A stretch of DNA of 64,000 nt, from the NCBI GenBank assembly GCA_027531395.1, contig JAPZRO010000001.1:124001-188000 (forward strand). Direction: 5' to 3'. A program made the position numbers and the translations under genes. Source of the stretch: Porphyrobacter sp. Its GTDB lineage: Bacteria; Pseudomonadota; Alphaproteobacteria; Sphingomonadales; Sphingomonadaceae. Below, piece after piece: positions 1 to 64,000 of this stretch (positions are counted from its first letter, which is position 1; each line of letters begins with the position of its first letter). The notes below the pieces were generated by a model that worked only from the letters and a program-made list of their open reading frames with translations, ran no database searches and had not been told where the DNA came from.

Positions 1-1
1 C

Positions 2-958
2 GGCGGCTTCGCTTTCCGCAGCCTCGGCCCTGGGATGATCGGCGTGGCCGAGGCGGCGGTCGAACCCGATGTCACCTTCGGCGCACTCACCCGCGACGCG
101 ATCCGGCAGGAGGCTGGCGCGCTGGGCTATGCGATGCAGTGGCAGGGTCTGGGCGAGATCAATCTGGGCATGCAGAAGACCCGTTACCGCAAGCAGGTGC
201 GCGCACCCGGCCTCGCACCCACCGCGACCGAGGACAGCCCGATCCTGTGGAACGCCTCGGCGGCGATCACCGCGATCGAGAATGTGGCGATCTACGCCGC
301 CGCCACCCGCGGGCTCGAGGAAAGCGGCACGGCGCCTGCCTTTGCCGCCAATGCCAACCTCACCCTGCCCGCGCTGCGCACCCGGCAGGTCGAGGCCGGG
401 GTGCGCTGGACACTGGCGAAGGACGTGAAGCTTATCGCCGGCCTGTTCGACGTGCGCCGACCCTATTTCGAACTCGACACAGACAATGTCTTCCGCGTGC
501 TCGGCGACGTGAAGCATCAGGGCGCAGAAATTTCGCTCACGGCCAAGCCTCTGCCGGGCCTCAATCTGGTCGCGGGCGCGGTGCTGATGCGCCCGCGCGT
601 AACCGGCGCGGCCGTGGAACAGGGACGGCTGGGCGAAAAGCCGCTCGGCCGGGTCGGCACGACGCTCGACCTCAGGATCGATTACCAGCCGCCCGCCTTC
701 GATGCCCTGTCGGTCGATCTCGGCATCAACTACACCGGCGAGCGCGCGGCGCGGATCGACAACAGCCTGTTCATTCCCGAGCGGGCGATCATCGATCTGG
801 GCACGCGTTACCGCTTCAAGCTGGGCCAGACCCCGGCGGTGCTGCGCGCGCAGATCGCCAATCTCACCAATGTGTTCGGCTGGAACGTGACCGGCGGCGG
901 GGGCTTCCAGTACATCCCGTCGCGCCGGCTCAACGTTTCGCTGTCGGCCGACTTCTAA
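2..958 (+). CDS. TonB-dependent receptor (C-terminal part, truncated by window start)
   Basis: Frame is open from the window edge; beta-barrel style repeats and terminal ...QYIPSRRLNVSLSADF, typical of a TonB receptor C-terminus. Confidence 0.8.
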   Translation, partial: GGFAFRSLGPGMIGVAEAAVEPDVTFGALTRDAIRQEAGALGYAMQWQGLGEINLGMQKTRYRKQVRAPGLAPTATEDSPILWNASAAITAIENVAIYAAATRGLEESGTAPAFAANANLTLPALRTRQVEAGVRWTLAKDVKLIAGLFDVRRPYFELDTDNVFRVLGDVKHQGAEISLTAKPLPGLNLVAGAVLMRPRVTGAAVEQGRLGEKPLGRVGTTLDLRIDYQPPAFDALSVDLGINYTGERAARIDNSLFIPERAIIDLGTRYRFKLGQTPAVLRAQIANLTNVFGWNVTGGGGFQYIPSRRLNVSLSADF

Positions 959-965
959 TCGCAGG

Positions 966-1187
966 TCAGGCCGCCGGTTCGAGCGCCGTCTGCGCCTCGC
1001 CAAAGGCGGGGAAGGGATCGTTCAGCCGCTCCCACTTCTCCGGCGTCAATTCGTCCGTCGGCACGAGGCAGGCATCGAGCGCACCGACAGCCTCGGGAGG
1101 AGAGGCAGTTTGGGCTAGAGCGAAACTGCCGCACGCGACGGCCAAGGCCAGCGCGGTGACGCCGAGGGCAAGCAGCCGCCGCATCAA
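966..1187 (-). CDS. Small secreted hypothetical protein
   Basis: 73-aa ORF with signal peptide (MMRRLLALGVTALALAVACGSFALAQ); ATGA overlap with the upstream S41 peptidase stop. Confidence 0.5.
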   Translation of the reverse strand: MMRRLLALGVTALALAVACGSFALAQTASPPEAVGALDACLVPTDELTPEKWERLNDPFPAFGEAQTALEPAA

Positions 1188-2731
1188 TCGCTAATCTCCG
1201 CCACCGCCCGCTCCAGCACCCGGTCCCGGCCCGCGCGGAAATCAGCGACTGTCTCTGCCACTGGCGCATCGGGGGTGATCCCGCCATCGGGATCGAAGCG
1301 GTCGACTGCCATCTGGTTGAACACGAGAGGGACGCGAACAGAAATGCCGCTGTTGGGCAGCTTGACGTTGAAGATCGTGCCCGCTGTCGGCCCGTCGGCG
1401 CTCCCGCCGCTGGGCTCGCCCAGAACGGTAACCCTGCCCATGTCGTGCAGCTTGGCGATCACCATCGTCGCGCCCGAGGCATTCGCCGGACCCGACAGGG
1501 CAACCACTGGTCCCGTGAAGGGATTTGCAGCCGGTTGTCGCATTTGGAGTTCCTCGGGCGCATTCTCGGGGCTCAGATCGAACCATCCGTCCGCGCTTTG
1601 CGTAAAGCGGTCGAGGGCAGGGTTGAACAGGGCCTCGCGATCGCCCCAGCTTGAGATGTAGCGGGGAAGATCGCCATAGCGAACCGCGCGGTATCGCATT
1701 GCCCGCTGGTAGGTGTAGGGCTCGGTCGCCAGCGCATCGATGAGGGCGAGCGCGGCATCGTTCGATCCGCCGCCATTCTCGCGGAGGTCCAACACCAGCG
1801 CCTCGGCGCCCGCAGCGCGCAGCTCGTCGAGCGCGCGTGCGTAGAGCGCGGCGGCGTCAACCGGCTTGCGGTAGTTCACGAAAGTGTCGATCCGCAGATA
1901 GCCGGTCTTGGGCCCGACCATCTTCCAGCTTACCGAGCTGCCGAAATCCTGTCGGTAAGGCAGACCGTCATTGGCAAGCCTGGTCCACGCCCGGAAAGTG
2001 ACGGGCAAGAGGTTGACGGTGCGCGGGGCGGCATCATCGCTATCGCGCAAGGTCACCGCGAAGCTTTCGGGAAAGCCGTAGGCATAGGGGTAGAAGTGAT
2101 CGAAATCGGCTCCCATCAGGTCGCCGTCATCGGCGAGATAGGCTGCGCGTGAGGCTTCGGTACGGCCGTCGACAGGCACGTAGGCACCCAGCGTCTGGAC
2201 CAGTTCGCTCACCGGGTGTCCATTGATCGCCAGCACCTCGGCCCCGCGCGGCAAGGCGGTCTGCGCGGGGTCGGAGGAGACCACGATCATTCGCCCGGCA
2301 ATCAGGCGAAAGCGGAACGGCAAATGGCTGGCATGATCGATGCGCCAGGCCTCCATCGCTTCGGTCTGGTCCGCCTTGGTGTGGGTGCAGCGGATCATCG
2401 CCAGCACAAGGCTGATGCGGCGGTAGAGCTCCGTGTCGCTGATCCCGTCCCCGCCGATATTGGCATCGAGCGCATCGAGAGCATGGTCGATCTCGGGCTT
2501 GGGGGTGCGGCGATAGAGGCCGGGGTGGACCGTCTCCAGTGCTGTGCGCATAACCGCCAGATCGGCATGCGCCTCGGCGGCCGAGAGCATCCGGATCGGC
2601 GCGGCTTCGGATGCCGGTATTGCCGCAGAAGCAGCGGGAGAATCTTGCGCCATCAGGGGCGCGCTGGCTGCGAGCGCGATTGCGGAGACGAAAGCAAGAG
2701 CAAGAGCAGGGCGCATTGGCGGGCACTCCAT
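1184..2731 (-). CDS. S41 family peptidase
   Basis: Signal peptide; ...ALVLDLRENGGGSNDAALALIDAL... and ...VVALSGPANASGATMVIAKL... C-terminal processing peptidase motifs. Confidence 0.8.
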   Translation of the reverse strand: MECPPMRPALALAFVSAIALAASAPLMAQDSPAASAAIPASEAAPIRMLSAAEAHADLAVMRTALETVHPGLYRRTPKPEIDHALDALDANIGGDGISDTELYRRISLVLAMIRCTHTKADQTEAMEAWRIDHASHLPFRFRLIAGRMIVVSSDPAQTALPRGAEVLAINGHPVSELVQTLGAYVPVDGRTEASRAAYLADDGDLMGADFDHFYPYAYGFPESFAVTLRDSDDAAPRTVNLLPVTFRAWTRLANDGLPYRQDFGSSVSWKMVGPKTGYLRIDTFVNYRKPVDAAALYARALDELRAAGAEALVLDLRENGGGSNDAALALIDALATEPYTYQRAMRYRAVRYGDLPRYISSWGDREALFNPALDRFTQSADGWFDLSPENAPEELQMRQPAANPFTGPVVALSGPANASGATMVIAKLHDMGRVTVLGEPSGGSADGPTAGTIFNVKLPNSGISVRVPLVFNQMAVDRFDPDGGITPDAPVAETVADFRAGRDRVLERAVAEISD

Positions 2732-2840
2732 CAGGTTTGGCGTCGATCCCCGGCCTGATTGGCAAGAACCCCGCCGCCCTGCGCCTCAATCCAGAAAAAC
2801 CAGCAGAAATTGGCGTTTTGAGACGTCGGGACCAGTTGCA

Positions 2841-3986
2841 CTACGCCGTCCCTGGCGCCGACCCTGAAAGTCGCCGGGAGCGTCGATAGGCGCTCGGGCT
2901 CATGCCCACCATATCGGCAAAAACGCGGTTGAAGCTGGCCTTGGAATTGAAGCCGACATCGAGCGCGAGGGTCAGCAGGTCGCGCTGTTCCTCTGGGTCG
3001 GCCAGCAGGGCCTTGACCGCTGTAATGCGGCGCTGGTTGACGAAGGTGTGAAAGCTCACGCCCAACCCTTCGTTGAGCGCGCGCGAAAGGTAGGTGCTGT
3101 TCGTACCGAGCACTCGCGCCATGTCGCCGAGCGAGATGTCCGGATCGCGCCATAGGCCGAGACGGTCTACCTCGCTCGCCCATTCGGCTGCTATCTGCGC
3201 CCAATCGCGATCGGGGCCTGGCGGCGCGACATCGGTCATGTCTCTGTCCGGATCGCCGGCGGCCGTTGCCATGGCGGGAAACGGCGAATTGGCGTGACGC
3301 CATCCCTCGACGCCGAGATAGATCGCCAGCAACCCGATCCCGGCATAGAGCCAGAAATCGTCGAAGTAGTCATGGGCAGGGTTGATGAGCCGGGCGATGA
3401 CGAAGCCGAGCCAAACGCTCCCAGCGATCATTACGGCAACAAGGGCATTGCGGATCCAGCGCGGGTCAAAGGTCTCACCATCGGCGCGATTGTGTTCCAG
3501 CCATGCGCGATAGGCTCTGTAACGCCGCAAGCTGGCCCACCCGTAACCTGCCAGCGAAACCAAAGTGGCGACATTGAGCAGCGGCACGACGAAAGGCTCA
3601 TGCACCGCGCTGTTCCACGCGGTCTTGGTCTCGAGCGGAAAGGGGAAAACCAGCGCCTGGGCGAAAAACTGAAAGGCGAACGGCGCCAGGTGCCACAACC
3701 ACCCGCGCGAAGGCCGCGCGCCGGTCAGCGTCATGCTGTAACCAAGCAGCAACGGGCCGAACAGCAAAGTCAGATTAAAGGGCGCAAAGCTCAGCCACGG
3801 CCAGCGGTCATAGGCCCCAGCATAGCCGATAATGTAGGGGATCATGTAGGCGCCAAGCGAAACGATCAAACCTGCAAGAATCCGACTTGCGGCACGGTTG
3901 CGCGAAACCAGCCAGAGGCAACCGGCAAGCACCAGGGCTTGAATCGCCTCGGCCAGCAGCAGCACGCTCAGCACATTGATCGACAC
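2841..3986 (-). CDS. AraC family transcriptional regulator with N-terminal membrane domain
   Basis: Several N-terminal hydrophobic segments, C-terminal AraC HTH (LTLALDVGFNSKASFNRVFADMVGMSPSAYRR). Confidence 0.85.
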   Translation of the reverse strand: MSINVLSVLLLAEAIQALVLAGCLWLVSRNRAASRILAGLIVSLGAYMIPYIIGYAGAYDRWPWLSFAPFNLTLLFGPLLLGYSMTLTGARPSRGWLWHLAPFAFQFFAQALVFPFPLETKTAWNSAVHEPFVVPLLNVATLVSLAGYGWASLRRYRAYRAWLEHNRADGETFDPRWIRNALVAVMIAGSVWLGFVIARLINPAHDYFDDFWLYAGIGLLAIYLGVEGWRHANSPFPAMATAAGDPDRDMTDVAPPGPDRDWAQIAAEWASEVDRLGLWRDPDISLGDMARVLGTNSTYLSRALNEGLGVSFHTFVNQRRITAVKALLADPEEQRDLLTLALDVGFNSKASFNRVFADMVGMSPSAYRRSRRLSGSAPGTA

Positions 3987-4092
3987 GACAATCCCTCCGG
4001 GCTGCCCGCGGCCCGATCATGCCTGTGTTCCGCGGCGTCGGTGGGTGCGTCAACACGATAATGTCAGCACAAGCTGGACCTTTCGACAAACG

Positions 4093-4497
4093 TCATGCCG
4101 CGCGCCATTTGTGGGCGATGGCGTTTAGGAGGACGGTCCAGTCGATCTCCCCGCGCTCGGCTCCGAGCCGCACGACTACCAGCCGTTTGTCGGGCGCAAG
4201 GTAAATGCGCTGACCGAAATGCCCGTTGGCAAAGCTGTGGTATGCGCCATCGGGTTGCAGATGCCCCCACCAGCAATGACGCAGATAGGTTCCAATGGCG
4301 AGCTTTTTCTCGCGGCCATCGAAACGATACTTGAAGCGCCAGAGCTTCCCGCTGGAAGGTTGTATCCGCACAAGTGGGCCGAAGGCATCACCCATCTTGT
4401 AAGGCTTCGCCCGTGGCTCGGCATTTCTGATCGCTATGCCGGTAAGAGCCATAAATCCCAACGCCTTCCAGTCAGGTGCCCCCGACGAGGGGACCAC
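4093..4497 (-). pseudogene. Chimeric remnant: tyrosine-integrase N-terminus (DUF4102-like) fused in frame to a serine-hydrolase C-terminus
   Basis: MALTGIAIRNAEPRAKPYKMGDA..LVRIQPSSGKLWRFKYRFDGREKKLAIGTY is integrase arm-binding style; YHSFANGHFGQRIYLAPDKRLVVVRLG is beta-lactamase-family C-terminus style; junction near 4285. Confidence 0.7.
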
Positions 4498-4739
4498 GCA
4501 GTGACACGCTTGACCCCAAGTCTCTGGATTGACCCCAGCAAAGCCGGATGCAGCGGGATGAATAGAGACAACCTCGGACGACCGAAGGCGAAAATCCCTC
4601 TAATTTTCAAGGGTTTTATAGACTTTCTGGGTCTGTCTGGGAACGGAGGGCTGGAGCGGGTGGAAGCGTAGCGCTTAGCGCAAAGCTGAACGCGCACAGC
4701 GCGGTCAACGGAACGAACCCGCGCAATGACCGGAGGGAA

Positions 4740-4813
4740 TGGAGCGGGTGAAGGGAATCGAACCCTCGTCGTAAGCTTGGGAAGCTTCTGCTCTACCATT
4801 GAGCTACACCCGC
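4740..4813 (-). tRNA. tRNA-Gly (anticodon CCC)
   Basis: Reverse complement GCGGGTGTAGCTCAATGGTAGAGCAGAAGCTTCCCAAGCTTACGACGAGGGTTCGATTCCCTTCACCCGCTCCA folds as a cloverleaf, anticodon loop TTCCCAA, encoded CCA. Confidence 0.93.
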
Positions 4814-4852
4814 TCGGGCAGCGGCGCGCTTGCCATGACTGGCGGCGGGCCG

Positions 4853-5593
4853 TCAACTGCTTCCTTGCGCGGCGCCGCTGCCGAGGGCGAAGTCGGCCCA
4901 TACCGGCAGATGGTCCGAGGCTGTCGCGGCGAGCGCGCTGTGGTGCACCCCGCAGGCCTTCATCACCAGCCGGTCGCAATGCATGATCCGGTCGAGCCGG
5001 CCCACCGGACGGCGGCTGTGGAAGCTCGGGCCGCAGTCGAGGATGCGGAAATGCCGCCCGAACTCGCGGAAGGCGCCGGACTGCGCGCGCCATTCGTTGA
5101 GGTCGCCCATCAGCACCGTGGGTCGCTCGCTGCGCGCCGCAGCGGCGAGTTGCACGATCGCCCGCGCCTGCCGCGCGCGCCACAGGCCCGACAGATCGAG
5201 ATGCATCCCGAACACCGTCAGCGCGCCCGCGGCGGTCTCCAGCGTCGCGGTTACCACCCCGCGCGGCTCGAGATAGGGGATGTGGATGATGTCGTGATGC
5301 GTCACGGCAATGCCGCGCTTCACCAGGATCGCGTTGCCGTGCCAGCCAAGCGAGTCCTGCTGCACATCGAGCGGGACAGGGACGTAATCGGTGTGGCGCT
5401 CGATCAGCATCGGCGGCAAGACGCTGCTGCGCACCCCGAAGCGCAGGTCCGCCTCCTGCAGCGCGACGATATCCGCGTCGAGCTCGCCCAGCACCCGGAG
5501 GATCCGCAGCGGATTGCGCGCCCCGTCGGTGCCCACCCCCTTGTGGATGTTGTAGCTGGCAAGCCGGATGCGGGCGGGTGGATGATCGGACAT
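4853..5593 (-). CDS. Endonuclease/exonuclease/phosphatase family protein
   Basis: Start chosen at MSDHPPARIRLASYNIHKGVG; motifs LQEADLRF, GDLNEWR, SDHLPVWADF. Confidence 0.85.
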   Translation of the reverse strand: MSDHPPARIRLASYNIHKGVGTDGARNPLRILRVLGELDADIVALQEADLRFGVRSSVLPPMLIERHTDYVPVPLDVQQDSLGWHGNAILVKRGIAVTHHDIIHIPYLEPRGVVTATLETAAGALTVFGMHLDLSGLWRARQARAIVQLAAAARSERPTVLMGDLNEWRAQSGAFREFGRHFRILDCGPSFHSRRPVGRLDRIMHCDRLVMKACGVHHSALAATASDHLPVWADFALGSGAAQGSS

Positions 5594-5653
5594 GGACAGC
5601 GCGAAAATGCGCCAGACCCCGATGCGGCGCAAGGGCCGCGCTTTGCACAAAGC

Positions 5654-5691
5654 AAAAGGGCGCCGGAGCCAACGCCCCGGCGCCCCTTTTT
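5654..5691 (-). terminator. Probable bidirectional intrinsic terminator downstream of katG
   Basis: aaaagggcgccgg ... ccggcgcccctttt inverted repeat flanked by A and T runs, just after the katG stop. Confidence 0.65.
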
Positions 5692-5703
5692 GAGGAATCC
5701 GCC

Positions 5704-7965
5704 TTACTTCACGTCGAAGCGGTCGAGCATCATCACCTTGTTCCACGCGGCCGCGAAGTCGCGCACGAACTTCTCCTCGCCGCCCTTGACCGCATAGACC
5801 TCGGCCACGGCGCGCAGTTCGGAGTTGCTGCCGAACACCAGATCGACCTCGGTCGCGGTCCACTTGAGCGCGCCGGTCTGGCGGTCGCGGCCCTCGTAGA
5901 GCCCCTTGGCCTCGGCGGGCTTCCACACGTTGCCCATGTCGAGCAGGTTGACGAAGAAGTCGTTGCTCAAGCTGCCCGGCGCATCGGTGAACACGCCGTG
6001 CTTCGCCCCGCCGGTGTTGGCATCGAGCATCCGCATCCCCGCCAGCAGCACCGTCATTTCCGGCACGGTGAGGGTCAGCGTGTCGGCCTGGTCCACCATC
6101 ATCTGCGTCGGCGTCAGACGCGCCTGATCGCTGTAGAAGTTGCGGAAGGCATCAGCCGCCGGACGCAGCTGCTCGAAGCTCTTGGCATCGGTATGCGCCG
6201 CAGTCGCATCGACCCGCCCCGGGGTGAAGGGCACGGTGACGCTGTGACCGGCCGCCTTGGCCGCGTCCTCGATCGCCACCACGCCGCCGAGCACCACGAG
6301 ATCGGCGATCGACACCTTCTTCGCGCCCGCCTTGCCGTTGAAACCGGCTGCCACGCCTTCGAGCGCCTTGACGACCTTGGCGATCACCTCGGGATCATTG
6401 ACGCCCCAGTCCTTCTGCGGCGCCAGCCGGATGCGCGCGCCATTGGCACCGCCGCGCATGTCGGTGTCGCGGAAGGTGACGGCCGAGGCCCAGGCGGTGC
6501 GCACCAGTTCCGAACGGCTGAGGCCGGTCTTGCGGATCGCGTCCTTGAGCGCCGCGACATCGGCTGCCTCGATCATGGCATAGTCCGCCTTGGGCAGCGG
6601 GTCCTGCCAGATCAGGTCTTCGGCGGGGACTTCCGCGCCGACGTAGCGCGCCTTGGGCCCCATGTCGCGGTGGGTCAGCTTGAACCAAGCGCGGGCGAAG
6701 GCCTCGTCCATCGCCTTGGGGTCCTTCGCCCAGCGGCTGGTGATCGCGCCATAGGCCGGATCATAGCGCAGCGCGAGGTCGGTGGTAAGCATCACCGGCG
6801 CGTGGAACTTGCCCGGGACATGCGCATCGGGGACGATCTGGAGCTGGTCGGCGTTGACAGGCTCCCACTGCTTGGCACCAGCCGGGCTGGTGGTGAGCTT
6901 CCATTCGAAGGCATAGAGATTGTCGAGGTAGTTGCTGCTCCACTGCACCGGCGTGACAGTCCACGCGCCTTCGAGACCGCTGGTGGTGGCATCCTTGCCG
7001 ACCCCGGTGCCGCAGCTGTTCTTCCAGCCCAGGCCCTGCGCCTCGACGCTCTCGGCCGCCGGCTCCTTGCCGACGCAGTCCGCTGCCTTGTGCGCGCCGT
7101 GCATCTTGCCGATGGTGTGCCCGCCGACGATCAGCGCGACGGTTTCCTCGTCATTCATGCCCATCCGGCCGAAAGTGGTGCGGATCTGCTTGGCCGCCGC
7201 GAGAATGTCGGGGTTGCCACCCGGGCCTTCGGGGTTGACGTAGATCAGCCCCATCTCGGTCGCGCCGAGCGGGTTGTCGAGGTTCTCGCCCTCGGCGTTG
7301 CGCTCCGAGGTCAGAAACTTGGTTTCCGGGCCCCAGTAGACCAGTTCGGGCTCCCACGCGTCGGCGCGGCCACCGGCGAAGCCGTAGGTCTTGAAGCCGG
7401 TGTTCTCGAGCGCGACATTGCCGGCGAGGATGATGAGATCGGCCCACGAAAGGCTCGCCCCATACTTCTGCTTCACCGGCCACAGCACCCGGCGGGCCTT
7501 GTCGAGGTTGCCGTTGTCGGGCCACGAGTTCAGCGGCTCGAACCGGATCTGCGCGCCGTCCGAACCCCCGCGCCCGTCGCCCGAGCGATAGGTGCCGGCC
7601 GAGTGCCAGGCGAGGCGGATGAACAGCCCGGCATAGTTGCCGTAGTCGGCGGGCCACCAGCTTTGCGAATCCGTCAGCGCGGCGTTGATGTCGGCCTTCA
7701 CCGCCTTGAGATCGAGCTTGGCGAATTCCTTCGCGTAATCGAAGGTCTCGCCGTTGGGATCGGGGTTGTATTCGTTCTGGCGCAGGCGCGAGAGGTCAAC
7801 CACGTTCGGCCACCAGCCCTGCACGTTGCGCGGTGCGGCTTCGGTCTGCGGCATGGCGGCGCGGCCCATGCCCGGCTCGTTGAAGCCCGGCGGGGTGGCG
7901 AGGGCCGGGGTGGCGAGGAGAAGGCTTGAGGAGAGGAGCAGCAGCCCCTTCATTCTGTGCGACAT
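5704..7965 (-). CDS. katG: Catalase-peroxidase with N-terminal signal peptide
   Basis: Start set at [42 protein letters not shown] and [12 protein letters not shown] active-site motifs. Confidence 0.95.
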
Positions 7966-8188
7966 GATCGTGTCCCTGTTGTTGCGGATCGGTCTAAGCG
8001 CCGCAGGACGGGGCCTGCGGCTCGGGGCGCTGCCTAGGGGCGCGGGGCTGCGCGCGGCAAACGGGTTGTCCCGATAACTGTAATCCGAATTTTCCGATGA
8101 AGCCGGCTGCCGCTTGCCCGCAAGGCAGGCGCGCGGCATGGTCGGACCCAGATATCAGCCAGGGGCGGCAAGCGAGATGGGGCAGGCG

Positions 8189-9544
8189 ATGATCAAGGCG
8201 GCGGTGCTGGCGGGGCTGGCGGCAATGGCGGTGCCCGTGGCCGCGCAGGCGCCTGTGCCGCAGGGCCTCAGCCAAGTCGAGGTCTCCGCTCCCGCCCTGC
8301 CCGCGATCCTCTCGCCGCGGGATCGTGCCGCAACCGAGAACCGCCTGCTGGCCGAGCGGCTCGATACCCTGATCCCCCAGATCATGCGCGCCGAGGGGAT
8401 CGACCTGTGGCTGCTCGTCGCACGCGAATATTTCGAGGAGCCGGTGGTCGCCACCATGCTCGATGCCGAGAATATGCACGCACGGCGGCGGACCATCCTG
8501 ATCTTCCACGATCCGGGCGAGGGCAAGCCGGTCGAGCGACTGACGGTCAGCCGCTACGGCCTCGGCGGGCTGTTCGCCCCCGCGTGGAACCCCGATACCC
8601 AGCCCGATCAGTGGCAGGCCGTCGCCGAGCTCATTGCGGCCCGCGATCCGCAGAAGATCGCGATCAATTCCTCCGATCTCTACCAGTTCGCCGACGGCAT
8701 GACGCTGAGCCAGTATGACCGCTTCATGAGCGCCTTGCCCCCGGCCCTGCACCCGCGCGTCGTGTCGGGCGAGGGGCTGGCGATCCGCTGGCTCGAAACC
8801 CGCACACCTGCCGAGATGGAGCTCTACCCCACGGTCGTGCGCATCGCCCATGCGGTGATCGGCGAGGCTTTCTCGCGCAAGGTCATCACGCCCGGGGTCA
8901 CCACGGCAGAGCAGGTGCAATGGTGGTATCGCGACCGGCTGATGGCGCTCGGCCTCGATCCGTGGTTCCACCCCTCGGTCGCGATCCAGCGGCAGGGGGC
9001 GCAGGGGATGCTCGAAGGTGCTGAAGTGATCCAGCCGGGTGACCTGCTGTGGACCGATTTCGGCATCACCTACTTGCGCTTGAATACCGATACCCAGCAT
9101 CTCGCCTATGTGCTGAAGCCCGGCGAGACCGAGGCACCGGCGGGCCTCAGGGCGGGACTGGCGAACTCCAACCGCGTGCAGGATTTCCTCACCCGCGCCT
9201 TCAAGGTCGGGCGCAGCGGCAACGAGGCGCTCGCCATCGCCCGCGCCGATGCGATTGCGGCAGGGCTTGATCCCTCGATCTACACCCACCCGATCGGCCA
9301 CCACGGCCACGGCGCGGGGCCGAGCATCGGCTTCTGGGACAACCAGAAGGCTGACCCCCGCGGGGCTGGCCCGATCCGCGCCAACACCGCATGGTCGATC
9401 GAGCTCACCTCCTATGCCGCCGTGCCCGAATGGGGCGGCCAGCGGGTCGATTTCCGCACCGAGGAGGATGCCTTCTTCGACGGCGAGACCGTGCGCTACA
9501 TCGACGGCCGCCAGGCCGAGATCACGCTGATCCCGTCAGACTAG
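8189..9544 (+). CDS. M24 family metallopeptidase (Xaa-Pro aminopeptidase-like), secreted
   Basis: Signal peptide MIKAAVLAGLAAMAVPVAAQA; pita-bread motifs LLWTDFGITYLRLNTD, IGHHGHGAGPSIG. Confidence 0.8.
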   Translation: MIKAAVLAGLAAMAVPVAAQAPVPQGLSQVEVSAPALPAILSPRDRAATENRLLAERLDTLIPQIMRAEGIDLWLLVAREYFEEPVVATMLDAENMHARRRTILIFHDPGEGKPVERLTVSRYGLGGLFAPAWNPDTQPDQWQAVAELIAARDPQKIAINSSDLYQFADGMTLSQYDRFMSALPPALHPRVVSGEGLAIRWLETRTPAEMELYPTVVRIAHAVIGEAFSRKVITPGVTTAEQVQWWYRDRLMALGLDPWFHPSVAIQRQGAQGMLEGAEVIQPGDLLWTDFGITYLRLNTDTQHLAYVLKPGETEAPAGLRAGLANSNRVQDFLTRAFKVGRSGNEALAIARADAIAAGLDPSIYTHPIGHHGHGAGPSIGFWDNQKADPRGAGPIRANTAWSIELTSYAAVPEWGGQRVDFRTEEDAFFDGETVRYIDGRQAEITLIPSD

Positions 9545-10485
9545 CGCCGGCTCGACGATCCGATCCCCCGCGCGCGGGTCTTGACACGGTACACATCGGT
9601 CAGCGCGGTGATGTAGAGTTCCGACAGGTCAGGCCCGCCCCAGGCGAGGTTGGTCGCCCGCTTGGGGGTGGCGAGGCGCGCGATCACCGCGCCCTTCGCC
9701 GGATCGACCACGCACAGCCCGCCGGGGCAGGTGACATAGATCAGCCCCTTGCTGTCGACCCGCACCCCGTCGACCCGGCCGGGCTTGCTGTCGTCGGTGA
9801 GGTCGGCGATCTTGCGGCGGTTGTCGGAAAGACCCTCGCGGTCGATGTCATAGGCCCACAGGCTCTGGGTGGCGCTGTCGCCGACATAGAGCACCTTCTC
9901 GTCGGGCGAGAGCGCGAGGCCGTTGGGGCGTTCGAGCAAATTGTCGATCAGGATCGTCCGCCCGCTCTTCTCGTGATGGGCATAGACCCCCGAAAAGCCG
10001 ATCTCGTTGATGCGCTGCACGCCCTTATAGGCAGTGGACAGGCCATAGGGCGGATCGGTGAACAGGATCAGCCCGTCGCTGCGCACCACCACGTCGTTGG
10101 GGCTGGAAAGGTGGCGGTCGCTGAAGGTGGCAACCACGGTCCGCCGCCCGCCTTCGGGCGTCCAGCGCGTCACCATGCCGCTGCCGTGCTCGGCGCTGAG
10201 CAGGCGGCCCTCGCGGTCGAAGGTGTGGCCGTTGGCCATCGCGCTGGGGGTGTAGAGCACCTTGGCCGGCCCTTCTCCGGGAGTGAGGACATGGACGGTG
10301 TCGCCGGGAATGTCGCTGAAGATCAGCCGCGTGCCGTCCCACGCCGGACCTTCGGTGAAGGTGTAGCCGGTGGCGACCAGTTCGAGGCTTTCGGGGATGA
10401 AGATCGCCTGATCCTCCTTGGCGAGCGCGCCGCCGGCTATCCCGGCTGCGGCCAGCGCCGCCATCATCCGCCACACCTTGCCCAT
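9541..10485 (-). CDS. SMP-30/gluconolactonase family protein
   Basis: FTEGPAWDGTRLIFSDI, SPNDVVVRSDGLILFTDPPYG, ERPNGLALSPDEKVLYVGDS. Confidence 0.85.
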   Translation of the reverse strand: MGKVWRMMAALAAAGIAGGALAKEDQAIFIPESLELVATGYTFTEGPAWDGTRLIFSDIPGDTVHVLTPGEGPAKVLYTPSAMANGHTFDREGRLLSAEHGSGMVTRWTPEGGRRTVVATFSDRHLSSPNDVVVRSDGLILFTDPPYGLSTAYKGVQRINEIGFSGVYAHHEKSGRTILIDNLLERPNGLALSPDEKVLYVGDSATQSLWAYDIDREGLSDNRRKIADLTDDSKPGRVDGVRVDSKGLIYVTCPGGLCVVDPAKGAVIARLATPKRATNLAWGGPDLSELYITALTDVYRVKTRARGIGSSSRR

Positions 10486-10625
10486 CGCCCTGCCCTTTCG
10501 TGTCTCGCCTGACGCGCAACCTGCCCTGCCCGCCCCGTCCGCGCCAGCACTTTTGAGGGGAGGCGCAAGGGTTGCATGGGACGCGCGCGGGGGGCATTGG
10601 GGAGGCCAGACAGGAGACCCCTACC

Positions 10626-12119
10626 ATGCGTCAGATCGACCACTTCATCGTCGGCGAGACCCCCGCCCCCACCCGCAAGCACGCCATCTGGAACCCCTCG
10701 ACCGGCGAGGTCCAGGCCGAAGTTGCCCTCGGCGATGCCGCGCTGCTCGCCCGCGCGGTCGAGACCGCCAAGCGCGTCCAGCCGGCATGGGCCGCGACCA
10801 ACCCGCAGCGCCGTGCGCGGGTGATGTTCGCCTTCAAGGAACTGGTCGAGGCGAACATGCAGTCGCTGGCCGAGATGCTTTCGTCCGAGCACGGCAAGAC
10901 CATCCCCGACGCGCGCGGCGACGTGCAGCGCGGGCTGGAAGTGATCGAGTACGCCTGCGGCCTTCCGCAGATCATGAAGGGCGAATACACCCATGGCGCA
11001 GGCCCCGGGATCGACGTCTATTCGGTGCGCCAGCCGCTCGGCATCGGCGCGGGGATCACCCCGTTCAACTTCCCGGCGATGATCCCGATGTGGATGTTCG
11101 GCATGGCCTGCGCGGCGGGCAATGCCTTCATCCTCAAGCCCTCCGAGCGTGACCCCTCGGTGCCGGTGCGGCTCGCCGAGCTGTTCCTCGAAGCGGGCGC
11201 GCCGGAAGGGCTGCTGCAGGTCGTCCACGGCGACAAGGAGATGGTCGACGCGATCATCGATCACCCCGATATCGCCGCGATCAGCTTCGTCGGTTCATCC
11301 GACATCGCGCAGTACATCTACGCGCGCGGCTCGGCCAACAACAAGCGCGTGCAGGCCTTCGGCGGGGCGAAGAACCACGGCATCGTGCTGCCCGATGCCG
11401 ACTTGGATCAGGTCGTCACCGACCTGACCGGCGCGGCCTTCGGCTCGGCGGGCGAGCGCTGCATGGCGTTGCCCGTGGTGGTGCCGGTGGGCGAGGAAAC
11501 CGCGGAACGCCTCAAGGAAAAGCTGCTGAAGTCGATCGCGGGCCTGCGCATCGGCGTCTCCAACGATCCCGACGCGGATTACGGCCCGGTCGTCACGCCC
11601 GAGCACAAGGCGCGGATCGAACAGTGGATCACCACCGCCGAGGAGGAGGGTGCCGAGATCGTCGTCGACGGGCGCGGCTACTCGCTGCAGGGCCACGAAA
11701 AGGGCTTCTTCGTCGGCCCGACCCTGATCGATCACGTCACCCCGCAGATGAAGTCCTATCAGGAGGAAATCTTCGGCCCCGTGCTCCAGATCGTGCGCGC
11801 CAAGGATTTCGAGGAGGCGGTGCGCCTGCCCAGCGAGCACCAGTATGGCAACGGCGTCGCGATCTTCACCCGCAACGGCCACGCCGCGCGCGAATTTGCG
11901 GCGCGGGTCAATGTCGGGATGGTCGGCATCAACGTGCCGATCCCGGTGCCGGTCGCCTACCATAGCTTCGGCGGGTGGAAGCGCTCGGGCTTCGGCGACA
12001 TCGACCAGTACGGGGTCGAGGGTCTGCGGTTCTGGACCAAGAACAAGAAGATCACTCAACGCTGGCCGGATGGCGGCGGCGACGGCTCCAACGCCTTCGT
12101 CATCCCGACGATGGGGTGA
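10626..12119 (+). CDS. mmsA: CoA-acylating methylmalonate-semialdehyde dehydrogenase
   Basis: Aldehyde dehydrogenase fold; GAAFGSAGERCMALPVVVPVG and GITPFNFPAMIPMWMFGMACAAGN characteristic of MmsA. Confidence 0.93.
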   Translation: MRQIDHFIVGETPAPTRKHAIWNPSTGEVQAEVALGDAALLARAVETAKRVQPAWAATNPQRRARVMFAFKELVEANMQSLAEMLSSEHGKTIPDARGDVQRGLEVIEYACGLPQIMKGEYTHGAGPGIDVYSVRQPLGIGAGITPFNFPAMIPMWMFGMACAAGNAFILKPSERDPSVPVRLAELFLEAGAPEGLLQVVHGDKEMVDAIIDHPDIAAISFVGSSDIAQYIYARGSANNKRVQAFGGAKNHGIVLPDADLDQVVTDLTGAAFGSAGERCMALPVVVPVGEETAERLKEKLLKSIAGLRIGVSNDPDADYGPVVTPEHKARIEQWITTAEEEGAEIVVDGRGYSLQGHEKGFFVGPTLIDHVTPQMKSYQEEIFGPVLQIVRAKDFEEAVRLPSEHQYGNGVAIFTRNGHAAREFAARVNVGMVGINVPIPVPVAYHSFGGWKRSGFGDIDQYGVEGLRFWTKNKKITQRWPDGGGDGSNAFVIPTMG

Positions 12120-12200
12120 GTATGGCACCAGCGCCGCATTTCGCGCTTGCCTGTCACCCCTGCCACAGCCGATAATCACGCGGGGACCGGAGAGGGAGTG

Positions 12201-12794
12201 ATGATGATGAAAAAGCACGCCATGCTGGCACTGGCCGCCGCGACGATGACGCTGGGCCTTGCCGCCTGTTCGACCACCGGAGGGATCGTCACCGATTTCG
12301 ACCGCGAGCAGAACTTCGCTTCCTACCAGACCTTCAGCTGGGCCGACGACAACCCGATGACCGTGATCGGCGCGCGGGTGATCCCCAAGACGCTCGAACC
12401 GCGCGTCGCCCGCGCGATCCGCGCGGGGCTGGAAGCCAAGGGCTACCGCTATGTCGAGGACGTGACCAAGGCCGACTTCGCGGTGTCCTTCACCATCGGC
12501 ACGCGCGACGGCACCGACATCATCGAATCGCCCGATCTGTTCTGGACCAACCGGCCCAACTGGCGCTGGGGCATGGGCTATTACCCGGTGCTCACCCCGA
12601 CCCCGGTGATGCGCACCGAAGTACGCGAATACACCGAAGGCACGCTCGCGATCGACATTTACGATGTCACCCGCCGCGCCCCGGTGTGGCATGGCGCAGC
12701 CACCCGCCAGCTCACGCGCAAGCAGCTGCGCGGCGAGCCCGGCGACATCGAAGGCGGGGTCACCCGCATTCTCGCGGGCTTCCCGCCCGGCTGA
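12201..12794 (+). CDS. DUF4136 domain-containing lipoprotein
   Basis: Lipobox LGLAACST; FDREQNFASYQTFSWADD start typical of DUF4136. Confidence 0.75.
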   Translation: MMMKKHAMLALAAATMTLGLAACSTTGGIVTDFDREQNFASYQTFSWADDNPMTVIGARVIPKTLEPRVARAIRAGLEAKGYRYVEDVTKADFAVSFTIGTRDGTDIIESPDLFWTNRPNWRWGMGYYPVLTPTPVMRTEVREYTEGTLAIDIYDVTRRAPVWHGAATRQLTRKQLRGEPGDIEGGVTRILAGFPPG

Positions 12795-12880
12795 ACCGGG
12801 GGCTCCCGACGCGGGTCTTGCACAGGCCGCACCATCCGCGCTTGGCTTTTGCACCCGCAAAAGGCTAAGGGCCCCGCGTT

Positions 12881-13699
12881 ATGGTGAACGAGATCAAGGC
12901 GACCGCGCTGGTGATGGCGGGCAAGCGTTCGGGCGTGCTCGATCCGCTGGCCGAACGTGCGGGTGTTTCGCAAAAGGCGGTGGTGCCGGTCAACGGCGTG
13001 CCGATGATCGAGCGGGTGGTGGCACAGGTCGCCGCCTGCCCCGAGGTCGGCGAAATCCGCGTGGTGGCGCATGACGAGGGCGAGATCGCGAACCTCCCCA
13101 CCGTCGCCGCGCTGATCGCCGAAGGCCGCCTCACAATGATCGAAGGCCGCTTCAACATCGTGGACTCTGTCTTCGCAGGCGCCGAGGGCGCGGATTTCCC
13201 GCTGCTGATCACCACCGCCGACAACTGCCTGCTCACCCCAGAAGGCTACAGCGAATTCATCGCCAAGTGCCTTGCCGAGGATGCGGGCGGCGCGGCGGCG
13301 CTGGCGCGGCGCGAGGATGTGCAGGCGGCTGATCCCATCGGCCAGAAGCGCTTCTACGAGTTCCGCGACGGGGCCTATTCCAACTGCAACACCTACTGGC
13401 TCGGCAGCGCCAAGGCGCTCTCGGCGGCGGAGATCATGCGCGAGGGCGGGCAGTTCATCAAATACCCGCAGCGCATCATCAAGGCCTTCGGTCTGATCAA
13501 CCTGATCCGCTTCCGCATGGGCTGGGGCTCGAAGGAAAAGCTCTTCGCGCAGATCTCGCGCCGCTTCGGGTTCAAGCTGGTGCCGGTGGTGCTGTCCGAC
13601 GGGCATTTCGCCATCGACGTAGACAACGAGCGCACCTTCAACGTGACCGAGAAGATCCTGAAGGCGCGCGAAGGCGACCGCACGGGGGCCGCGGCCTGA
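12881..13699 (+). CDS. NTP transferase domain protein (MobA-like nucleotidyltransferase)
   Basis: ATALVMAGKRSGVLDPLAERAGVSQKAVVPVNGVPMIERV N-terminal nucleotidyltransferase motif. Confidence 0.75.
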   Translation: MVNEIKATALVMAGKRSGVLDPLAERAGVSQKAVVPVNGVPMIERVVAQVAACPEVGEIRVVAHDEGEIANLPTVAALIAEGRLTMIEGRFNIVDSVFAGAEGADFPLLITTADNCLLTPEGYSEFIAKCLAEDAGGAAALARREDVQAADPIGQKRFYEFRDGAYSNCNTYWLGSAKALSAAEIMREGGQFIKYPQRIIKAFGLINLIRFRMGWGSKEKLFAQISRRFGFKLVPVVLSDGHFAIDVDNERTFNVTEKILKAREGDRTGAAA

Positions 13700-13727
13700 C
13701 CCGGCCGGTGGCCTTGCGGGAATTGCG

Positions 13728-15044
13728 ATGAAGCGCCTATTCTCCAACATGGGCTGGCTGCTGGGCGGACGCGGGTTCAACGCCGTGCTCAGCCTCGTCT
13801 ATCTCGCGCTCGCCACCCGCGCGCTGGGCACGGTCGGCTTCGGCCACTTCGCGCTGATCGTTGCATTGGGGCAGGCAATCACCGGCCTCGCCAATTTCCA
13901 GACCTGGCAGTTCATCGTGCGCTGGGGCGCCAACGGCGACGGCGGTTCGGTTGATCCCGACAAGGCGCGCGAGGCGACCGGCTTTGCCATCGCGCTCGAT
14001 TTCGTCTCGGTCGTGCTCGGCATCGCGCTGGCCGGTGCGGTGATCGTCTCTGCGCCCTACTGGCTGGAGGTGCCGCCCGATCTGCTGTGGCTCGCCTTCG
14101 GCTATTGCGCGATCAGCCTCGCCGCGATCCGCACCACACCGACCGGCATCCTGCGCCTCCACTTCCAGTACGCCCGCGCCGCCGGGGCCGAGGCGGTGCA
14201 GCCGGTGATCCGCGCCGCGGGATCGGTGCTCGCCTTCCTGTTCATGCCGACCGTCACCGGCTTCATCATCGCCTATGCCGTGGCCGAAATCGGGGTCGCC
14301 ATCGCGCTGTGGCTGGTGGCTACGCGGGTGCAGACGGTGAGCTGGAGCGCAGTCAGCCTCAAGGCGATCCCCGCGCGGCACAAGGACGCCTGGCGCTTCG
14401 TCGTCTCGACCAACCTTTCGGGCAGCCTCTCGATCGCGGGCAAGCAGGTGATGATCCTGCTGGTCGGCACCTTCGGCGGGGCGGCGCTGGCGGGGGGCTT
14501 CCGCGTGGCGAGCCAGCTCGGCCAGGCGCTGGTCAGCCTCGCGCAGACCGTCAGCAAGGCAATCCTACCCGAACTGGTCCACAGCCGCGAGAACGCGCTC
14601 GAGATCGCGCGGCGCATGGCCAACATCGCGGCTGTCGGCGGGGTGATCGCGGTGGTCACCGCGCTGGTGTTCGGGCGCATCGGACTCGAACTGATCGCGG
14701 GCGAGGAATTCGGCGTGTTCTACTGGGCGATGGTGATCCTCGCGATCGCCGGCGCGGTCGAGTTGGTGGGGGCGAGCCTTGAATCGCTGCTGGTCTCGGC
14801 CGGCAAGGCGCACGTCTCGTTCCTCGTGCGCGCGGTGCCGACGCTGCTGGCGCTGCTGCTGCTCGACACGGCGATCGCCTGGAACGGCGCCAAGGGCGCG
14901 GCCTTCGCGATGCTGGGATCGAGCAGCCTCGCGGTGATCGGCTTCTACGTCGCGATCCTCAACCTCAGCCAGATCCGGCTGGTGGTGGAGCCGGAGGAAG
15001 AGGTCGAGGCGGACGCCAAGCCCGCCTCGCCGTCCAACTCCTAG
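13728..15044 (+). CDS. Polysaccharide/lipopolysaccharide flippase (MATE/MOP superfamily)
   Basis: Multiple TM helices; GFNAVLSLVYLALATRALGTVGFGHFALIVALGQA style N-terminus. Confidence 0.8.
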   Translation: MKRLFSNMGWLLGGRGFNAVLSLVYLALATRALGTVGFGHFALIVALGQAITGLANFQTWQFIVRWGANGDGGSVDPDKAREATGFAIALDFVSVVLGIALAGAVIVSAPYWLEVPPDLLWLAFGYCAISLAAIRTTPTGILRLHFQYARAAGAEAVQPVIRAAGSVLAFLFMPTVTGFIIAYAVAEIGVAIALWLVATRVQTVSWSAVSLKAIPARHKDAWRFVVSTNLSGSLSIAGKQVMILLVGTFGGAALAGGFRVASQLGQALVSLAQTVSKAILPELVHSRENALEIARRMANIAAVGGVIAVVTALVFGRIGLELIAGEEFGVFYWAMVILAIAGAVELVGASLESLLVSAGKAHVSFLVRAVPTLLALLLLDTAIAWNGAKGAAFAMLGSSSLAVIGFYVAILNLSQIRLVVEPEEEVEADAKPASPSNS

Positions 15045-16600
15045 CCTTCGTAAGCCAGCTTCGGCTTTCTCGCCGCCGCAGTCTCGTCGAGCCTCCGCCG
15101 GGGCGAGTAGTAGGGCGCCTGCTTCAGCGCCTCGTCCCCTGCCAGCGCCCGCTCGACCACGGCGCGGAAGGCGGTGATGAACTGGTCGATCGCCGCCTTG
15201 CTCTCGGTCTCGGTCGGCTCGACCAGCATCGCGCCGTGGACCACCAGCGGGAAGTAGACCGTCATCGGGTGATAGCCCTCGTCGATCAGGCCCTTCGCCA
15301 CATCGAGGGTGGAAAGCCCATTGGTGAAGTCCTTGTCGCCGAACAGCGCCTCATGCATGCACGGCCCGCTGGCGCCGAAGGGGGCGTGGAGAATGTCCTC
15401 CATGCTGCGCAGGATGTAGTTGGCGTTGAGCACCGCGTCCTCGGCCACCTGCTTGAGGCCGTCCGCGCCGTGGCTGAGGATATAGGTCAGCGCGCGGGTG
15501 AACATGCCCATCTGCCCGTGGAAGGCGGTCATCCGGCCGAAGCTTGGGCCCCGCTCCTCGCGGTTCTCTTCCTCGACGAGGTAGAAGGTCCCGCCTTCAT
15601 CCTTGCGCACGAAAGGCAGCGGCGCGAAGGGTGCGAGCGCTTCGGACAGCACCACCGGCCCCGAACCCGGACCGCCGCCGCCATGCGGGGTGGAGAAGGT
15701 CTTGTGCAGGTTGATGTGCATCGCATCGACGCCGAGGTCGCCCGGGCGCACCTTGCCGACGATGGCGTTGAAGTTTGCCCCGTCGCAATAGACATAGCCG
15801 CCCGCCGCGTGGACGGCATCGGCGATCTCGCGGAAGTCCTTCTCGAACAGACCGCAGGTGTTGGGGTTGGTGATCATCACCGCCGCCACGTCCGGCCCGA
15901 GGCGAGCCTTCAGTGCGGCGACATCGACCCGGCCCTCGGGAGTCGCGGGGATATCCTCCACGCGGTAATTGGCGAAAGCGGCGGTGGCGGGGTTGGTGCC
16001 GTGGGCGCTTTCGGGCACCAGCACCACCTCGCGCGCGTCGCCGCGGGCTTCGTGCGCGGCGCGGATCGCGAGGATCCCGCACAGCTCGCCATGCGCGCCG
16101 GCCTTGGGGCTCATCGCCACCGCGGGCATGCCGGTCAGCTTGCACAGCCATTCGCCCAGCTGCGAGATGACTTCGAGCGCCCCCTGCACCGCGTTCTGGG
16201 GCGCGAGCGGGTGGATATCGGCAAAGCCGGGCAGCCGCGCGACCTTCTCGTTGAGGCGCGGGTTGTGCTTCATGGTGCAGCTGCCGAGCGGGAAGAACCC
16301 GAGGTCGATCCCGTAGTTCTGGCGGCTGAGGCGGGTGTAGTGGCGCACCGTCTCGGGCTCGGTCAGGCCGACGAGGCCGATCGCTTCGCTGCGAGCCAGA
16401 CCGCCGAGGCGGCTCGGCGCGTTCGCGTCCACCGGCGGCAGATCCACCCCGGTCACATCGGCACGGCCGATCTCGAACAGCAGCGGCTCTTCCAGCATCA
16501 GCGCGCGGTTGCCGGTGGTGGTGACGGGGCCGCTCATGAAGCCGTTCTCGGCGACCTGCATCTCGGGCTTCCAGCCGGACTGGTTGGGGGCGTTCATCAC
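15041..16600 (-). CDS. gcvPB: Glycine dehydrogenase (decarboxylating) subunit 2
   Basis: [40 protein letters not shown]. Confidence 0.95.
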
Positions 16601-17970
16601 ACGGTCTCCTTGATGCTGGCTTCAAGCTCGCGGGCGAGCGCCTCGATATCTTCCTCGGTGGTGGTCTCGGTCACGGCGACGAGCAGCGCGTGCTCCAGCG
16701 CCTTGACCCCCGGGTAAAGCCGCCCGAGCGACACCCCGCCCAGCACGCCGCGATCCGCCAGATCGCGCACGATCTGGCGCGCCGGCTTGCCGCCGAGCAG
16801 CAGGGTGAATTCGTTGAAGAAGGCCGTGTTGAGCACTTCCACGCCCGGCACCTGCGCCAGCCGGTCGGCGGCGAGGCAGGCGAGGCGGTGGTTCTCGGCG
16901 GCGAGTTCGCGCAGGCCCCGCTCGCCCAGCAGGGTCATGTGGACCGAGAAGGCCAGCGCGCACAGGCCGGAATTGGTGCAGATGTTGCTGGTCGCCTTCT
17001 CGCGGCGGATGTGCTGCTCGCGGGTCGAGAGGGTGAGCACGAAGCCGCGCTTGCCCTCGGCATCGACCGTTTCCCCGCACAGCCGGCCCGGCATCTGGCG
17101 CACGTGCTTGGGATCGCGCACCGCGAACAGGCCGAGGTACGGCCCGCCGAATTGCAGGCCGACGCCGAGCGACTGCCCCTCGCCCACCACGATGTCCGCG
17201 CCCATCTCGCCCGGCGAGCGGATCGCGCCCAGTGCCACGGGCTCGGTGTTCACCACCACCAGCAGCGCGCCCTTGGCATGGGCGGCGTCGGCCACCGGGG
17301 TCAGGTCGCTGATGCGGCCGAGGATGTCGGGATATTGCACCACGACGCAGGCGGTGTCCTCGTCGATGCGGGCGATCAGCCCGTCGAGATCGGGCTCGGG
17401 CGTGATCGCGGGCTGCGCGTCGGCGATCTCGTCACCGGTGAAGTGCGCCATGGTCTTGACCACCTGCGCATAGTGCGGGTGCAGCGCGCCCGAGAGCACC
17501 GCGCGCTTGCGGCGGGTGACGCGGGTCGCCATCGCCACCGCCTCCCAGCACGCGGTCGAGCCGTCGTAGAGCGAGGCATTGGCCACCGCGCAGCCATAGA
17601 GCCGCGCGACCTGCGTCTGGAACTCGAACAGGACCTGCAACGTGCCTTGCGCGATTTCCGGCTGATAAGGGGTGTAGGCGGTGAGGAACTCGCCGCGCTG
17701 GATGATGGTGTCGACGCTGGCCGGAACGTGGTGGCGATAGGCCCCCGCGCCGAGGAAGAAAGGCACATCGCCCGCCACCAGGTTCTTCGCCGCCAGCGCC
17801 TTCATGTGGCGCTCCACCGCCATCTCGCTGGCGTGCATCGGGAGCCCGTGGATCGGGCCATCGAGGCGGGCGACTTCGGGCACATCGACGAACAGGTCAT
17901 CGACCGACGCGGCGCCGATTTTCGCCAGCATCGCCTGCCGGTCGGTATCGGTGAGGGGGAGGTAGCGCAT
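16597..17970 (-). CDS. gcvPA: Glycine dehydrogenase (decarboxylating) subunit 1
   Basis: Start set at [63 protein letters not shown]. Confidence 0.95.
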
Positions 17971-18004
17971 GGGGGAGGGTTTCCGTGGCTGGTGGGTGAA
18001 AGGG

Positions 18005-18796
18005 TCAGGTGCTGAGTTGCGCCAGATCGGCGAGCGCCCCGGCGAAACGCGCGGGGCCGGTGTGGGTGGTGCGCATCCACGGCGCGGCCCAGACGCGGAA
18101 ACCCGCGTCGCGCGCGCGATGGCAGAAAGCGTAATCGTCGGACAGAAGATGCCCGGTCTCCGCATCGAACATCGGCTGGAACAGCGCGTGGAGATACTCG
18201 CCCAGTCCGTTCTCGCCGCGATCCTGCGGGTCGACCGGGTAGCGCAGCTCCGGATGGCGCTCGCACAGGGTTTCGATCACGTCGCGGCGGATCAGCATCA
18301 GGCCGGTGCCGATGCGCTTGAGTTCGAGCGGCTGGTCGAGCCGCACGCCCGCCGCCGGATCGAGCGCGTCGAGCGCGAACAGGCCGGAATAGCGCTCGAG
18401 CTCGGCCGGATTGCCCTGCGCCAGCCCCTTGGCGGCCGCCGCGGCGACCAGCGTCCAGTTGACCCGCCGCTTGGGGCAGGGCGCGCCGATCACCGCCAGC
18501 CGCGCGTCGGTCTGCACCAGCGCCAGCAGATCGAGCACCTGTTCGGGCACGAAGCCGATATCGGCGTCGAGAAACATGAGGTGCGTCGCATCCGATTGCA
18601 GGAAGGCGCCCGCCAGCATGTTGCGCGCCCGGTTGATCGAGGCGTTGTTGCTGAGAAACGCGAAACGGCACTCCACCCCGCGCTTCTCGGCCAGACCCGT
18701 CAGCCCGATCACGCCGCGCAGATAATCGACCTCGGCCCCGCCATAGAGCGGGGTGGCGACCATCAGGCGGACGGGCGAGGCGGGCGGGTTCGTCAC
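18005..18796 (-). CDS. Glycosyltransferase-like protein (predicted GT-A fold) inside the gcv operon
   Basis: [71 protein letters not shown] overlap with the gcvH stop. Confidence 0.7.
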
Positions 18797-19161
18797 AGGC
18801 TCTCGACGAAAGCCTTGTAGGCGGCTGCGTCCATCAGCCCTTCGAGCTGGCCGGCGTCGGCGATGGTCATCTTGAAGAACCAGCCCTCGCCCTCGGGCGC
18901 GGTGTTGACCAGCGCGGGGTCTTCCTCGAGCGCGCCGTTGGTCTCGGTCACTTCGCCGTCGATCGGGGCGTAGACGTCGGAGGCGGCCTTGACGCTCTCG
19001 ACCACGGCGGCGTCCTTGCCCTTGGTGATCGCGGTGCCGACGGCGGGCAGTTCGACGAAGACGATGTCGCCGAGCTGGCCCTGCGCGTAGTCGGTGATGC
19101 CGACCGTCGCGACGTCGCCGTCGACTTCGATCCATTCGTGTTCGTCAGTGAAATAGCGCAT
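18793..19161 (-). CDS. gcvH: Glycine cleavage system protein H
   Basis: [39 protein letters not shown]; lipoyl-lysine region [16 protein letters not shown]. Confidence 0.97.
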
Positions 19162-19164
19162 GGG

Positions 19165-20304
19165 TCAGCTCCCTCGATAATAGCGGTGGGGTACGAATGG
19201 GGTGGGCGCGACGGTGGCGGCGAGGCGCTTGCCGCGCACCTCCACCTCGAGCGCGGTGCCGATGGCGGCGTGAGCGCTCGCGACATAGGCCATGGCGATG
19301 GGCGCCTGCCGCGTGGGCGAGAAGCCGCCGCTGGTGACGATGCCGATCTTCTCTGCTCCGCTGAAGACTTCCGCGCCTTCGCGGGCAGGCAGGCGGCCTT
19401 CGATTGTCAGGCCGACCCACTTGCGCGCCGTGCCTTCGTTGATCTCGCGGATGATGCGGTCTGCGCCCGGGAAGCCGCCTTCGGTGCGGCGGCGCTTGTT
19501 GATGCCGAACAGCAGGCCAGCCTCGATCGGCGAAGTCTCGGGCGAGAGGTCATGGCCGTAGAGCGGCAGTCCCGCCTCCAGCCGCAGCGAGTCCCGCGCG
19601 CCGAGACCGATAGGCTTCACTTCGGGTTCGGCGCAGAGCAGGTCCGCGATCTCGGCGGCGGCGGCGGCGGGGAGCGAGATTTCGAACCCGTCCTCGCCGG
19701 TATAGCCTGCCCGCGCGATGGTGACATCATGGCCCGCCAGCTTGAACTTGCCGAACTTCATGAAGGTGAGCGCCGAAAGCGGATATTCGCCGGTCGCGTG
19801 GCGGGCGAGTGCGTCGGCGGCCTTCGGCCCCTGCAACGCCAGCAGGGCGTGCTCGTCCATGTGGTGGATGGTGATATCGTCCGGCAGCGCCTCGCGCAGC
19901 GTGCCGAGATCGTCCCACTTGGTCGCGCCGTTGACGACGAGATAGAGCGCCTCGGGCCAGCGCGAGACCATCAGGTCGTCAAGCACCCCGCCCTCCTCGT
20001 CGAGCAGCAGCGAATAGCGCTGCTGGCCGAGCTTCAGCGTGCTGAGGTCGATCGGCAGCACGGCCTCGACCGCTGCGTCGAGATCGGGGCCGGAGAGCAC
20101 CAGTTGGCCCATGTGCGAGACATCGAACAGGCCCGCGCTCTCGCGCGTCCAGTTGTGCTCGGCGACGATGCCCTCGTACTGGATCGGCATTTCATAGCCC
20201 GCAAACGGCACCATCCGCGCGCCGCGCGCACGGTGCCACGCGTCGAGCGGCAACGCTTCGAGCGGCAGGTCTTCGAGAGTTTCGTCGGTATCGTGGTCGC
20301 TCAT
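19165..20304 (-). CDS. gcvT: Glycine cleavage system aminomethyltransferase T
   Basis: Start set at MSDHDTDETLED; ESAGLFDVSHMGQLVLSGPD, ARAGYTGEDGFEI. Confidence 0.95.
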   Translation of the reverse strand: MSDHDTDETLEDLPLEALPLDAWHRARGARMVPFAGYEMPIQYEGIVAEHNWTRESAGLFDVSHMGQLVLSGPDLDAAVEAVLPIDLSTLKLGQQRYSLLLDEEGGVLDDLMVSRWPEALYLVVNGATKWDDLGTLREALPDDITIHHMDEHALLALQGPKAADALARHATGEYPLSALTFMKFGKFKLAGHDVTIARAGYTGEDGFEISLPAAAAAEIADLLCAEPEVKPIGLGARDSLRLEAGLPLYGHDLSPETSPIEAGLLFGINKRRRTEGGFPGADRIIREINEGTARKWVGLTIEGRLPAREGAEVFSGAEKIGIVTSGGFSPTRQAPIAMAYVASAHAAIGTALEVEVRGKRLAATVAPTPFVPHRYYRGS

Positions 20305-20361
20305 CAAAGGCCTTCCCGGGCAGAATACGGCAGTCCGATGGCGCAAGCGCGCCACCCCAAA

Positions 20362-20568
20362 ACTGCCCCCTCTGTCGGGTGACCTGAGAGCTTCGGCAGA
20401 GCCGTCCTTGCGGCGGCCCGCCTCCCCTTCGGTGGCCCTTTGCCCTGCGGCGAAAGGCGCTTTCCAGAGTGTCACGCAGCCGAGCGGTCCGGTGGCCTGA
20501 GAGTTTCCGGGGCGGTTGCTCCTTCGGCGCCTTTGCCCCCCGAAAGGGGCATCGGGCTCTCCCGCTCG
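20362..20568 (-). promoter_or_regulatory. Tandem glycine riboswitch (two aptamers)
   Basis: Minus strand GCGGGAGAGCCCGATGCC..GGCGCCGAAGGAGCAACCGCCCCGGAAACTCTCAGGCC, then a second ..GACACTCTGGAAAGCG..CCACCGAAGGGG..GCCGAAGCTCTCAGGTCACC; upstream of gcvT. Confidence 0.9.
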
Positions 20569-20713
20569 CCTGCCCGCACGAGAATCACTTCGCGTGCGGA
20601 AGACGCCCCTGCCCTGTCCGAATTGCTGCACCGCGTCAATCGGGCGAAGGGCGGTTTGCCCTGTGGAAACCGATTTGCCTGTGCGGCGGAGGCCGATTAG
20701 GAACGGCGACGGG

Positions 20714-21916
20714 ATGAACCTGACCGAAATCTACCTGATCGCCCTGACGATCATCTTCGCCGTTCCGTGGCTCGTGTGGCGCGTGCTCAACACCGAGCAC
20801 TGGATGCCGCTGGCCGTCGTCCAGATCGTGGGCGGCGTGCTGCTCGGCCCGGGGGTGCTGGGCGCGGCCTTTCCCGATTACTATGCTTTCGTATTCAAGC
20901 CCGACGTGATCGGCGCATTGAACGGCGTGGCGTGGTGGGCGGTGATGCTGTTCGTGTGGGTCGCCGGGCTGGAGCTCGACCTCAAGCTGGCGTGGGAGCG
21001 CCGCGCGGAAAGCGGGATTACCGCGGCCTGCGCGCTGTTCGTGCCGATGGCGCTGGGCTGCGGCGCCGCAGCGATCCTGCTCGCGAGCGGGCCGGGCTGG
21101 ATCGGACCCAAGGGTTCGACCTGGCAGATCATCGTCGGCATCGGCATGGCCTGCGCGGTCACCGCGCTGCCGATCCTCGCGCTGCTGATGGAGAAGCTCG
21201 GCATCCTGCGCGAACCGCTGGGCCAGCGCATCCTGCGCTATGCCAGCCTCGACGACGTCGCGATCTGGGGCGTGCTGGCGCTGATCCTGCTCGATTGGGA
21301 GCGGATCGAGCGGCAGGGCATCTTCCTTGCGGGCTTTGCAGTGGCCGCGTTCCTGATCCGCAAGCTGATGGTGCGGCTGAAGGATTCCGACCGCTGGTAT
21401 GTCGGCCTGATCTGGCTGGCGGTGGTCGGCCTCGGCGCGGACTGGTCGGGCCTGCACTACATGGTCGGTGCCTTCCTCGCGGGCGTGGTGCTCGATGCGA
21501 AGTGGTTCGGCCACGAGGCGATGGACCGCTTCCGCAATACCGTACTGCTGACGATCATGCCGGTTTTCTTCCTCTCCACCGGCCTGCGCACCCAATGGGA
21601 CGTGGGCGGGCTGGCGGTGTTCGGCGCGGCGGCGCTGCTGCTCGCTGCCTCGGTCAGCGGCAAGCTGCTGGGCATCCAGATCGCGGGCAAGCTGCTCGGC
21701 TGGCGGCCGGGCGAGGCGAGCATCATCGGCTGGCTGCTCCAGACCAAGGCGCTGATCGAGATCATCTTCGCCAATGTGCTGCTCGACAAGGGGATCATCT
21801 CGAACGAGGCCTTCACCGCGCTGCTGCTGATGGCGGTGACCAGCACGATGCTGACCGTGCCGATGGTCGCCCCGCGCCTGCGCAAGGCGGGCGAGGCGCT
21901 GAAGGCCAAGGCCTAG
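20714..21916 (+). CDS. Cation:proton antiporter (Kef/CPA2-type)
   Basis: Multi-TM protein; VVQIVGGVLLGPGVLG, SLDDVAIWGVLALILLDWE, HYMVGAFLAGVVLDAK. Confidence 0.8.
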   Translation: MNLTEIYLIALTIIFAVPWLVWRVLNTEHWMPLAVVQIVGGVLLGPGVLGAAFPDYYAFVFKPDVIGALNGVAWWAVMLFVWVAGLELDLKLAWERRAESGITAACALFVPMALGCGAAAILLASGPGWIGPKGSTWQIIVGIGMACAVTALPILALLMEKLGILREPLGQRILRYASLDDVAIWGVLALILLDWERIERQGIFLAGFAVAAFLIRKLMVRLKDSDRWYVGLIWLAVVGLGADWSGLHYMVGAFLAGVVLDAKWFGHEAMDRFRNTVLLTIMPVFFLSTGLRTQWDVGGLAVFGAAALLLAASVSGKLLGIQIAGKLLGWRPGEASIIGWLLQTKALIEIIFANVLLDKGIISNEAFTALLLMAVTSTMLTVPMVAPRLRKAGEALKAKA

Positions 21917-23103
21917 GGTTTGCCCGCCAGCTCTCGCGCCCGCGCCATCAGAGCCTTCTCGCGCGGGGTGAAATTGCCCGTGTCCTCGCCGCCCGCCGGG
22001 GGCGGGCTTTCGGTGGTGAAATAGACGAAGCCCTGCCTGCTATCGAGGTCGAACCACAGGCCCGAGAGCAGGCCATAGGCCTCGCCCGGATGACCGATCC
22101 ACGGCCTCCCGCTGGCGAACAGCGTGTCATTGCAGGTCGCTGTCCCCATCTCGATCGCCTGCAGGCCCAGACCGTAGTGGCAGAACAGTTCGCTGGCGCC
22201 GGTCGTGCCGGTAAAGGTCGAATCCGACATGCGATCGAGCGTATCCTCCCGGATCCCGATCCCGTCGGGCCCCTGCATCAGCGCCCGCCCGATCTTCGCC
22301 AGATCGACCATCCCGATCCTGACGCTGCCCTGCGGCCCGAAGATCGAGGCATTGGTGCCGGGGACATAGGCATCGAGATCGCAAGGCACGCCCTCGGCGA
22401 CGGGGATGGTGCAGGCGGGCGGCAAGCGGTCCGGCCCGTCCGCCGCGACCTCGCCGGTGTGGCGATAGAGCTTCACCGCGCGGGCCTGCATCCCGGCATC
22501 GCAGCCGATCCAGTTGAAGCAGGCCTTCACCCCCAGCGGCGCGAACACCAGCCGTTCGACCAGCCGGTCGTAACGCTCGCCCGAAGCCGCCTCGAGCACG
22601 GTCGCGACGATGGGCGAGCCGAGATTGGCATATTCGAAGGCTGCCTCGCCCGGAGCGCCGGTCTCGCGCCACGACTGCGGATCGGCGAGCTTGGCTGCAA
22701 GGCTCTCGCCCAGCGGGATGGAATAGCCGCTCTTGTCGCTCAGCCCCGCGCGGTGCGACAGCAGATGCGCGAGGGTGACCGGCGCATCGGGGTGCCGGGG
22801 CGAGCGCAGCTTCCAGCCGAGATAGTCCGACACATCGCGGTCGAGATCGACCTTCCCTTCGTCGACCAGCTTCAGCGCGGTGAGCGCCATGATCAGCTTG
22901 GAGATCGAGGCGATCCGCACCGGATCATTGGCCTCGACCGGGCGGCCGGTTTCCTTGTTCGCCAGCCCCTCGACGATCAGCGGGCGGATGCCCTCGCGGT
23001 CGAAGCCGACCACGACCGTCGCAGGCGGAGGCGCGGCAAGCGCCGGGAGCGGGGCGATCAACGCCAGAGCGGCGAAAAGGCGGCGGATCATGCCGTGCAT
23101 CAT
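21913..23103 (-). CDS. Serine hydrolase (beta-lactamase family)
   Basis: Signal peptide; VRIASISKLIMALTALKLVDEGKVDLDRDVSDYL (SxxK), HLLSHRAGL. Confidence 0.88.
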   Translation of the reverse strand: MMHGMIRRLFAALALIAPLPALAAPPPATVVVGFDREGIRPLIVEGLANKETGRPVEANDPVRIASISKLIMALTALKLVDEGKVDLDRDVSDYLGWKLRSPRHPDAPVTLAHLLSHRAGLSDKSGYSIPLGESLAAKLADPQSWRETGAPGEAAFEYANLGSPIVATVLEAASGERYDRLVERLVFAPLGVKACFNWIGCDAGMQARAVKLYRHTGEVAADGPDRLPPACTIPVAEGVPCDLDAYVPGTNASIFGPQGSVRIGMVDLAKIGRALMQGPDGIGIREDTLDRMSDSTFTGTTGASELFCHYGLGLQAIEMGTATCNDTLFASGRPWIGHPGEAYGLLSGLWFDLDSRQGFVYFTTESPPPAGGEDTGNFTPREKALMARARELAGKP

Positions 23104-23122
23104 CGCGCCCCCACTCCTCGCG

Positions 23123-25738
<2,616 letters not shown>

Positions 25739-25758
25739 TTATGGTCTCTCAAAGGGGA

Positions 25759-26802
25759 TCAGGCGGCCACAAAGGCCTCGAGCCCTGCCAGTCGCATCGC
25801 CGGTTCGGGATGCGGCACCTTGCGCGGCTCGCTGTTCGCCACCGCCTGCGCGATCGCGGCGATGTGATCGGGAGTCGAGCCGCAGCATCCGCCGAGCAGG
25901 TTGACCTGCCCGTGCGCGGCCCAGTCGGCCACCAGCCCGGCGGTGGTCTCGGGCGCCTCGTCATACTGGCCGAGCTCGTTGGGCAGGCCGGCATTGGGGT
26001 AGATCAGCAGCAGCGTGTCGGCGATCTGCGAGAGCACCTTAACGTGCGGGCGCAGCTGCTCCGCGCCAAAGCTGCAATTGAGGCCAATGGTGAGCGGCTT
26101 CGCGTGGCGCACCGCATACCAGAAGGCCTCGACCGTGTGGCCCGAGAGGTTACGGCCCGACAGGTCGGTGAGCGTCATCGAGATCATCAGCGGGATGTCG
26201 CGCCCGCTTTCGCGCTCGAGCTGCTTGACCGCCATGATCCCGGCCTTGGCGTTGAGCGTATCGAACACGGTTTCGATCAGGATGAAGTCCACCCCGCCCT
26301 CGACCAGCGCGGCGGCCTGTTCCTTATAGACCGCGACCAGCTCGTCGAAGTCGATCTCGCGGAAGCCGGGGTCTTCGACATCGGGGCTCAGGGACAGCGT
26401 CTTGTTGGTCGGCCCGATCGCGCCCGCGACGAAGCGGGGCTTGCCGTCCCTGGCAGCATATTCGTCCGCCAGCTTGCGGGCGATCTGGCCCGAAGCTACG
26501 TTGATTGCGCGCACCAAGTCTTCCGCCTTGTAGTCAGCTTGGCTGATGCGGTTGGCGGAGAAGGTGTTGGTGCTCACCACGTCCGATCCCGCATCGAGAT
26601 AGGCGCGGGTGATATCCGCGATCACATCCGGCCGGGTCAGGGCGAGGATGTCGTTGTTGCCCTTCTGGTCGGCCGGCAGGCCGAGCGTGCCGGCGTAATC
26701 GGCCTCGCTCAAGCGACGCTCCTGGATCTGCGTCCCGAAGGCGCCGTCGAAGATCAGCACGCGCTTGGCTGCCTCGGCGAGGAGTTGCTGGCGCGCGCTC
26801 AT
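25759..26802 (-). CDS. Homocysteine S-methyltransferase (N-terminal portion of split MetH)
   Basis: Start set at MSARQQLLAEAAKRVLIFDGAFGTQIQ; VNLLGGCCGSTPDHI zinc-cysteine motif. Confidence 0.93.
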   Translation of the reverse strand: MSARQQLLAEAAKRVLIFDGAFGTQIQERRLSEADYAGTLGLPADQKGNNDILALTRPDVIADITRAYLDAGSDVVSTNTFSANRISQADYKAEDLVRAINVASGQIARKLADEYAARDGKPRFVAGAIGPTNKTLSLSPDVEDPGFREIDFDELVAVYKEQAAALVEGGVDFILIETVFDTLNAKAGIMAVKQLERESGRDIPLMISMTLTDLSGRNLSGHTVEAFWYAVRHAKPLTIGLNCSFGAEQLRPHVKVLSQIADTLLLIYPNAGLPNELGQYDEAPETTAGLVADWAAHGQVNLLGGCCGSTPDHIAAIAQAVANSEPRKVPHPEPAMRLAGLEAFVAA

Positions 26803-27728
26803 GCGGCTTCTCCGACGGGACGCTTCCCGAGCAGGTGACAGATCGCATAGGCGAGCTCGGGGCGGTTCAGGGTGTAGAAGTGGAAATCGCGCACCCCGCC
26901 TGCATAGAGCCGGCGGCACAGCTCCGCGGCGACCGTGGCGGCGACCAGCTGGCGCGCGGCGGGCATTTCGTCGAGGCCTTCGAACAAGCCGTCCATCCAC
27001 GCCGGGATCGCCGCTCCGCAGGCCGCAGCGAACTTGCGCGCCTGCGCGACGTTTGTGACGGGCAGGATGCCGGGCAGGATCGGGGCGTCGATGCCAGCCG
27101 CCGCGCATTGATCGCGGAAGCGGAAGAAGGTCTCCGCCGAGAAGAAGAACTGGCTGATCGCGCGGGTCGCCCCGGCGTCGAGCTTGCGCTTCAGGTTGTC
27201 GATGTCCGCCTGCGCCGAGGCCGCATCGGGGTGCGTCTCGGGATAGGCGGCGACGCTGATTTCGAACGGCGCGATGGCCTTGAGGCCCGCGACCAGCTCG
27301 GCAGCGCTGGCATAGCCTTCGGGGTGCGGGGTGAAGGGCGCGCCGGGCTCGCCCGCGTCACCGCGCAGCGCGACGATATGGCGCACGCCGGCTTCCCAAT
27401 AGTGCTCGGCGACCTCGCGGATTTCCGCCTTGGAGGCGGCGACGCAGGTGAGGTGCGCGGCCGCCGGCAGCTTGGCTTCGGCAATGATCCGCGCGACCGT
27501 GGCATGGGTGCGCTCGCGGGTCGAACCGCCCGCGCCATAGGTGACCGAGACGAAGCTGGGCGCGAGCGGCTTCAGCTGCGTCACCGCGTCCCACAGCTGG
27601 GCTTCCATCTTCTCGCTCTTGGGCGGGAAGAACTCGAAGCTCACCGCAACATCGCCGGGCAAGCCGGAGAACAGCGGGGCATCGGTCGCGGTGCGGTATT
27701 CCTGGAGCTGGCTCAGGGTCGGGGTCAT
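26799..27728 (-). CDS. metF: Methylenetetrahydrofolate reductase [NAD(P)H]
   Basis: SFEFFPPKSEKMEAQLWDAV, SVTYGAGGSTRERTHATV, DAGATRAISQFFF. Confidence 0.95.
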   Translation of the reverse strand: MTPTLSQLQEYRTATDAPLFSGLPGDVAVSFEFFPPKSEKMEAQLWDAVTQLKPLAPSFVSVTYGAGGSTRERTHATVARIIAEAKLPAAAHLTCVAASKAEIREVAEHYWEAGVRHIVALRGDAGEPGAPFTPHPEGYASAAELVAGLKAIAPFEISVAAYPETHPDAASAQADIDNLKRKLDAGATRAISQFFFSAETFFRFRDQCAAAGIDAPILPGILPVTNVAQARKFAAACGAAIPAWMDGLFEGLDEMPAARQLVAATVAAELCRRLYAGGVRDFHFYTLNRPELAYAICHLLGKRPVGEAA

Positions 27729-28711
27729 CAGACGGTTTCCTTCGCGGAGGCGGAGGCGGGGGAAGCGGACTTGGGGCGGCGGGTGCCGAGCCAGATCTTG
27801 ACGGTGAGATCACCGCCTTCGAGCGCGATCGGCGTGCTGGCGGCGAACCCGGCAGCGCGCAGCAGGTCGGCCATCTGGCGATCGGCAAAGCCGAGGCGCG
27901 CGTGCTGGTGGCGGTCGCGCAGCTCCTCGCGCTGGTGCGCGGCAAAATCGACGATCGCGATCCGCCCGCCGCCGCGCAGCACCCGCGCAGCCTCGGCCAG
28001 CGCCGGGGCGGGATCGGGCGCGAAGTGCAGCACCTGATGCAGGATCACCGTGTCGAACTGGGCATCGCCAAAGGGCAGATCGGCGAAATCGCCCTGCACC
28101 AGCTCGATCCGCGCGGTCGGCAGATGTTGCAGCTTGGCGCGGGCGACGCGCAGCATCTCGAGGTTCTTGTCGAGCGCCACCACCCGCTCCGCGCTCCCGG
28201 CGAAGAGTTCCGCCATGCGGCCGGTGCCGGTGCCGATATCGAGTAGATGCCCGAGCGGCGCGTCGGCCAGCGCCTCGGCAAGGCGAAGCTCGACTTCGGC
28301 ATCGGGGCTGTGGAGCGCGCGTAGCTCGTCCCATTCGGTGGCGTGGCGGGCGAAATAGGCTTCGGCCGCGGTCTCGCGCGACTGGCGGATCGCGGCGAGC
28401 TTGCGCCGGTCGGCCTCGCACAGGGCGGCGAATTCGCCTTCCTCGGCCTCGGCCACGGCGAGCAGGTGCTGCACCGCGGCGATCACCGGTCCGCCCGCTT
28501 CGCTCTGGCGCAGGAATACCCAGCTGCCCTCGCGGCGACGCTCGGCAAGGCCCGCGTCGCACAGGATGCCGACATGGCGTGAGACGCGCGGCTGGCTCTG
28601 GCCCAGCACCTGCGCGAGTTCGCCCACCGCCAGCTCCATCGTCGAGAGCAGGCGGGCGATGCGCAGCCGCGTCAGATCGGCGAGCGCCTTGAAGATATCC
28701 TCGGTCACCAT
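27728..28711 (-). CDS. ArsR-family regulator fused to SAM-dependent methyltransferase
   Basis: N-terminal HTH IFKALADLTRLRIARLLSTMELAVGELAQVLGQSQPRVSRHVGIL; C-terminal LLDIGTGTGRMAELFA; ATG start chosen over the TTG six nt upstream. Confidence 0.88.
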   Translation of the reverse strand: MVTEDIFKALADLTRLRIARLLSTMELAVGELAQVLGQSQPRVSRHVGILCDAGLAERRREGSWVFLRQSEAGGPVIAAVQHLLAVAEAEEGEFAALCEADRRKLAAIRQSRETAAEAYFARHATEWDELRALHSPDAEVELRLAEALADAPLGHLLDIGTGTGRMAELFAGSAERVVALDKNLEMLRVARAKLQHLPTARIELVQGDFADLPFGDAQFDTVILHQVLHFAPDPAPALAEAARVLRGGGRIAIVDFAAHQREELRDRHQHARLGFADRQMADLLRAAGFAASTPIALEGGDLTVKIWLGTRRPKSASPASASAKETV

Positions 28712-28720
28712 GGCCAAGAG

Positions 28721-28742
28721 GATATAAAGATATTTTTATATC
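28721..28742. promoter_or_regulatory. Perfect 8-6-8 inverted repeat, putative operator of the ArsR/methyltransferase-metF-metH operon
   Basis: gatataaa-gatatt-tttatatc immediately upstream of the ArsR-type regulator start. Confidence 0.6.
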
Positions 28743-28775
28743 TGTAAATCGTCTGCGTGCACGGTGGGCCGGAAT

Positions 28776-30227
28776 TCATCCCCCGCCAAAGGCAAGCCGC
28801 GCGCGCTTGCCCAGCACCAGCCGGTTTACCGCCAGTGCAGCTACCACGCTGGTCGCCAGCGTCACCACCATGAAGTGGATATAGTGCAGGGTGATGATCC
28901 CCTCGGGCTGCAGATGGAAGGTGTAGAGCCCGTAGAGCGCCACGCCCCACACCACCCCGGCAATCGCCGCGCGCGATTCCACCCCCTTGAACAGCAGCCC
29001 GACCACAAAGGCCGAGAGGATCGGCATCGAGCTCAGGCCGTTCAATTGCTGGAGCAGGTTGATGATGCTGGTGGCGTTGGCGAACACCGGCACCAGCGCG
29101 ATCGAACTGGCGGTGAACAGCACCGTCACCACGCTCGACAGGCGCCAGTGGTTGGCGACTGGCGCGATGAACTTCGCATGGAAGTCGACCGCATAGAGCC
29201 CGACCGCCGCATTCATCACCGCCGCGGTATGTGCGATCACGGCGGCAGCGATAGCGGCAGCGAACACGCCCGACAGCCACGGCGGCAGCACTTCGCCCAC
29301 CAGCCGGCCATAGGCGGCATCATTGATGTCGCCGAACAGCTGGAAGGCGACCACGCCCGGCACCACCACGATCACCGGAATGATCAGGATCCGCACCACC
29401 GCCGCCGCCAGCACCCCCTTCTGCGCCTCGCGCACGGTGGGCGCGGCCATCGCCTTCTGGGTGATCGGCTGGTTGGTCGACCAGTAGTAGATCTGGATGA
29501 AGATCATGCCGGTGAACAGCGTCGCGAAGGGGATCGGCGAATCCGGTCCGCCGATCATCGTCAGCCGCTCAGGGGGAACGCCGCGGGTGATATCCCAGCC
29601 CACCGCATTCATCGCCAGCACCACGATCAGCACCGCGATCCCCAGCACGCCGATGCCCGAATAGGTCTCCATCACCGCCACCGCGCGCAAGCCCCCCGAG
29701 ATGGTATAGGCCGCCGCGATCACCCCGAGGAACCCGGCGAGCACCAGCAGCGGCAGATCGATCCCCGCGGTCTTGAGGAACAGCGCCCCCGAATAGAGCC
29801 CGGCCGGCAGGTAAATGAGGATCATCCCGAAGAGGAACAGCGCCGACACCAGCGTGCGGATGCCGCCTCCGCCATACCGCTGTTCGAGCAGCTCGGTGAC
29901 GGTCGTCACGCCCGCGCGGTAGTAGATCGGGACGAAGACGAAGGCGAGGATCAGCAGGCCGACAAAGCCGCTGATCTCCCACCACGCCAGCAGTAGCATC
30001 TGGTTGCCGTTCATCCCGACCAGCTGGTCGGTGGAAAGATTGGTGAGCGTGATCGCGCCTGCCACGAACAGCCAGTTGAGCTTGCCCCCCGCGAGATAGA
30101 CGTCCTTCTGCGATCCGTCATGCCGGTCGCGCCGGGTGGTGAACCAGGTCGCCAGCCCGATCAGCGCAGTGAGGCCGAGGCACACCGCGATCTGCACAAG
30201 GCTGGTGGCCGGCATGGTTTCGGACAT
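28776..30227 (-). CDS. Sodium:solute (sugar) symporter, SSS family
   Basis: Multi-TM; LAGGKLNWLFVAGAITLTNLSTDQLVGMNG, VTTVTELLEQRYGG. Confidence 0.85.
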   Translation of the reverse strand: MSETMPATSLVQIAVCLGLTALIGLATWFTTRRDRHDGSQKDVYLAGGKLNWLFVAGAITLTNLSTDQLVGMNGNQMLLLAWWEISGFVGLLILAFVFVPIYYRAGVTTVTELLEQRYGGGGIRTLVSALFLFGMILIYLPAGLYSGALFLKTAGIDLPLLVLAGFLGVIAAAYTISGGLRAVAVMETYSGIGVLGIAVLIVVLAMNAVGWDITRGVPPERLTMIGGPDSPIPFATLFTGMIFIQIYYWSTNQPITQKAMAAPTVREAQKGVLAAAVVRILIIPVIVVVPGVVAFQLFGDINDAAYGRLVGEVLPPWLSGVFAAAIAAAVIAHTAAVMNAAVGLYAVDFHAKFIAPVANHWRLSSVVTVLFTASSIALVPVFANATSIINLLQQLNGLSSMPILSAFVVGLLFKGVESRAAIAGVVWGVALYGLYTFHLQPEGIITLHYIHFMVVTLATSVVAALAVNRLVLGKRARLAFGGG

Positions 30228-30270
30228 TCTCGCGCTTTCCCCTCTCGTCGCACGCGGTTACAGCGCATTG

Positions 30271-32421
30271 ATGGATGCCGGGCAAGCCTTGGGGCGCAGT
30301 TCATCACCGGACGCGGACGGGAGAGACGGGTTGGAGTATGTGCGGCTCGATGGCGACGCGCTGACGCTGGTCTTCGCGCTGGAGCAGGGCGGCGCGGCGG
30401 ATTGCGTCTACCTGGGAGCGCGTCTGCCCGATGGCGAGGGCCTCGCGATGCTCGCCGCCGCCGGTGCGCGCGGGCGGCACGAAAACCAGCCCGATGTGCC
30501 CCCCAGACCGGGCATCTGGCCTCGACAGGGCGATGGCTGGCAAGGCACCCCCGCCGCGCGGTTCCGCCGGCTTTCGGGCGAGATCATCACCGCGGATTTT
30601 CGGCTGATCTCGTGGTTCCACGATGGCAGCGAGCTGACCTGCCGCTTCCACGATGCCCGCGCCGGTCTCCACCTATCGACCCATTGGGCGATCAAGGCGA
30701 GCGGCGCAGTTGTCTGCCTAGCGGAAGGCTGGAACGAGAGCGGCGAGGCCATCATCCTAGAACACATCGCCTCGCTCAACCTGCCGATCCCGTCACGTTT
30801 CGACAGCTCCACCGCCTTCAGCGGGCGCTGGGCGGGCGAAATGCAGGAGACCCGGCAGCCCATCGCTCCCAACGGCTTTGCGCGCGCTTCGGCGGGCGGC
30901 AAGCCGGGCTTCGGCGGGGGCAACTGGCTGCTGCTCCATGCGGGCGACGAGGTGCTGGGAGCGCACTTCGCCTCCAGCGCGGACCACGAGACGCGGATCG
31001 TCTGCGACAATGCCGGTTCAGGGGACGGAAGGGCGATGCTGCAAATGGGCGCAGCACTCGCGCAGGGGGGGCAAGTCATCCCGCCGCATGGTGCCTTCGG
31101 CGGACCGCCGGTGGTGTTCGCCCTCGCTCCGGACCGCAGCGCGCTGGCGCAGACCTTCCACCGCCACCTGCGCGAGGCGATCCTGCCCGCCCGCGCCGCA
31201 TGGGGCCCGCGCAAGGTGCACCTCAACTCGTGGGAGGCGCTCGGCTTCAACCTCTCCGAGCCCGCGCTGATCGCGCTGGCCGAGGACGCTGCCAGCCTCG
31301 GCATCGAGCGCTTCGTGCTCGACGATGGCTGGTTCGGAGGACGGCGGGACGATACCACCAGCCTCGGCGACTGGTTCGTCTCGCCCGACGTGTTCCCCAA
31401 TGGCCTCGGCCCGCTGATCACCCGCGTCCACGAACTCGGCATGGATTTCGGCCTGTGGGTCGAGCCCGAGATGGTTTCCCCCGACAGCGACCTCTACCGC
31501 GCACACCCGGACTGGTGCCTGCACACCGAGGGCCGCGAGCGCCCCACCATGCGCGGCCAGCTGGCTCTGGACATGGCGCGGGCAGATGTGCGTGATTATC
31601 TCTTCGCCCGCCTCGATGCGCTGCTGCGCGAATACCCGATCGCCTACCTCAAGTGGGATCACAACCGCGATCTCTTCCCCTCGGCCCCAGGCCAGACGGA
31701 GGGCTTCTACGCCCTGCTCGATGCCCTGCGCGCCGCACATCCGCAGGTGGAAATCGAGAGCTGTTCGAGCGGCGGCGGGCGGATCGATTTCGGCGTCCTT
31801 TCGCGCACGCACCGCGTCTGGCCCTCCGACAACAACGACGCCATCGAGCGCCTGCGCATCATCCCGGCATGGTCCCAGTTCCTGCCCCTCGAAGTGCTCG
31901 GCAGCCATGTCGGCCCTTCGCCCAATCCGATCACCGGACGCAGGCTGGCGATGGATTTGCGTGCCAAGGTCGCGATCTTCGGGCACATGGGGGTGGAGGC
32001 GGACCCGGCGCGGATGAGCGAGAAGGAGCGCGCCACGCTGGCGGCGCATATCGCGCTCTACAAGGACTGGCGCGGGGTGCTGCATCAAGGCGCGCTCCAC
32101 CGCCTCGCGCACCCCGATCCCGATGTCACCGCGATGATGGTGACGCACGCAGGCACGGCGCTGGCACTCGCCGCCCAGACCGCTTTCTCGCCGGTGTTCG
32201 ACGCTGCGCCCGTGCGCCTCGCAGGCCTCGACCCGGACGCGCGCTACCGCGTGACCCTGCCCGAGCCATGGCCGCCCCGCGCGAAGCACTACCTCGCGAA
32301 CCCCGAACAATGGCGCGAAGGCCTCGTCCTCTCGGGCCGCGCGCTGATGACTCACGGCCTTGCCCTCCCCCTCACCCACCCCGAAACCGCGTGGCTCATC
32401 GCGCTGGAGAAGCTCTCGTGA
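30271..32421 (+). CDS. Alpha-galactosidase (GH36)
   Basis: YLKWDHNRDLF nucleophile region; VEIESCSSGGGRIDFGVLSRTHRVWPSDNNDAIERL. Confidence 0.93.
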   Translation: MDAGQALGRSSSPDADGRDGLEYVRLDGDALTLVFALEQGGAADCVYLGARLPDGEGLAMLAAAGARGRHENQPDVPPRPGIWPRQGDGWQGTPAARFRRLSGEIITADFRLISWFHDGSELTCRFHDARAGLHLSTHWAIKASGAVVCLAEGWNESGEAIILEHIASLNLPIPSRFDSSTAFSGRWAGEMQETRQPIAPNGFARASAGGKPGFGGGNWLLLHAGDEVLGAHFASSADHETRIVCDNAGSGDGRAMLQMGAALAQGGQVIPPHGAFGGPPVVFALAPDRSALAQTFHRHLREAILPARAAWGPRKVHLNSWEALGFNLSEPALIALAEDAASLGIERFVLDDGWFGGRRDDTTSLGDWFVSPDVFPNGLGPLITRVHELGMDFGLWVEPEMVSPDSDLYRAHPDWCLHTEGRERPTMRGQLALDMARADVRDYLFARLDALLREYPIAYLKWDHNRDLFPSAPGQTEGFYALLDALRAAHPQVEIESCSSGGGRIDFGVLSRTHRVWPSDNNDAIERLRIIPAWSQFLPLEVLGSHVGPSPNPITGRRLAMDLRAKVAIFGHMGVEADPARMSEKERATLAAHIALYKDWRGVLHQGALHRLAHPDPDVTAMMVTHAGTALALAAQTAFSPVFDAAPVRLAGLDPDARYRVTLPEPWPPRAKHYLANPEQWREGLVLSGRALMTHGLALPLTHPETAWLIALEKLS

Positions 32422-34319
32422 AACTCGGCTGCTGCTACTATCCCGAACACTGGCCGGAGGACTGGTGGGCCGAGGACGCGCGGCGGATGCGCGCGATGGG
32501 CCTCTCGCTCGTGCGCATCGGGGAATTCGCGTGGAGCCGGATCGAACCGGAGCCCGGCCATTACGACTGGGGCTGGCTCGACCGCGCGATCGAGACGCTG
32601 CACGTCGCCGGCCTCAAGGTCATCCTCGGCACGCCCACCGCCACGCCCCCCAAGTGGCTGGTCGACCGCATGCCCGAGATGGTCGCGATCGACGAACACG
32701 GCCGCCCGCGCGGCTTCGGCTCGCGGCGACACTACTGCTTCAGCCACGAGGGCTACCGCACCGAGTGCCGCCGCATCGTCACCGCGCTGGCGGAACGTTA
32801 CGGCGCGCATCCCGCGCTCGCCATGTGGCAGACCGACAACGAATATGGCTGCCACGACACGGTGCTGAGCTTCTCGGACGCGTCGGCGTCAGCCTTCCGG
32901 GGCTGGCTCTCGGCCCGCTACGGCACTCCGCAGGCGCTGAACGACGCCTGGGGCAACGTGTTCTGGAGCATGGAATACCGCAGCTTCGCCGAGGTCGATC
33001 CGCCGCACCTCACCGTGACCGAGGCCAACCCCGCGCACTGGCTCGACTATCGCCGCTTTGCCTCCGATCAGGTCGCGAGCTTCAACCGCGAGCAGGTCGA
33101 TATCCTCCGGCGGCTCTCGCCCCTCGTGGACATCACCCACAATTTCATGGGCTTCTTCACTGAGTTCGATCACCACGCTGTCGGGCGCGATGTTGATGTG
33201 GCGACGTGGGATTCCTATCCGCTTGGCTTCCTCGAACAATTCTGGTTCTCGCGCGACGAGAAGGCGGCCTACCTCAGGCAGGGCCACCCCGATATCGCCG
33301 CCTTCCACCACGATCTCTATCGCGGCTGTTCTGGCGGGCGCTGGGGGGTGATGGAGCAGCAGCCCGGGCCGGTGAACTGGGCGCGCTTCAACCCCGCGCC
33401 GCTCCCCGGCATGGTGGCGCTATGGACGTTGGAGGCCTGCGCCCACGGGGCCGAGCTGACGAGCTATTTCCGCTGGCGGCAGGCGCCGTTTGCGCAGGAG
33501 CAGATGCACGCAGGCCTGCTGCGTCCCGACAGCAGCGAGGCCGAAGCCGCGCCCGAAGTGCGTGCAGCCGCGGCGGTGCTGTCGGACATCGGCCCGCAAG
33601 CGACCGCGCAGGCTCCGGTGGCGCTGGTGTTTGCCTACGAGGCCGCGTGGGTGACAGGCATCCAGCCGCAGGGGCAGAGCTTCCGCTATCTCGAACTGGT
33701 GTTCGAGGCCTATTCGGCGCTGCGCCAACGGGGTCTCGACGTCGATATCGTCGCACCGCAGGCAGACCTGTCGGCCTACCGGATGGTGGTGGTGCCGACC
33801 TTGCCGATCATCCCCGAAGGCTTCATCGAGAGGCTCTCCGGTCTCGCCTGCCCCGTGCTGCTGGGACCGCGTTCGGGGAGCAAGACGGCAAGTTTCCGCA
33901 TCCCCGAAGGCCTCGCGCCCGGAACCTTGCGCGATGCAATCCCGCTTACCGTCACCCGGGTCGAATCCCTGCGCGACGGGGTGACCGAACCCGCCGAGGG
34001 ATTTGCCGTCACCCGATGGCGCGAGGATGTGGCGAGCGATCTGTCACCCGAAGTCGCCGATGCCGCGGGTCGCGGGGTGGTCTACCGTCACGGGCACATC
34101 CGCTACTGCGCGATCTGGCCCGACCGCGCGCTGCTGCGCCTGCTGGTGGAGCGCATGGCAGGCGAGGCCGGCCTTGATCTCATCGATCTGCCCGAAGGCA
34201 TCCGCCTGCGCCGCTCGGCCAGCCACGCCTTCACCTTCAACTACGCGAGCGGGCCGGTGTTCGTCCCGCATCTGGGCGAGACGCTCGCCCCCGCCAGCTG
34301 GCACATTGCGCCGCGCTAG
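32418..34319 (+). CDS. Beta-galactosidase (GH42)
   Basis: GTG start overlapping the GH36 stop (GTGA); KLGCCYYPEHWPEDWWAEDARRM, ALAMWQTDNEYGCHDTV. Confidence 0.93.
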   Translation: MKLGCCYYPEHWPEDWWAEDARRMRAMGLSLVRIGEFAWSRIEPEPGHYDWGWLDRAIETLHVAGLKVILGTPTATPPKWLVDRMPEMVAIDEHGRPRGFGSRRHYCFSHEGYRTECRRIVTALAERYGAHPALAMWQTDNEYGCHDTVLSFSDASASAFRGWLSARYGTPQALNDAWGNVFWSMEYRSFAEVDPPHLTVTEANPAHWLDYRRFASDQVASFNREQVDILRRLSPLVDITHNFMGFFTEFDHHAVGRDVDVATWDSYPLGFLEQFWFSRDEKAAYLRQGHPDIAAFHHDLYRGCSGGRWGVMEQQPGPVNWARFNPAPLPGMVALWTLEACAHGAELTSYFRWRQAPFAQEQMHAGLLRPDSSEAEAAPEVRAAAAVLSDIGPQATAQAPVALVFAYEAAWVTGIQPQGQSFRYLELVFEAYSALRQRGLDVDIVAPQADLSAYRMVVVPTLPIIPEGFIERLSGLACPVLLGPRSGSKTASFRIPEGLAPGTLRDAIPLTVTRVESLRDGVTEPAEGFAVTRWREDVASDLSPEVADAAGRGVVYRHGHIRYCAIWPDRALLRLLVERMAGEAGLDLIDLPEGIRLRRSASHAFTFNYASGPVFVPHLGETLAPASWHIAPR

Positions 34320-35212
34320 CTCTCCGCAAGCAGCTTCCGGTAGTGGTCTTCCAGCGTCTCGCTCCCGAATTCGGGGGTGAGGTCGGCGCGGTAGGTGCCG
34401 GTTTCGGGGTCGAGCACCAGCATCGATTCGGTCGCGTAGTAGCGCGCGATGCGGGCATATTCGGCCTTCTCGGCGAACCAGTCCGAAACCCCCGCGCCGA
34501 GGTTCAGCACCTTCTCGGCATAGGTGAACAGCCTCGGCGAGACCGACTTGAACCGCACCGGCTGACCCGCCAGCTCGCACAGCAGCGCGCCCTGTTCGCG
34601 CAAGCTGATCGCCGGGCCGGGGCCACCGATCGGGAGGATGCGGCGGCTGGTCTCGGGGTTGTCGATGCAGCCCGCGATGAACCGCGCCAGATCATCGTCG
34701 CTGATCGGTTTGCAGCGCGTCAGCTCGCCGTCCCCGAAGATCAGGAACGGCTTGCCCGCCTTCACGCGCTTCACCTGGCCTGACAGCGACTTGAAGAAGG
34801 CCGTCGGCCGGACAATCGCATAGTCGATCCCGCTCGCCGCCAGCCGTGCTTCGAAGGCGAGCTTGGCATGCTGGAAGGCCAGAAACGGCTTCTGCACGCA
34901 GATCGCCGAGAGCAGGATGAACTGGCGCACGCCAACGGCCTGCGCCGCCTCGAGCAGCGTGACATTGGCCGCGAAATCAACCTTCCGGGCATCCTTCGGC
35001 GCCCCCGAGCGCGAGGCGATGCAGGAGATCACCACCTCGGGTGCCGCCTCGGCCATCACCTTCGCCAGCGCCCCCGCATCCGCCAGCACCGCCCGCCCCG
35101 GGGTCGTCACCGCATGGCCATCGGCCTCCAGCCGCCGCACAACCGCCTGCCCGATGGTGCCGGTCGCCCCGGCGACGAGAATGGAGCGCGGGGAAGGCGG
35201 TGTCTGCGTCAT
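34316..35212 (-). CDS. bciA: NAD(P)H-binding protein, divinyl chlorophyllide a 8-vinyl-reductase (BciA)-like
   Basis: ILVAGATGTIGQAVVRRL Rossmann motif; C-terminal ARYYATESMLVLDPETGTYRADLTPEFGSETLEDHY, characteristic of DVR/BciA proteins. Confidence 0.7.
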   Translation of the reverse strand: MTQTPPSPRSILVAGATGTIGQAVVRRLEADGHAVTTPGRAVLADAGALAKVMAEAAPEVVISCIASRSGAPKDARKVDFAANVTLLEAAQAVGVRQFILLSAICVQKPFLAFQHAKLAFEARLAASGIDYAIVRPTAFFKSLSGQVKRVKAGKPFLIFGDGELTRCKPISDDDLARFIAGCIDNPETSRRILPIGGPGPAISLREQGALLCELAGQPVRFKSVSPRLFTYAEKVLNLGAGVSDWFAEKAEYARIARYYATESMLVLDPETGTYRADLTPEFGSETLEDHYRKLLAES

Positions 35213-35270
35213 CGGCGCGACACTAGCGCGGTGATCGGACGGGTCAAATGGCCGGTTGCCCGCGCCCGCC

Positions 35271-36044
35271 CTACCTGCCGCCCGTCACATAGAGGCACTG
35301 GCCGGTCACCCAGCTGGCCGCGGGCGAGGCCATGTAGACCACGGCGGCCGCGATGTCCTCGGGCGTGCCGTAGCGGCCCATCGGGATGCCGATCATGCCC
35401 AGCAACTTCTCGCGCTTCTCCGGCGTGTCGGTGCCCATGCAGTCGTCGAAATTCTCGGTCGGCACCGGGCCGGGGGCGACGGCGTTGACGCGGATCTTCG
35501 GCGCGACCTCGACCGCCAGCGTCGCGGTCAGGCTGTTCACCGCCGCCTTGGCCGCGCCATAGGGTCCGTTCTTGACCTGCGGGCCGTAGGCCGAGCGCGA
35601 GGAGATGTTGACGATCGCCCCGCCCGCCTCGGCCATGTGGCGTGCGGCGACGGTCGATCCGGTCCACACCGCCTTGAGGTTGAGCGCGATCTGCGCGTCG
35701 AAGTTCTCCTCGGGCGTGCGGGTCAGGTAGCGCGGGGTGCCGTCGGGGATGCCGCCGGCATTGTTGACCCAGATGGTCAGCTTGCCGAGCGTCGCGACCG
35801 TCGCCTGCGCCAGCCGCTCGAGCGCCGCGCTATCGGTCGCGTCGGTCGCGAGCGGCAGGGCGCGGCGGCCCAGCGCGGTGATCTCGGCCGCCACGGCGTC
35901 GAGATCGGCCTGCGTACGCGAGGCTAGCGCCACATCCGCCCCCGCCTCGGCCAGCGCGATCGCGATCGCCCGCCCAATGCCCTTGCCCGCGCCGGTCACC
36001 ACGGCGACCTCGCCATCAAGCCGGAACCGGTCCAGAATGCCCAT
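35271..36044 (-). CDS. SDR family oxidoreductase
   Basis: VVTGAGKGIGRAIAIALAEAGA, NNAGG, SAYGPQVKNGPYGAAKAAV. Confidence 0.92.
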   Translation of the reverse strand: MGILDRFRLDGEVAVVTGAGKGIGRAIAIALAEAGADVALASRTQADLDAVAAEITALGRRALPLATDATDSAALERLAQATVATLGKLTIWVNNAGGIPDGTPRYLTRTPEENFDAQIALNLKAVWTGSTVAARHMAEAGGAIVNISSRSAYGPQVKNGPYGAAKAAVNSLTATLAVEVAPKIRVNAVAPGPVPTENFDDCMGTDTPEKREKLLGMIGIPMGRYGTPEDIAAAVVYMASPAASWVTGQCLYVTGGR

Positions 36045-36140
36045 GCTGCCTCACCCCTGCGATCATTGGAGAGGCGAGCCTAGGACCAGCACGCCAGAGG
36101 AACACTGGCGGTTCAAATAGGCGGGGTTGCGGTAGGGGGG

Positions 36141-36187
36141 AAAAGGTGTTGCCGCTTACGTGGCTCGAACACGTGACCCCATCATTA
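36141..36187 (-). repeat. Left copy of tRNA-Thr 3'-half direct repeat (att-like site, degenerate CCA)
   Basis: aaaaggtgttgccgcttacgtggctcgaacacgtgaccccatcatta matches 54681-54727 at 45/47 positions (mismatches at 36149 and 36163). Confidence 0.93.
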
Positions 36188-36531
36188 TCAGATATCTTTT
36201 AATTTCGGTATTTTATATCGATCTCTAGGCCTTGCGGAACCGGATTCGCACCCAAAACTGCGCGGCCCAGTTTCTGCCCAAGTTCGCTTGGCGCCATTGG
36301 CAGGGAGATCAAGGGTTACGATCGTTCAGAAGGCAATGCTTTGATCGGGCGACCCACGCCAGACCCACAGCCGAGCGTGGTCAGTGGATCGCCGGCCACA
36401 CTTCGAAAAGTCGCTTCGCACAGCGTACTGCAACGTTGTTATTGCTGTAATACGCCATGCTGCAACAAGCTTCTGATCAACAGCACCAAAGGCAGAGCCC
36501 AAACAACTTATCGTCATTCAAAGTGTTGGGG

Positions 36532-36957
36532 TCAGAGCGTTGGCCGTCTATCGGGATCAATGCGGCCGATCAACTCGACCGAGCCCCGCACGCTCACCGC
36601 ATCGCCTTCGATTATCGCGTAGTTCACCTTGAAAAGCGCGACCCGATACCCTGTCTCACGGCCCAGCCAGGCAAGCTGCGGGCGATAATTTCCAACCATG
36701 CGTGCGTTCCACTGCAACCACACCGATTGACCGAGCGCCTTACGGCCCGACGGTTCGGCCGCCGGATTGATCTGACGCAGCAGTGCCAGCGAGTTCGCCT
36801 CATGCTGGATCGCCTCTGCTTGTGCGAGTTGGCGCGACTGTGTCTGCAGCAGGCTCAGGCGAAAATCGATTAGCGCCATAAGGCCCAGCGACAATATGGC
36901 CAGTGCGACCAAAAGCTCCAGCGTACTGAAACCATGTGTTTGACGACGCGCGATCAC
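36532..36957 (-). CDS. Type II secretion minor pseudopilin (GspI-like)
   Basis: Type III signal HGFSTLELLVALAILSLGLMAL; overlaps the gspF end. Confidence 0.75.
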   Translation of the reverse strand: MIARRQTHGFSTLELLVALAILSLGLMALIDFRLSLLQTQSRQLAQAEAIQHEANSLALLRQINPAAEPSGRKALGQSVWLQWNARMVGNYRPQLAWLGRETGYRVALFKVNYAIIEGDAVSVRGSVELIGRIDPDRRPTL

Positions 36958-38177
36958 AGCGGAACCATGTCGTATACGCTCGTCAAGGAGGCGATCAGGC
37001 CGTAAACGATAAGCCCGACAAAAAGCGAAACCACAACCACTACGGTTTGCTCAAGCACCCCGGTTGTACGCTTCAGGCTCTCTCGAAGTCCCTCTTCCGT
37101 GTCGATTGCGATGCGCCTGAACATGTCGGCCAGAAGCCCCGATTCCTCGCCCGCCCGCACGAGGCTCAACTGCGCCTCATCCAGCAGCTCGATCGCAGCG
37201 ATCGCGTCTGCCACCCGGCTGCCGACTCGCAATTCGCGCGATGCATTGGTTGCCCGCTCCTGCAACGTCGTATCCCTGAGGCCATCTGCAGCCAGCCCCA
37301 TGGCATCGACAATGGATATGCGTGCGAGCAACGCAAAGGTCATGATCCGACACCACCTTTCGCGTTCTCTTTGCAGCGCCAACCGGGCCAGCAAAGGGAT
37401 GTGGCGGATTGCAAGGCGGCGGAGCCAGGCATTATCGCCACGCAGGCCTGTGACAGTTAGGAAAAGGAGCACGATGATCGGGGCGATCAACGCCAGCCCA
37501 AAACTCTGCTGCGCAACGTCTCCGAGCCAGAAAATCAGTCGTGACATCGTATCAAGCTGATCGCGACGTTCGCCGATCAGCGTTGCGAAGCGGGGTATTA
37601 CAAACAGCATCATGATCATGCCGACCAGCAACCCGGCAATCGACAAGAAGGTCGGATAGACAAGCGCGCTCTTGATGGTTGCTGCGATGCGTTCCTCTGC
37701 CTCCAGCTGTTCGACGGCGTGGCCGATTGTTTCTGCGAGGCAGCCGCCGGCCTCTCCGGCATTCACCAGTGCGAGGATTTCGGACGGCATTCCTGGAATC
37801 GCGGTGCTGAGGCATGCGCCCAACGGCTTTCCGCTACGCAGTTCAGTCATAGCAACGTCGATTGCCGAACGCAGTGCTGGCGTGGCTGCCCCGGCCTGCA
37901 TCGCCATAAGGGCTTGCATCAGATCGACGCGTGCCTGCAGCATCAATCCCAACTGTCGCAGCAGAGCAATCTGATCGCGGCGGGATGTTGCTTTGCTGCT
38001 CGCAGTGTCGCCCGCACCACAGCGCTCCAGCTTAACAACGGTCAGACGCTCACGGGTGACCCGGGCAAAGGCTTGGGTCGCGTCGTCGGCTTGCACCGTA
38101 CCGCGCTGCCGCCGCCCGTTGCTGTCAATCGCGACATAAAGATAATAGCTTGCATCGTCACCAGCCATTTCAGTCAC
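36954..38177 (-). CDS. gspF: Type II secretion inner-membrane platform protein GspF
   Basis: YLYVAIDSNGRRQRGTVQADD; VNAGEAGGCLAETI, VRAGEESGLLADMFRRIA; three TM segments. Confidence 0.9.
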   Translation of the reverse strand: MTEMAGDDASYYLYVAIDSNGRRQRGTVQADDATQAFARVTRERLTVVKLERCGAGDTASSKATSRRDQIALLRQLGLMLQARVDLMQALMAMQAGAATPALRSAIDVAMTELRSGKPLGACLSTAIPGMPSEILALVNAGEAGGCLAETIGHAVEQLEAEERIAATIKSALVYPTFLSIAGLLVGMIMMLFVIPRFATLIGERRDQLDTMSRLIFWLGDVAQQSFGLALIAPIIVLLFLTVTGLRGDNAWLRRLAIRHIPLLARLALQRERERWCRIMTFALLARISIVDAMGLAADGLRDTTLQERATNASRELRVGSRVADAIAAIELLDEAQLSLVRAGEESGLLADMFRRIAIDTEEGLRESLKRTTGVLEQTVVVVVSLFVGLIVYGLIASLTSVYDMVPL

Positions 38178-39702
38178 CCAGCACGCGCTGGATTTCGGCG
38201 GCGTCGGTCAACCCGGCGTCCGCTTTGTCGCGGGCGTCATCGATCATCGGCAGATAGCTTGTCTGCCTGGCAATTTGTTCAAGCTCACTCTGCGGGGCGT
38301 TACGCCGGATCGCGTCGCGCAACAGCGGATCCACGCACATAAGTTCATAGACGCCAATCCGTCCGCTGTAGGCGTTGTCGGCGCAGCGCCGCCGCAACAA
38401 GCGTTGCGCGATGATCCCGCTGATCGCCTCTGCCAGCAGATATCCTTCAATGCCAAGGTCAACCATGCGCGTTATGGACGCTGCCGCTGAGCGGGTGTGT
38501 AGGGTGGAAATCACTAAATGCCCTGTCATCGCTGCGCGAGTTGCCATTTGTGCCGTTTCGGAATCGCGAATTTCGCCCACAAATATGACGTCAGGGTCCT
38601 GACGCAGCATCGATCGCAGGCCAGTGGCGAAATCCAGCCCGATATCCTGCCGCACATTGACCTGGATCACCCCCGGCAGATCGATTTCGACAGGGTCCTC
38701 GATGGTGATTATTTTGCGTGAACCGTCATTCAACTGCTCGAGCAATTTGTAAACCGTTGTAGTTTTCCCCGATCCGGTGGGGCCGGCGATCAACAGCAGA
38801 CCGGCTGGCTGGCGGATCAGATCGCCCAGTTGCTGGGCCATCGCCGGCGCCATACCCAGTTCGGCGAGCGAGGGCAGGTCAACGGTGCGGCCCAGAAAGC
38901 GCAGTACGATCGATTCGCCCCAAACTCCTGGCAGGCATGACGCGCGGATATCGATGTCGCGACCGGCAATTCGAAGACCGTAACGGCCGTCCTGCGGCGT
39001 TCGCCGTTCAGCGATATCCATTCCGCACAAGAGCTTGATGCGTGAGGCGATGGCTGCAAAGCGGATCGCAGGAACGGTACGCCAAAGATTCAGCGTTCCA
39101 TCAATCCGCAAGCGGATCTGCATGTCCCCCTTGAAGGGTTCGATATGAATGTCGCTTGCCCGGCGGGCCATCGCTTCGGACAGCATTGCATTGATGAATT
39201 CGATTGCCGGCGCGTCTTCCGCCAATTCTTCTAACTTGCCGATGATGCCAGATGAAGGCTGGCTACTGCCGCCCTCCTCCAGATCGGCCAGAGCGGCGCG
39301 CAGCAGGCGCAGCGCAACCACAAAGCGGCGGTTAGGCGCAATGTCCCACTGCTCCATCGCCTCTTCGATCAGCGCGTTGCTACAGCTCGCAAGAGCGATG
39401 CAGGGACGATCAAGCGCATCGCGCCAGATCAAAACTTCCTGCTCTGCAAGCCAGTTCAGCGAAAACCGCAGGCTCTTCTGCGCAGCAAGGATCTGATCAC
39501 TTCCCGGCGCGACCGTCAGCAAGGGTAGGCCCATTGCCTCCGCCAATGCCTCGGCCAGCCGCTCGTCGCCGATAACGCCCAGACGGATCAATGCCGAAGC
39601 GATCGAGCCGCCGCCATGCCCTTGTAGCGCCCGAGCCTCGACAAGGTCAGTCTGCGAAATCAAGCCATCTGACTTAAGGAAGTCTAAATCACTAATGTAC
39701 AA
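38170..39702 (-). CDS. gspE: Type II secretion ATPase GspE
   Basis: IAGPTGSGKTTTVYKLLEQLN (Walker A), IITIEDPVEIDLPGVIQVNVRQDIGLDFATGLRSMLRQDPDVIFVGEIRDSETAQMATRAAMTGHLVISTLHT. Confidence 0.95.
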   Translation of the reverse strand: MYISDLDFLKSDGLISQTDLVEARALQGHGGGSIASALIRLGVIGDERLAEALAEAMGLPLLTVAPGSDQILAAQKSLRFSLNWLAEQEVLIWRDALDRPCIALASCSNALIEEAMEQWDIAPNRRFVVALRLLRAALADLEEGGSSQPSSGIIGKLEELAEDAPAIEFINAMLSEAMARRASDIHIEPFKGDMQIRLRIDGTLNLWRTVPAIRFAAIASRIKLLCGMDIAERRTPQDGRYGLRIAGRDIDIRASCLPGVWGESIVLRFLGRTVDLPSLAELGMAPAMAQQLGDLIRQPAGLLLIAGPTGSGKTTTVYKLLEQLNDGSRKIITIEDPVEIDLPGVIQVNVRQDIGLDFATGLRSMLRQDPDVIFVGEIRDSETAQMATRAAMTGHLVISTLHTRSAAASITRMVDLGIEGYLLAEAISGIIAQRLLRRRCADNAYSGRIGVYELMCVDPLLRDAIRRNAPQSELEQIARQTSYLPMIDDARDKADAGLTDAAEIQRVLGD

Positions 39703-39779
39703 AGCCGAAAACCTTGAGATGTTATTGATTCCACCTTATCATTGTGTCGCAATGACTGCTATCATTTGGTATAACAAAC

Positions 39780-40229
39780 ATGAAAAATACCCGATCACAT
39801 TTTGAAAATGGTTTCACTTTGGTAGAATTAATTATCGTTTTGGCGATAATTGGTCTCATTATGGCGTTGGTTGCCCCTCGTTTGATGGAGCAATTCGACA
39901 AATCCAAAGTCGTGGCTGCGCGCGCGCAAATTCGCTCCTTGGAATCGGCGCTGACGTCAATGCGGCTTGATATTGATCGCTATCCGAGCAACGCTGAGGG
40001 GCTTTCGCTATTGCAGATCCCGGCCGCCGATGTCGCGGAAAGCTGGCAGGGGCCTTATCTGGCGTCGGATTTACCGAAGGATCCGTGGGGGCGCCCGTTC
40101 ATCTACCGCGAGCCGCAAACGCCTGATGGAAGACCCGTCATCGGTACGCTGGGCAGCGACGGATCTGCAGGTGGTAACGGCACCGCGCGCGACATTTTTG
40201 TGGGCGGCGCCGATGCTGGCATACGATAG
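39780..40229 (+). CDS. gspG: Type II secretion major pseudopilin GspG
   Basis: NGFTLVELIIVLAIIGLIMALVAPRLM; LPKDPWGRPFIYR. Confidence 0.93.
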   Translation: MKNTRSHFENGFTLVELIIVLAIIGLIMALVAPRLMEQFDKSKVVAARAQIRSLESALTSMRLDIDRYPSNAEGLSLLQIPAADVAESWQGPYLASDLPKDPWGRPFIYREPQTPDGRPVIGTLGSDGSAGGNGTARDIFVGGADAGIR

Positions 40230-40647
40230 CGAGCAGGGCTTTGCGCTTGTTGACGTCTTGATCGGCCTGGCCATGACAGCGGTATTGCTGGCGCTTATTG
40301 TCGATTTATTGACGGCCGAGAGCGTGCAAAGCGGCCGCTTCATCGCCCGCGGCCATGCAGCGGTCGAGCAGTTGCAGGCGCGCCGCATCTTCGTTACCGA
40401 GGCCGCCCGGGCAACTGGACTTGCTGACGCGCGCCAACTTGGCGCACTGCGCATTCTCCCTGATGCACTGGTGCTGCAAGGCCAAGGCAGCGCGCAGCCT
40501 ATCTTGCGCTGGAAAGCGGGGCGCGCCAGCTTCTCCTACAGCAAAGACGGCTCCGTATGGCGCGGCACTAGTAATGATGCCGACAGCGAGATTGTTCGCT
40601 TCAGCCTTCAGCAAGGCGATCAATCACACGTGTGGATCGCGCCGTGA
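40213..40647 (+). CDS. Minor pseudopilin (GspH/GspJ-like)
   Basis: QGFALVDVLIGLAMTAVLLALIVDLLTAE type III signal with Asp at +5; position in operon. Confidence 0.7.
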   Translation: MLAYDSEQGFALVDVLIGLAMTAVLLALIVDLLTAESVQSGRFIARGHAAVEQLQARRIFVTEAARATGLADARQLGALRILPDALVLQGQGSAQPILRWKAGRASFSYSKDGSVWRGTSNDADSEIVRFSLQQGDQSHVWIAP

Positions 40648-41606
40648 CTGGGAGTTCCAACGACGGATTTGCAGCACCGATGGCTGCACTTGCCGTCGCG
40701 CTGCTCGCACTGGGACTCGTCATGTCGCTTCCGGCTAGTGACCGACTGGGACAAGAGCTCCGCCAAGCCCATGCCCAGCTCCATGTTGAACGTGTGGCGC
40801 TGACCGCGCAAAGCCGGGTCGCCTTTTTGATGTTGACCGAACCGGTTGGACAAAACGGTCTTGAATTTGGCGGGCCGCGCCTTGCAATTGACGGAAGCCT
40901 GATCAGCGGCGAACCTCCGAGCATCCGACGGACCATCTTGTTCGATGGGCGCCCCTATAGAATGAGAATTGATGGCACGAACGAAGCCGTCGTGCGGCTG
41001 CAGGATGAAGGCGGGCTGATAAACTTGCATGAAGCCAGCCGGACCGTCCTGTCGGATCTGATGTCGACCTGTGGCATTACTGGTCCGAGGGCACAGAATA
41101 TTATCACAGACATCTTTGCTGATCGCGATCGGAGGTCCGATTTTGATTGGCGAAAACATGTGCGTGGCGATGAGCGCCGAAAGCTCGAGGCTGCGACAGC
41201 ATGGCGACACCGTGAGAAGCCCGGCCTTTATCTGCCGACCGCACCGCCATCAGTGCTGCTTGCCCTGACTGGCAGCGAAAGTCGGGTTCGACAAATTCTG
41301 CGGCTTCGCGAAAGAAGCAACGACATTTCCAATTTGGAAATAAAATACAACAAAAATGAAAATAATATCCAATATCCCTTTGGGCAAATATCATCGGTAT
41401 CGAAGCACATTCGGATAAGCGTACAAATAAGTCGCCTTTGGTTTACCGACGATTTACCTATTTACCTCTATCGGTCGACGCTTGAGCTTGGTCGTAACGA
41501 TCTTGCCTTGTCCTTTATTGCAAAAGGCCCGATAGTCGATGCTGGGTATCAATCCGAGTGCTTTCCGTTTCTGGAGGAAGCTGCCCAGCCGCTCCCTGAA
41601 CGGTAA
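40632..41606 (+). CDS. GspK-like minor pseudopilin
   Basis: GFAAPMAALAVALLALGLVMSLPASDRLGQEL; RLQDEGGLINLHEASRTVLSDLMSTCGI (GspK-like D-GlyGly-LINLN region). Confidence 0.8.
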   Translation: MDRAVTGSSNDGFAAPMAALAVALLALGLVMSLPASDRLGQELRQAHAQLHVERVALTAQSRVAFLMLTEPVGQNGLEFGGPRLAIDGSLISGEPPSIRRTILFDGRPYRMRIDGTNEAVVRLQDEGGLINLHEASRTVLSDLMSTCGITGPRAQNIITDIFADRDRRSDFDWRKHVRGDERRKLEAATAWRHREKPGLYLPTAPPSVLLALTGSESRVRQILRLRERSNDISNLEIKYNKNENNIQYPFGQISSVSKHIRISVQISRLWFTDDLPIYLYRSTLELGRNDLALSFIAKGPIVDAGYQSECFPFLEEAAQPLPER

Positions 41607-42597
41607 TTGGTCGGAGACAGATCCACCTAGCGGGCGCTGCATTGCGCCTGCGATCGTGCCCCGAAGTCTTTGCCGCTTTGAATACCTCGAACGCCCCGCT
41701 CGGCTTGGCCGCCACGAGTTTGAGGCCGCCTGCCTGCTCCGCGCAGAGCATAAGGCCCCCTTTGTCGATGCCGGATCGATGGTCATCGGCGGCCGCGACG
41801 GCGTCGGTATCTGGTGGTGGGATGCCGCCGCGTGGGCAAACATGAATGACGCTCCACAAAATAGAGCCAGCCGACATCTTCCCGAAAGCCTGTGCGCCAA
41901 CCTGCCTGATGGATGGCATCATATTTGTCTCGACATTGGTTATGAGGCCCGTCTTGTCCGACGGCAAATGGTCGTCGCCTCCATCTGGCGGCGTTCAGCA
42001 TTTATCAATGCCGAATGGCAGGATGTTGTCGCGCTTGCAGAGCCGGGCGGGGATGTTGCCATCCCTTTGCCTCCGACAGTTCGCATCGAACGATCGCACT
42101 TGACTGCAACGGTCCGTGGCGGAAAGGAACTGCGACGCCCGATGGCCGCTGCGGAGAAGGTGCTGGGCGCCGGACTGCTCCTTGCGTCGATCCTCGGTGG
42201 ATGGTGGCAGGGCGAGGCCGCAACATTGGCGGAAAATGCGGCCCGCAACCAGGCTGAGGCCATGCGGCTGGAACGGTTTACCGCCAGCTACGAACTCTTC
42301 TCCAAAATCCGTTCCGATCTGCAGGAATTGGACGCTGCGGAGCGCGCATTGGGGAAAACTACCACTGCCACCGACTTGGCAACGATTCTTGCTCAGGTCG
42401 CCAATGCTGGTTTGTCGTTATCGTCGATGCAGCTTGATCGCGAACACTTGCGCCTTGCCGTCCGGACCGAGGGCGATGTCGATCGGTTACGTGCTGTCGC
42501 TGCGCAGATTGAGGCGCTTCCCGGCTTTGTTCATGTCGCCGCACAGGACGGTGAAGGCGTTGGCGAAATGATCCTTTCGGCAAAGGTGGAGTCATGA
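41539..42597 (+). CDS. GspL/PilN-like inner-membrane assembly protein (start uncertain)
   Basis: Single central TM (VLGAGLLLASILGGWW) then coiled coil and ferredoxin-like C-terminus; operon position. Confidence 0.6.
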   Translation: MLGINPSAFRFWRKLPSRSLNGNWSETDPPSGRCIAPAIVPRSLCRFEYLERPARLGRHEFEAACLLRAEHKAPFVDAGSMVIGGRDGVGIWWWDAAAWANMNDAPQNRASRHLPESLCANLPDGWHHICLDIGYEARLVRRQMVVASIWRRSAFINAEWQDVVALAEPGGDVAIPLPPTVRIERSHLTATVRGGKELRRPMAAAEKVLGAGLLLASILGGWWQGEAATLAENAARNQAEAMRLERFTASYELFSKIRSDLQELDAAERALGKTTTATDLATILAQVANAGLSLSSMQLDREHLRLAVRTEGDVDRLRAVAAQIEALPGFVHVAAQDGEGVGEMILSAKVES

Positions 42598-43184
42598 TTG
42601 CCATCCACCTAACCCCACTTCTGGCTTGGCGTCCCGATGATCGGGAAAAGCGTCTGCTGCAGCTTCTGCTCGGCATTCTTCTTGCCGCTTGGCTCTATAT
42701 CTCCGCCGATACACGTCAAAATGCCGCGACGGACAATGCAGTCGCGCAAGCAAGATTGGCAAAAGCACGCAATCAGGTCGACCTGCTGTCGAACAACCAG
42801 TTGCCTGTCAGAATTGCAGCACAGAAAAAGCTGCTCGCGCAATCCGTGCTGGTCGACGCGACGCCTGCGATCAGCAAGATAAGGCTGCGTGGCGAAGTAC
42901 TGGATCTGTCCAGCAGAGCGGGCCTGATCGGGCCGGTCATCCTCGACAATCACACAGTTGACGCTCTACCCGAAGAAAAGAGCACCAAGCAAAGCTTCGC
43001 CGCGCTGACTGCAACTGTTGAGTTCGACTTTGACTGGTTAGGGCTGCTTCGCCTGCTTGAACAGGTCGAATACGACGGCCGCGGCTACTTCATCGACGGG
43101 TTCGAAGTACTTCAGGAGGGCGACAAACGTCGGATGCGCGTGACGTTCCGCGCGCTGCACAAAAAGCAGGCGGCAGAGACATGA
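42594..43184 (+). CDS. GspM/PilO-like protein
   Basis: N-terminal TM, coiled coil, ...FDWLGLLRLLEQVEYDGRGYFIDGFEVLQEGDKRRMRVTFRAL. Confidence 0.6.
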   Translation: MIAIHLTPLLAWRPDDREKRLLQLLLGILLAAWLYISADTRQNAATDNAVAQARLAKARNQVDLLSNNQLPVRIAAQKKLLAQSVLVDATPAISKIRLRGEVLDLSSRAGLIGPVILDNHTVDALPEEKSTKQSFAALTATVEFDFDWLGLLRLLEQVEYDGRGYFIDGFEVLQEGDKRRMRVTFRALHKKQAAET

Positions 43185-43894
43185 ACCGCGTACTGCTCAT
43201 CGCTGGCAGTGTGCTGCTGGCCGGGATCGCGTTTGCCGCTGGCCGGATCCTTGTGAACTCCACCGATGCAACAGATGTCTTGCAAGACGCGTTTGCTCCA
43301 GAGCCTCCCGACCTTGACGATCCTACTCTGAGAGCGAAAGCTGCCCGCGGCCAGCTGGCGGAACTCCCGCCAACGCTTTGGGTTGCCGCGCCGGTTAACG
43401 ATCCCGCATGGGGCGATGGCTTGGCGCTGACCAGCGATCTGACAGTTATGCCGGCAGTGCCCAGAAATGCTTCAGCCTCAGCACCTAAGCCACCCAAGTT
43501 AGATCCCGCGCCAAGCGCCGAACAGATTGCTGGACTGCTGTCACGAACCATCGCGGCGGTGAAGCGTAGCGATGGGGTTGCCAGCGTGATTGTGATCGAC
43601 AACGCCAGTGGCATTCGACGGACGCTGAAGGTGGGTGACCCCTATCGAGACGGCTGGCGCGTGGAACTCATCGATACGCAGTCGATAACCCTTGCACGCA
43701 GGTCCGCAAAAATCACCGTTCCTGTGGGGTTTGGTTTGCGCAGGCCCTTGCCGGCTACGACCTATATTCCACCTGCGGCGAACACTGGCAGTTCCGCCGG
43801 CAACCAATCGGCCAATTCTGTCGCTCCTCCGGCTTCCTCCCGGCCGCGCCGGCGCATCCCGCGCCCCGGCACCTCTGATGATCAAGAAGTATGA
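43181..43894 (+). CDS. GspC/PilP-like protein
   Basis: N-terminal TM; VIVIDNASGIRRTLKVGDPYRDGWRVELIDTQSITLARRSAKITVPVGFG homology-region style. Confidence 0.65.
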   Translation: MNRVLLIAGSVLLAGIAFAAGRILVNSTDATDVLQDAFAPEPPDLDDPTLRAKAARGQLAELPPTLWVAAPVNDPAWGDGLALTSDLTVMPAVPRNASASAPKPPKLDPAPSAEQIAGLLSRTIAAVKRSDGVASVIVIDNASGIRRTLKVGDPYRDGWRVELIDTQSITLARRSAKITVPVGFGLRRPLPATTYIPPAANTGSSAGNQSANSVAPPASSRPRRRIPRPGTSDDQEV

Positions 43895-46047
43895 TGCAAA
43901 TGCTGATGTCCAATACCGCGATTGTGGCGATTGCCATTGCGTCGTCTTCCGCGGATGTTCCGCCGCGCATTTCCGTTGAGCCGCTGAGGCTTTCGGATGA
44001 AGTATTGTCGTCGCCCGACGATACAGCTCAACCCCAGCCAATTGAGCAGATCGTTCAGCGCACAACAGTGTTGATCGATACGCCTGTGACGACGGAAGAC
44101 GATGCGCCGCTTAGCGATGCCGATCTCACGATGCTGGTGCCCGACAAGAATGTGGCAGCAAGCCTGCCCCCGCAACCGCTGGGCCAGTTTGCCGAAACTG
44201 TCCTTGGGGAGATATTGGGCGTGCCTTACATCATGGGCCCCGGTGTCGCACAAAGGCGCGATCTTGTGAGCATGAGCGGACCGCAGGAAATGTCTTCGCG
44301 GCAATTCCTGCGGCTCGCCGAGAAAGCGCTAAACCAATACGGTTTGGTGCTTGTTCACGAAGGCGGCGCGGTTCTAGTGCGCGAGGCGCCGGCCAGGACA
44401 GGGGCCCGACAACCAAACGCGGGCGTCACGAAGATCGTTGCACTCGGCAGTATCGCTGCAGACCCGGCTGCCGGCCTCGTTTCCGATATTATTGAAGGCC
44501 AAAGTGGGGTTGCGGTGCAATCTTTGCCCGATGCCAATGGTGTCATGCTGCAGGGCGACGAAGCCGAAGTGACCACTGCCAGCGGCCTTCTCGCCGGAAT
44601 TGACCAGCCACAATATGCCGGCGCGCGCGTTGCTCGGATTGCCCCGATACTGTGGAGTTCCGACGCGCTGGCGGAAAAACTGCGCGAAGTGCTTGCAAGT
44701 GAAGGTTATTTAATCGGATCTGCGGGCTCTGGGGGCACTAGTCTAGTGCACCTGTCGCGCCCCGATTGCCTGCTGCTTTTTTCCGATGATGTGCGGTTGT
44801 TCAACCGCGTCCTTTACTGGGTCGAACAGCTTGACTCGCTCGAAGGATCAGGCGGTGATCATGCCGGCTTTTTTGTCTATCAGGTGCGCAACACAACGGC
44901 TGCCGAACTGGGCAGTCTTGTCGGGCGCGCAAACGGCGGCGATGATGTCAACATTTATGCCTCGTCGCCGGGCCGGATCGACAATCCAGATCGCCGCAGC
45001 GACAACGGTCAACCGGCGTCAGGCATGGACCGGTCTAGCCTACCACAGGCGAACCCGGCCAGCGAGGACACCGGCGGCAAGATAATTGTCGACAATCCTG
45101 GCAATCGCATCCTTTTTCGCGGCACTCGGCGCGAGTATGCGCAGCTGCTGCGCCTGCTTAAGGACCTTGATGTCGCCCCCAAACAGGTGCTGGTCGAAAT
45201 CACCATCGCCGAAGTGACATTGACCGACGAAACGCGTTTCGGGATCGAATGGTTCCTTGATCGGCAATTATCGAACGGCTCGGTTCAGGCCAATACTACC
45301 GGCGGGCTTGAACGGGAGGCGGGCGGACTCGGCCTTACATTTGCAAGGGGCTTTTCGCAGATTTCGGTGGCCGCTGCCCTCAATGCGATTGCGACCAATC
45401 AGAATCTCAACATCATTTCCACGCCGCGGCTGCTCGCAAGGTCGGGCGGTGAGGCACAGATCCTTATCGGCAACGATGTGCCGATCATCACATCGCAACG
45501 CGCGGCAGATATCCAGTCAAATGGCGACACGGATATCCTTCAAACGGTGCAGTATCGCCAGACGGGGGTCATCCTAAACATCCGCCCGGTGGTGTTAAGC
45601 AACGACCGCATCGACATCGAAATTTTTCAGGAAGTGTCGAGCCAGCAGCCCAACGTTACCTCCGATATCGGCAGCCCGGTCATCAGCAACCGGTCGGTCA
45701 CGACTCGGCTCTCGCTACGCGAGGGCATGACGGCAGTGCTTGGCGGCATGATCCAAGACAGCATTTCCATGGGGCAACGCGGAGTGCCCTTATTGAAGGA
45801 TATCCCGCTTTTAGGGCGGGCATTCCGTGTCGACAGCGCGACAAAACGCAAGACCGAATTGCTGATCCTCGTGACACCCAAGGTGATCAGCGAAGACCAG
45901 ACGATGCAGAACATCGCATCCGAGTTCAGCCAATCAATCAACGAGCTGATGAATGGTCGCGGCCAAAAGGCCTTTACTCTGACCCCTTGGCTTCCGGGGC
46001 AGACGGTCCCCCTGCACCGATACTCGCGCTTCGAAGACAAAAATTAA
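43891..46047 (+). CDS. gspD: Type II secretion secretin GspD
   Basis: LLARSGGEAQILIGNDVPIIT, VILNIRPVVLSNDRIDIEIFQEVS, LREGMTAVLGGMIQDSISMGQRGVPLLKDIPLLGRAF. Confidence 0.95.
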   Translation: MMQMLMSNTAIVAIAIASSSADVPPRISVEPLRLSDEVLSSPDDTAQPQPIEQIVQRTTVLIDTPVTTEDDAPLSDADLTMLVPDKNVAASLPPQPLGQFAETVLGEILGVPYIMGPGVAQRRDLVSMSGPQEMSSRQFLRLAEKALNQYGLVLVHEGGAVLVREAPARTGARQPNAGVTKIVALGSIAADPAAGLVSDIIEGQSGVAVQSLPDANGVMLQGDEAEVTTASGLLAGIDQPQYAGARVARIAPILWSSDALAEKLREVLASEGYLIGSAGSGGTSLVHLSRPDCLLLFSDDVRLFNRVLYWVEQLDSLEGSGGDHAGFFVYQVRNTTAAELGSLVGRANGGDDVNIYASSPGRIDNPDRRSDNGQPASGMDRSSLPQANPASEDTGGKIIVDNPGNRILFRGTRREYAQLLRLLKDLDVAPKQVLVEITIAEVTLTDETRFGIEWFLDRQLSNGSVQANTTGGLEREAGGLGLTFARGFSQISVAAALNAIATNQNLNIISTPRLLARSGGEAQILIGNDVPIITSQRAADIQSNGDTDILQTVQYRQTGVILNIRPVVLSNDRIDIEIFQEVSSQQPNVTSDIGSPVISNRSVTTRLSLREGMTAVLGGMIQDSISMGQRGVPLLKDIPLLGRAFRVDSATKRKTELLILVTPKVISEDQTMQNIASEFSQSINELMNGRGQKAFTLTPWLPGQTVPLHRYSRFEDKN

Positions 46048-46059
46048 GAGCTGAACATC

Positions 46060-46548
46060 ATGCGTATTGTTATCGCCATTACAGGGACGATCCTACTGTG
46101 CGGCCTCGCCGTTGTCTCGCAATCCGCCGTTGGCAAGGGCCCGGCAGCGGTGCAGGCTGGCACTGCGTGGGCGACCCCGGCGGGGCGAGGTCAGGTCCTA
46201 GCAGCCGCCTACGTCTCTCTGCGCAATCGGGGCCGGACGCCCCAGACATTGTTAGGCGCGTCATCCAGTGTGGCAGCCGACGTGCAAATGCACAGTTCGG
46301 AAGTCAAAGGCGGCATAGCGCGCATGCGCCGGGTAGAGCGACTTACCGTGCCTGCCAGGGGTGAGCTGAAACTGACACCCGGCGGCCCCCACCTCATGCT
46401 CATGGGTTTGAATCGGCCATTGAAGGCAGGCGATACGATCACGGTTCATCTGCGGTTTGAAGGTGGCACCATTCTGGATGTGGCGGTGCCCGTCACCGAT
46501 ACGTCCGCAAAATCCGCAATGAAGGGAGATCCCCATGCAAATCACTGA
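46060..46548 (+). CDS. Copper chaperone PCu(A)C
   Basis: VQMHSSEVKGGIARMRRVERLTVPARGELKLTPGGPHLMLMGLNRPLKAGD (H-M...H-M copper motif). Confidence 0.9.
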   Translation: MRIVIAITGTILLCGLAVVSQSAVGKGPAAVQAGTAWATPAGRGQVLAAAYVSLRNRGRTPQTLLGASSSVAADVQMHSSEVKGGIARMRRVERLTVPARGELKLTPGGPHLMLMGLNRPLKAGDTITVHLRFEGGTILDVAVPVTDTSAKSAMKGDPHANH

Positions 46549-47152
46549 ACGCGCAACCAAAGTTATCCTTGCGGGCCTTGTCGTGTCTGCAATTTCAGGC
46601 GCTGCGTATCTGACTTATGCAGCGCCTGAAAAGAATGCGGCCATCACAGGAAAACCGGCGGCTGACCCGTCACTTGGGACTCCCGTCCAACTCAAGCTGA
46701 CCGATGCCGACGGCAAGTCGTTTGATCTTGCCTCGCTCAAGGGCAAACCGGTTGTAGTGTTTTTCGGCTTCACCCAATGCCCCGATTTCTGTCCGATGAC
46801 TATGCAAAAGCTGGCGAGCATGCGCGAACGGATTGGTACGCCGTTCAACGAGCTGCACGTCCTGTTTGTGTCGCTCGATCCCGAACGTGACACGCCTGGA
46901 ACGCTGAAAAGCTATTTCAGCGCCTTCCCGCTGCCTGTCACAGGCTTGACGGGCAGTGCTGCCGATATCGCTAGCGCGGCCAAGCAATTCGACGTGTTCT
47001 ATGAAACCGTCCGCTACTCCGAGACATATTATGCGATCGACCATACCGCATCGATCTTCCTGATCGATCGCGACGGCAAGCGCGCAGGCGAAATCGGCTT
47101 CGGAGCCGACGACGCGGAATTCCAGGCCAAGCTCGAGGCGCTCGTTGAATAA
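46535..47152 (+). CDS. SCO1/SenC family protein
   Basis: VVFFGFTQCPDFCPMTMQKLASM (CxxxC), YAIDHTASIFLIDRDGK. Confidence 0.93.
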   Translation: MQITERATKVILAGLVVSAISGAAYLTYAAPEKNAAITGKPAADPSLGTPVQLKLTDADGKSFDLASLKGKPVVVFFGFTQCPDFCPMTMQKLASMRERIGTPFNELHVLFVSLDPERDTPGTLKSYFSAFPLPVTGLTGSAADIASAAKQFDVFYETVRYSETYYAIDHTASIFLIDRDGKRAGEIGFGADDAEFQAKLEALVE

Positions 47153-47431
47153 TTTGGCCCTTCATTATTCAAAATAAAATTATCAAAATGTAATAATTTC
47201 AAATTTCAATGCGATTGCAGTATTCCTATCATGAAAATACAATAAAATTTGTATAGTTATTTTTTGTAATAGTAAAACTATCATGAAGTAAAATATTTCA
47301 AAAAAGAATATATTACATTCCGAAATGGAAAATTTCATTGTCCAAATTTGGAACACACCCATTCGGATATGTTGGCATTTTCTTAGCCATCCGTTTTGGC
47401 CCCGCATGCCCTTGAAGCGAGATCTGAAAAA

Positions 47432-48556
47432 ATGGATAGGCGTAAATTTTTGAAGGCTAGTGCCGTTGCGGTCGGGGCTGCTGCCCTTCCTGCGATGGCG
47501 ACCGCCCAAACGACCGGCGGCACGTTCGATCTCACGATCGAAGCCGTCGACTCCGAGATGATCGACGGCGTCTTCGTGTTCAGCCTGATGTTCTTTGATC
47601 GCAGCGAGGAAGGCCGCCCGATCCTGGAAGTGACCGAAGCCGATATTGTGACTATCAACGTCACCAATCTCGACACCCGGCCACACGGTTTTGGCATTCC
47701 CGGGATACCCGCTGCTTCTGTCGCGTCGATCCCGCCGGGCGGCTCGGCAACGGTGCGATTCACCGCGCCCGTCGGCGGTACCTATATGTATATCGACCCG
47801 ACGCTTGCGCCGCTTAACCGAATTCTCGGTCTCTACGGCGCGTTCATCGTCCATCCAAAGCTGGGCACGACGGCGGCCGGTTCGCCGACGCCCTATAGCC
47901 GGTCGACGCATACGCCGCAGGTTGCCGCTTTGTTCAACGCGCTGGGCGTGCACAAGCGCTTTCCGGGCAACAAATGGGTGCCCCGCGACGTAGAGCGAGA
48001 CAAATTGTGGTTGTTCTCACAGGTTGATCCGTTGATCGCGGCGCGTGTTGATGCCGGAGAGGTTATCCCGCCCGCAAGCGTGGTGCCGTCCTTCCTTCCG
48101 CGCTATTTCATGATCAACGGGCTCAGCGGATATGACACCGCTCCGCATAAGATCGATGCCTCACTTGACTGGTCAAAGGGCTCCGGGCGCATCATGCCGC
48201 ATGGCCGCGAAGGCCAGCCCACGCTGATCCGCAACATGAACGCAGGCCTGTGCACGCACAGCCCGCACATCCATGGCAACCATATTTTCAAACTGTCGGA
48301 CACCCGCGCAGACGGCACCGTGGTTCTGAACACCAGTTGTTATGAGCTGGATGCCTGGCCGATGGAGCCGATGGCGCGCCGCGACGTTCTGTTGCCGTTC
48401 GAAAAGCCGGGGGATGCCGTCGTATGGCCGCCAAAGGAAGAACCCTTCCCGATGCGCTATGTCATGCACTGCCATACCGAAATGTCTCAGACAGCCGGCG
48501 GGGGCAACTATCCCCAAGGCATGGTCACCCACTGGGAAATGACTGGCCCTCTCTGA
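47432..48556 (+). CDS. Multicopper oxidase domain protein with Tat-like signal (carries C-terminal copper motifs)
   Basis: MDRRKFLKASAVAVGAAALPAMATAQ; HSPHIHGNHIF and MHCHTEMSQTAGGGNYPQGM. Confidence 0.85.
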   Translation: MDRRKFLKASAVAVGAAALPAMATAQTTGGTFDLTIEAVDSEMIDGVFVFSLMFFDRSEEGRPILEVTEADIVTINVTNLDTRPHGFGIPGIPAASVASIPPGGSATVRFTAPVGGTYMYIDPTLAPLNRILGLYGAFIVHPKLGTTAAGSPTPYSRSTHTPQVAALFNALGVHKRFPGNKWVPRDVERDKLWLFSQVDPLIAARVDAGEVIPPASVVPSFLPRYFMINGLSGYDTAPHKIDASLDWSKGSGRIMPHGREGQPTLIRNMNAGLCTHSPHIHGNHIFKLSDTRADGTVVLNTSCYELDAWPMEPMARRDVLLPFEKPGDAVVWPPKEEPFPMRYVMHCHTEMSQTAGGGNYPQGMVTHWEMTGPL

Positions 48557-48598
48557 TCGCTTCAGCGACCCCCATCTTATTGTTTCAGGAGCTTTGCC

Positions 48599-49627
48599 AT
48601 GCAAGCGGCAGATTGGACAAAAACAGGCGTTAAGGGTGAAGTCACTTACTCCACCTTTGGCTGCAACCCATTTCAGGAATCAAACTTCCCGACGCCCGAC
48701 CGGGTCGCGCCCGACGTAAATGTCGAACGACACATGGATGTCAGCCTCGACCTTCCGACACCGGACGGCCAGAAAATTCGCGTCTGGACCTTCACCGATC
48801 CCCTGGCACCGACAGTAGCAGGACGCGCGCCCATGCATCCTGCGCCTTTGATGCGATTCCGTGAGGGCCAGATCGTGCACAGCACGCTCGATCCGAAGAA
48901 GAATGCACATACGATTCACCATCACGGCATCGAACCGACCACGGTGAATGATGGCGTCGGTCACGTCTCGTTCGAGGTCAATGCACGCTATACTTACCAA
49001 TTTCGGCCATCACGGGCTGGCACATTTTTCTATCATTGCCACCGCAACACCGCGCTTCATTTCGAAATGGGCATGTTCGGGCCGATGATTGTCGATCCGC
49101 CCGAAGGTCCGGGCACTTTGTTCAGCGGTGGACCCAAATATGATGTCGAGCGCCTTCTTGTGCTCGACGATATGGATCCGCGTTGGCACACTTTGGAACA
49201 TGACGCCGGCATGTGCGGTCTCGATGTCGGTCTCAATCGTTTCGACCCGAAATACTTCCTCGCCAATGGCGTGTTCAACAACCGCACCACCACTGATCCG
49301 CGTGTTGTAATCAATGCAAAGCTGGGCCAGACGATTCTGATCCGCCTGCTAAATGCGAGCTATTCGGTTCTGGAAACGACGATCGGCCTGCCGGGCGTCT
49401 GCCATTCAATGGATGGTTGTTCCCTAGGTACTGAGCCGTGGTCTTCTCCGTTGCCGTTACCAGCAAACCGGCCGTTCACTATGTCGACGGCGCAGCGCCG
49501 TGACATCATCATCCGCCCGACCGCGCGCGGCACTTTCCCGGTGCGCTTCCGCTTCCTGCACTGGGTCAATGGCAAGGTTCAGGACAACGGTCGCGGTATC
49601 GTTGACACAAGGATTATCGTATCGTGA
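48599..49627 (+). CDS. Multicopper oxidase domain protein, no signal peptide (carries N-terminal copper motifs)
   Basis: AHTIHHHGIEPTTVNDGVGH and GTFFYHCHRNTALHFEMGMFGPMIVDPP. Confidence 0.85.
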   Translation: MQAADWTKTGVKGEVTYSTFGCNPFQESNFPTPDRVAPDVNVERHMDVSLDLPTPDGQKIRVWTFTDPLAPTVAGRAPMHPAPLMRFREGQIVHSTLDPKKNAHTIHHHGIEPTTVNDGVGHVSFEVNARYTYQFRPSRAGTFFYHCHRNTALHFEMGMFGPMIVDPPEGPGTLFSGGPKYDVERLLVLDDMDPRWHTLEHDAGMCGLDVGLNRFDPKYFLANGVFNNRTTTDPRVVINAKLGQTILIRLLNASYSVLETTIGLPGVCHSMDGCSLGTEPWSSPLPLPANRPFTMSTAQRRDIIIRPTARGTFPVRFRFLHWVNGKVQDNGRGIVDTRIIVS

Positions 49628-50313
49628 CGATCCCGGCAATTTTCCTCGCAAGTGGCTTCACGCTTACCGGCGACACAAGCCTTGAGACAGCACAACTGGT
49701 AACCGCCGACGATCGCGTACGTGATTACCATTCAGGTCATCTTCCGCCGAATCCTGACCAGTTGGGCGGGATGTTCAACTTTTCGGATTTGGCTGGAAAG
49801 CCGGTCGGTGATGCCGATTTCAAGGGAAAGTGGACACTGCTTTATTTCGGTTATGCCCGCTGCACGGACAGTTGCCCGATGGCGATCCCGATGATCGCTA
49901 CGGCCGCCAAGGAATTGAGAAAGTCCGGCATCAAGACCAATGCTGTCTTTGTCGATATCGAAGCACCTGCCGTCGGCTATGTCCGGCGTCGGGCGAACAA
50001 AGCCGCTGCCCCCGATGGCCATGTGCATTTGATCGACCGTGATGCGGCGCTGCGTTCGTTGCAGCAGAGCTTTGGTTCGGAATTGCAGATCCTCACCGGA
50101 ACGCGGGGCCAGCTATCGGCTGCCACTGCGGCCTTCCGAGTAGCACGCGAACATACGCCTCCGCGGGCGGGTGAGCGCGGCCACAGCATCAATCATAGCT
50201 CGCTGGTCTATATTCTTGATCCGCGTGCGAAGGTGGCAGGCTATGGTTATCACACGTCGACGTCGGAGATCCTGATCGAAACAGTGCGAAGGCTGAAAAA
50301 GGCAAAGTCATGA
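49624..50313 (+). CDS. SCO1/SenC family protein (second copy)
   Basis: LLYFGYARCTDSCPMAIPMIATAAKEL (CxxxC), GHSINHSSLVYILDPRAK. Confidence 0.88.
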   Translation: MTIPAIFLASGFTLTGDTSLETAQLVTADDRVRDYHSGHLPPNPDQLGGMFNFSDLAGKPVGDADFKGKWTLLYFGYARCTDSCPMAIPMIATAAKELRKSGIKTNAVFVDIEAPAVGYVRRRANKAAAPDGHVHLIDRDAALRSLQQSFGSELQILTGTRGQLSAATAAFRVAREHTPPRAGERGHSINHSSLVYILDPRAKVAGYGYHTSTSEILIETVRRLKKAKS

Positions 50314-50819
50314 AGGCAGCAGCCTTGATGGCGCTAGCGGCAGCGCAGAGCTTAGCATTACCCCTAGCGGCCCAGACGTTCGACCGTGCAGGCCGACTTA
50401 TTGTCGCGCCCGAAGAACGCAATGTCGCCGCGGCGCAGGTTGCGATTGCGCAGTCACACCTTTTCGGCAGCATGCTTGTTTCTTACCGCTTGGCCCGGCC
50501 GGGTGTTGCCCGCGTCGCCGTGGCCACGCGGAAGGAATTGAAGATTTTCGAAATTGACTCCGAGAATTTCGAGGCGCGGTTGATCCAGAGCGTTGCAACG
50601 ACCACCGCCTTGCCAAAGGGCACGCTGGTGTGCCGCAGCTATGCCCCGATCGATGCAATTTTATCGGCCGGCAAACGGCATTTCCCGAATACCGAACTGG
50701 AGGTTCTGCCCCCACACCGCCCGGGGATGGCCTGGCGCGTACGTGTCAAGGGACGACTCTTTGCGGTGGCGTTCGACAAAAAGGGCGTAGCGCGTTTCGG
50801 CCCATCATCTTTCCGATAG
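50310..50819 (+). CDS. Secreted hypothetical protein within the oxidase operon
   Basis: Signal peptide MKAAALMALAAAQSLALPLAAQ; ATGA overlap with the upstream SCO gene. Confidence 0.65.
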   Translation: MKAAALMALAAAQSLALPLAAQTFDRAGRLIVAPEERNVAAAQVAIAQSHLFGSMLVSYRLARPGVARVAVATRKELKIFEIDSENFEARLIQSVATTTALPKGTLVCRSYAPIDAILSAGKRHFPNTELEVLPPHRPGMAWRVRVKGRLFAVAFDKKGVARFGPSSFR

Positions 50820-50825
50820 CGCGCT

Positions 50826-51317
50826 ATGGAAAGCTTGGTCACCGCAACAAGCCAAGTGCTGCTGATTTCCAGTGCATTGGTGTTGATGGGGATCATGGCT
50901 TGGAGCGATGCGCGCCATTTTCTCCTGCCACTGGTTCCCAATATCATCTTTCTAGTTGCCGGACTGATCGTCGGCCACCTAGCTTTTGGCATATCCAAAG
51001 GTGGCGCGCTAATCGGCGCCGGTGCAGGCTATCTTGGACTTTCCGCTGTCGCTGCGACCTATCGAAATCTGCGCGGCCGTGAAGGCATGGGCGGCGGGGA
51101 TCCAATTCTGCTGGGCGGGATCGGTGCTTGGCTAGGTTGGCAAGTGCTGCCAACAATACTCCTGGTCGCAGCTTTATTGGGCTTGGCTTTTGCCGTGCTG
51201 CAACGACCTTTCGGGCCACGGCAGACCAATTGGCAGGATCAGCGTATTCCGCTGGGCTCTTGCCTCATCTGTGCTGCAGTTATTTCCGGCGCGACGATGC
51301 TTATCGCCGGCAAGTGA
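50826..51317 (+). CDS. Short A24 family prepilin peptidase
   Basis: AWSDARHFLLPLVPN and GREGMGGGDPILLGGIGAWLGW aspartates; multi-TM. Confidence 0.8.
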   Translation: MESLVTATSQVLLISSALVLMGIMAWSDARHFLLPLVPNIIFLVAGLIVGHLAFGISKGGALIGAGAGYLGLSAVAATYRNLRGREGMGGGDPILLGGIGAWLGWQVLPTILLVAALLGLAFAVLQRPFGPRQTNWQDQRIPLGSCLICAAVISGATMLIAGK

Positions 51318-51456
51318 CGAGCTGTCCGCGAGCGCCCTGACGACCTCGATATGGCCGTCGAAATCGGCCTGCGGCGTTGTTCGAGTACTTACTCGTCGTC
51401 CTGTGTTCGAGGCACGTAACCACACCCACATGCCCGAGCTTCGCTCATCAAACAGA

Positions 51457-52050
51457 TTAGATTTCCTCGGGCGACCAGGCCTCACGGATGGCTTCAATTG
51501 GTTTCGAGAGCACCTCGTAGGCTAGAGCGCCAGCAGCGGCGGCAATAGCACAAAAGACAACAACGCTCGCAATGTAAGTCATTCGGGATGATGCAATGCG
51601 GCTCTGATCGTAGGCAGAAAACGAGCCTGCTTTATCTGCTCTGCGCCAAGTGGCAATGCTATCCTTTCCGCTTACCTTAGCAGCGTCATTAGGCATCCCT
51701 GTTGACCGAATGCCAGTCAGACTCGGAAAATCAATGTTATCCTGCGTGCGAACGCCGAACGTCTGATTGCCTGACCAAATAACTCTACCAACTATGATAA
51801 TGCCGCCTTTTCGAATCTCCACATAGTGACCGCGTGGCGGCGGGCTGCTGGAAGAGGCAAGCAATCCTCGCTGCGAGACGTTAAGGATCACCACTGGTGA
51901 CTCGTTGCCGCCAGCATTCATCGAAGCAGAGACAATAATCCGTTGGCGTCGGTCGCGAGGATTTTTCATTTTCACAGCTGCGACAATGAAGCGACTTTTC
52001 CGCCTAGGCGCTATACCCATTAAGGATGTGCGCTTAACAAGACTAGGCAA
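51457..52050 (-). CDS. PilZ-domain protein with C-terminal TM
   Basis: RDRRQRIIVSASMNAGGNESPVVILNVSQRGLLASSSSPPPRGHYVEIRKGGIIIVGRVIWSGNQTFGVRTQDNID. Confidence 0.75.
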   Translation of the reverse strand: MPSLVKRTSLMGIAPRRKSRFIVAAVKMKNPRDRRQRIIVSASMNAGGNESPVVILNVSQRGLLASSSSPPPRGHYVEIRKGGIIIVGRVIWSGNQTFGVRTQDNIDFPSLTGIRSTGMPNDAAKVSGKDSIATWRRADKAGSFSAYDQSRIASSRMTYIASVVVFCAIAAAAGALAYEVLSKPIEAIREAWSPEEI

Positions 52051-52344
52051 TCGTAACTGCGAATGGCACCTCTTTAACGGCCAAGATGGCAGACAAGAAG
52101 ATCAGACGTGCCATCTTGATATTGCCGCTCGCTTATGGGGGCTCGCGCTGAACGACCATGCGACCTCACGAGATATGCTTTCATCCTGGTAATGAATTCA
52201 TTAGGCGGTGATTTGGTCGCATACTAACCGTTGCACCACTGGAAGTTCAGCTGAATTCAAGTGCGGGCGGCAGGCTTAGCGCAGCTGGCGTCTTTGCCGT
52301 TCGAATGAAGAGCTTGCGCCAGATGGAAGGGGCAACGGTTCTGC

Positions 52345-54048
52345 ATGGCTTCGCTGTTTCGATCTATCAGCTTCAAAATTTTCGGGATTTCGGTTGGCTT
52401 GCTGCTGATTATGGTAGTGGCGGCATTCGGCTCGGCCTTCGCTAGCGAACAGGTTCATCGTCAACTTCAAACCTTCGAACAAGTCATGCTTCCGCTCGCC
52501 AGAACCATGGCGAATGTTGAGCTTGAGGTTCAGAAGCAGAAGGTCACCGCAGATTTCTTGCTGGAAACACCTGAGGAGGAAGCTGTTACCACCTGCCTCG
52601 GACAAGCGAAGACACAGGGAGCGAGAACACGCGATCTTTTGCAGCGAGCCACGAAACTGATCCAACAAGGTCTTGCGAACGTTCAAACCGAACAGAATCA
52701 GATGGCCCTCGCCCGTTTTTCACCCATGGTTGATGAGCTTTCCTATCAGGAAAGGCGCTTGGCAGCATTGACGCTCGAGGCTTGCGCACGAGATGCGACA
52801 GTCACCGAGATGGAGGCAGCGAAGTCGCAGGCTGATAACGTCATGCGGCTATCCGACAAGATCGTCTTGGAAATCACCTCATTCGTCGCATGGAGTTCCA
52901 GAAGCGCGCGCGAGAACCAAGAATTCGCTGCTCAGGCAAACACTGGCTTGATCGGCTCTGCCACTTTGGTTGGTTTGATGCTGGCTTGGGTTGTCTCACG
53001 GGGTTTGACCCGCCCGATTGTACGATTGCAGACCGGCGCACGGGCAGTCAGCGCCGGAATGCTTTCTGAGGCTCACGTGCCCGTCACAACCCGCGACGAA
53101 ATCGGTGAGGTAACACGCGCCTTCAATGCGATGATTTTAGACCTTCAAGATAAGGAAAAAATCAAAGAGACTTTTGGTCAGTATGTCGATCCACGTATTG
53201 TTGCCGGACTTCTCGACGGAGGTCAGTCTGCAACTGAGGGCAATAAACAGGTAGCGAGTATTTTCTTTTCGGATATTGTCGGATTTTCTGAAATCGCCGA
53301 ACAACTTGCGCCAGGCACGCTTGTTAACTTGATGAACGCATATTTTTCGGCGATGTCCGATCCAATCCAGAAACACTCTGGCATCGTGGACAAGTACATT
53401 GGCGATGCGATCATGGCTTTTTGGGTGCCCCCATTCGTCGAGGCCCAACGACAGGCCGAGCTTGCCTGCCGAGCAGCCCTTGAGCAAATAGAAAATCTTG
53501 ACGCTTTTCACAGGCAAACCCCTGACATCATCGGCTTACGTCGAGACGTACCGCTCATCGATTTTCGCTTAGGGATTGTTACCGGAGAGGTTGTCGTTGG
53601 TAGCGTAGGCTCAGAGATAGCTCGCAGCTTCACAGCCATGGGCGACTGCGTCAATCAGGCCTCCCGTTTGGAGGCCGTCAACAAGATCTATGGCACACGT
53701 GTTCTGATCGATCATCCAACACGTTGCGCTGCGGGCGATGCGATCGAGGCACGTGAAGTTGACCTAATTCGGGTTCCGGGGGTCAGCGTCCCTCTCAGGA
53801 TTTATGAACTTGCCGCACTGAAAGGTGGATTGTCGTCTTCGAGGCAGGAGCTTTTCACATGTTATGAAGAGGGCTTGCACTGGTATCGCGCCGCGCGGTG
53901 GGATCAGGCTGCAGTTGCATTCAACGCGGCACTCAATATCGATCCGCAGGACAAGCCATCTCGCGTAATGCTTGAGCGGACGGCGAACGCTCAAGCGGTC
54001 TTGCCTTCCGATTGGGATGGCGTTTGGGTGATGTCCGCTAAACTATGA
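52345..54048 (+). CDS. Membrane HAMP-domain class III adenylate/guanylate cyclase
   Basis: Two TM, HAMP (RGLTRPIVRLQTGARAVSAGML..DEIGEVTRAFNAM), cyclase IFFSDIVGFSEIAEQ, DKYIGDAIMAFWVPP. Confidence 0.92.
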   Translation: MASLFRSISFKIFGISVGLLLIMVVAAFGSAFASEQVHRQLQTFEQVMLPLARTMANVELEVQKQKVTADFLLETPEEEAVTTCLGQAKTQGARTRDLLQRATKLIQQGLANVQTEQNQMALARFSPMVDELSYQERRLAALTLEACARDATVTEMEAAKSQADNVMRLSDKIVLEITSFVAWSSRSARENQEFAAQANTGLIGSATLVGLMLAWVVSRGLTRPIVRLQTGARAVSAGMLSEAHVPVTTRDEIGEVTRAFNAMILDLQDKEKIKETFGQYVDPRIVAGLLDGGQSATEGNKQVASIFFSDIVGFSEIAEQLAPGTLVNLMNAYFSAMSDPIQKHSGIVDKYIGDAIMAFWVPPFVEAQRQAELACRAALEQIENLDAFHRQTPDIIGLRRDVPLIDFRLGIVTGEVVVGSVGSEIARSFTAMGDCVNQASRLEAVNKIYGTRVLIDHPTRCAAGDAIEAREVDLIRVPGVSVPLRIYELAALKGGLSSSRQELFTCYEEGLHWYRAARWDQAAVAFNAALNIDPQDKPSRVMLERTANAQAVLPSDWDGVWVMSAKL

Positions 54049-54680
54049 GTGATCGATCAAGCTCACAGCCGCAATACTGGATGCCATCTCAATCGATCTC
54101 GCTACGGTGATTACCTACAGGTTTCGTCTCGCTTGCTGATGTCTTCAAAGCCCTCCGTTACAGGTACAACGCCAAGCGACAAGCGATCTCCACCGCGTTC
54201 AAATTTCTGGTTACAGTTTTGCGTTTTTCGCCCTTTGCATTTCTCGCTCTATCAGGCTGCACACATGCGCAGGACCGCGACGCTATTGCCTCTTTGAAAG
54301 CGGCGCTCGAGAGCCAAGCCAGCGCAACGGCTGCACTGGAACGGTTCTGCGCAAAGCAAAGGATCGCCAAGAGGTGAGGGCGCTGTCAGCAGCACGTGGC
54401 CTTGCCCGTTGCCAAACGGTCCTCCCTACATGCACGCGTTCCGGCCCAAGGATGGCCCAGCTGGACGGCTGGTGAAGGTGGCGGCCGCTCTGGCATTATG
54501 GTCGACGCGCCACCCGCCGAAAGTGCCTACAACAGCACGAAATGAAACAACAAAGCGAACGATCTTTAGCTTGTAAGCCGGGTCCACCGTGGGTTTCGCC
54601 CTTTCAGCAGGCAAAACCGTCCCATCAAGCCCAAAGGCCCTCCACAGGGAGCCCATGATTTTCCTAGGGAAAGTACAGAA

Positions 54681-54727
54681 AAAAGGTGGTGCCGCTTACG
54701 TGACTCGAACACGTGACCCCATCATTA
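54681..54727 (-). repeat. Right copy of island direct repeat (overlaps the 3' half of tRNA-Thr)
   Basis: aaaaggtggtgccgcttacgtgactcgaacacgtgaccccatcatta; pairs with 36141-36187. Confidence 0.93.
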
Positions 54728-54762
54728 CGAATGATGTGCTCTACCGACTGAGCTAAAGCGGC
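54687..54762 (-). tRNA. tRNA-Thr (anticodon CGT)
   Basis: GCCGCTTTAGCTCAGTCGGTAGAGCACATCATTCGTAATGATGGGGTCACGTGTTCGAGTCACGTAAGCGGCACCA folds as a cloverleaf. Confidence 0.97.
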
Positions 54763-54816
54763 ATTCCGGCCTCGCGCGGACTAGGCTTTGCGGCCTGTTC
54801 GCGCAATTGCAAAAGG

Positions 54817-54890
54817 TGGAGGCCCGAGCCGGAATCGAACCGGCGTATACGGATTTGCAGTCCGCTGCGTCACCACTCCGCCATCGGGCC
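54817..54890 (-). tRNA. tRNA-Cys (anticodon GCA)
   Basis: GGCCCGATGGCGGAGTGGTGACGCAGCGGACTGCAAATCCGTATACGCCGGTTCGATTCCGGCTCGGGCCTCCA. Confidence 0.96.
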
Positions 54891-55015
54891 GAGCCTCCCG
54901 GGGACGAAGCCCCGGACGGAAGCGGCGCACTAGCGATTCGGTGGAGCAAAGGCAATGCGTGATTGCTTTCCCGCCTTCCCTAACGTCAGTCTGGACGAGG
55001 CGCTCCGGCCACGGC

Positions 55016-55807
55016 ATGGCGGCGGCCATGACCATCGCCAGCCTGCTCGAACCCGTCACCGGCCAGCCCGGCCCTGCCCGCCTTTCCCATGCCGCCGACT
55101 GGATGCAGGGGCGCACGCTCTATGGCGGGGCTTCGGCGCTGGTGGCCTATACCATGGCCGTGCGCGCCTTCCCGGGCCTGCCGCCTCTGCGCGCCGGGCA
55201 GATCGCCTTCGTCGCGCCGGTGGGCGAGGCAATCGAGCTTTCCGCCGAGATTGTCCGGCAGGGCCGCAACGTTACCCAGGTGCGGAGCGAGATCCGCAGC
55301 GAGGGCAAGGTCGCGCTCTCGGCCTTCTGGCTGTTCGCCGAGGGGCGCGAGGCCAATGCGCTCCATCCCGCACCCGCGCCCGAGGACTGGCCCAGCCCGC
55401 CCGAGGAGAACGAGAGCGTCACCCACCAGTTCGCGCCCTCTTTCGTCGCGAAGAACTTCGAGCTGCGCTACGGCCAGCCCAAGGGCACAGAGCGCGGCGC
55501 GACCGTGCGGCGCTGGGCACGCCTGACCGAGCAGCACGATCTCGATCCGGTCTCGAAGCTGGTGCTGATGGGCGACGTCATGCCGCCCGGCGCGATGCGG
55601 GCGATGCAGCGACAAGGCCCGATCAGCTCGATCAACTGGTCGTTCAACGTGCTCGATCCGGAGAGCCGCTCAAGGGATGGCTGGTATCTCGCCGAGAACG
55701 CCAGCCAGCACGCCGACGCGGGCTATTCCTCCGAACGGCTGCGGCTGTGGGATGCAGACGGCAGGCAGGTGCTCGACGGCATCCAGTGTGTGGCGGTGTT
55801 CGGCTGA
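55016..55807 (+). CDS. Acyl-CoA thioesterase (TesB-like double hotdog)
   Basis: RTLYGGASALVAYTMAVRAFPGLPPLRAGQIAFVAPVG, VTQVRSEIRSEGKVALSAFWLF. Confidence 0.75.
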   Translation: MAAAMTIASLLEPVTGQPGPARLSHAADWMQGRTLYGGASALVAYTMAVRAFPGLPPLRAGQIAFVAPVGEAIELSAEIVRQGRNVTQVRSEIRSEGKVALSAFWLFAEGREANALHPAPAPEDWPSPPEENESVTHQFAPSFVAKNFELRYGQPKGTERGATVRRWARLTEQHDLDPVSKLVLMGDVMPPGAMRAMQRQGPISSINWSFNVLDPESRSRDGWYLAENASQHADAGYSSERLRLWDADGRQVLDGIQCVAVFG

Positions 55808-56079
55808 GGACGTGAGTAACAAAATAACAAAGGTGACAAAGGTGACACCGTGTCAACTTTGCAATTCCTCTATTAATTTTTTTCTTTCAATAGCTTGAAG
55901 TCAAAAGGCGGAGCCGACGGACACTGCCGCCCCGCGCGCGGGAAAGCGCGCCGGATGATCGCAATGGGGTCTGACAATGCCAAAGAGCCGGGCGCAACCT
56001 ATGCCCCCGGTCACCTGTAGGAAACCGCTCCCGGTGCCGCCGCTGCGGGGGATGGCCGGCGTGATCGCCCTTCGCCCTG

Positions 56080-57570
56080 CTATTGGTGCAGCGACTTGCG
56101 ATCAGCATCGGCCTTGAGCGTGATGCTCGTGAAGGCGCCTTCGTCATTGAGCGCGATCGGCAGCCCGACCGAGGCCATCATCGTCTGCACGAAGCCAGAC
56201 GCGTCACCGGGCTTCTGCCATACGAATGCGCGCAGCCTTTCGACCTTGTCGGCAGGCGCCCCGAGCTTCTCGAGCACCTGGAAATAAAGCGCGGCGCGGT
56301 CCGTATCGACCGTCTGGGTGCTCGCCGTCTGCAGCGCATTCCAGAAGTCGTACAAATCGTGTTCGGGCAGCATCGCATCGGTTGCCAGAGCGATCAGATC
56401 GCCGCAGGCGTAATAGGCGCGGAAGTTGCCGCGATCACGCGCCTCGACAAGCGGTGCCTGCTCCAGATGCGCGACGCAGTCCTTGTATTCGCTGGCATAG
56501 ACCTCCGCGAGATAGGCCTCGGGATTGTCGGCCAGATCAGCCCCGATGCGATAGGCGAAGGCATTGGCGGAGCCTTCATGGACCCACGCATGGCCACCAT
56601 TGTCGGAAAACAGCACGGCATCGTTCCCCAATTCACGCTGGAAGATATGGGCTGCCTCATGGGCCAGAAACCACCGGACATAGGTCCGGATTTCGGGCGT
56701 CGGATCGGCAAGGTCCGCCCCCGACATCTGAAGCGTGAGCAAGTCGTCGATCGCCCCGCCCTTCAGGTCCAGACCTTTGCTCTGGTAACCCCCGAAGACC
56801 ATGAACACCCTTGCCTTGTCCTTGAGGCCATGTCCCCAGCCCTTGGCAAGCATCGAGAATATCGTGGCCAGATCCGCATCGAACCCCCCGGTCAGCCACG
56901 CCGGCAGACCGGGATCGATGTAGCCGCGAAAGCTGTCGCCTTCGACCGGAGCAAGCGATCCGACATAGACGATCGTGCCATCCCCGTCGGAGAGGAATTC
57001 CGTGTGGACACCGCCCTGCTTCGAGCCAACCGGGCGCGCGGACGTGAGCGATATCCGCGAGGTCATGACGGGCTCGGGCCACTCTTCGGCCGACTTGGCG
57101 AAGGCGACCGCGTCGGCCAGCGATGCGATGGGCTTTACGCGGAACTGGCCGGACAGGACCCCGTAGCTCCCGTCACTGAACGCCAGAAACGGTGTGTAGG
57201 CCGCCGGCAGATCACCCGAAAAGGGCTTGATCCGAAACCGGGCCTCCGAAGCCGGCTCGCGAAACGCAAAGCCTTCCATGCCCCCGATCCGCCACATCGC
57301 CACCCCTTCGGAAAGAGGCGTCCATTCGCGGTAGGTGACAGGCGCCTGTGACAGGACCAGCGCCGTCTGCGGCTCGTCAAACCGGTAGGCGACTTCCCAG
57401 CTGCCGTCCGCAGTTTCGGTCACGCTGATCGAAACCTCAGCGGCTGGCTCTGGCGCATCCTGCGGGTTGCCTGCGATCGCCGGGGCACCGAGGCCTACCG
57501 CCCAGCCAGCCAGTCCGATCGCGATTTTCGTCATGCACTTCAATGCAGCTGCTCCTTTCGCCTTGCACAA
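56080..57570 (-). CDS. Secreted putative gluzincin-like metallopeptidase
   Basis: Signal-like N-terminus; WFLAHEAAHIFQRELG (HExxH) followed by WVHEGSANAFAYRIG. Confidence 0.65.
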   Translation of the reverse strand: MCKAKGAAALKCMTKIAIGLAGWAVGLGAPAIAGNPQDAPEPAAEVSISVTETADGSWEVAYRFDEPQTALVLSQAPVTYREWTPLSEGVAMWRIGGMEGFAFREPASEARFRIKPFSGDLPAAYTPFLAFSDGSYGVLSGQFRVKPIASLADAVAFAKSAEEWPEPVMTSRISLTSARPVGSKQGGVHTEFLSDGDGTIVYVGSLAPVEGDSFRGYIDPGLPAWLTGGFDADLATIFSMLAKGWGHGLKDKARVFMVFGGYQSKGLDLKGGAIDDLLTLQMSGADLADPTPEIRTYVRWFLAHEAAHIFQRELGNDAVLFSDNGGHAWVHEGSANAFAYRIGADLADNPEAYLAEVYASEYKDCVAHLEQAPLVEARDRGNFRAYYACGDLIALATDAMLPEHDLYDFWNALQTASTQTVDTDRAALYFQVLEKLGAPADKVERLRAFVWQKPGDASGFVQTMMASVGLPIALNDEGAFTSITLKADADRKSLHQ

Positions 57571-57675
57571 GGCTAGGGCAACCGGGCCGGTCGGGTCTAC
57601 AGCAAGTGATGGGCAGACAATGCGAAAATGCTCTGGCTGGACGGTGCGGGCCGCCCGGCCCGGGCGCGCGGTGCG

Positions 57676-58191
57676 TCAGCGGGCCGCCAGTGATCCCTCG
57701 TCCGGCAGGGCGACGAGCTCTTCGAGGAACAGCGCAATCAGGCCCGACTGCGAATCCACCCCGGCCTTGGCATAGACCCGCGCAAGCTGGGCGCGCACCG
57801 TGCCGGCTGCCGACCCGCGCAGGGCGGCGATCTCGGCAATGTCGCAGCCCTTGAGCGCGAACAGCGCGACATCCGCCTCGGCCGCCGTGAGTTGCCATTC
57901 GGCGAAGCGCAGGCCGATCAGATCGGCCAGCGCGCCCTGTGCGGCTGCGACGGCGGCCTCGTCGCGCCGGGCGGCGGCGATCAGGCTGCGCACCTGCAGC
58001 GCGCCGAGCACAACCGCAACCACCAGCGCGACCGCGGCCATGGCCTCGATCACCAGATGCGGGCCGATCCCGTCCTGCGCAAAGTCGCCGACCAGATCGG
58101 CGAGAAAGAACGCGCAGGCGAGCGCCTGAAGGGCCACCAGGATGCTGATCCCGGTGGCCCTGCGTTCCCGTTGGCGCGTTCTTGCGTTCAT
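57676..58191 (-). CDS. Membrane-anchored LuxR-type HTH regulator
   Basis: Two N-terminal TM; LTAAEADVALFALKGCDIAEIAALRGSAAGTVRAQLARVYAKAGVDSQSGLIALF. Confidence 0.75.
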   Translation of the reverse strand: MNARTRQRERRATGISILVALQALACAFFLADLVGDFAQDGIGPHLVIEAMAAVALVVAVVLGALQVRSLIAAARRDEAAVAAAQGALADLIGLRFAEWQLTAAEADVALFALKGCDIAEIAALRGSAAGTVRAQLARVYAKAGVDSQSGLIALFLEELVALPDEGSLAAR

Positions 58192-58200
58192 GCGCCCTGC

Positions 58201-58818
58201 CTACCGCCCGAGCGGGGCCATCGCCACAAGAACCTGCTTGCCGCTGCGCCGCGTCTCGAAAATCACGCCCGCGAGGTGGAGCAGGATCAGCAGGTAGAGC
58301 AGGTTGGCGGCGGTCTCGTGGATTTCGCCGAGCGGGCCTTCCTCGCCCTCTTCGCCTTCCTCGCCTTCTTCGGCTTCCGCGTAGCCCTGCGTGGCGACAG
58401 CGACGCTGCGGTGCTCGCCTTCCTCCGCTTCGCCGTTCCACGGCGGCGGGCCGGCCATGGTGATCCCGGTGGCGATGATCGTCAGCAGGCAGCCCCAGAT
58501 GGCATAGACCATCAGCGCGCCGAGCGGATTGTGCGAGGCGTGGTGCGAGACGGTGCCCGCGCGGATCTCGCGCAGGTGGGCCATCGCCTTGCGCGGGCTG
58601 GGCCAGAAGGCCGAGAAGCGCGCCTCGGCCGGGCCGACCAGACCCCACAGCAGCCGCAGGGCCAAGATCGCGGCAAGGCCGTAGCCGACCCAGATATGCG
58701 GGCCGGAGCCTTCCTCGGTAAAGACGGCGTTGGCCAGCACGGCGAGGGCGATCGACCAGTGGGTGATCCTGACGATCGGATCCCAGCGGCGGCGGGCGGG
58801 TGTGGTGGTCTCGGTCAT
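58201..58818 (-). CDS. Cytochrome b561-type (Ni/Fe-hydrogenase b-subunit-like) membrane protein
   Basis: RRRWDPIVRITHWSIALAVLANAVF, HIWVGYGLAAILALRLLWGLVG, HETAANLLYLLILLHLAGV. Confidence 0.88.
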   Translation of the reverse strand: MTETTTPARRRWDPIVRITHWSIALAVLANAVFTEEGSGPHIWVGYGLAAILALRLLWGLVGPAEARFSAFWPSPRKAMAHLREIRAGTVSHHASHNPLGALMVYAIWGCLLTIIATGITMAGPPPWNGEAEEGEHRSVAVATQGYAEAEEGEEGEEGEEGPLGEIHETAANLLYLLILLHLAGVIFETRRSGKQVLVAMAPLGR

Positions 58819-58982
58819 GGCGCGTCCTTTGCAAAAAGGTGCCAGCGACCGCCCTGAGATTGGGGGGGACAAAGCGAGCCGCTGACCCGCCGCAGATGGC
58901 ACTGCGTCCGCCGCAGCGCGATTGGCGCTCTGCTTATCCGGCCATGCCTAAGCGGCTGCTTAGGGCGCTTTCGGACCCCGCC

Positions 58983-59798
58983 TTAGAGGTCCTCGAAGTT
59001 GGGCTTGCGCCGCTCCATTTCGGCCATCACCGCCTCGACCTGGTTGCGGCTGCGCATGATGGCGTGCTGCTCGATGCTTTCCTCCAGCAGGATCGCGTCG
59101 GTCTCGTTCTCGTACATCCCGGCCTGCAGCCGCTTGGCGGCGCGGATCGCGTGGGGGTTCTTGAGCGCGATGGTGCGGGCCAGCGCCAGCGCACGCTCGC
59201 GCGGGTTCTCGTCGACATAGGTCGCAAGGCCGAGCTGCTGCGCCTCGGCCCCGTTGAATTCGCGGTTGGTGTAGATCAGCTCGCGCAGCACGTCATCGCG
59301 CACGAGGCCGCGCCACAGGGCATAGCCGCCCATGTCGGGGACGAGGCCCCACTTCATCTCCATGATCGCCATGCGGGTGGCGGGGTGGACGATGCGGATG
59401 TCCGCGCCGCTGGCAATCTGCAGGCCGCCGCCGAAGCACACGCCGTGCACCGCCGCAATCACCGGCACGGGCAGCTTGCGCCACTGCATCGCCACCTGCT
59501 GCGGACGGTTGGCATTGCCATAGGTGCGTTCGGTCAGCGGCGGCTCGTCCTCGGCCGGCTTGCGCGAGAAATTGCTGAGGTCGAGCCCGGCGCAGAAGGC
59601 GCGGCCCTCGCCCGAGAGCACCACCGCGCGCAGGCCCTTCATCCGGTGGAGCGTGCTGCCGGCCTCGATGATCCGCTCGAACATCTCGTGATCGAGCGCG
59701 TTCATCTTGTCGGCGCGGGTGAAGCGCACTTCGGCCACGCCGTCCTCGCCGAGCTCGATCGCGATCCGGTCGTTCGTGGTCATGATGGCGGCTGACAT
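58983..59798 (-). CDS. Crotonase/enoyl-CoA hydratase family protein
   Basis: Start set at MSAAIMTTNDRIAIELG; AVVLSGEGRAFCAGLDLSNF, AAVHGVCFGGGLQIASGADIRI. Confidence 0.9.
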   Translation of the reverse strand: MSAAIMTTNDRIAIELGEDGVAEVRFTRADKMNALDHEMFERIIEAGSTLHRMKGLRAVVLSGEGRAFCAGLDLSNFSRKPAEDEPPLTERTYGNANRPQQVAMQWRKLPVPVIAAVHGVCFGGGLQIASGADIRIVHPATRMAIMEMKWGLVPDMGGYALWRGLVRDDVLRELIYTNREFNGAEAQQLGLATYVDENPRERALALARTIALKNPHAIRAAKRLQAGMYENETDAILLEESIEQHAIMRSRNQVEAVMAEMERRKPNFEDL

Positions 59799-59871
59799 GG
59801 CGGCAGGGGTTCCCTTGGAAGGCTGGTGATGCGGGGCGGCAGACTTGCCGATTCCCGCCGCCAAGTCCAGC

Positions 59872-60267
59872 CTATACACCCACGGTGCGCGCCAGCCGGA
59901 AGTGCCCGGGGCCGGGCGGGGCATCGAGGAAATAGCCGCCGTCGGGATGGGTTGCGACCATCCGCGCAAGCCCGAAAGGCTCGAGCTTGGCCCGCACCCG
60001 CGCGACATGGACGGCAAGGCTGTTGGTCTCCGGCTCGTAGGTGATGCGCCACACGTCGGCAAGCAGCTGGCGGCGGGTCATGCGCTGCCCCGGTTGCTGC
60101 GCCAGCCGCCACAACAGCTCGAACTCGCGCGGATGCAGGCCCAGCCAGCGATCGACGACCCGGCCGTCGCGGTGCAACAGATCGAGCGTCACATCGCCGG
60201 CCTCGCGGAAGCGCGGGATCAGCGTGTCGCTGTCGGGAAACAGGCCGTTGGTGGAATTCGGCGTCAC
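59872..60267 (-). CDS. Stand-alone OmpR-type winged-helix DNA-binding protein
   Basis: LHPREFELLWRLAQQPGQRMTRRQLLADVWRITYEPETNSLAVHVARVRAKLE; GTG start overlapping the radC-like stop. Confidence 0.8.
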   Translation of the reverse strand: MTPNSTNGLFPDSDTLIPRFREAGDVTLDLLHRDGRVVDRWLGLHPREFELLWRLAQQPGQRMTRRQLLADVWRITYEPETNSLAVHVARVRAKLEPFGLARMVATHPDGGYFLDAPPGPGHFRLARTVGV

Positions 60268-60686
60268 AGCAATCCCCCTGCCCGCATGGAATAGACCGCC
60301 TCGTGGGTGAAGATGAGGTGGTCGATCAGTTCGATGTCGAGCGCGCGCGCGACCGCCACTAGCTGGTGCGTGGCGGCGATGTCGCAGCCGCTCGGACGGC
60401 ATTCGCCCGAGGGGTGGTTGTGCGCGAGGATGATCCCGCGCGCGTCGAGCCGCAGCGCCTCGCCGAAGATCTCGCGCATCCTGAGGCACAGCGCGCCGCG
60501 CCCGCCCCGCCCGATCCCGGCATCGCCGAGGCACGATCGCCGCGCGTCGACGAACAGCGCATGGCAGCGTTCGCGATCATCGCGCGGATCGAGCAGCACC
60601 GAGCGCAGATAGGCGACCAGTGGCCCGAGCCGCGTCTCGGGCGGAGCGAGCGGGGCAGGCCGCATCTGAAGGGCGGTCATCACCAT
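60264..60686 (-). CDS. Short RadC-like JAB-domain protein
   Basis: MREIFGEALRLDARGIILAHNHPSGECRPSGCDIAATHQL (HxHPSG...D MPN+ motif). Confidence 0.8.
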   Translation of the reverse strand: MVMTALQMRPAPLAPPETRLGPLVAYLRSVLLDPRDDRERCHALFVDARRSCLGDAGIGRGGRGALCLRMREIFGEALRLDARGIILAHNHPSGECRPSGCDIAATHQLVAVARALDIELIDHLIFTHEAVYSMRAGGLL

Positions 60687-60747
60687 CCGGCATCTCCGGC
60701 ACGCGGATCAGGGACTGCACAAAGCATTGCGGAACTCCGGCTGTGCG

Positions 60748-61248
60748 TCAGCTGGGAAACAGCGGCACACGCTCGCGCGTCACCCGCCACTCGCGGTAGC
60801 TGCCGAAGCGGCGTTCGCGCAGCGCGTGGCGGATGAACCCGCCGCCGATCAGCAGCAGCTGGCAATAGGACGGGCCAACCGCGAGAATGACGTAAGCCAA
60901 CGGAGAGACCATGTCCCCCAGTCCCCGCACCGCATGGGCGCCCACCGAGACCACCTGGAAGCCGGCCACCCACAGCGGGTAGTTGCGATTGGCATTGAGC
61001 GCGATCGCAACGAACCCGGCAGCCGCCAGCAGATCGAGCCCGACATAGGCCCAGCTGTAGGGGCCGAATGTCAGACTGCCGATCCCCATCCACTCCGCCG
61101 CATAGTAGGGCAAGACCATCGTGGCGATGAACACCCCGATCAGCCAGCGCTCGGGCGAAGCGCCCCAGCGCCATATCGCCACCGCGGTGAGGGCGGTGAT
61201 GATATGGAGCGCTTCCAGACGATAGAGGTTGAGCAGATCGAGCAGCAT
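60748..61248 (-). CDS. Hypothetical multi-TM membrane protein
   Basis: Clean ORF with several hydrophobic segments. Confidence 0.55.
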   Translation of the reverse strand: MLLDLLNLYRLEALHIITALTAVAIWRWGASPERWLIGVFIATMVLPYYAAEWMGIGSLTFGPYSWAYVGLDLLAAAGFVAIALNANRNYPLWVAGFQVVSVGAHAVRGLGDMVSPLAYVILAVGPSYCQLLLIGGGFIRHALRERRFGSYREWRVTRERVPLFPS

Positions 61249-61267
61249 GGCGGGCGGCGACGGATCC

Positions 61268-61615
61268 TCAGGCGCTCATCATCGCGGGTTCGGCCGAGCG
61301 GGTGGTGGTCACCGCTTCACGCGGGATCACGGTCTTCTCGCCCATATCGCCCCCGGCATGGACCTCGGCAAGCTTGCTCAGTTCGGCATGCACGCGCAGC
61401 AGGTTGGTCGACATCGCCAGCGCCTGACTTTCGGCCTCGGTCAGCCGCATCAGCGCGCGCTGGCCGGTGTGGACTTCGACTTCCGGATTCTGGCGCGCGG
61501 CCAGCATCGCCTGCTTCAAACGAGCCATGGCGATGATCGATTCGTCGGCCAGCGCTTCGGCTTCGCGGATGAGCTTCCTGAGATTGTGGGCATCGGTCTT
61601 GATACGGTCGGTCAT
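61268..61615 (-). CDS. Hypothetical protein
   Basis: MTDRIKTDAHNLRKLIREAEALADESIIAMARLKQAML; start set at the internal ATG. Confidence 0.5.
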   Translation of the reverse strand: MTDRIKTDAHNLRKLIREAEALADESIIAMARLKQAMLAARQNPEVEVHTGQRALMRLTEAESQALAMSTNLLRVHAELSKLAEVHAGGDMGEKTVIPREAVTTTRSAEPAMMSA

Positions 61616-61641
61616 CGTGGTGCTCCCCGGCAGGCCGGTGC

Positions 61642-62259
61642 TCACCCGGCGACAGCCCTTTGTTCCACGGAGATGGTGGCCTTACCCGCTGTCGCGTCGC
61701 TGAGGGTCTTGGCCGCGGTGACAGTCAGCACCACAGCGGCGAGGATCCCCGATGCGATCCCCACGATCGCACCCAGCCGGAACAGCACGGCGTGTTCGCC
61801 ATCGAGCACTCCGGGGACCACCCGCGGTTCGCCCGGCCTCAGCCAGGGCGCCTGATCGAGCAGCGGCATCGCGTCGCTCATCACCAGTTGTCCGGGGTCA
61901 TCCCGCAGCAAGGGGTCGCCGAAACCGGCCGGGCCGATAATCTGCTTTTTCGTGTATGCAACTTCGCTGAAGGGCTTGAGGCTATCTGCATCCGCAACAA
62001 CCTCTAGGGGCTGTCCCTCAGGCATGTCGTCGCGCTCGGCGCCGGGCGGCGGCGGGGGCAGCGTCGCCCGGTAATTCTCGACCAGCTCGCCGAGGCTGCC
62101 CGCGTCGTATAAGTCCTTGAGCGCGCGGATATGCTGGTTGATCCGGGTTTCGGATACGCCGAGTTCCTGCGCAATGACCTTGATCGGCACGCGCCGGTCA
62201 ATGCGTTCCATCACGGCTTGTTGCCTGTCGGTCAGCCGCCGCGCGGCTCCGGACGACAT
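61642..62259 (-). CDS. LuxR-type HTH protein with C-terminal TM
   Basis: LTDRQQAVMERIDRRVPIKVIAQELGVSETRINQHIRALKDLY; hydrophobic LGAIVGIASGILAAVVLTV near the C-terminus. Confidence 0.7.
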   Translation of the reverse strand: MSSGAARRLTDRQQAVMERIDRRVPIKVIAQELGVSETRINQHIRALKDLYDAGSLGELVENYRATLPPPPPGAERDDMPEGQPLEVVADADSLKPFSEVAYTKKQIIGPAGFGDPLLRDDPGQLVMSDAMPLLDQAPWLRPGEPRVVPGVLDGEHAVLFRLGAIVGIASGILAAVVLTVTAAKTLSDATAGKATISVEQRAVAG

Positions 62260-62348
62260 GACGCTTCTCCTTCAAACCTGAACCGAGGTTAGCTGACAAC
62301 GTAACCTATCCGGGAAACGATTGCACCGGATTTGGAGAGGATTGCAGT

Positions 62349-63548
62349 TCAAGCCGCCGAAGAGTTGACTCCGACCGACTGAAGGTAGCGCCGGATGTTG
62401 CGCGCGGCCTGCCGCAGGCGCTGCTCGTTCTCGACCATGGCGATGCGGACATAGCCCTCGCCGTTCTCGCCATAGCCTACACCCGGAGCGACCGCGACCT
62501 CGGCCTGGGTGAGCAATTGCTTGGAGAATTCGAGGCTCCCCATCGATTTCAGCGCCGGCGGCAGCGGGGCCCAGGCGAACATCGAGGCCGAGGGCGCGGG
62601 GATCTCCCACCCGGCACGGCCGAAAGCCTCGACCATCACGTCGCGGCGCTTGCGATAGAGCTCGCGGTTGGTCTCGATGATGTCCTGCGGGCCGTTCAAT
62701 GCCGCGCAGGCGGCCGCCTGGATCGGCGTGAAGGCGCCGTAGTCGAGATAGGACTTCACCCGCGTCAGCGCGGCGATCAGCTGCTTGTTGCCCACCGCAA
62801 AGCCCATCCGCCAGCCGGCCATCGAATAGGTCTTCGACATCGAGGTGAACTCGATCGCGACATCCTTCGCGCCCGGCACCTGCATGATCGAGGGCGTGGG
62901 ATTGCCGTCGAAATAGAGCTCGGAATAGGCAAGGTCGGAGACGACCCAGACCTGATTCTCCTTCGCCCACGCCACCAGCCGCTCGTAGAATGCGAGATCG
63001 ACCGTCTCGGCGGTGGGGTTCGACGGATAGCTCACCACCAGCACCGAGGGGCGCGGCACGGTGAAGTTCATCGCGCGTTCGAGCGATTCCCAGTAATGCT
63101 CGTCCGGCGTGGTCGGCACCGAGCGGATCGTGGCGCCGGCGATGATGAAGCCAAACGTGTGGATCGGGTAGCTGGGGTTGGGCGCCAGCACCACATCGCC
63201 CGGCGCGATGATCGCCGTGGCGAGGCTGGAGAGGCCCTCCTTCGAGCCCATCGTCACCACCACCTCGGTCTCGGGATCGAGCTCGACCCCGAACCGGCGC
63301 GCGTAATAGCCCGCCTGCGCGCGGCGCAGCCCGGGAATGCCCTTGGACTGCGAATAGCCATGCGCGTCGGGCTTGGCCGCGACTTCGCACAGCTTGTCGA
63401 TTACGTGCTGCGGCGGCGGCTGATCGGGATTGCCCATGCCCAGATCGATGATGTCCTGTCCGGCCAGACGGGCGGCGTGACGCATCGCATTGACCTCGGC
63501 GATCACATACGGCGGCATCCGCTTCATCCGGTAGAACTGGTCATTCAT
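62349..63548 (-). CDS. Class I/II aminotransferase (AlaC-like)
   Basis: IIDLGMGNPDQPPPQHVIDKL, SYPSNPTAETVDLAFYERLV, SMSKTYSMAGWRMGFAVGN. Confidence 0.92.
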   Translation of the reverse strand: MNDQFYRMKRMPPYVIAEVNAMRHAARLAGQDIIDLGMGNPDQPPPQHVIDKLCEVAAKPDAHGYSQSKGIPGLRRAQAGYYARRFGVELDPETEVVVTMGSKEGLSSLATAIIAPGDVVLAPNPSYPIHTFGFIIAGATIRSVPTTPDEHYWESLERAMNFTVPRPSVLVVSYPSNPTAETVDLAFYERLVAWAKENQVWVVSDLAYSELYFDGNPTPSIMQVPGAKDVAIEFTSMSKTYSMAGWRMGFAVGNKQLIAALTRVKSYLDYGAFTPIQAAACAALNGPQDIIETNRELYRKRRDVMVEAFGRAGWEIPAPSASMFAWAPLPPALKSMGSLEFSKQLLTQAEVAVAPGVGYGENGEGYVRIAMVENEQRLRQAARNIRRYLQSVGVNSSAA

Positions 63549-63736
63549 CGTCGTTCTTCTTCATCCTGCGTGGCTTGCCCTGCACCACTTGCACGCCGTG
63601 CAAGCGGGGGCGATATGCTCCCCTAAGCCAATAGCAGTCGCCGAGGAAAGGCGTTTTCGCTAGATTGCGGGTGGCGCGGCGGGTCACGGGCGGCCATGAT
63701 GGCGGCAAGACGCGGGTTTTGGGACATTTGCGGACA

Positions 63737-64000
63737 ATGGCTGACGACAAGGACATGATGGCGGGCATGGGGGCAGCGGCGGAGAGCATCCGCGGCTTTC
63801 TCGACATGCAGGGCAATGCCATGCGCGAGCTGTTTTCGGGCGCGTTCGGCGGATCGGGGGGCAGCGCTGCCACGCCCGAGGCGCTGGCAGCGCTGATGCC
63901 GCAGGGGATGGAGATGGGCGAGCTGGGCGAATGGGCCAGCGCCGCCACGCAGCTCCAGCAGCTGTGGCTCGATTTCGCGGCCTATCAGGCGAGCCAGGCG
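63737..64000 (+). CDS. Start of an open reading frame running off the window, possibly a PHA synthase (PhaC)-type N-terminus
   Basis: MADDKDMMAGMGAAAESIRGFLDMQGNAMRELF...GEWASAATQLQQLWLDFAAYQASQA, open to the window end. Confidence 0.4.
   Translation, partial: MADDKDMMAGMGAAAESIRGFLDMQGNAMRELFSGAFGGSGGSAATPEALAALMPQGMEMGELGEWASAATQLQQLWLDFAAYQASQA

Follow-up and report, generated by a model that had tools for sequence, protein, structure and literature searches.

What do two adjacent genes encode when each specifies a cupredoxin protein that is missing part of a multicopper oxidase active site? The question is raised by a pair of genes, here denoted A and B, in a 64,000-nucleotide stretch of Porphyrobacter sp. 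DNA (the window). Multicopper oxidases are described as two-, three- or six-domain proteins whose trinuclear copper site forms either within a chain or between like protomers, and the two-domain oxidases have been described as trimers that share sites between the protomers (PMC13151041). The sequence-only reading of this locus inferred that A and B pair with each other, with the trinuclear site at their interface. The features of the two genes are the following.

47432-48556, + strand: chain A, two-cupredoxin protein, 374 aa (open reading frame, Pfam, family conservation)
47432-47509, + strand: TAT signal region of A, MDRRKFLKASAVAVGAAALPAMATAQ (PF10518, TIGR01409)
48257-48283, + strand: HSPHIHGNH, A residues 276-284, with trinuclear ligands H279 and H281 (87/87 each)
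48467-48475, + strand: HCH, A residues 346-348, with trinuclear ligands H346 and H348 (86/86 each)
48599-49627, + strand: chain B, two-domain protein, 342 aa (open reading frame, Pfam, N-termini of relatives)
48908-48925, + strand: HTIHHH, B residues 104-109, with type 1 His104 and trinuclear His107 and His109 (81/81 each)
49034-49075, + strand: HCHRNTALHFEMGM, B residues 146-159 (H146, C147, H148 and H154, 81/81)

The motifs that had been read in A (RPHGFGI, YMYIDPT, HSPHIHGNH and HCHTEM) and in B (IHHHGI and YHCHRNTALHFEMGM) are present as described; the three-domain oxidase that served as the yardstick for them has to be replaced, the right comparison being the two-domain type C multicopper oxidase. 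Conservation of the ligands was counted over 87 A and 81 B relatives, using the sequences that cover each position. All eight trinuclear histidines, four on A (H279, H281, H346, H348) and four on B (H107, H109, H146, H148), are invariant across these relatives, which argues that the motif pattern is not due to chance. In the HCHRNTALHFEMGM motif of B, His146 and His148 are assigned to the trinuclear site, Cys147 and His154 to the type 1 site, and Met159 is the axial ligand; this last position is M in 56 and L in 25 of the 81 relatives. A complete type 1 site (H104, C147, H154, M/L159) is found only in domain 1 of B. In A, the position of the type 1 histidine is occupied by a serine (Ser352) in 85 of 86 relatives and Cys347 is not strictly kept (present in 74 of 86, lost in 12), so that A has no type 1 copper. 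Domain 1 of A is devoid of copper ligands, as is domain 2 of B; the ligands of the trinuclear site are split evenly between domain 2 of A and domain 1 of B. The eight-histidine set of the multicopper oxidase superfamily, made up of HxH and HCH/HxH pairs in two domains, is satisfied only by A and B jointly, and the characteristic link of the type 1 site to the trinuclear site via HCH is present in B in 81 of 81 relatives.

Other copper proteins have to be considered given the database matches. Chain A scores above the Pfam cut-off for Cu-oxidase_3 and TAT_signal and slightly below it for Cu-oxidase_2; B matches Cu-oxidase_3 with 48 bits and Cu-oxidase_2 with 32 bits. The top database matches of A are the first domains of CuNIR proteins, and CuNIR is also matched by B, compatible with a CuNIR-like pair in which B carries type 1 copper and a mononuclear type 2 site lies at the interface. 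This arrangement is, however, very improbable: the HxHG and HCH of B and the two HxH motifs of A amount to an eight-histidine trinuclear set that goes beyond the need of a mononuclear site, and the top profile match of B is the two-domain oxidase 3g5w. Copper nitrite reductase proper was rejected, with TIGR02376 scores of 28 and 38 bits against a cut-off of 296 and the wrong ligand set. A three-domain laccase or a CopA/CueO-type enzyme was likewise rejected, the locus encoding two two-domain chains instead and TIGR01480 reaching 57.6 bits against a cut-off of 479.

Alignment with known multicopper oxidases, suggested earlier as a check on the pairing, fits it well: domain 1 of B matches the blue copper oxidase 3g5w of N. 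europaea motif for motif, and both A and B align to P0011 (L104:1339-2676), a single-chain two-domain oxidase, over 305 and 266 columns, respectively. Type C two-domain oxidases have type 1 copper in domain 1 and a trinuclear site to which one chain gives its domain 1 and the neighbouring chain its domain 2 (PMC13151041), a plan that the A-B pair, as inferred, would share. The presence of two cupredoxin domains per chain with type 1 copper in domain 1 only holds for B and for the A-B pair as a whole; A has no type 1 site. Unlike in type C enzymes, where all trinuclear ligands come from one gene, the A-B ligands are divided over two gene products, each with the other domain stripped of ligands; furthermore, the known type C proteins are described as trimers of one chain, and an A:B unit is no simple fit to a three-fold ring. 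P0011, which has MHDHTE where A has MHCHTE, differs from the pair in being one unsplit gene with every ligand on one chain and in having no visible TAT motif. Compared with P0011, 87 of 87 A sequences lack the HxH loop of domain 1 and 76 of 87 have aspartate in place of the type 1 cysteine, and no conserved histidine is found in B at the positions of the domain-2 HxH and HDH motifs. The A profile can be aligned to the B profile along 256 columns spanning both domains (E 1.9e-24). The simplest history, inferred from homology without a rooted tree, would be that a two-domain (type C) oxidase was duplicated in tandem and that the two copies then lost copper ligands reciprocally; given such reciprocal loss, a working site could form only between A and B.

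A scan of the genome collection with the A profile yielded 80 loci which, with plasmid loci and loci from the organism's own family added, gave 87 A sequences; A was the seed of the scan, hence a bias toward recovering A. The loci come from alphaproteobacteria, deltaproteobacterial lines, Nitrospirae, Chloroflexi, Brocadia, Actinomycetota and others. In 81 of the 87, B directly follows A on the same strand; the six loci without B comprise five that stop at contig ends and a single orphan on the Paenarthrobacter aurescens plasmid pTC1, where A (L010:7326-8906) lies near mntH and no B was detected. The same plasmid also carries a fragment of a second A (81-419). At the other extreme, the genome of Skermanella aerolata KACC 11604 contains at least seven A-B loci (L039, L040, L044-L047, L080).

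The layout in the window itself invites the suspicion that a single four-domain oxidase gene has been broken by a stop codon or a sequencing error: the open reading frames of A and B share strand and frame and are separated only by a TGA stop plus 42 nt, that is, by one TGA and 14 codons. Against this stand the CAGGAG ribosome-binding site in the gap and the ATG of B that follows it, and the two-gene layout is conserved across phyla, with A and B as separate genes in different frames and with varied gaps in most relatives. A broken gene can thus scarcely be entertained for this genome, and a stop-codon or pseudogene reading is ruled out by the relatives that have A and B in different frames. 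Actual joined forms do occur, namely an 858-aa frame that represents a natural A-B fusion (L056), another fusion in a single long continuous frame (L092) and an A-B run with a frame-shift (L011); in Arthrobacter FW305-BF8, A continues into the N-terminal region of B before a frame change.

These fusions also bear on the possibility that A and B are separate homo-oligomers which share only an operon, with B as a type 1 electron-transfer protein, A as a copper-binding or structural protein, and no shared trinuclear site. Each of the two is, after all, a complete two-domain protein of the trimerising kind, and co-transcription alone does not prove contact. However, without a trinuclear site there is no reason for the 100% retention of four histidines per chain, A-B fusions exist, and the two proteins are found together in the same genomes. 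In the organism's own family, A is present in three of 201 genomes and B in the same three, as established by both A-seeded and B-seeded searches (chance of such overlap about 7.5e-7, or 5e-5 with the genome of the window excluded). Class-wide profile searches found, beyond this genome, only ordinary superfamily members, so co-occurrence could not be gauged at that level. The distances within A and within B are correlated (r = 0.80, 70 pairs), but this was not used as evidence because it is explained by shared species history. The heteromeric reading is further strengthened by a distant pair on a Ralstonia plasmid (L012:4362-7482), which has GspD and a pseudopilin gene as neighbours and in which the gene order is reversed, the B-like gene coming before the A-like one: the B-like protein keeps HTVHFH and HCH and the A-like protein keeps HPFHEH and HSH, without the cysteine, so that even at such a distance the ligands are divided in the same way.

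The models also speak against independent homo-oligomers, the linked chains being predicted with confidence as a single body. For A and B of the window, joined by reading through the TGA stop of A, AlphaFold2 gave pLDDT 90.9 and pTM 0.91 (68 aligned rows), and for L056, the only natural fusion folded, pLDDT 83.9 and pTM 0.87; models of this kind, made from one continuous chain, carry less weight than a multimer prediction would. Taken with the ligand pattern and the fusions, this leaves only a slim chance for the homo-oligomers. In a Foldseek search with the full A-B chain, the top solved matches were the six-domain oxidases MnxG and ceruloplasmin as well as clotting factors, at a TM of about 0.5; these matches fit a chain of four cupredoxin domains whose order is related, in an arrangement that is similar but not identical to that of the six-domain oxidases. 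In the bacterial six-domain forms, the trinuclear site lies between domains 2 and 3 (PMC3600357), as it would between domain 2 of A and domain 1 of B, but A-B consists of four domains on two chains and has its type 1 site in the third domain rather than the second. Mnx (MnxEFG) of Bacillus PL-12 is likewise a multicopper oxidase that acts as a hetero-complex, although MnxG is its only multicopper oxidase subunit.

Altogether, A and B most probably make up, as its two subunits, a single obligate heteromeric multicopper oxidase with a shared copper site, the contact between the chains, the activity and the stoichiometry being inferred. The pairing proposed at the outset is thereby supported along six lines, namely reciprocal ligand loss, tandem linkage across phyla, fusions, identical phyletic matches, end-to-end homology and the linked-chain models, with site geometry and copper content still inferential. 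This high confidence applies solely to the heteromeric shared copper site and does not extend to the substrate. No heteromeric, split or two-subunit multicopper oxidase was found in the literature searched, which left most subscription papers out of scope.

In the mechanism that can be envisaged for such a complex, the type 1 copper in domain 1 of B would be the entry point for electrons from the substrate, a function inferred for ligands that are themselves conserved. Electrons would then pass via Cys147 and the flanking His146/His148 to the trinuclear cluster, predicted to be held by the four histidines of B domain 1 and the four of A domain 2, where O2 would be reduced to water, by inference from the superfamily. 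The N-terminus of A, MDRRKFLK, is a TAT signal that is shared by its relatives (77 of 77 for R3 and 77 of 78 for R4). B has no hydrophobic N-terminus and no signal peptide, and nearly all of its relatives lack a TAT signal as well. Given the TAT signal on A, the A-B complex is probably exported pre-folded, with B as a hitchhiker. Such hitchhiking is not universal, however, because the N-terminus is Ala-rich, and a possible signal, in a few B proteins (L031, L042, L049, L051) and, by eye, both Ralstonia chains carry apparent Sec-type signals.

The neighbourhood of the pair includes genes for copper chaperones and type II secretion:

38170-39702, - strand: type II secretion ATPase GspE (PF00437, 372 bits; G000:C15:162185-163225)
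43181-43894, + strand: GspC-like protein (weak NCBIfam GspC match)
43891-46047, + strand: type II secretion secretin GspD (PF00263, E 8.5e-43; TIGR02517, 280 bits, below cut-off)
46060-46548, + strand: PCu(A)C-type periplasmic copper chaperone (PF04314, E 1e-32)
46535-47152, + strand: SCO1/SenC-type copper chaperone upstream of A (PF02630, E 3e-41)
47153-47431, + strand: AT-rich intergenic region 5' of A (29% GC against 64% for the window)
49624-50313, + strand: SCO1/SenC-type copper chaperone, with a 4-nt overlap between its start and the B stop (PF02630, E 1e-23)
50826-51317, + strand: prepilin peptidase (PF01478, E 2.8e-17)

The 279-nt AT-rich region upstream of A is probably regulatory, and the corresponding region is likewise AT-rich in close relatives; no Rfam match was found in 46000-51500, and a promoter scan gave a result no better than shuffled sequences. 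A 169-aa open reading frame (50310-50819) between the second SCO gene and the prepilin peptidase has no Pfam or NCBIfam match. Elsewhere in the window, methionine synthase (23123-27108) and glycine dehydrogenase (15041-18165) are each encoded as two adjacent open reading frames, as judged by reading only.

From this gene context, the SCO and PCuAC chaperones would probably load the complex with copper once it has reached the periplasm. Neighbours were counted only in loci flanked by 2.5 kb on each side: SCO comes directly after B in 29 of the 32 such alphaproteobacterial loci and in none of 26 others, and GspD is found within 7 kb of A-B in 16 of 32 and none of 26, respectively. The secretin of the window is one of two secretin matches in its genome. 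Of the two further A-B genomes in the family set, one encodes a close relative of it (52%); the remaining matches are 29-33% identical. In the alphaproteobacterial branch, the complex would then probably leave the cell through the type II system encoded next to it, again an inference from gene context. GspE matches in L023 and L026 were dropped as evidence of type II secretion because L026 also encodes TrbI and its match resembles a VirB11-type conjugation ATPase. In two unrelated loci outside the alphaproteobacteria, proteins with CHRD domains are encoded near A-B (L055:4930-6942, L068:10615-11205).

With respect to the substrate, A-B-SCO is followed by the gene of a large RTX-repeat protein of the animal haem peroxidase type in 11 loci (L018-L023, L026, L030, L035-L037); this linkage, like that with type II secretion, is confined to alphaproteobacteria. 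One of these peroxidases (L026:11352-15146) is mopA of Erythrobacter SD-21, directly downstream of A-B-SCO, the identity being established by exact matches of the published primers, which bound 969 codons (PMC6247904); on the SD-21 contig, A, B and SCO occupy 13636-16388 and mopA starts at 17879. MopA is a haem peroxidase with no sequence kinship to A-B and could be their functional partner by inference only. The genome of the window encodes a 2764-aa peroxidase of this type, also with RTX repeats (L130:489-8783; G000:C15:334488-342782), 48% identical over about 820 aa and located on the same contig as A-B, some 150 kb away, next to type I secretion genes (HlyD, ABC transporter and outer-membrane efflux protein). 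A gene for a LuxR-type response regulator adjoins this peroxidase gene. A MopA-type peroxidase was found in all eight A-B genomes tested, and frames of at least 1500 aa with a peroxidase domain occur in four of the 201 family genomes, three of which are the A-B genomes (chance 3e-6). On two Micrococcaceae plasmids, A is encoded near an Nramp transporter, which carries a manganese uptake annotation on one of the two. In P. putida GB-1, Mn(III) is oxidised by mutants that retain only MnxG or McoA and not by a mutant with only MopA (PMC5906577). The adjacency and co-occurrence of MopA, the Nramp neighbours and the P. putida GB-1 results on Mn(III) are the reasons why manganese was ranked first for the alphaproteobacterial branch. 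Extracellular manganese oxidation is accordingly put forward as the leading role there, unproven and resting on gene context alone, with confidence that falls somewhat short of even; the complex might act on manganese alongside the MopA-type haem peroxidase.

The same heteromeric oxidase could instead act on copper(I), iron(II) or phenols, in which case the linkage with MopA and the type II system would reflect shared secretion or regulation. The copper chaperones that adjoin A-B, and the distant relatives in the Brocadia, Chloroflexi and Geobacter lines that have no MopA or type II neighbours, are compatible with such substrates, whereas the MopA-type gene adjoining in 11 loci and the Nramp transporter near A on the two Micrococcaceae plasmids speak against them; the case for one or another of these substrates appears evenly balanced. 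The most inclusive proposal, a widespread class of multicopper oxidases with an interface-only trinuclear centre that arose by duplication and reciprocal loss and that forms, with MopA, an extracellular manganese-oxidising module in alphaproteobacteria, can be offered only tentatively and with considerable reservation.

If the two-gene site is indeed obligate, the A-B oxidase would show clearly, in nature, how an active centre can be split by duplication and complementary loss, with single-chain relatives and naturally fused forms available for comparison with the divided site, and the enzyme would be overlooked if only one of the genes were expressed. The presence of A-B beside mopA in the manganese oxidiser Erythrobacter SD-21 makes it testable whether strains with MopA also use a copper oxidase; if so, A-B might, for example, handle the step from Mn(III) to Mn(IV) that MopA does not.
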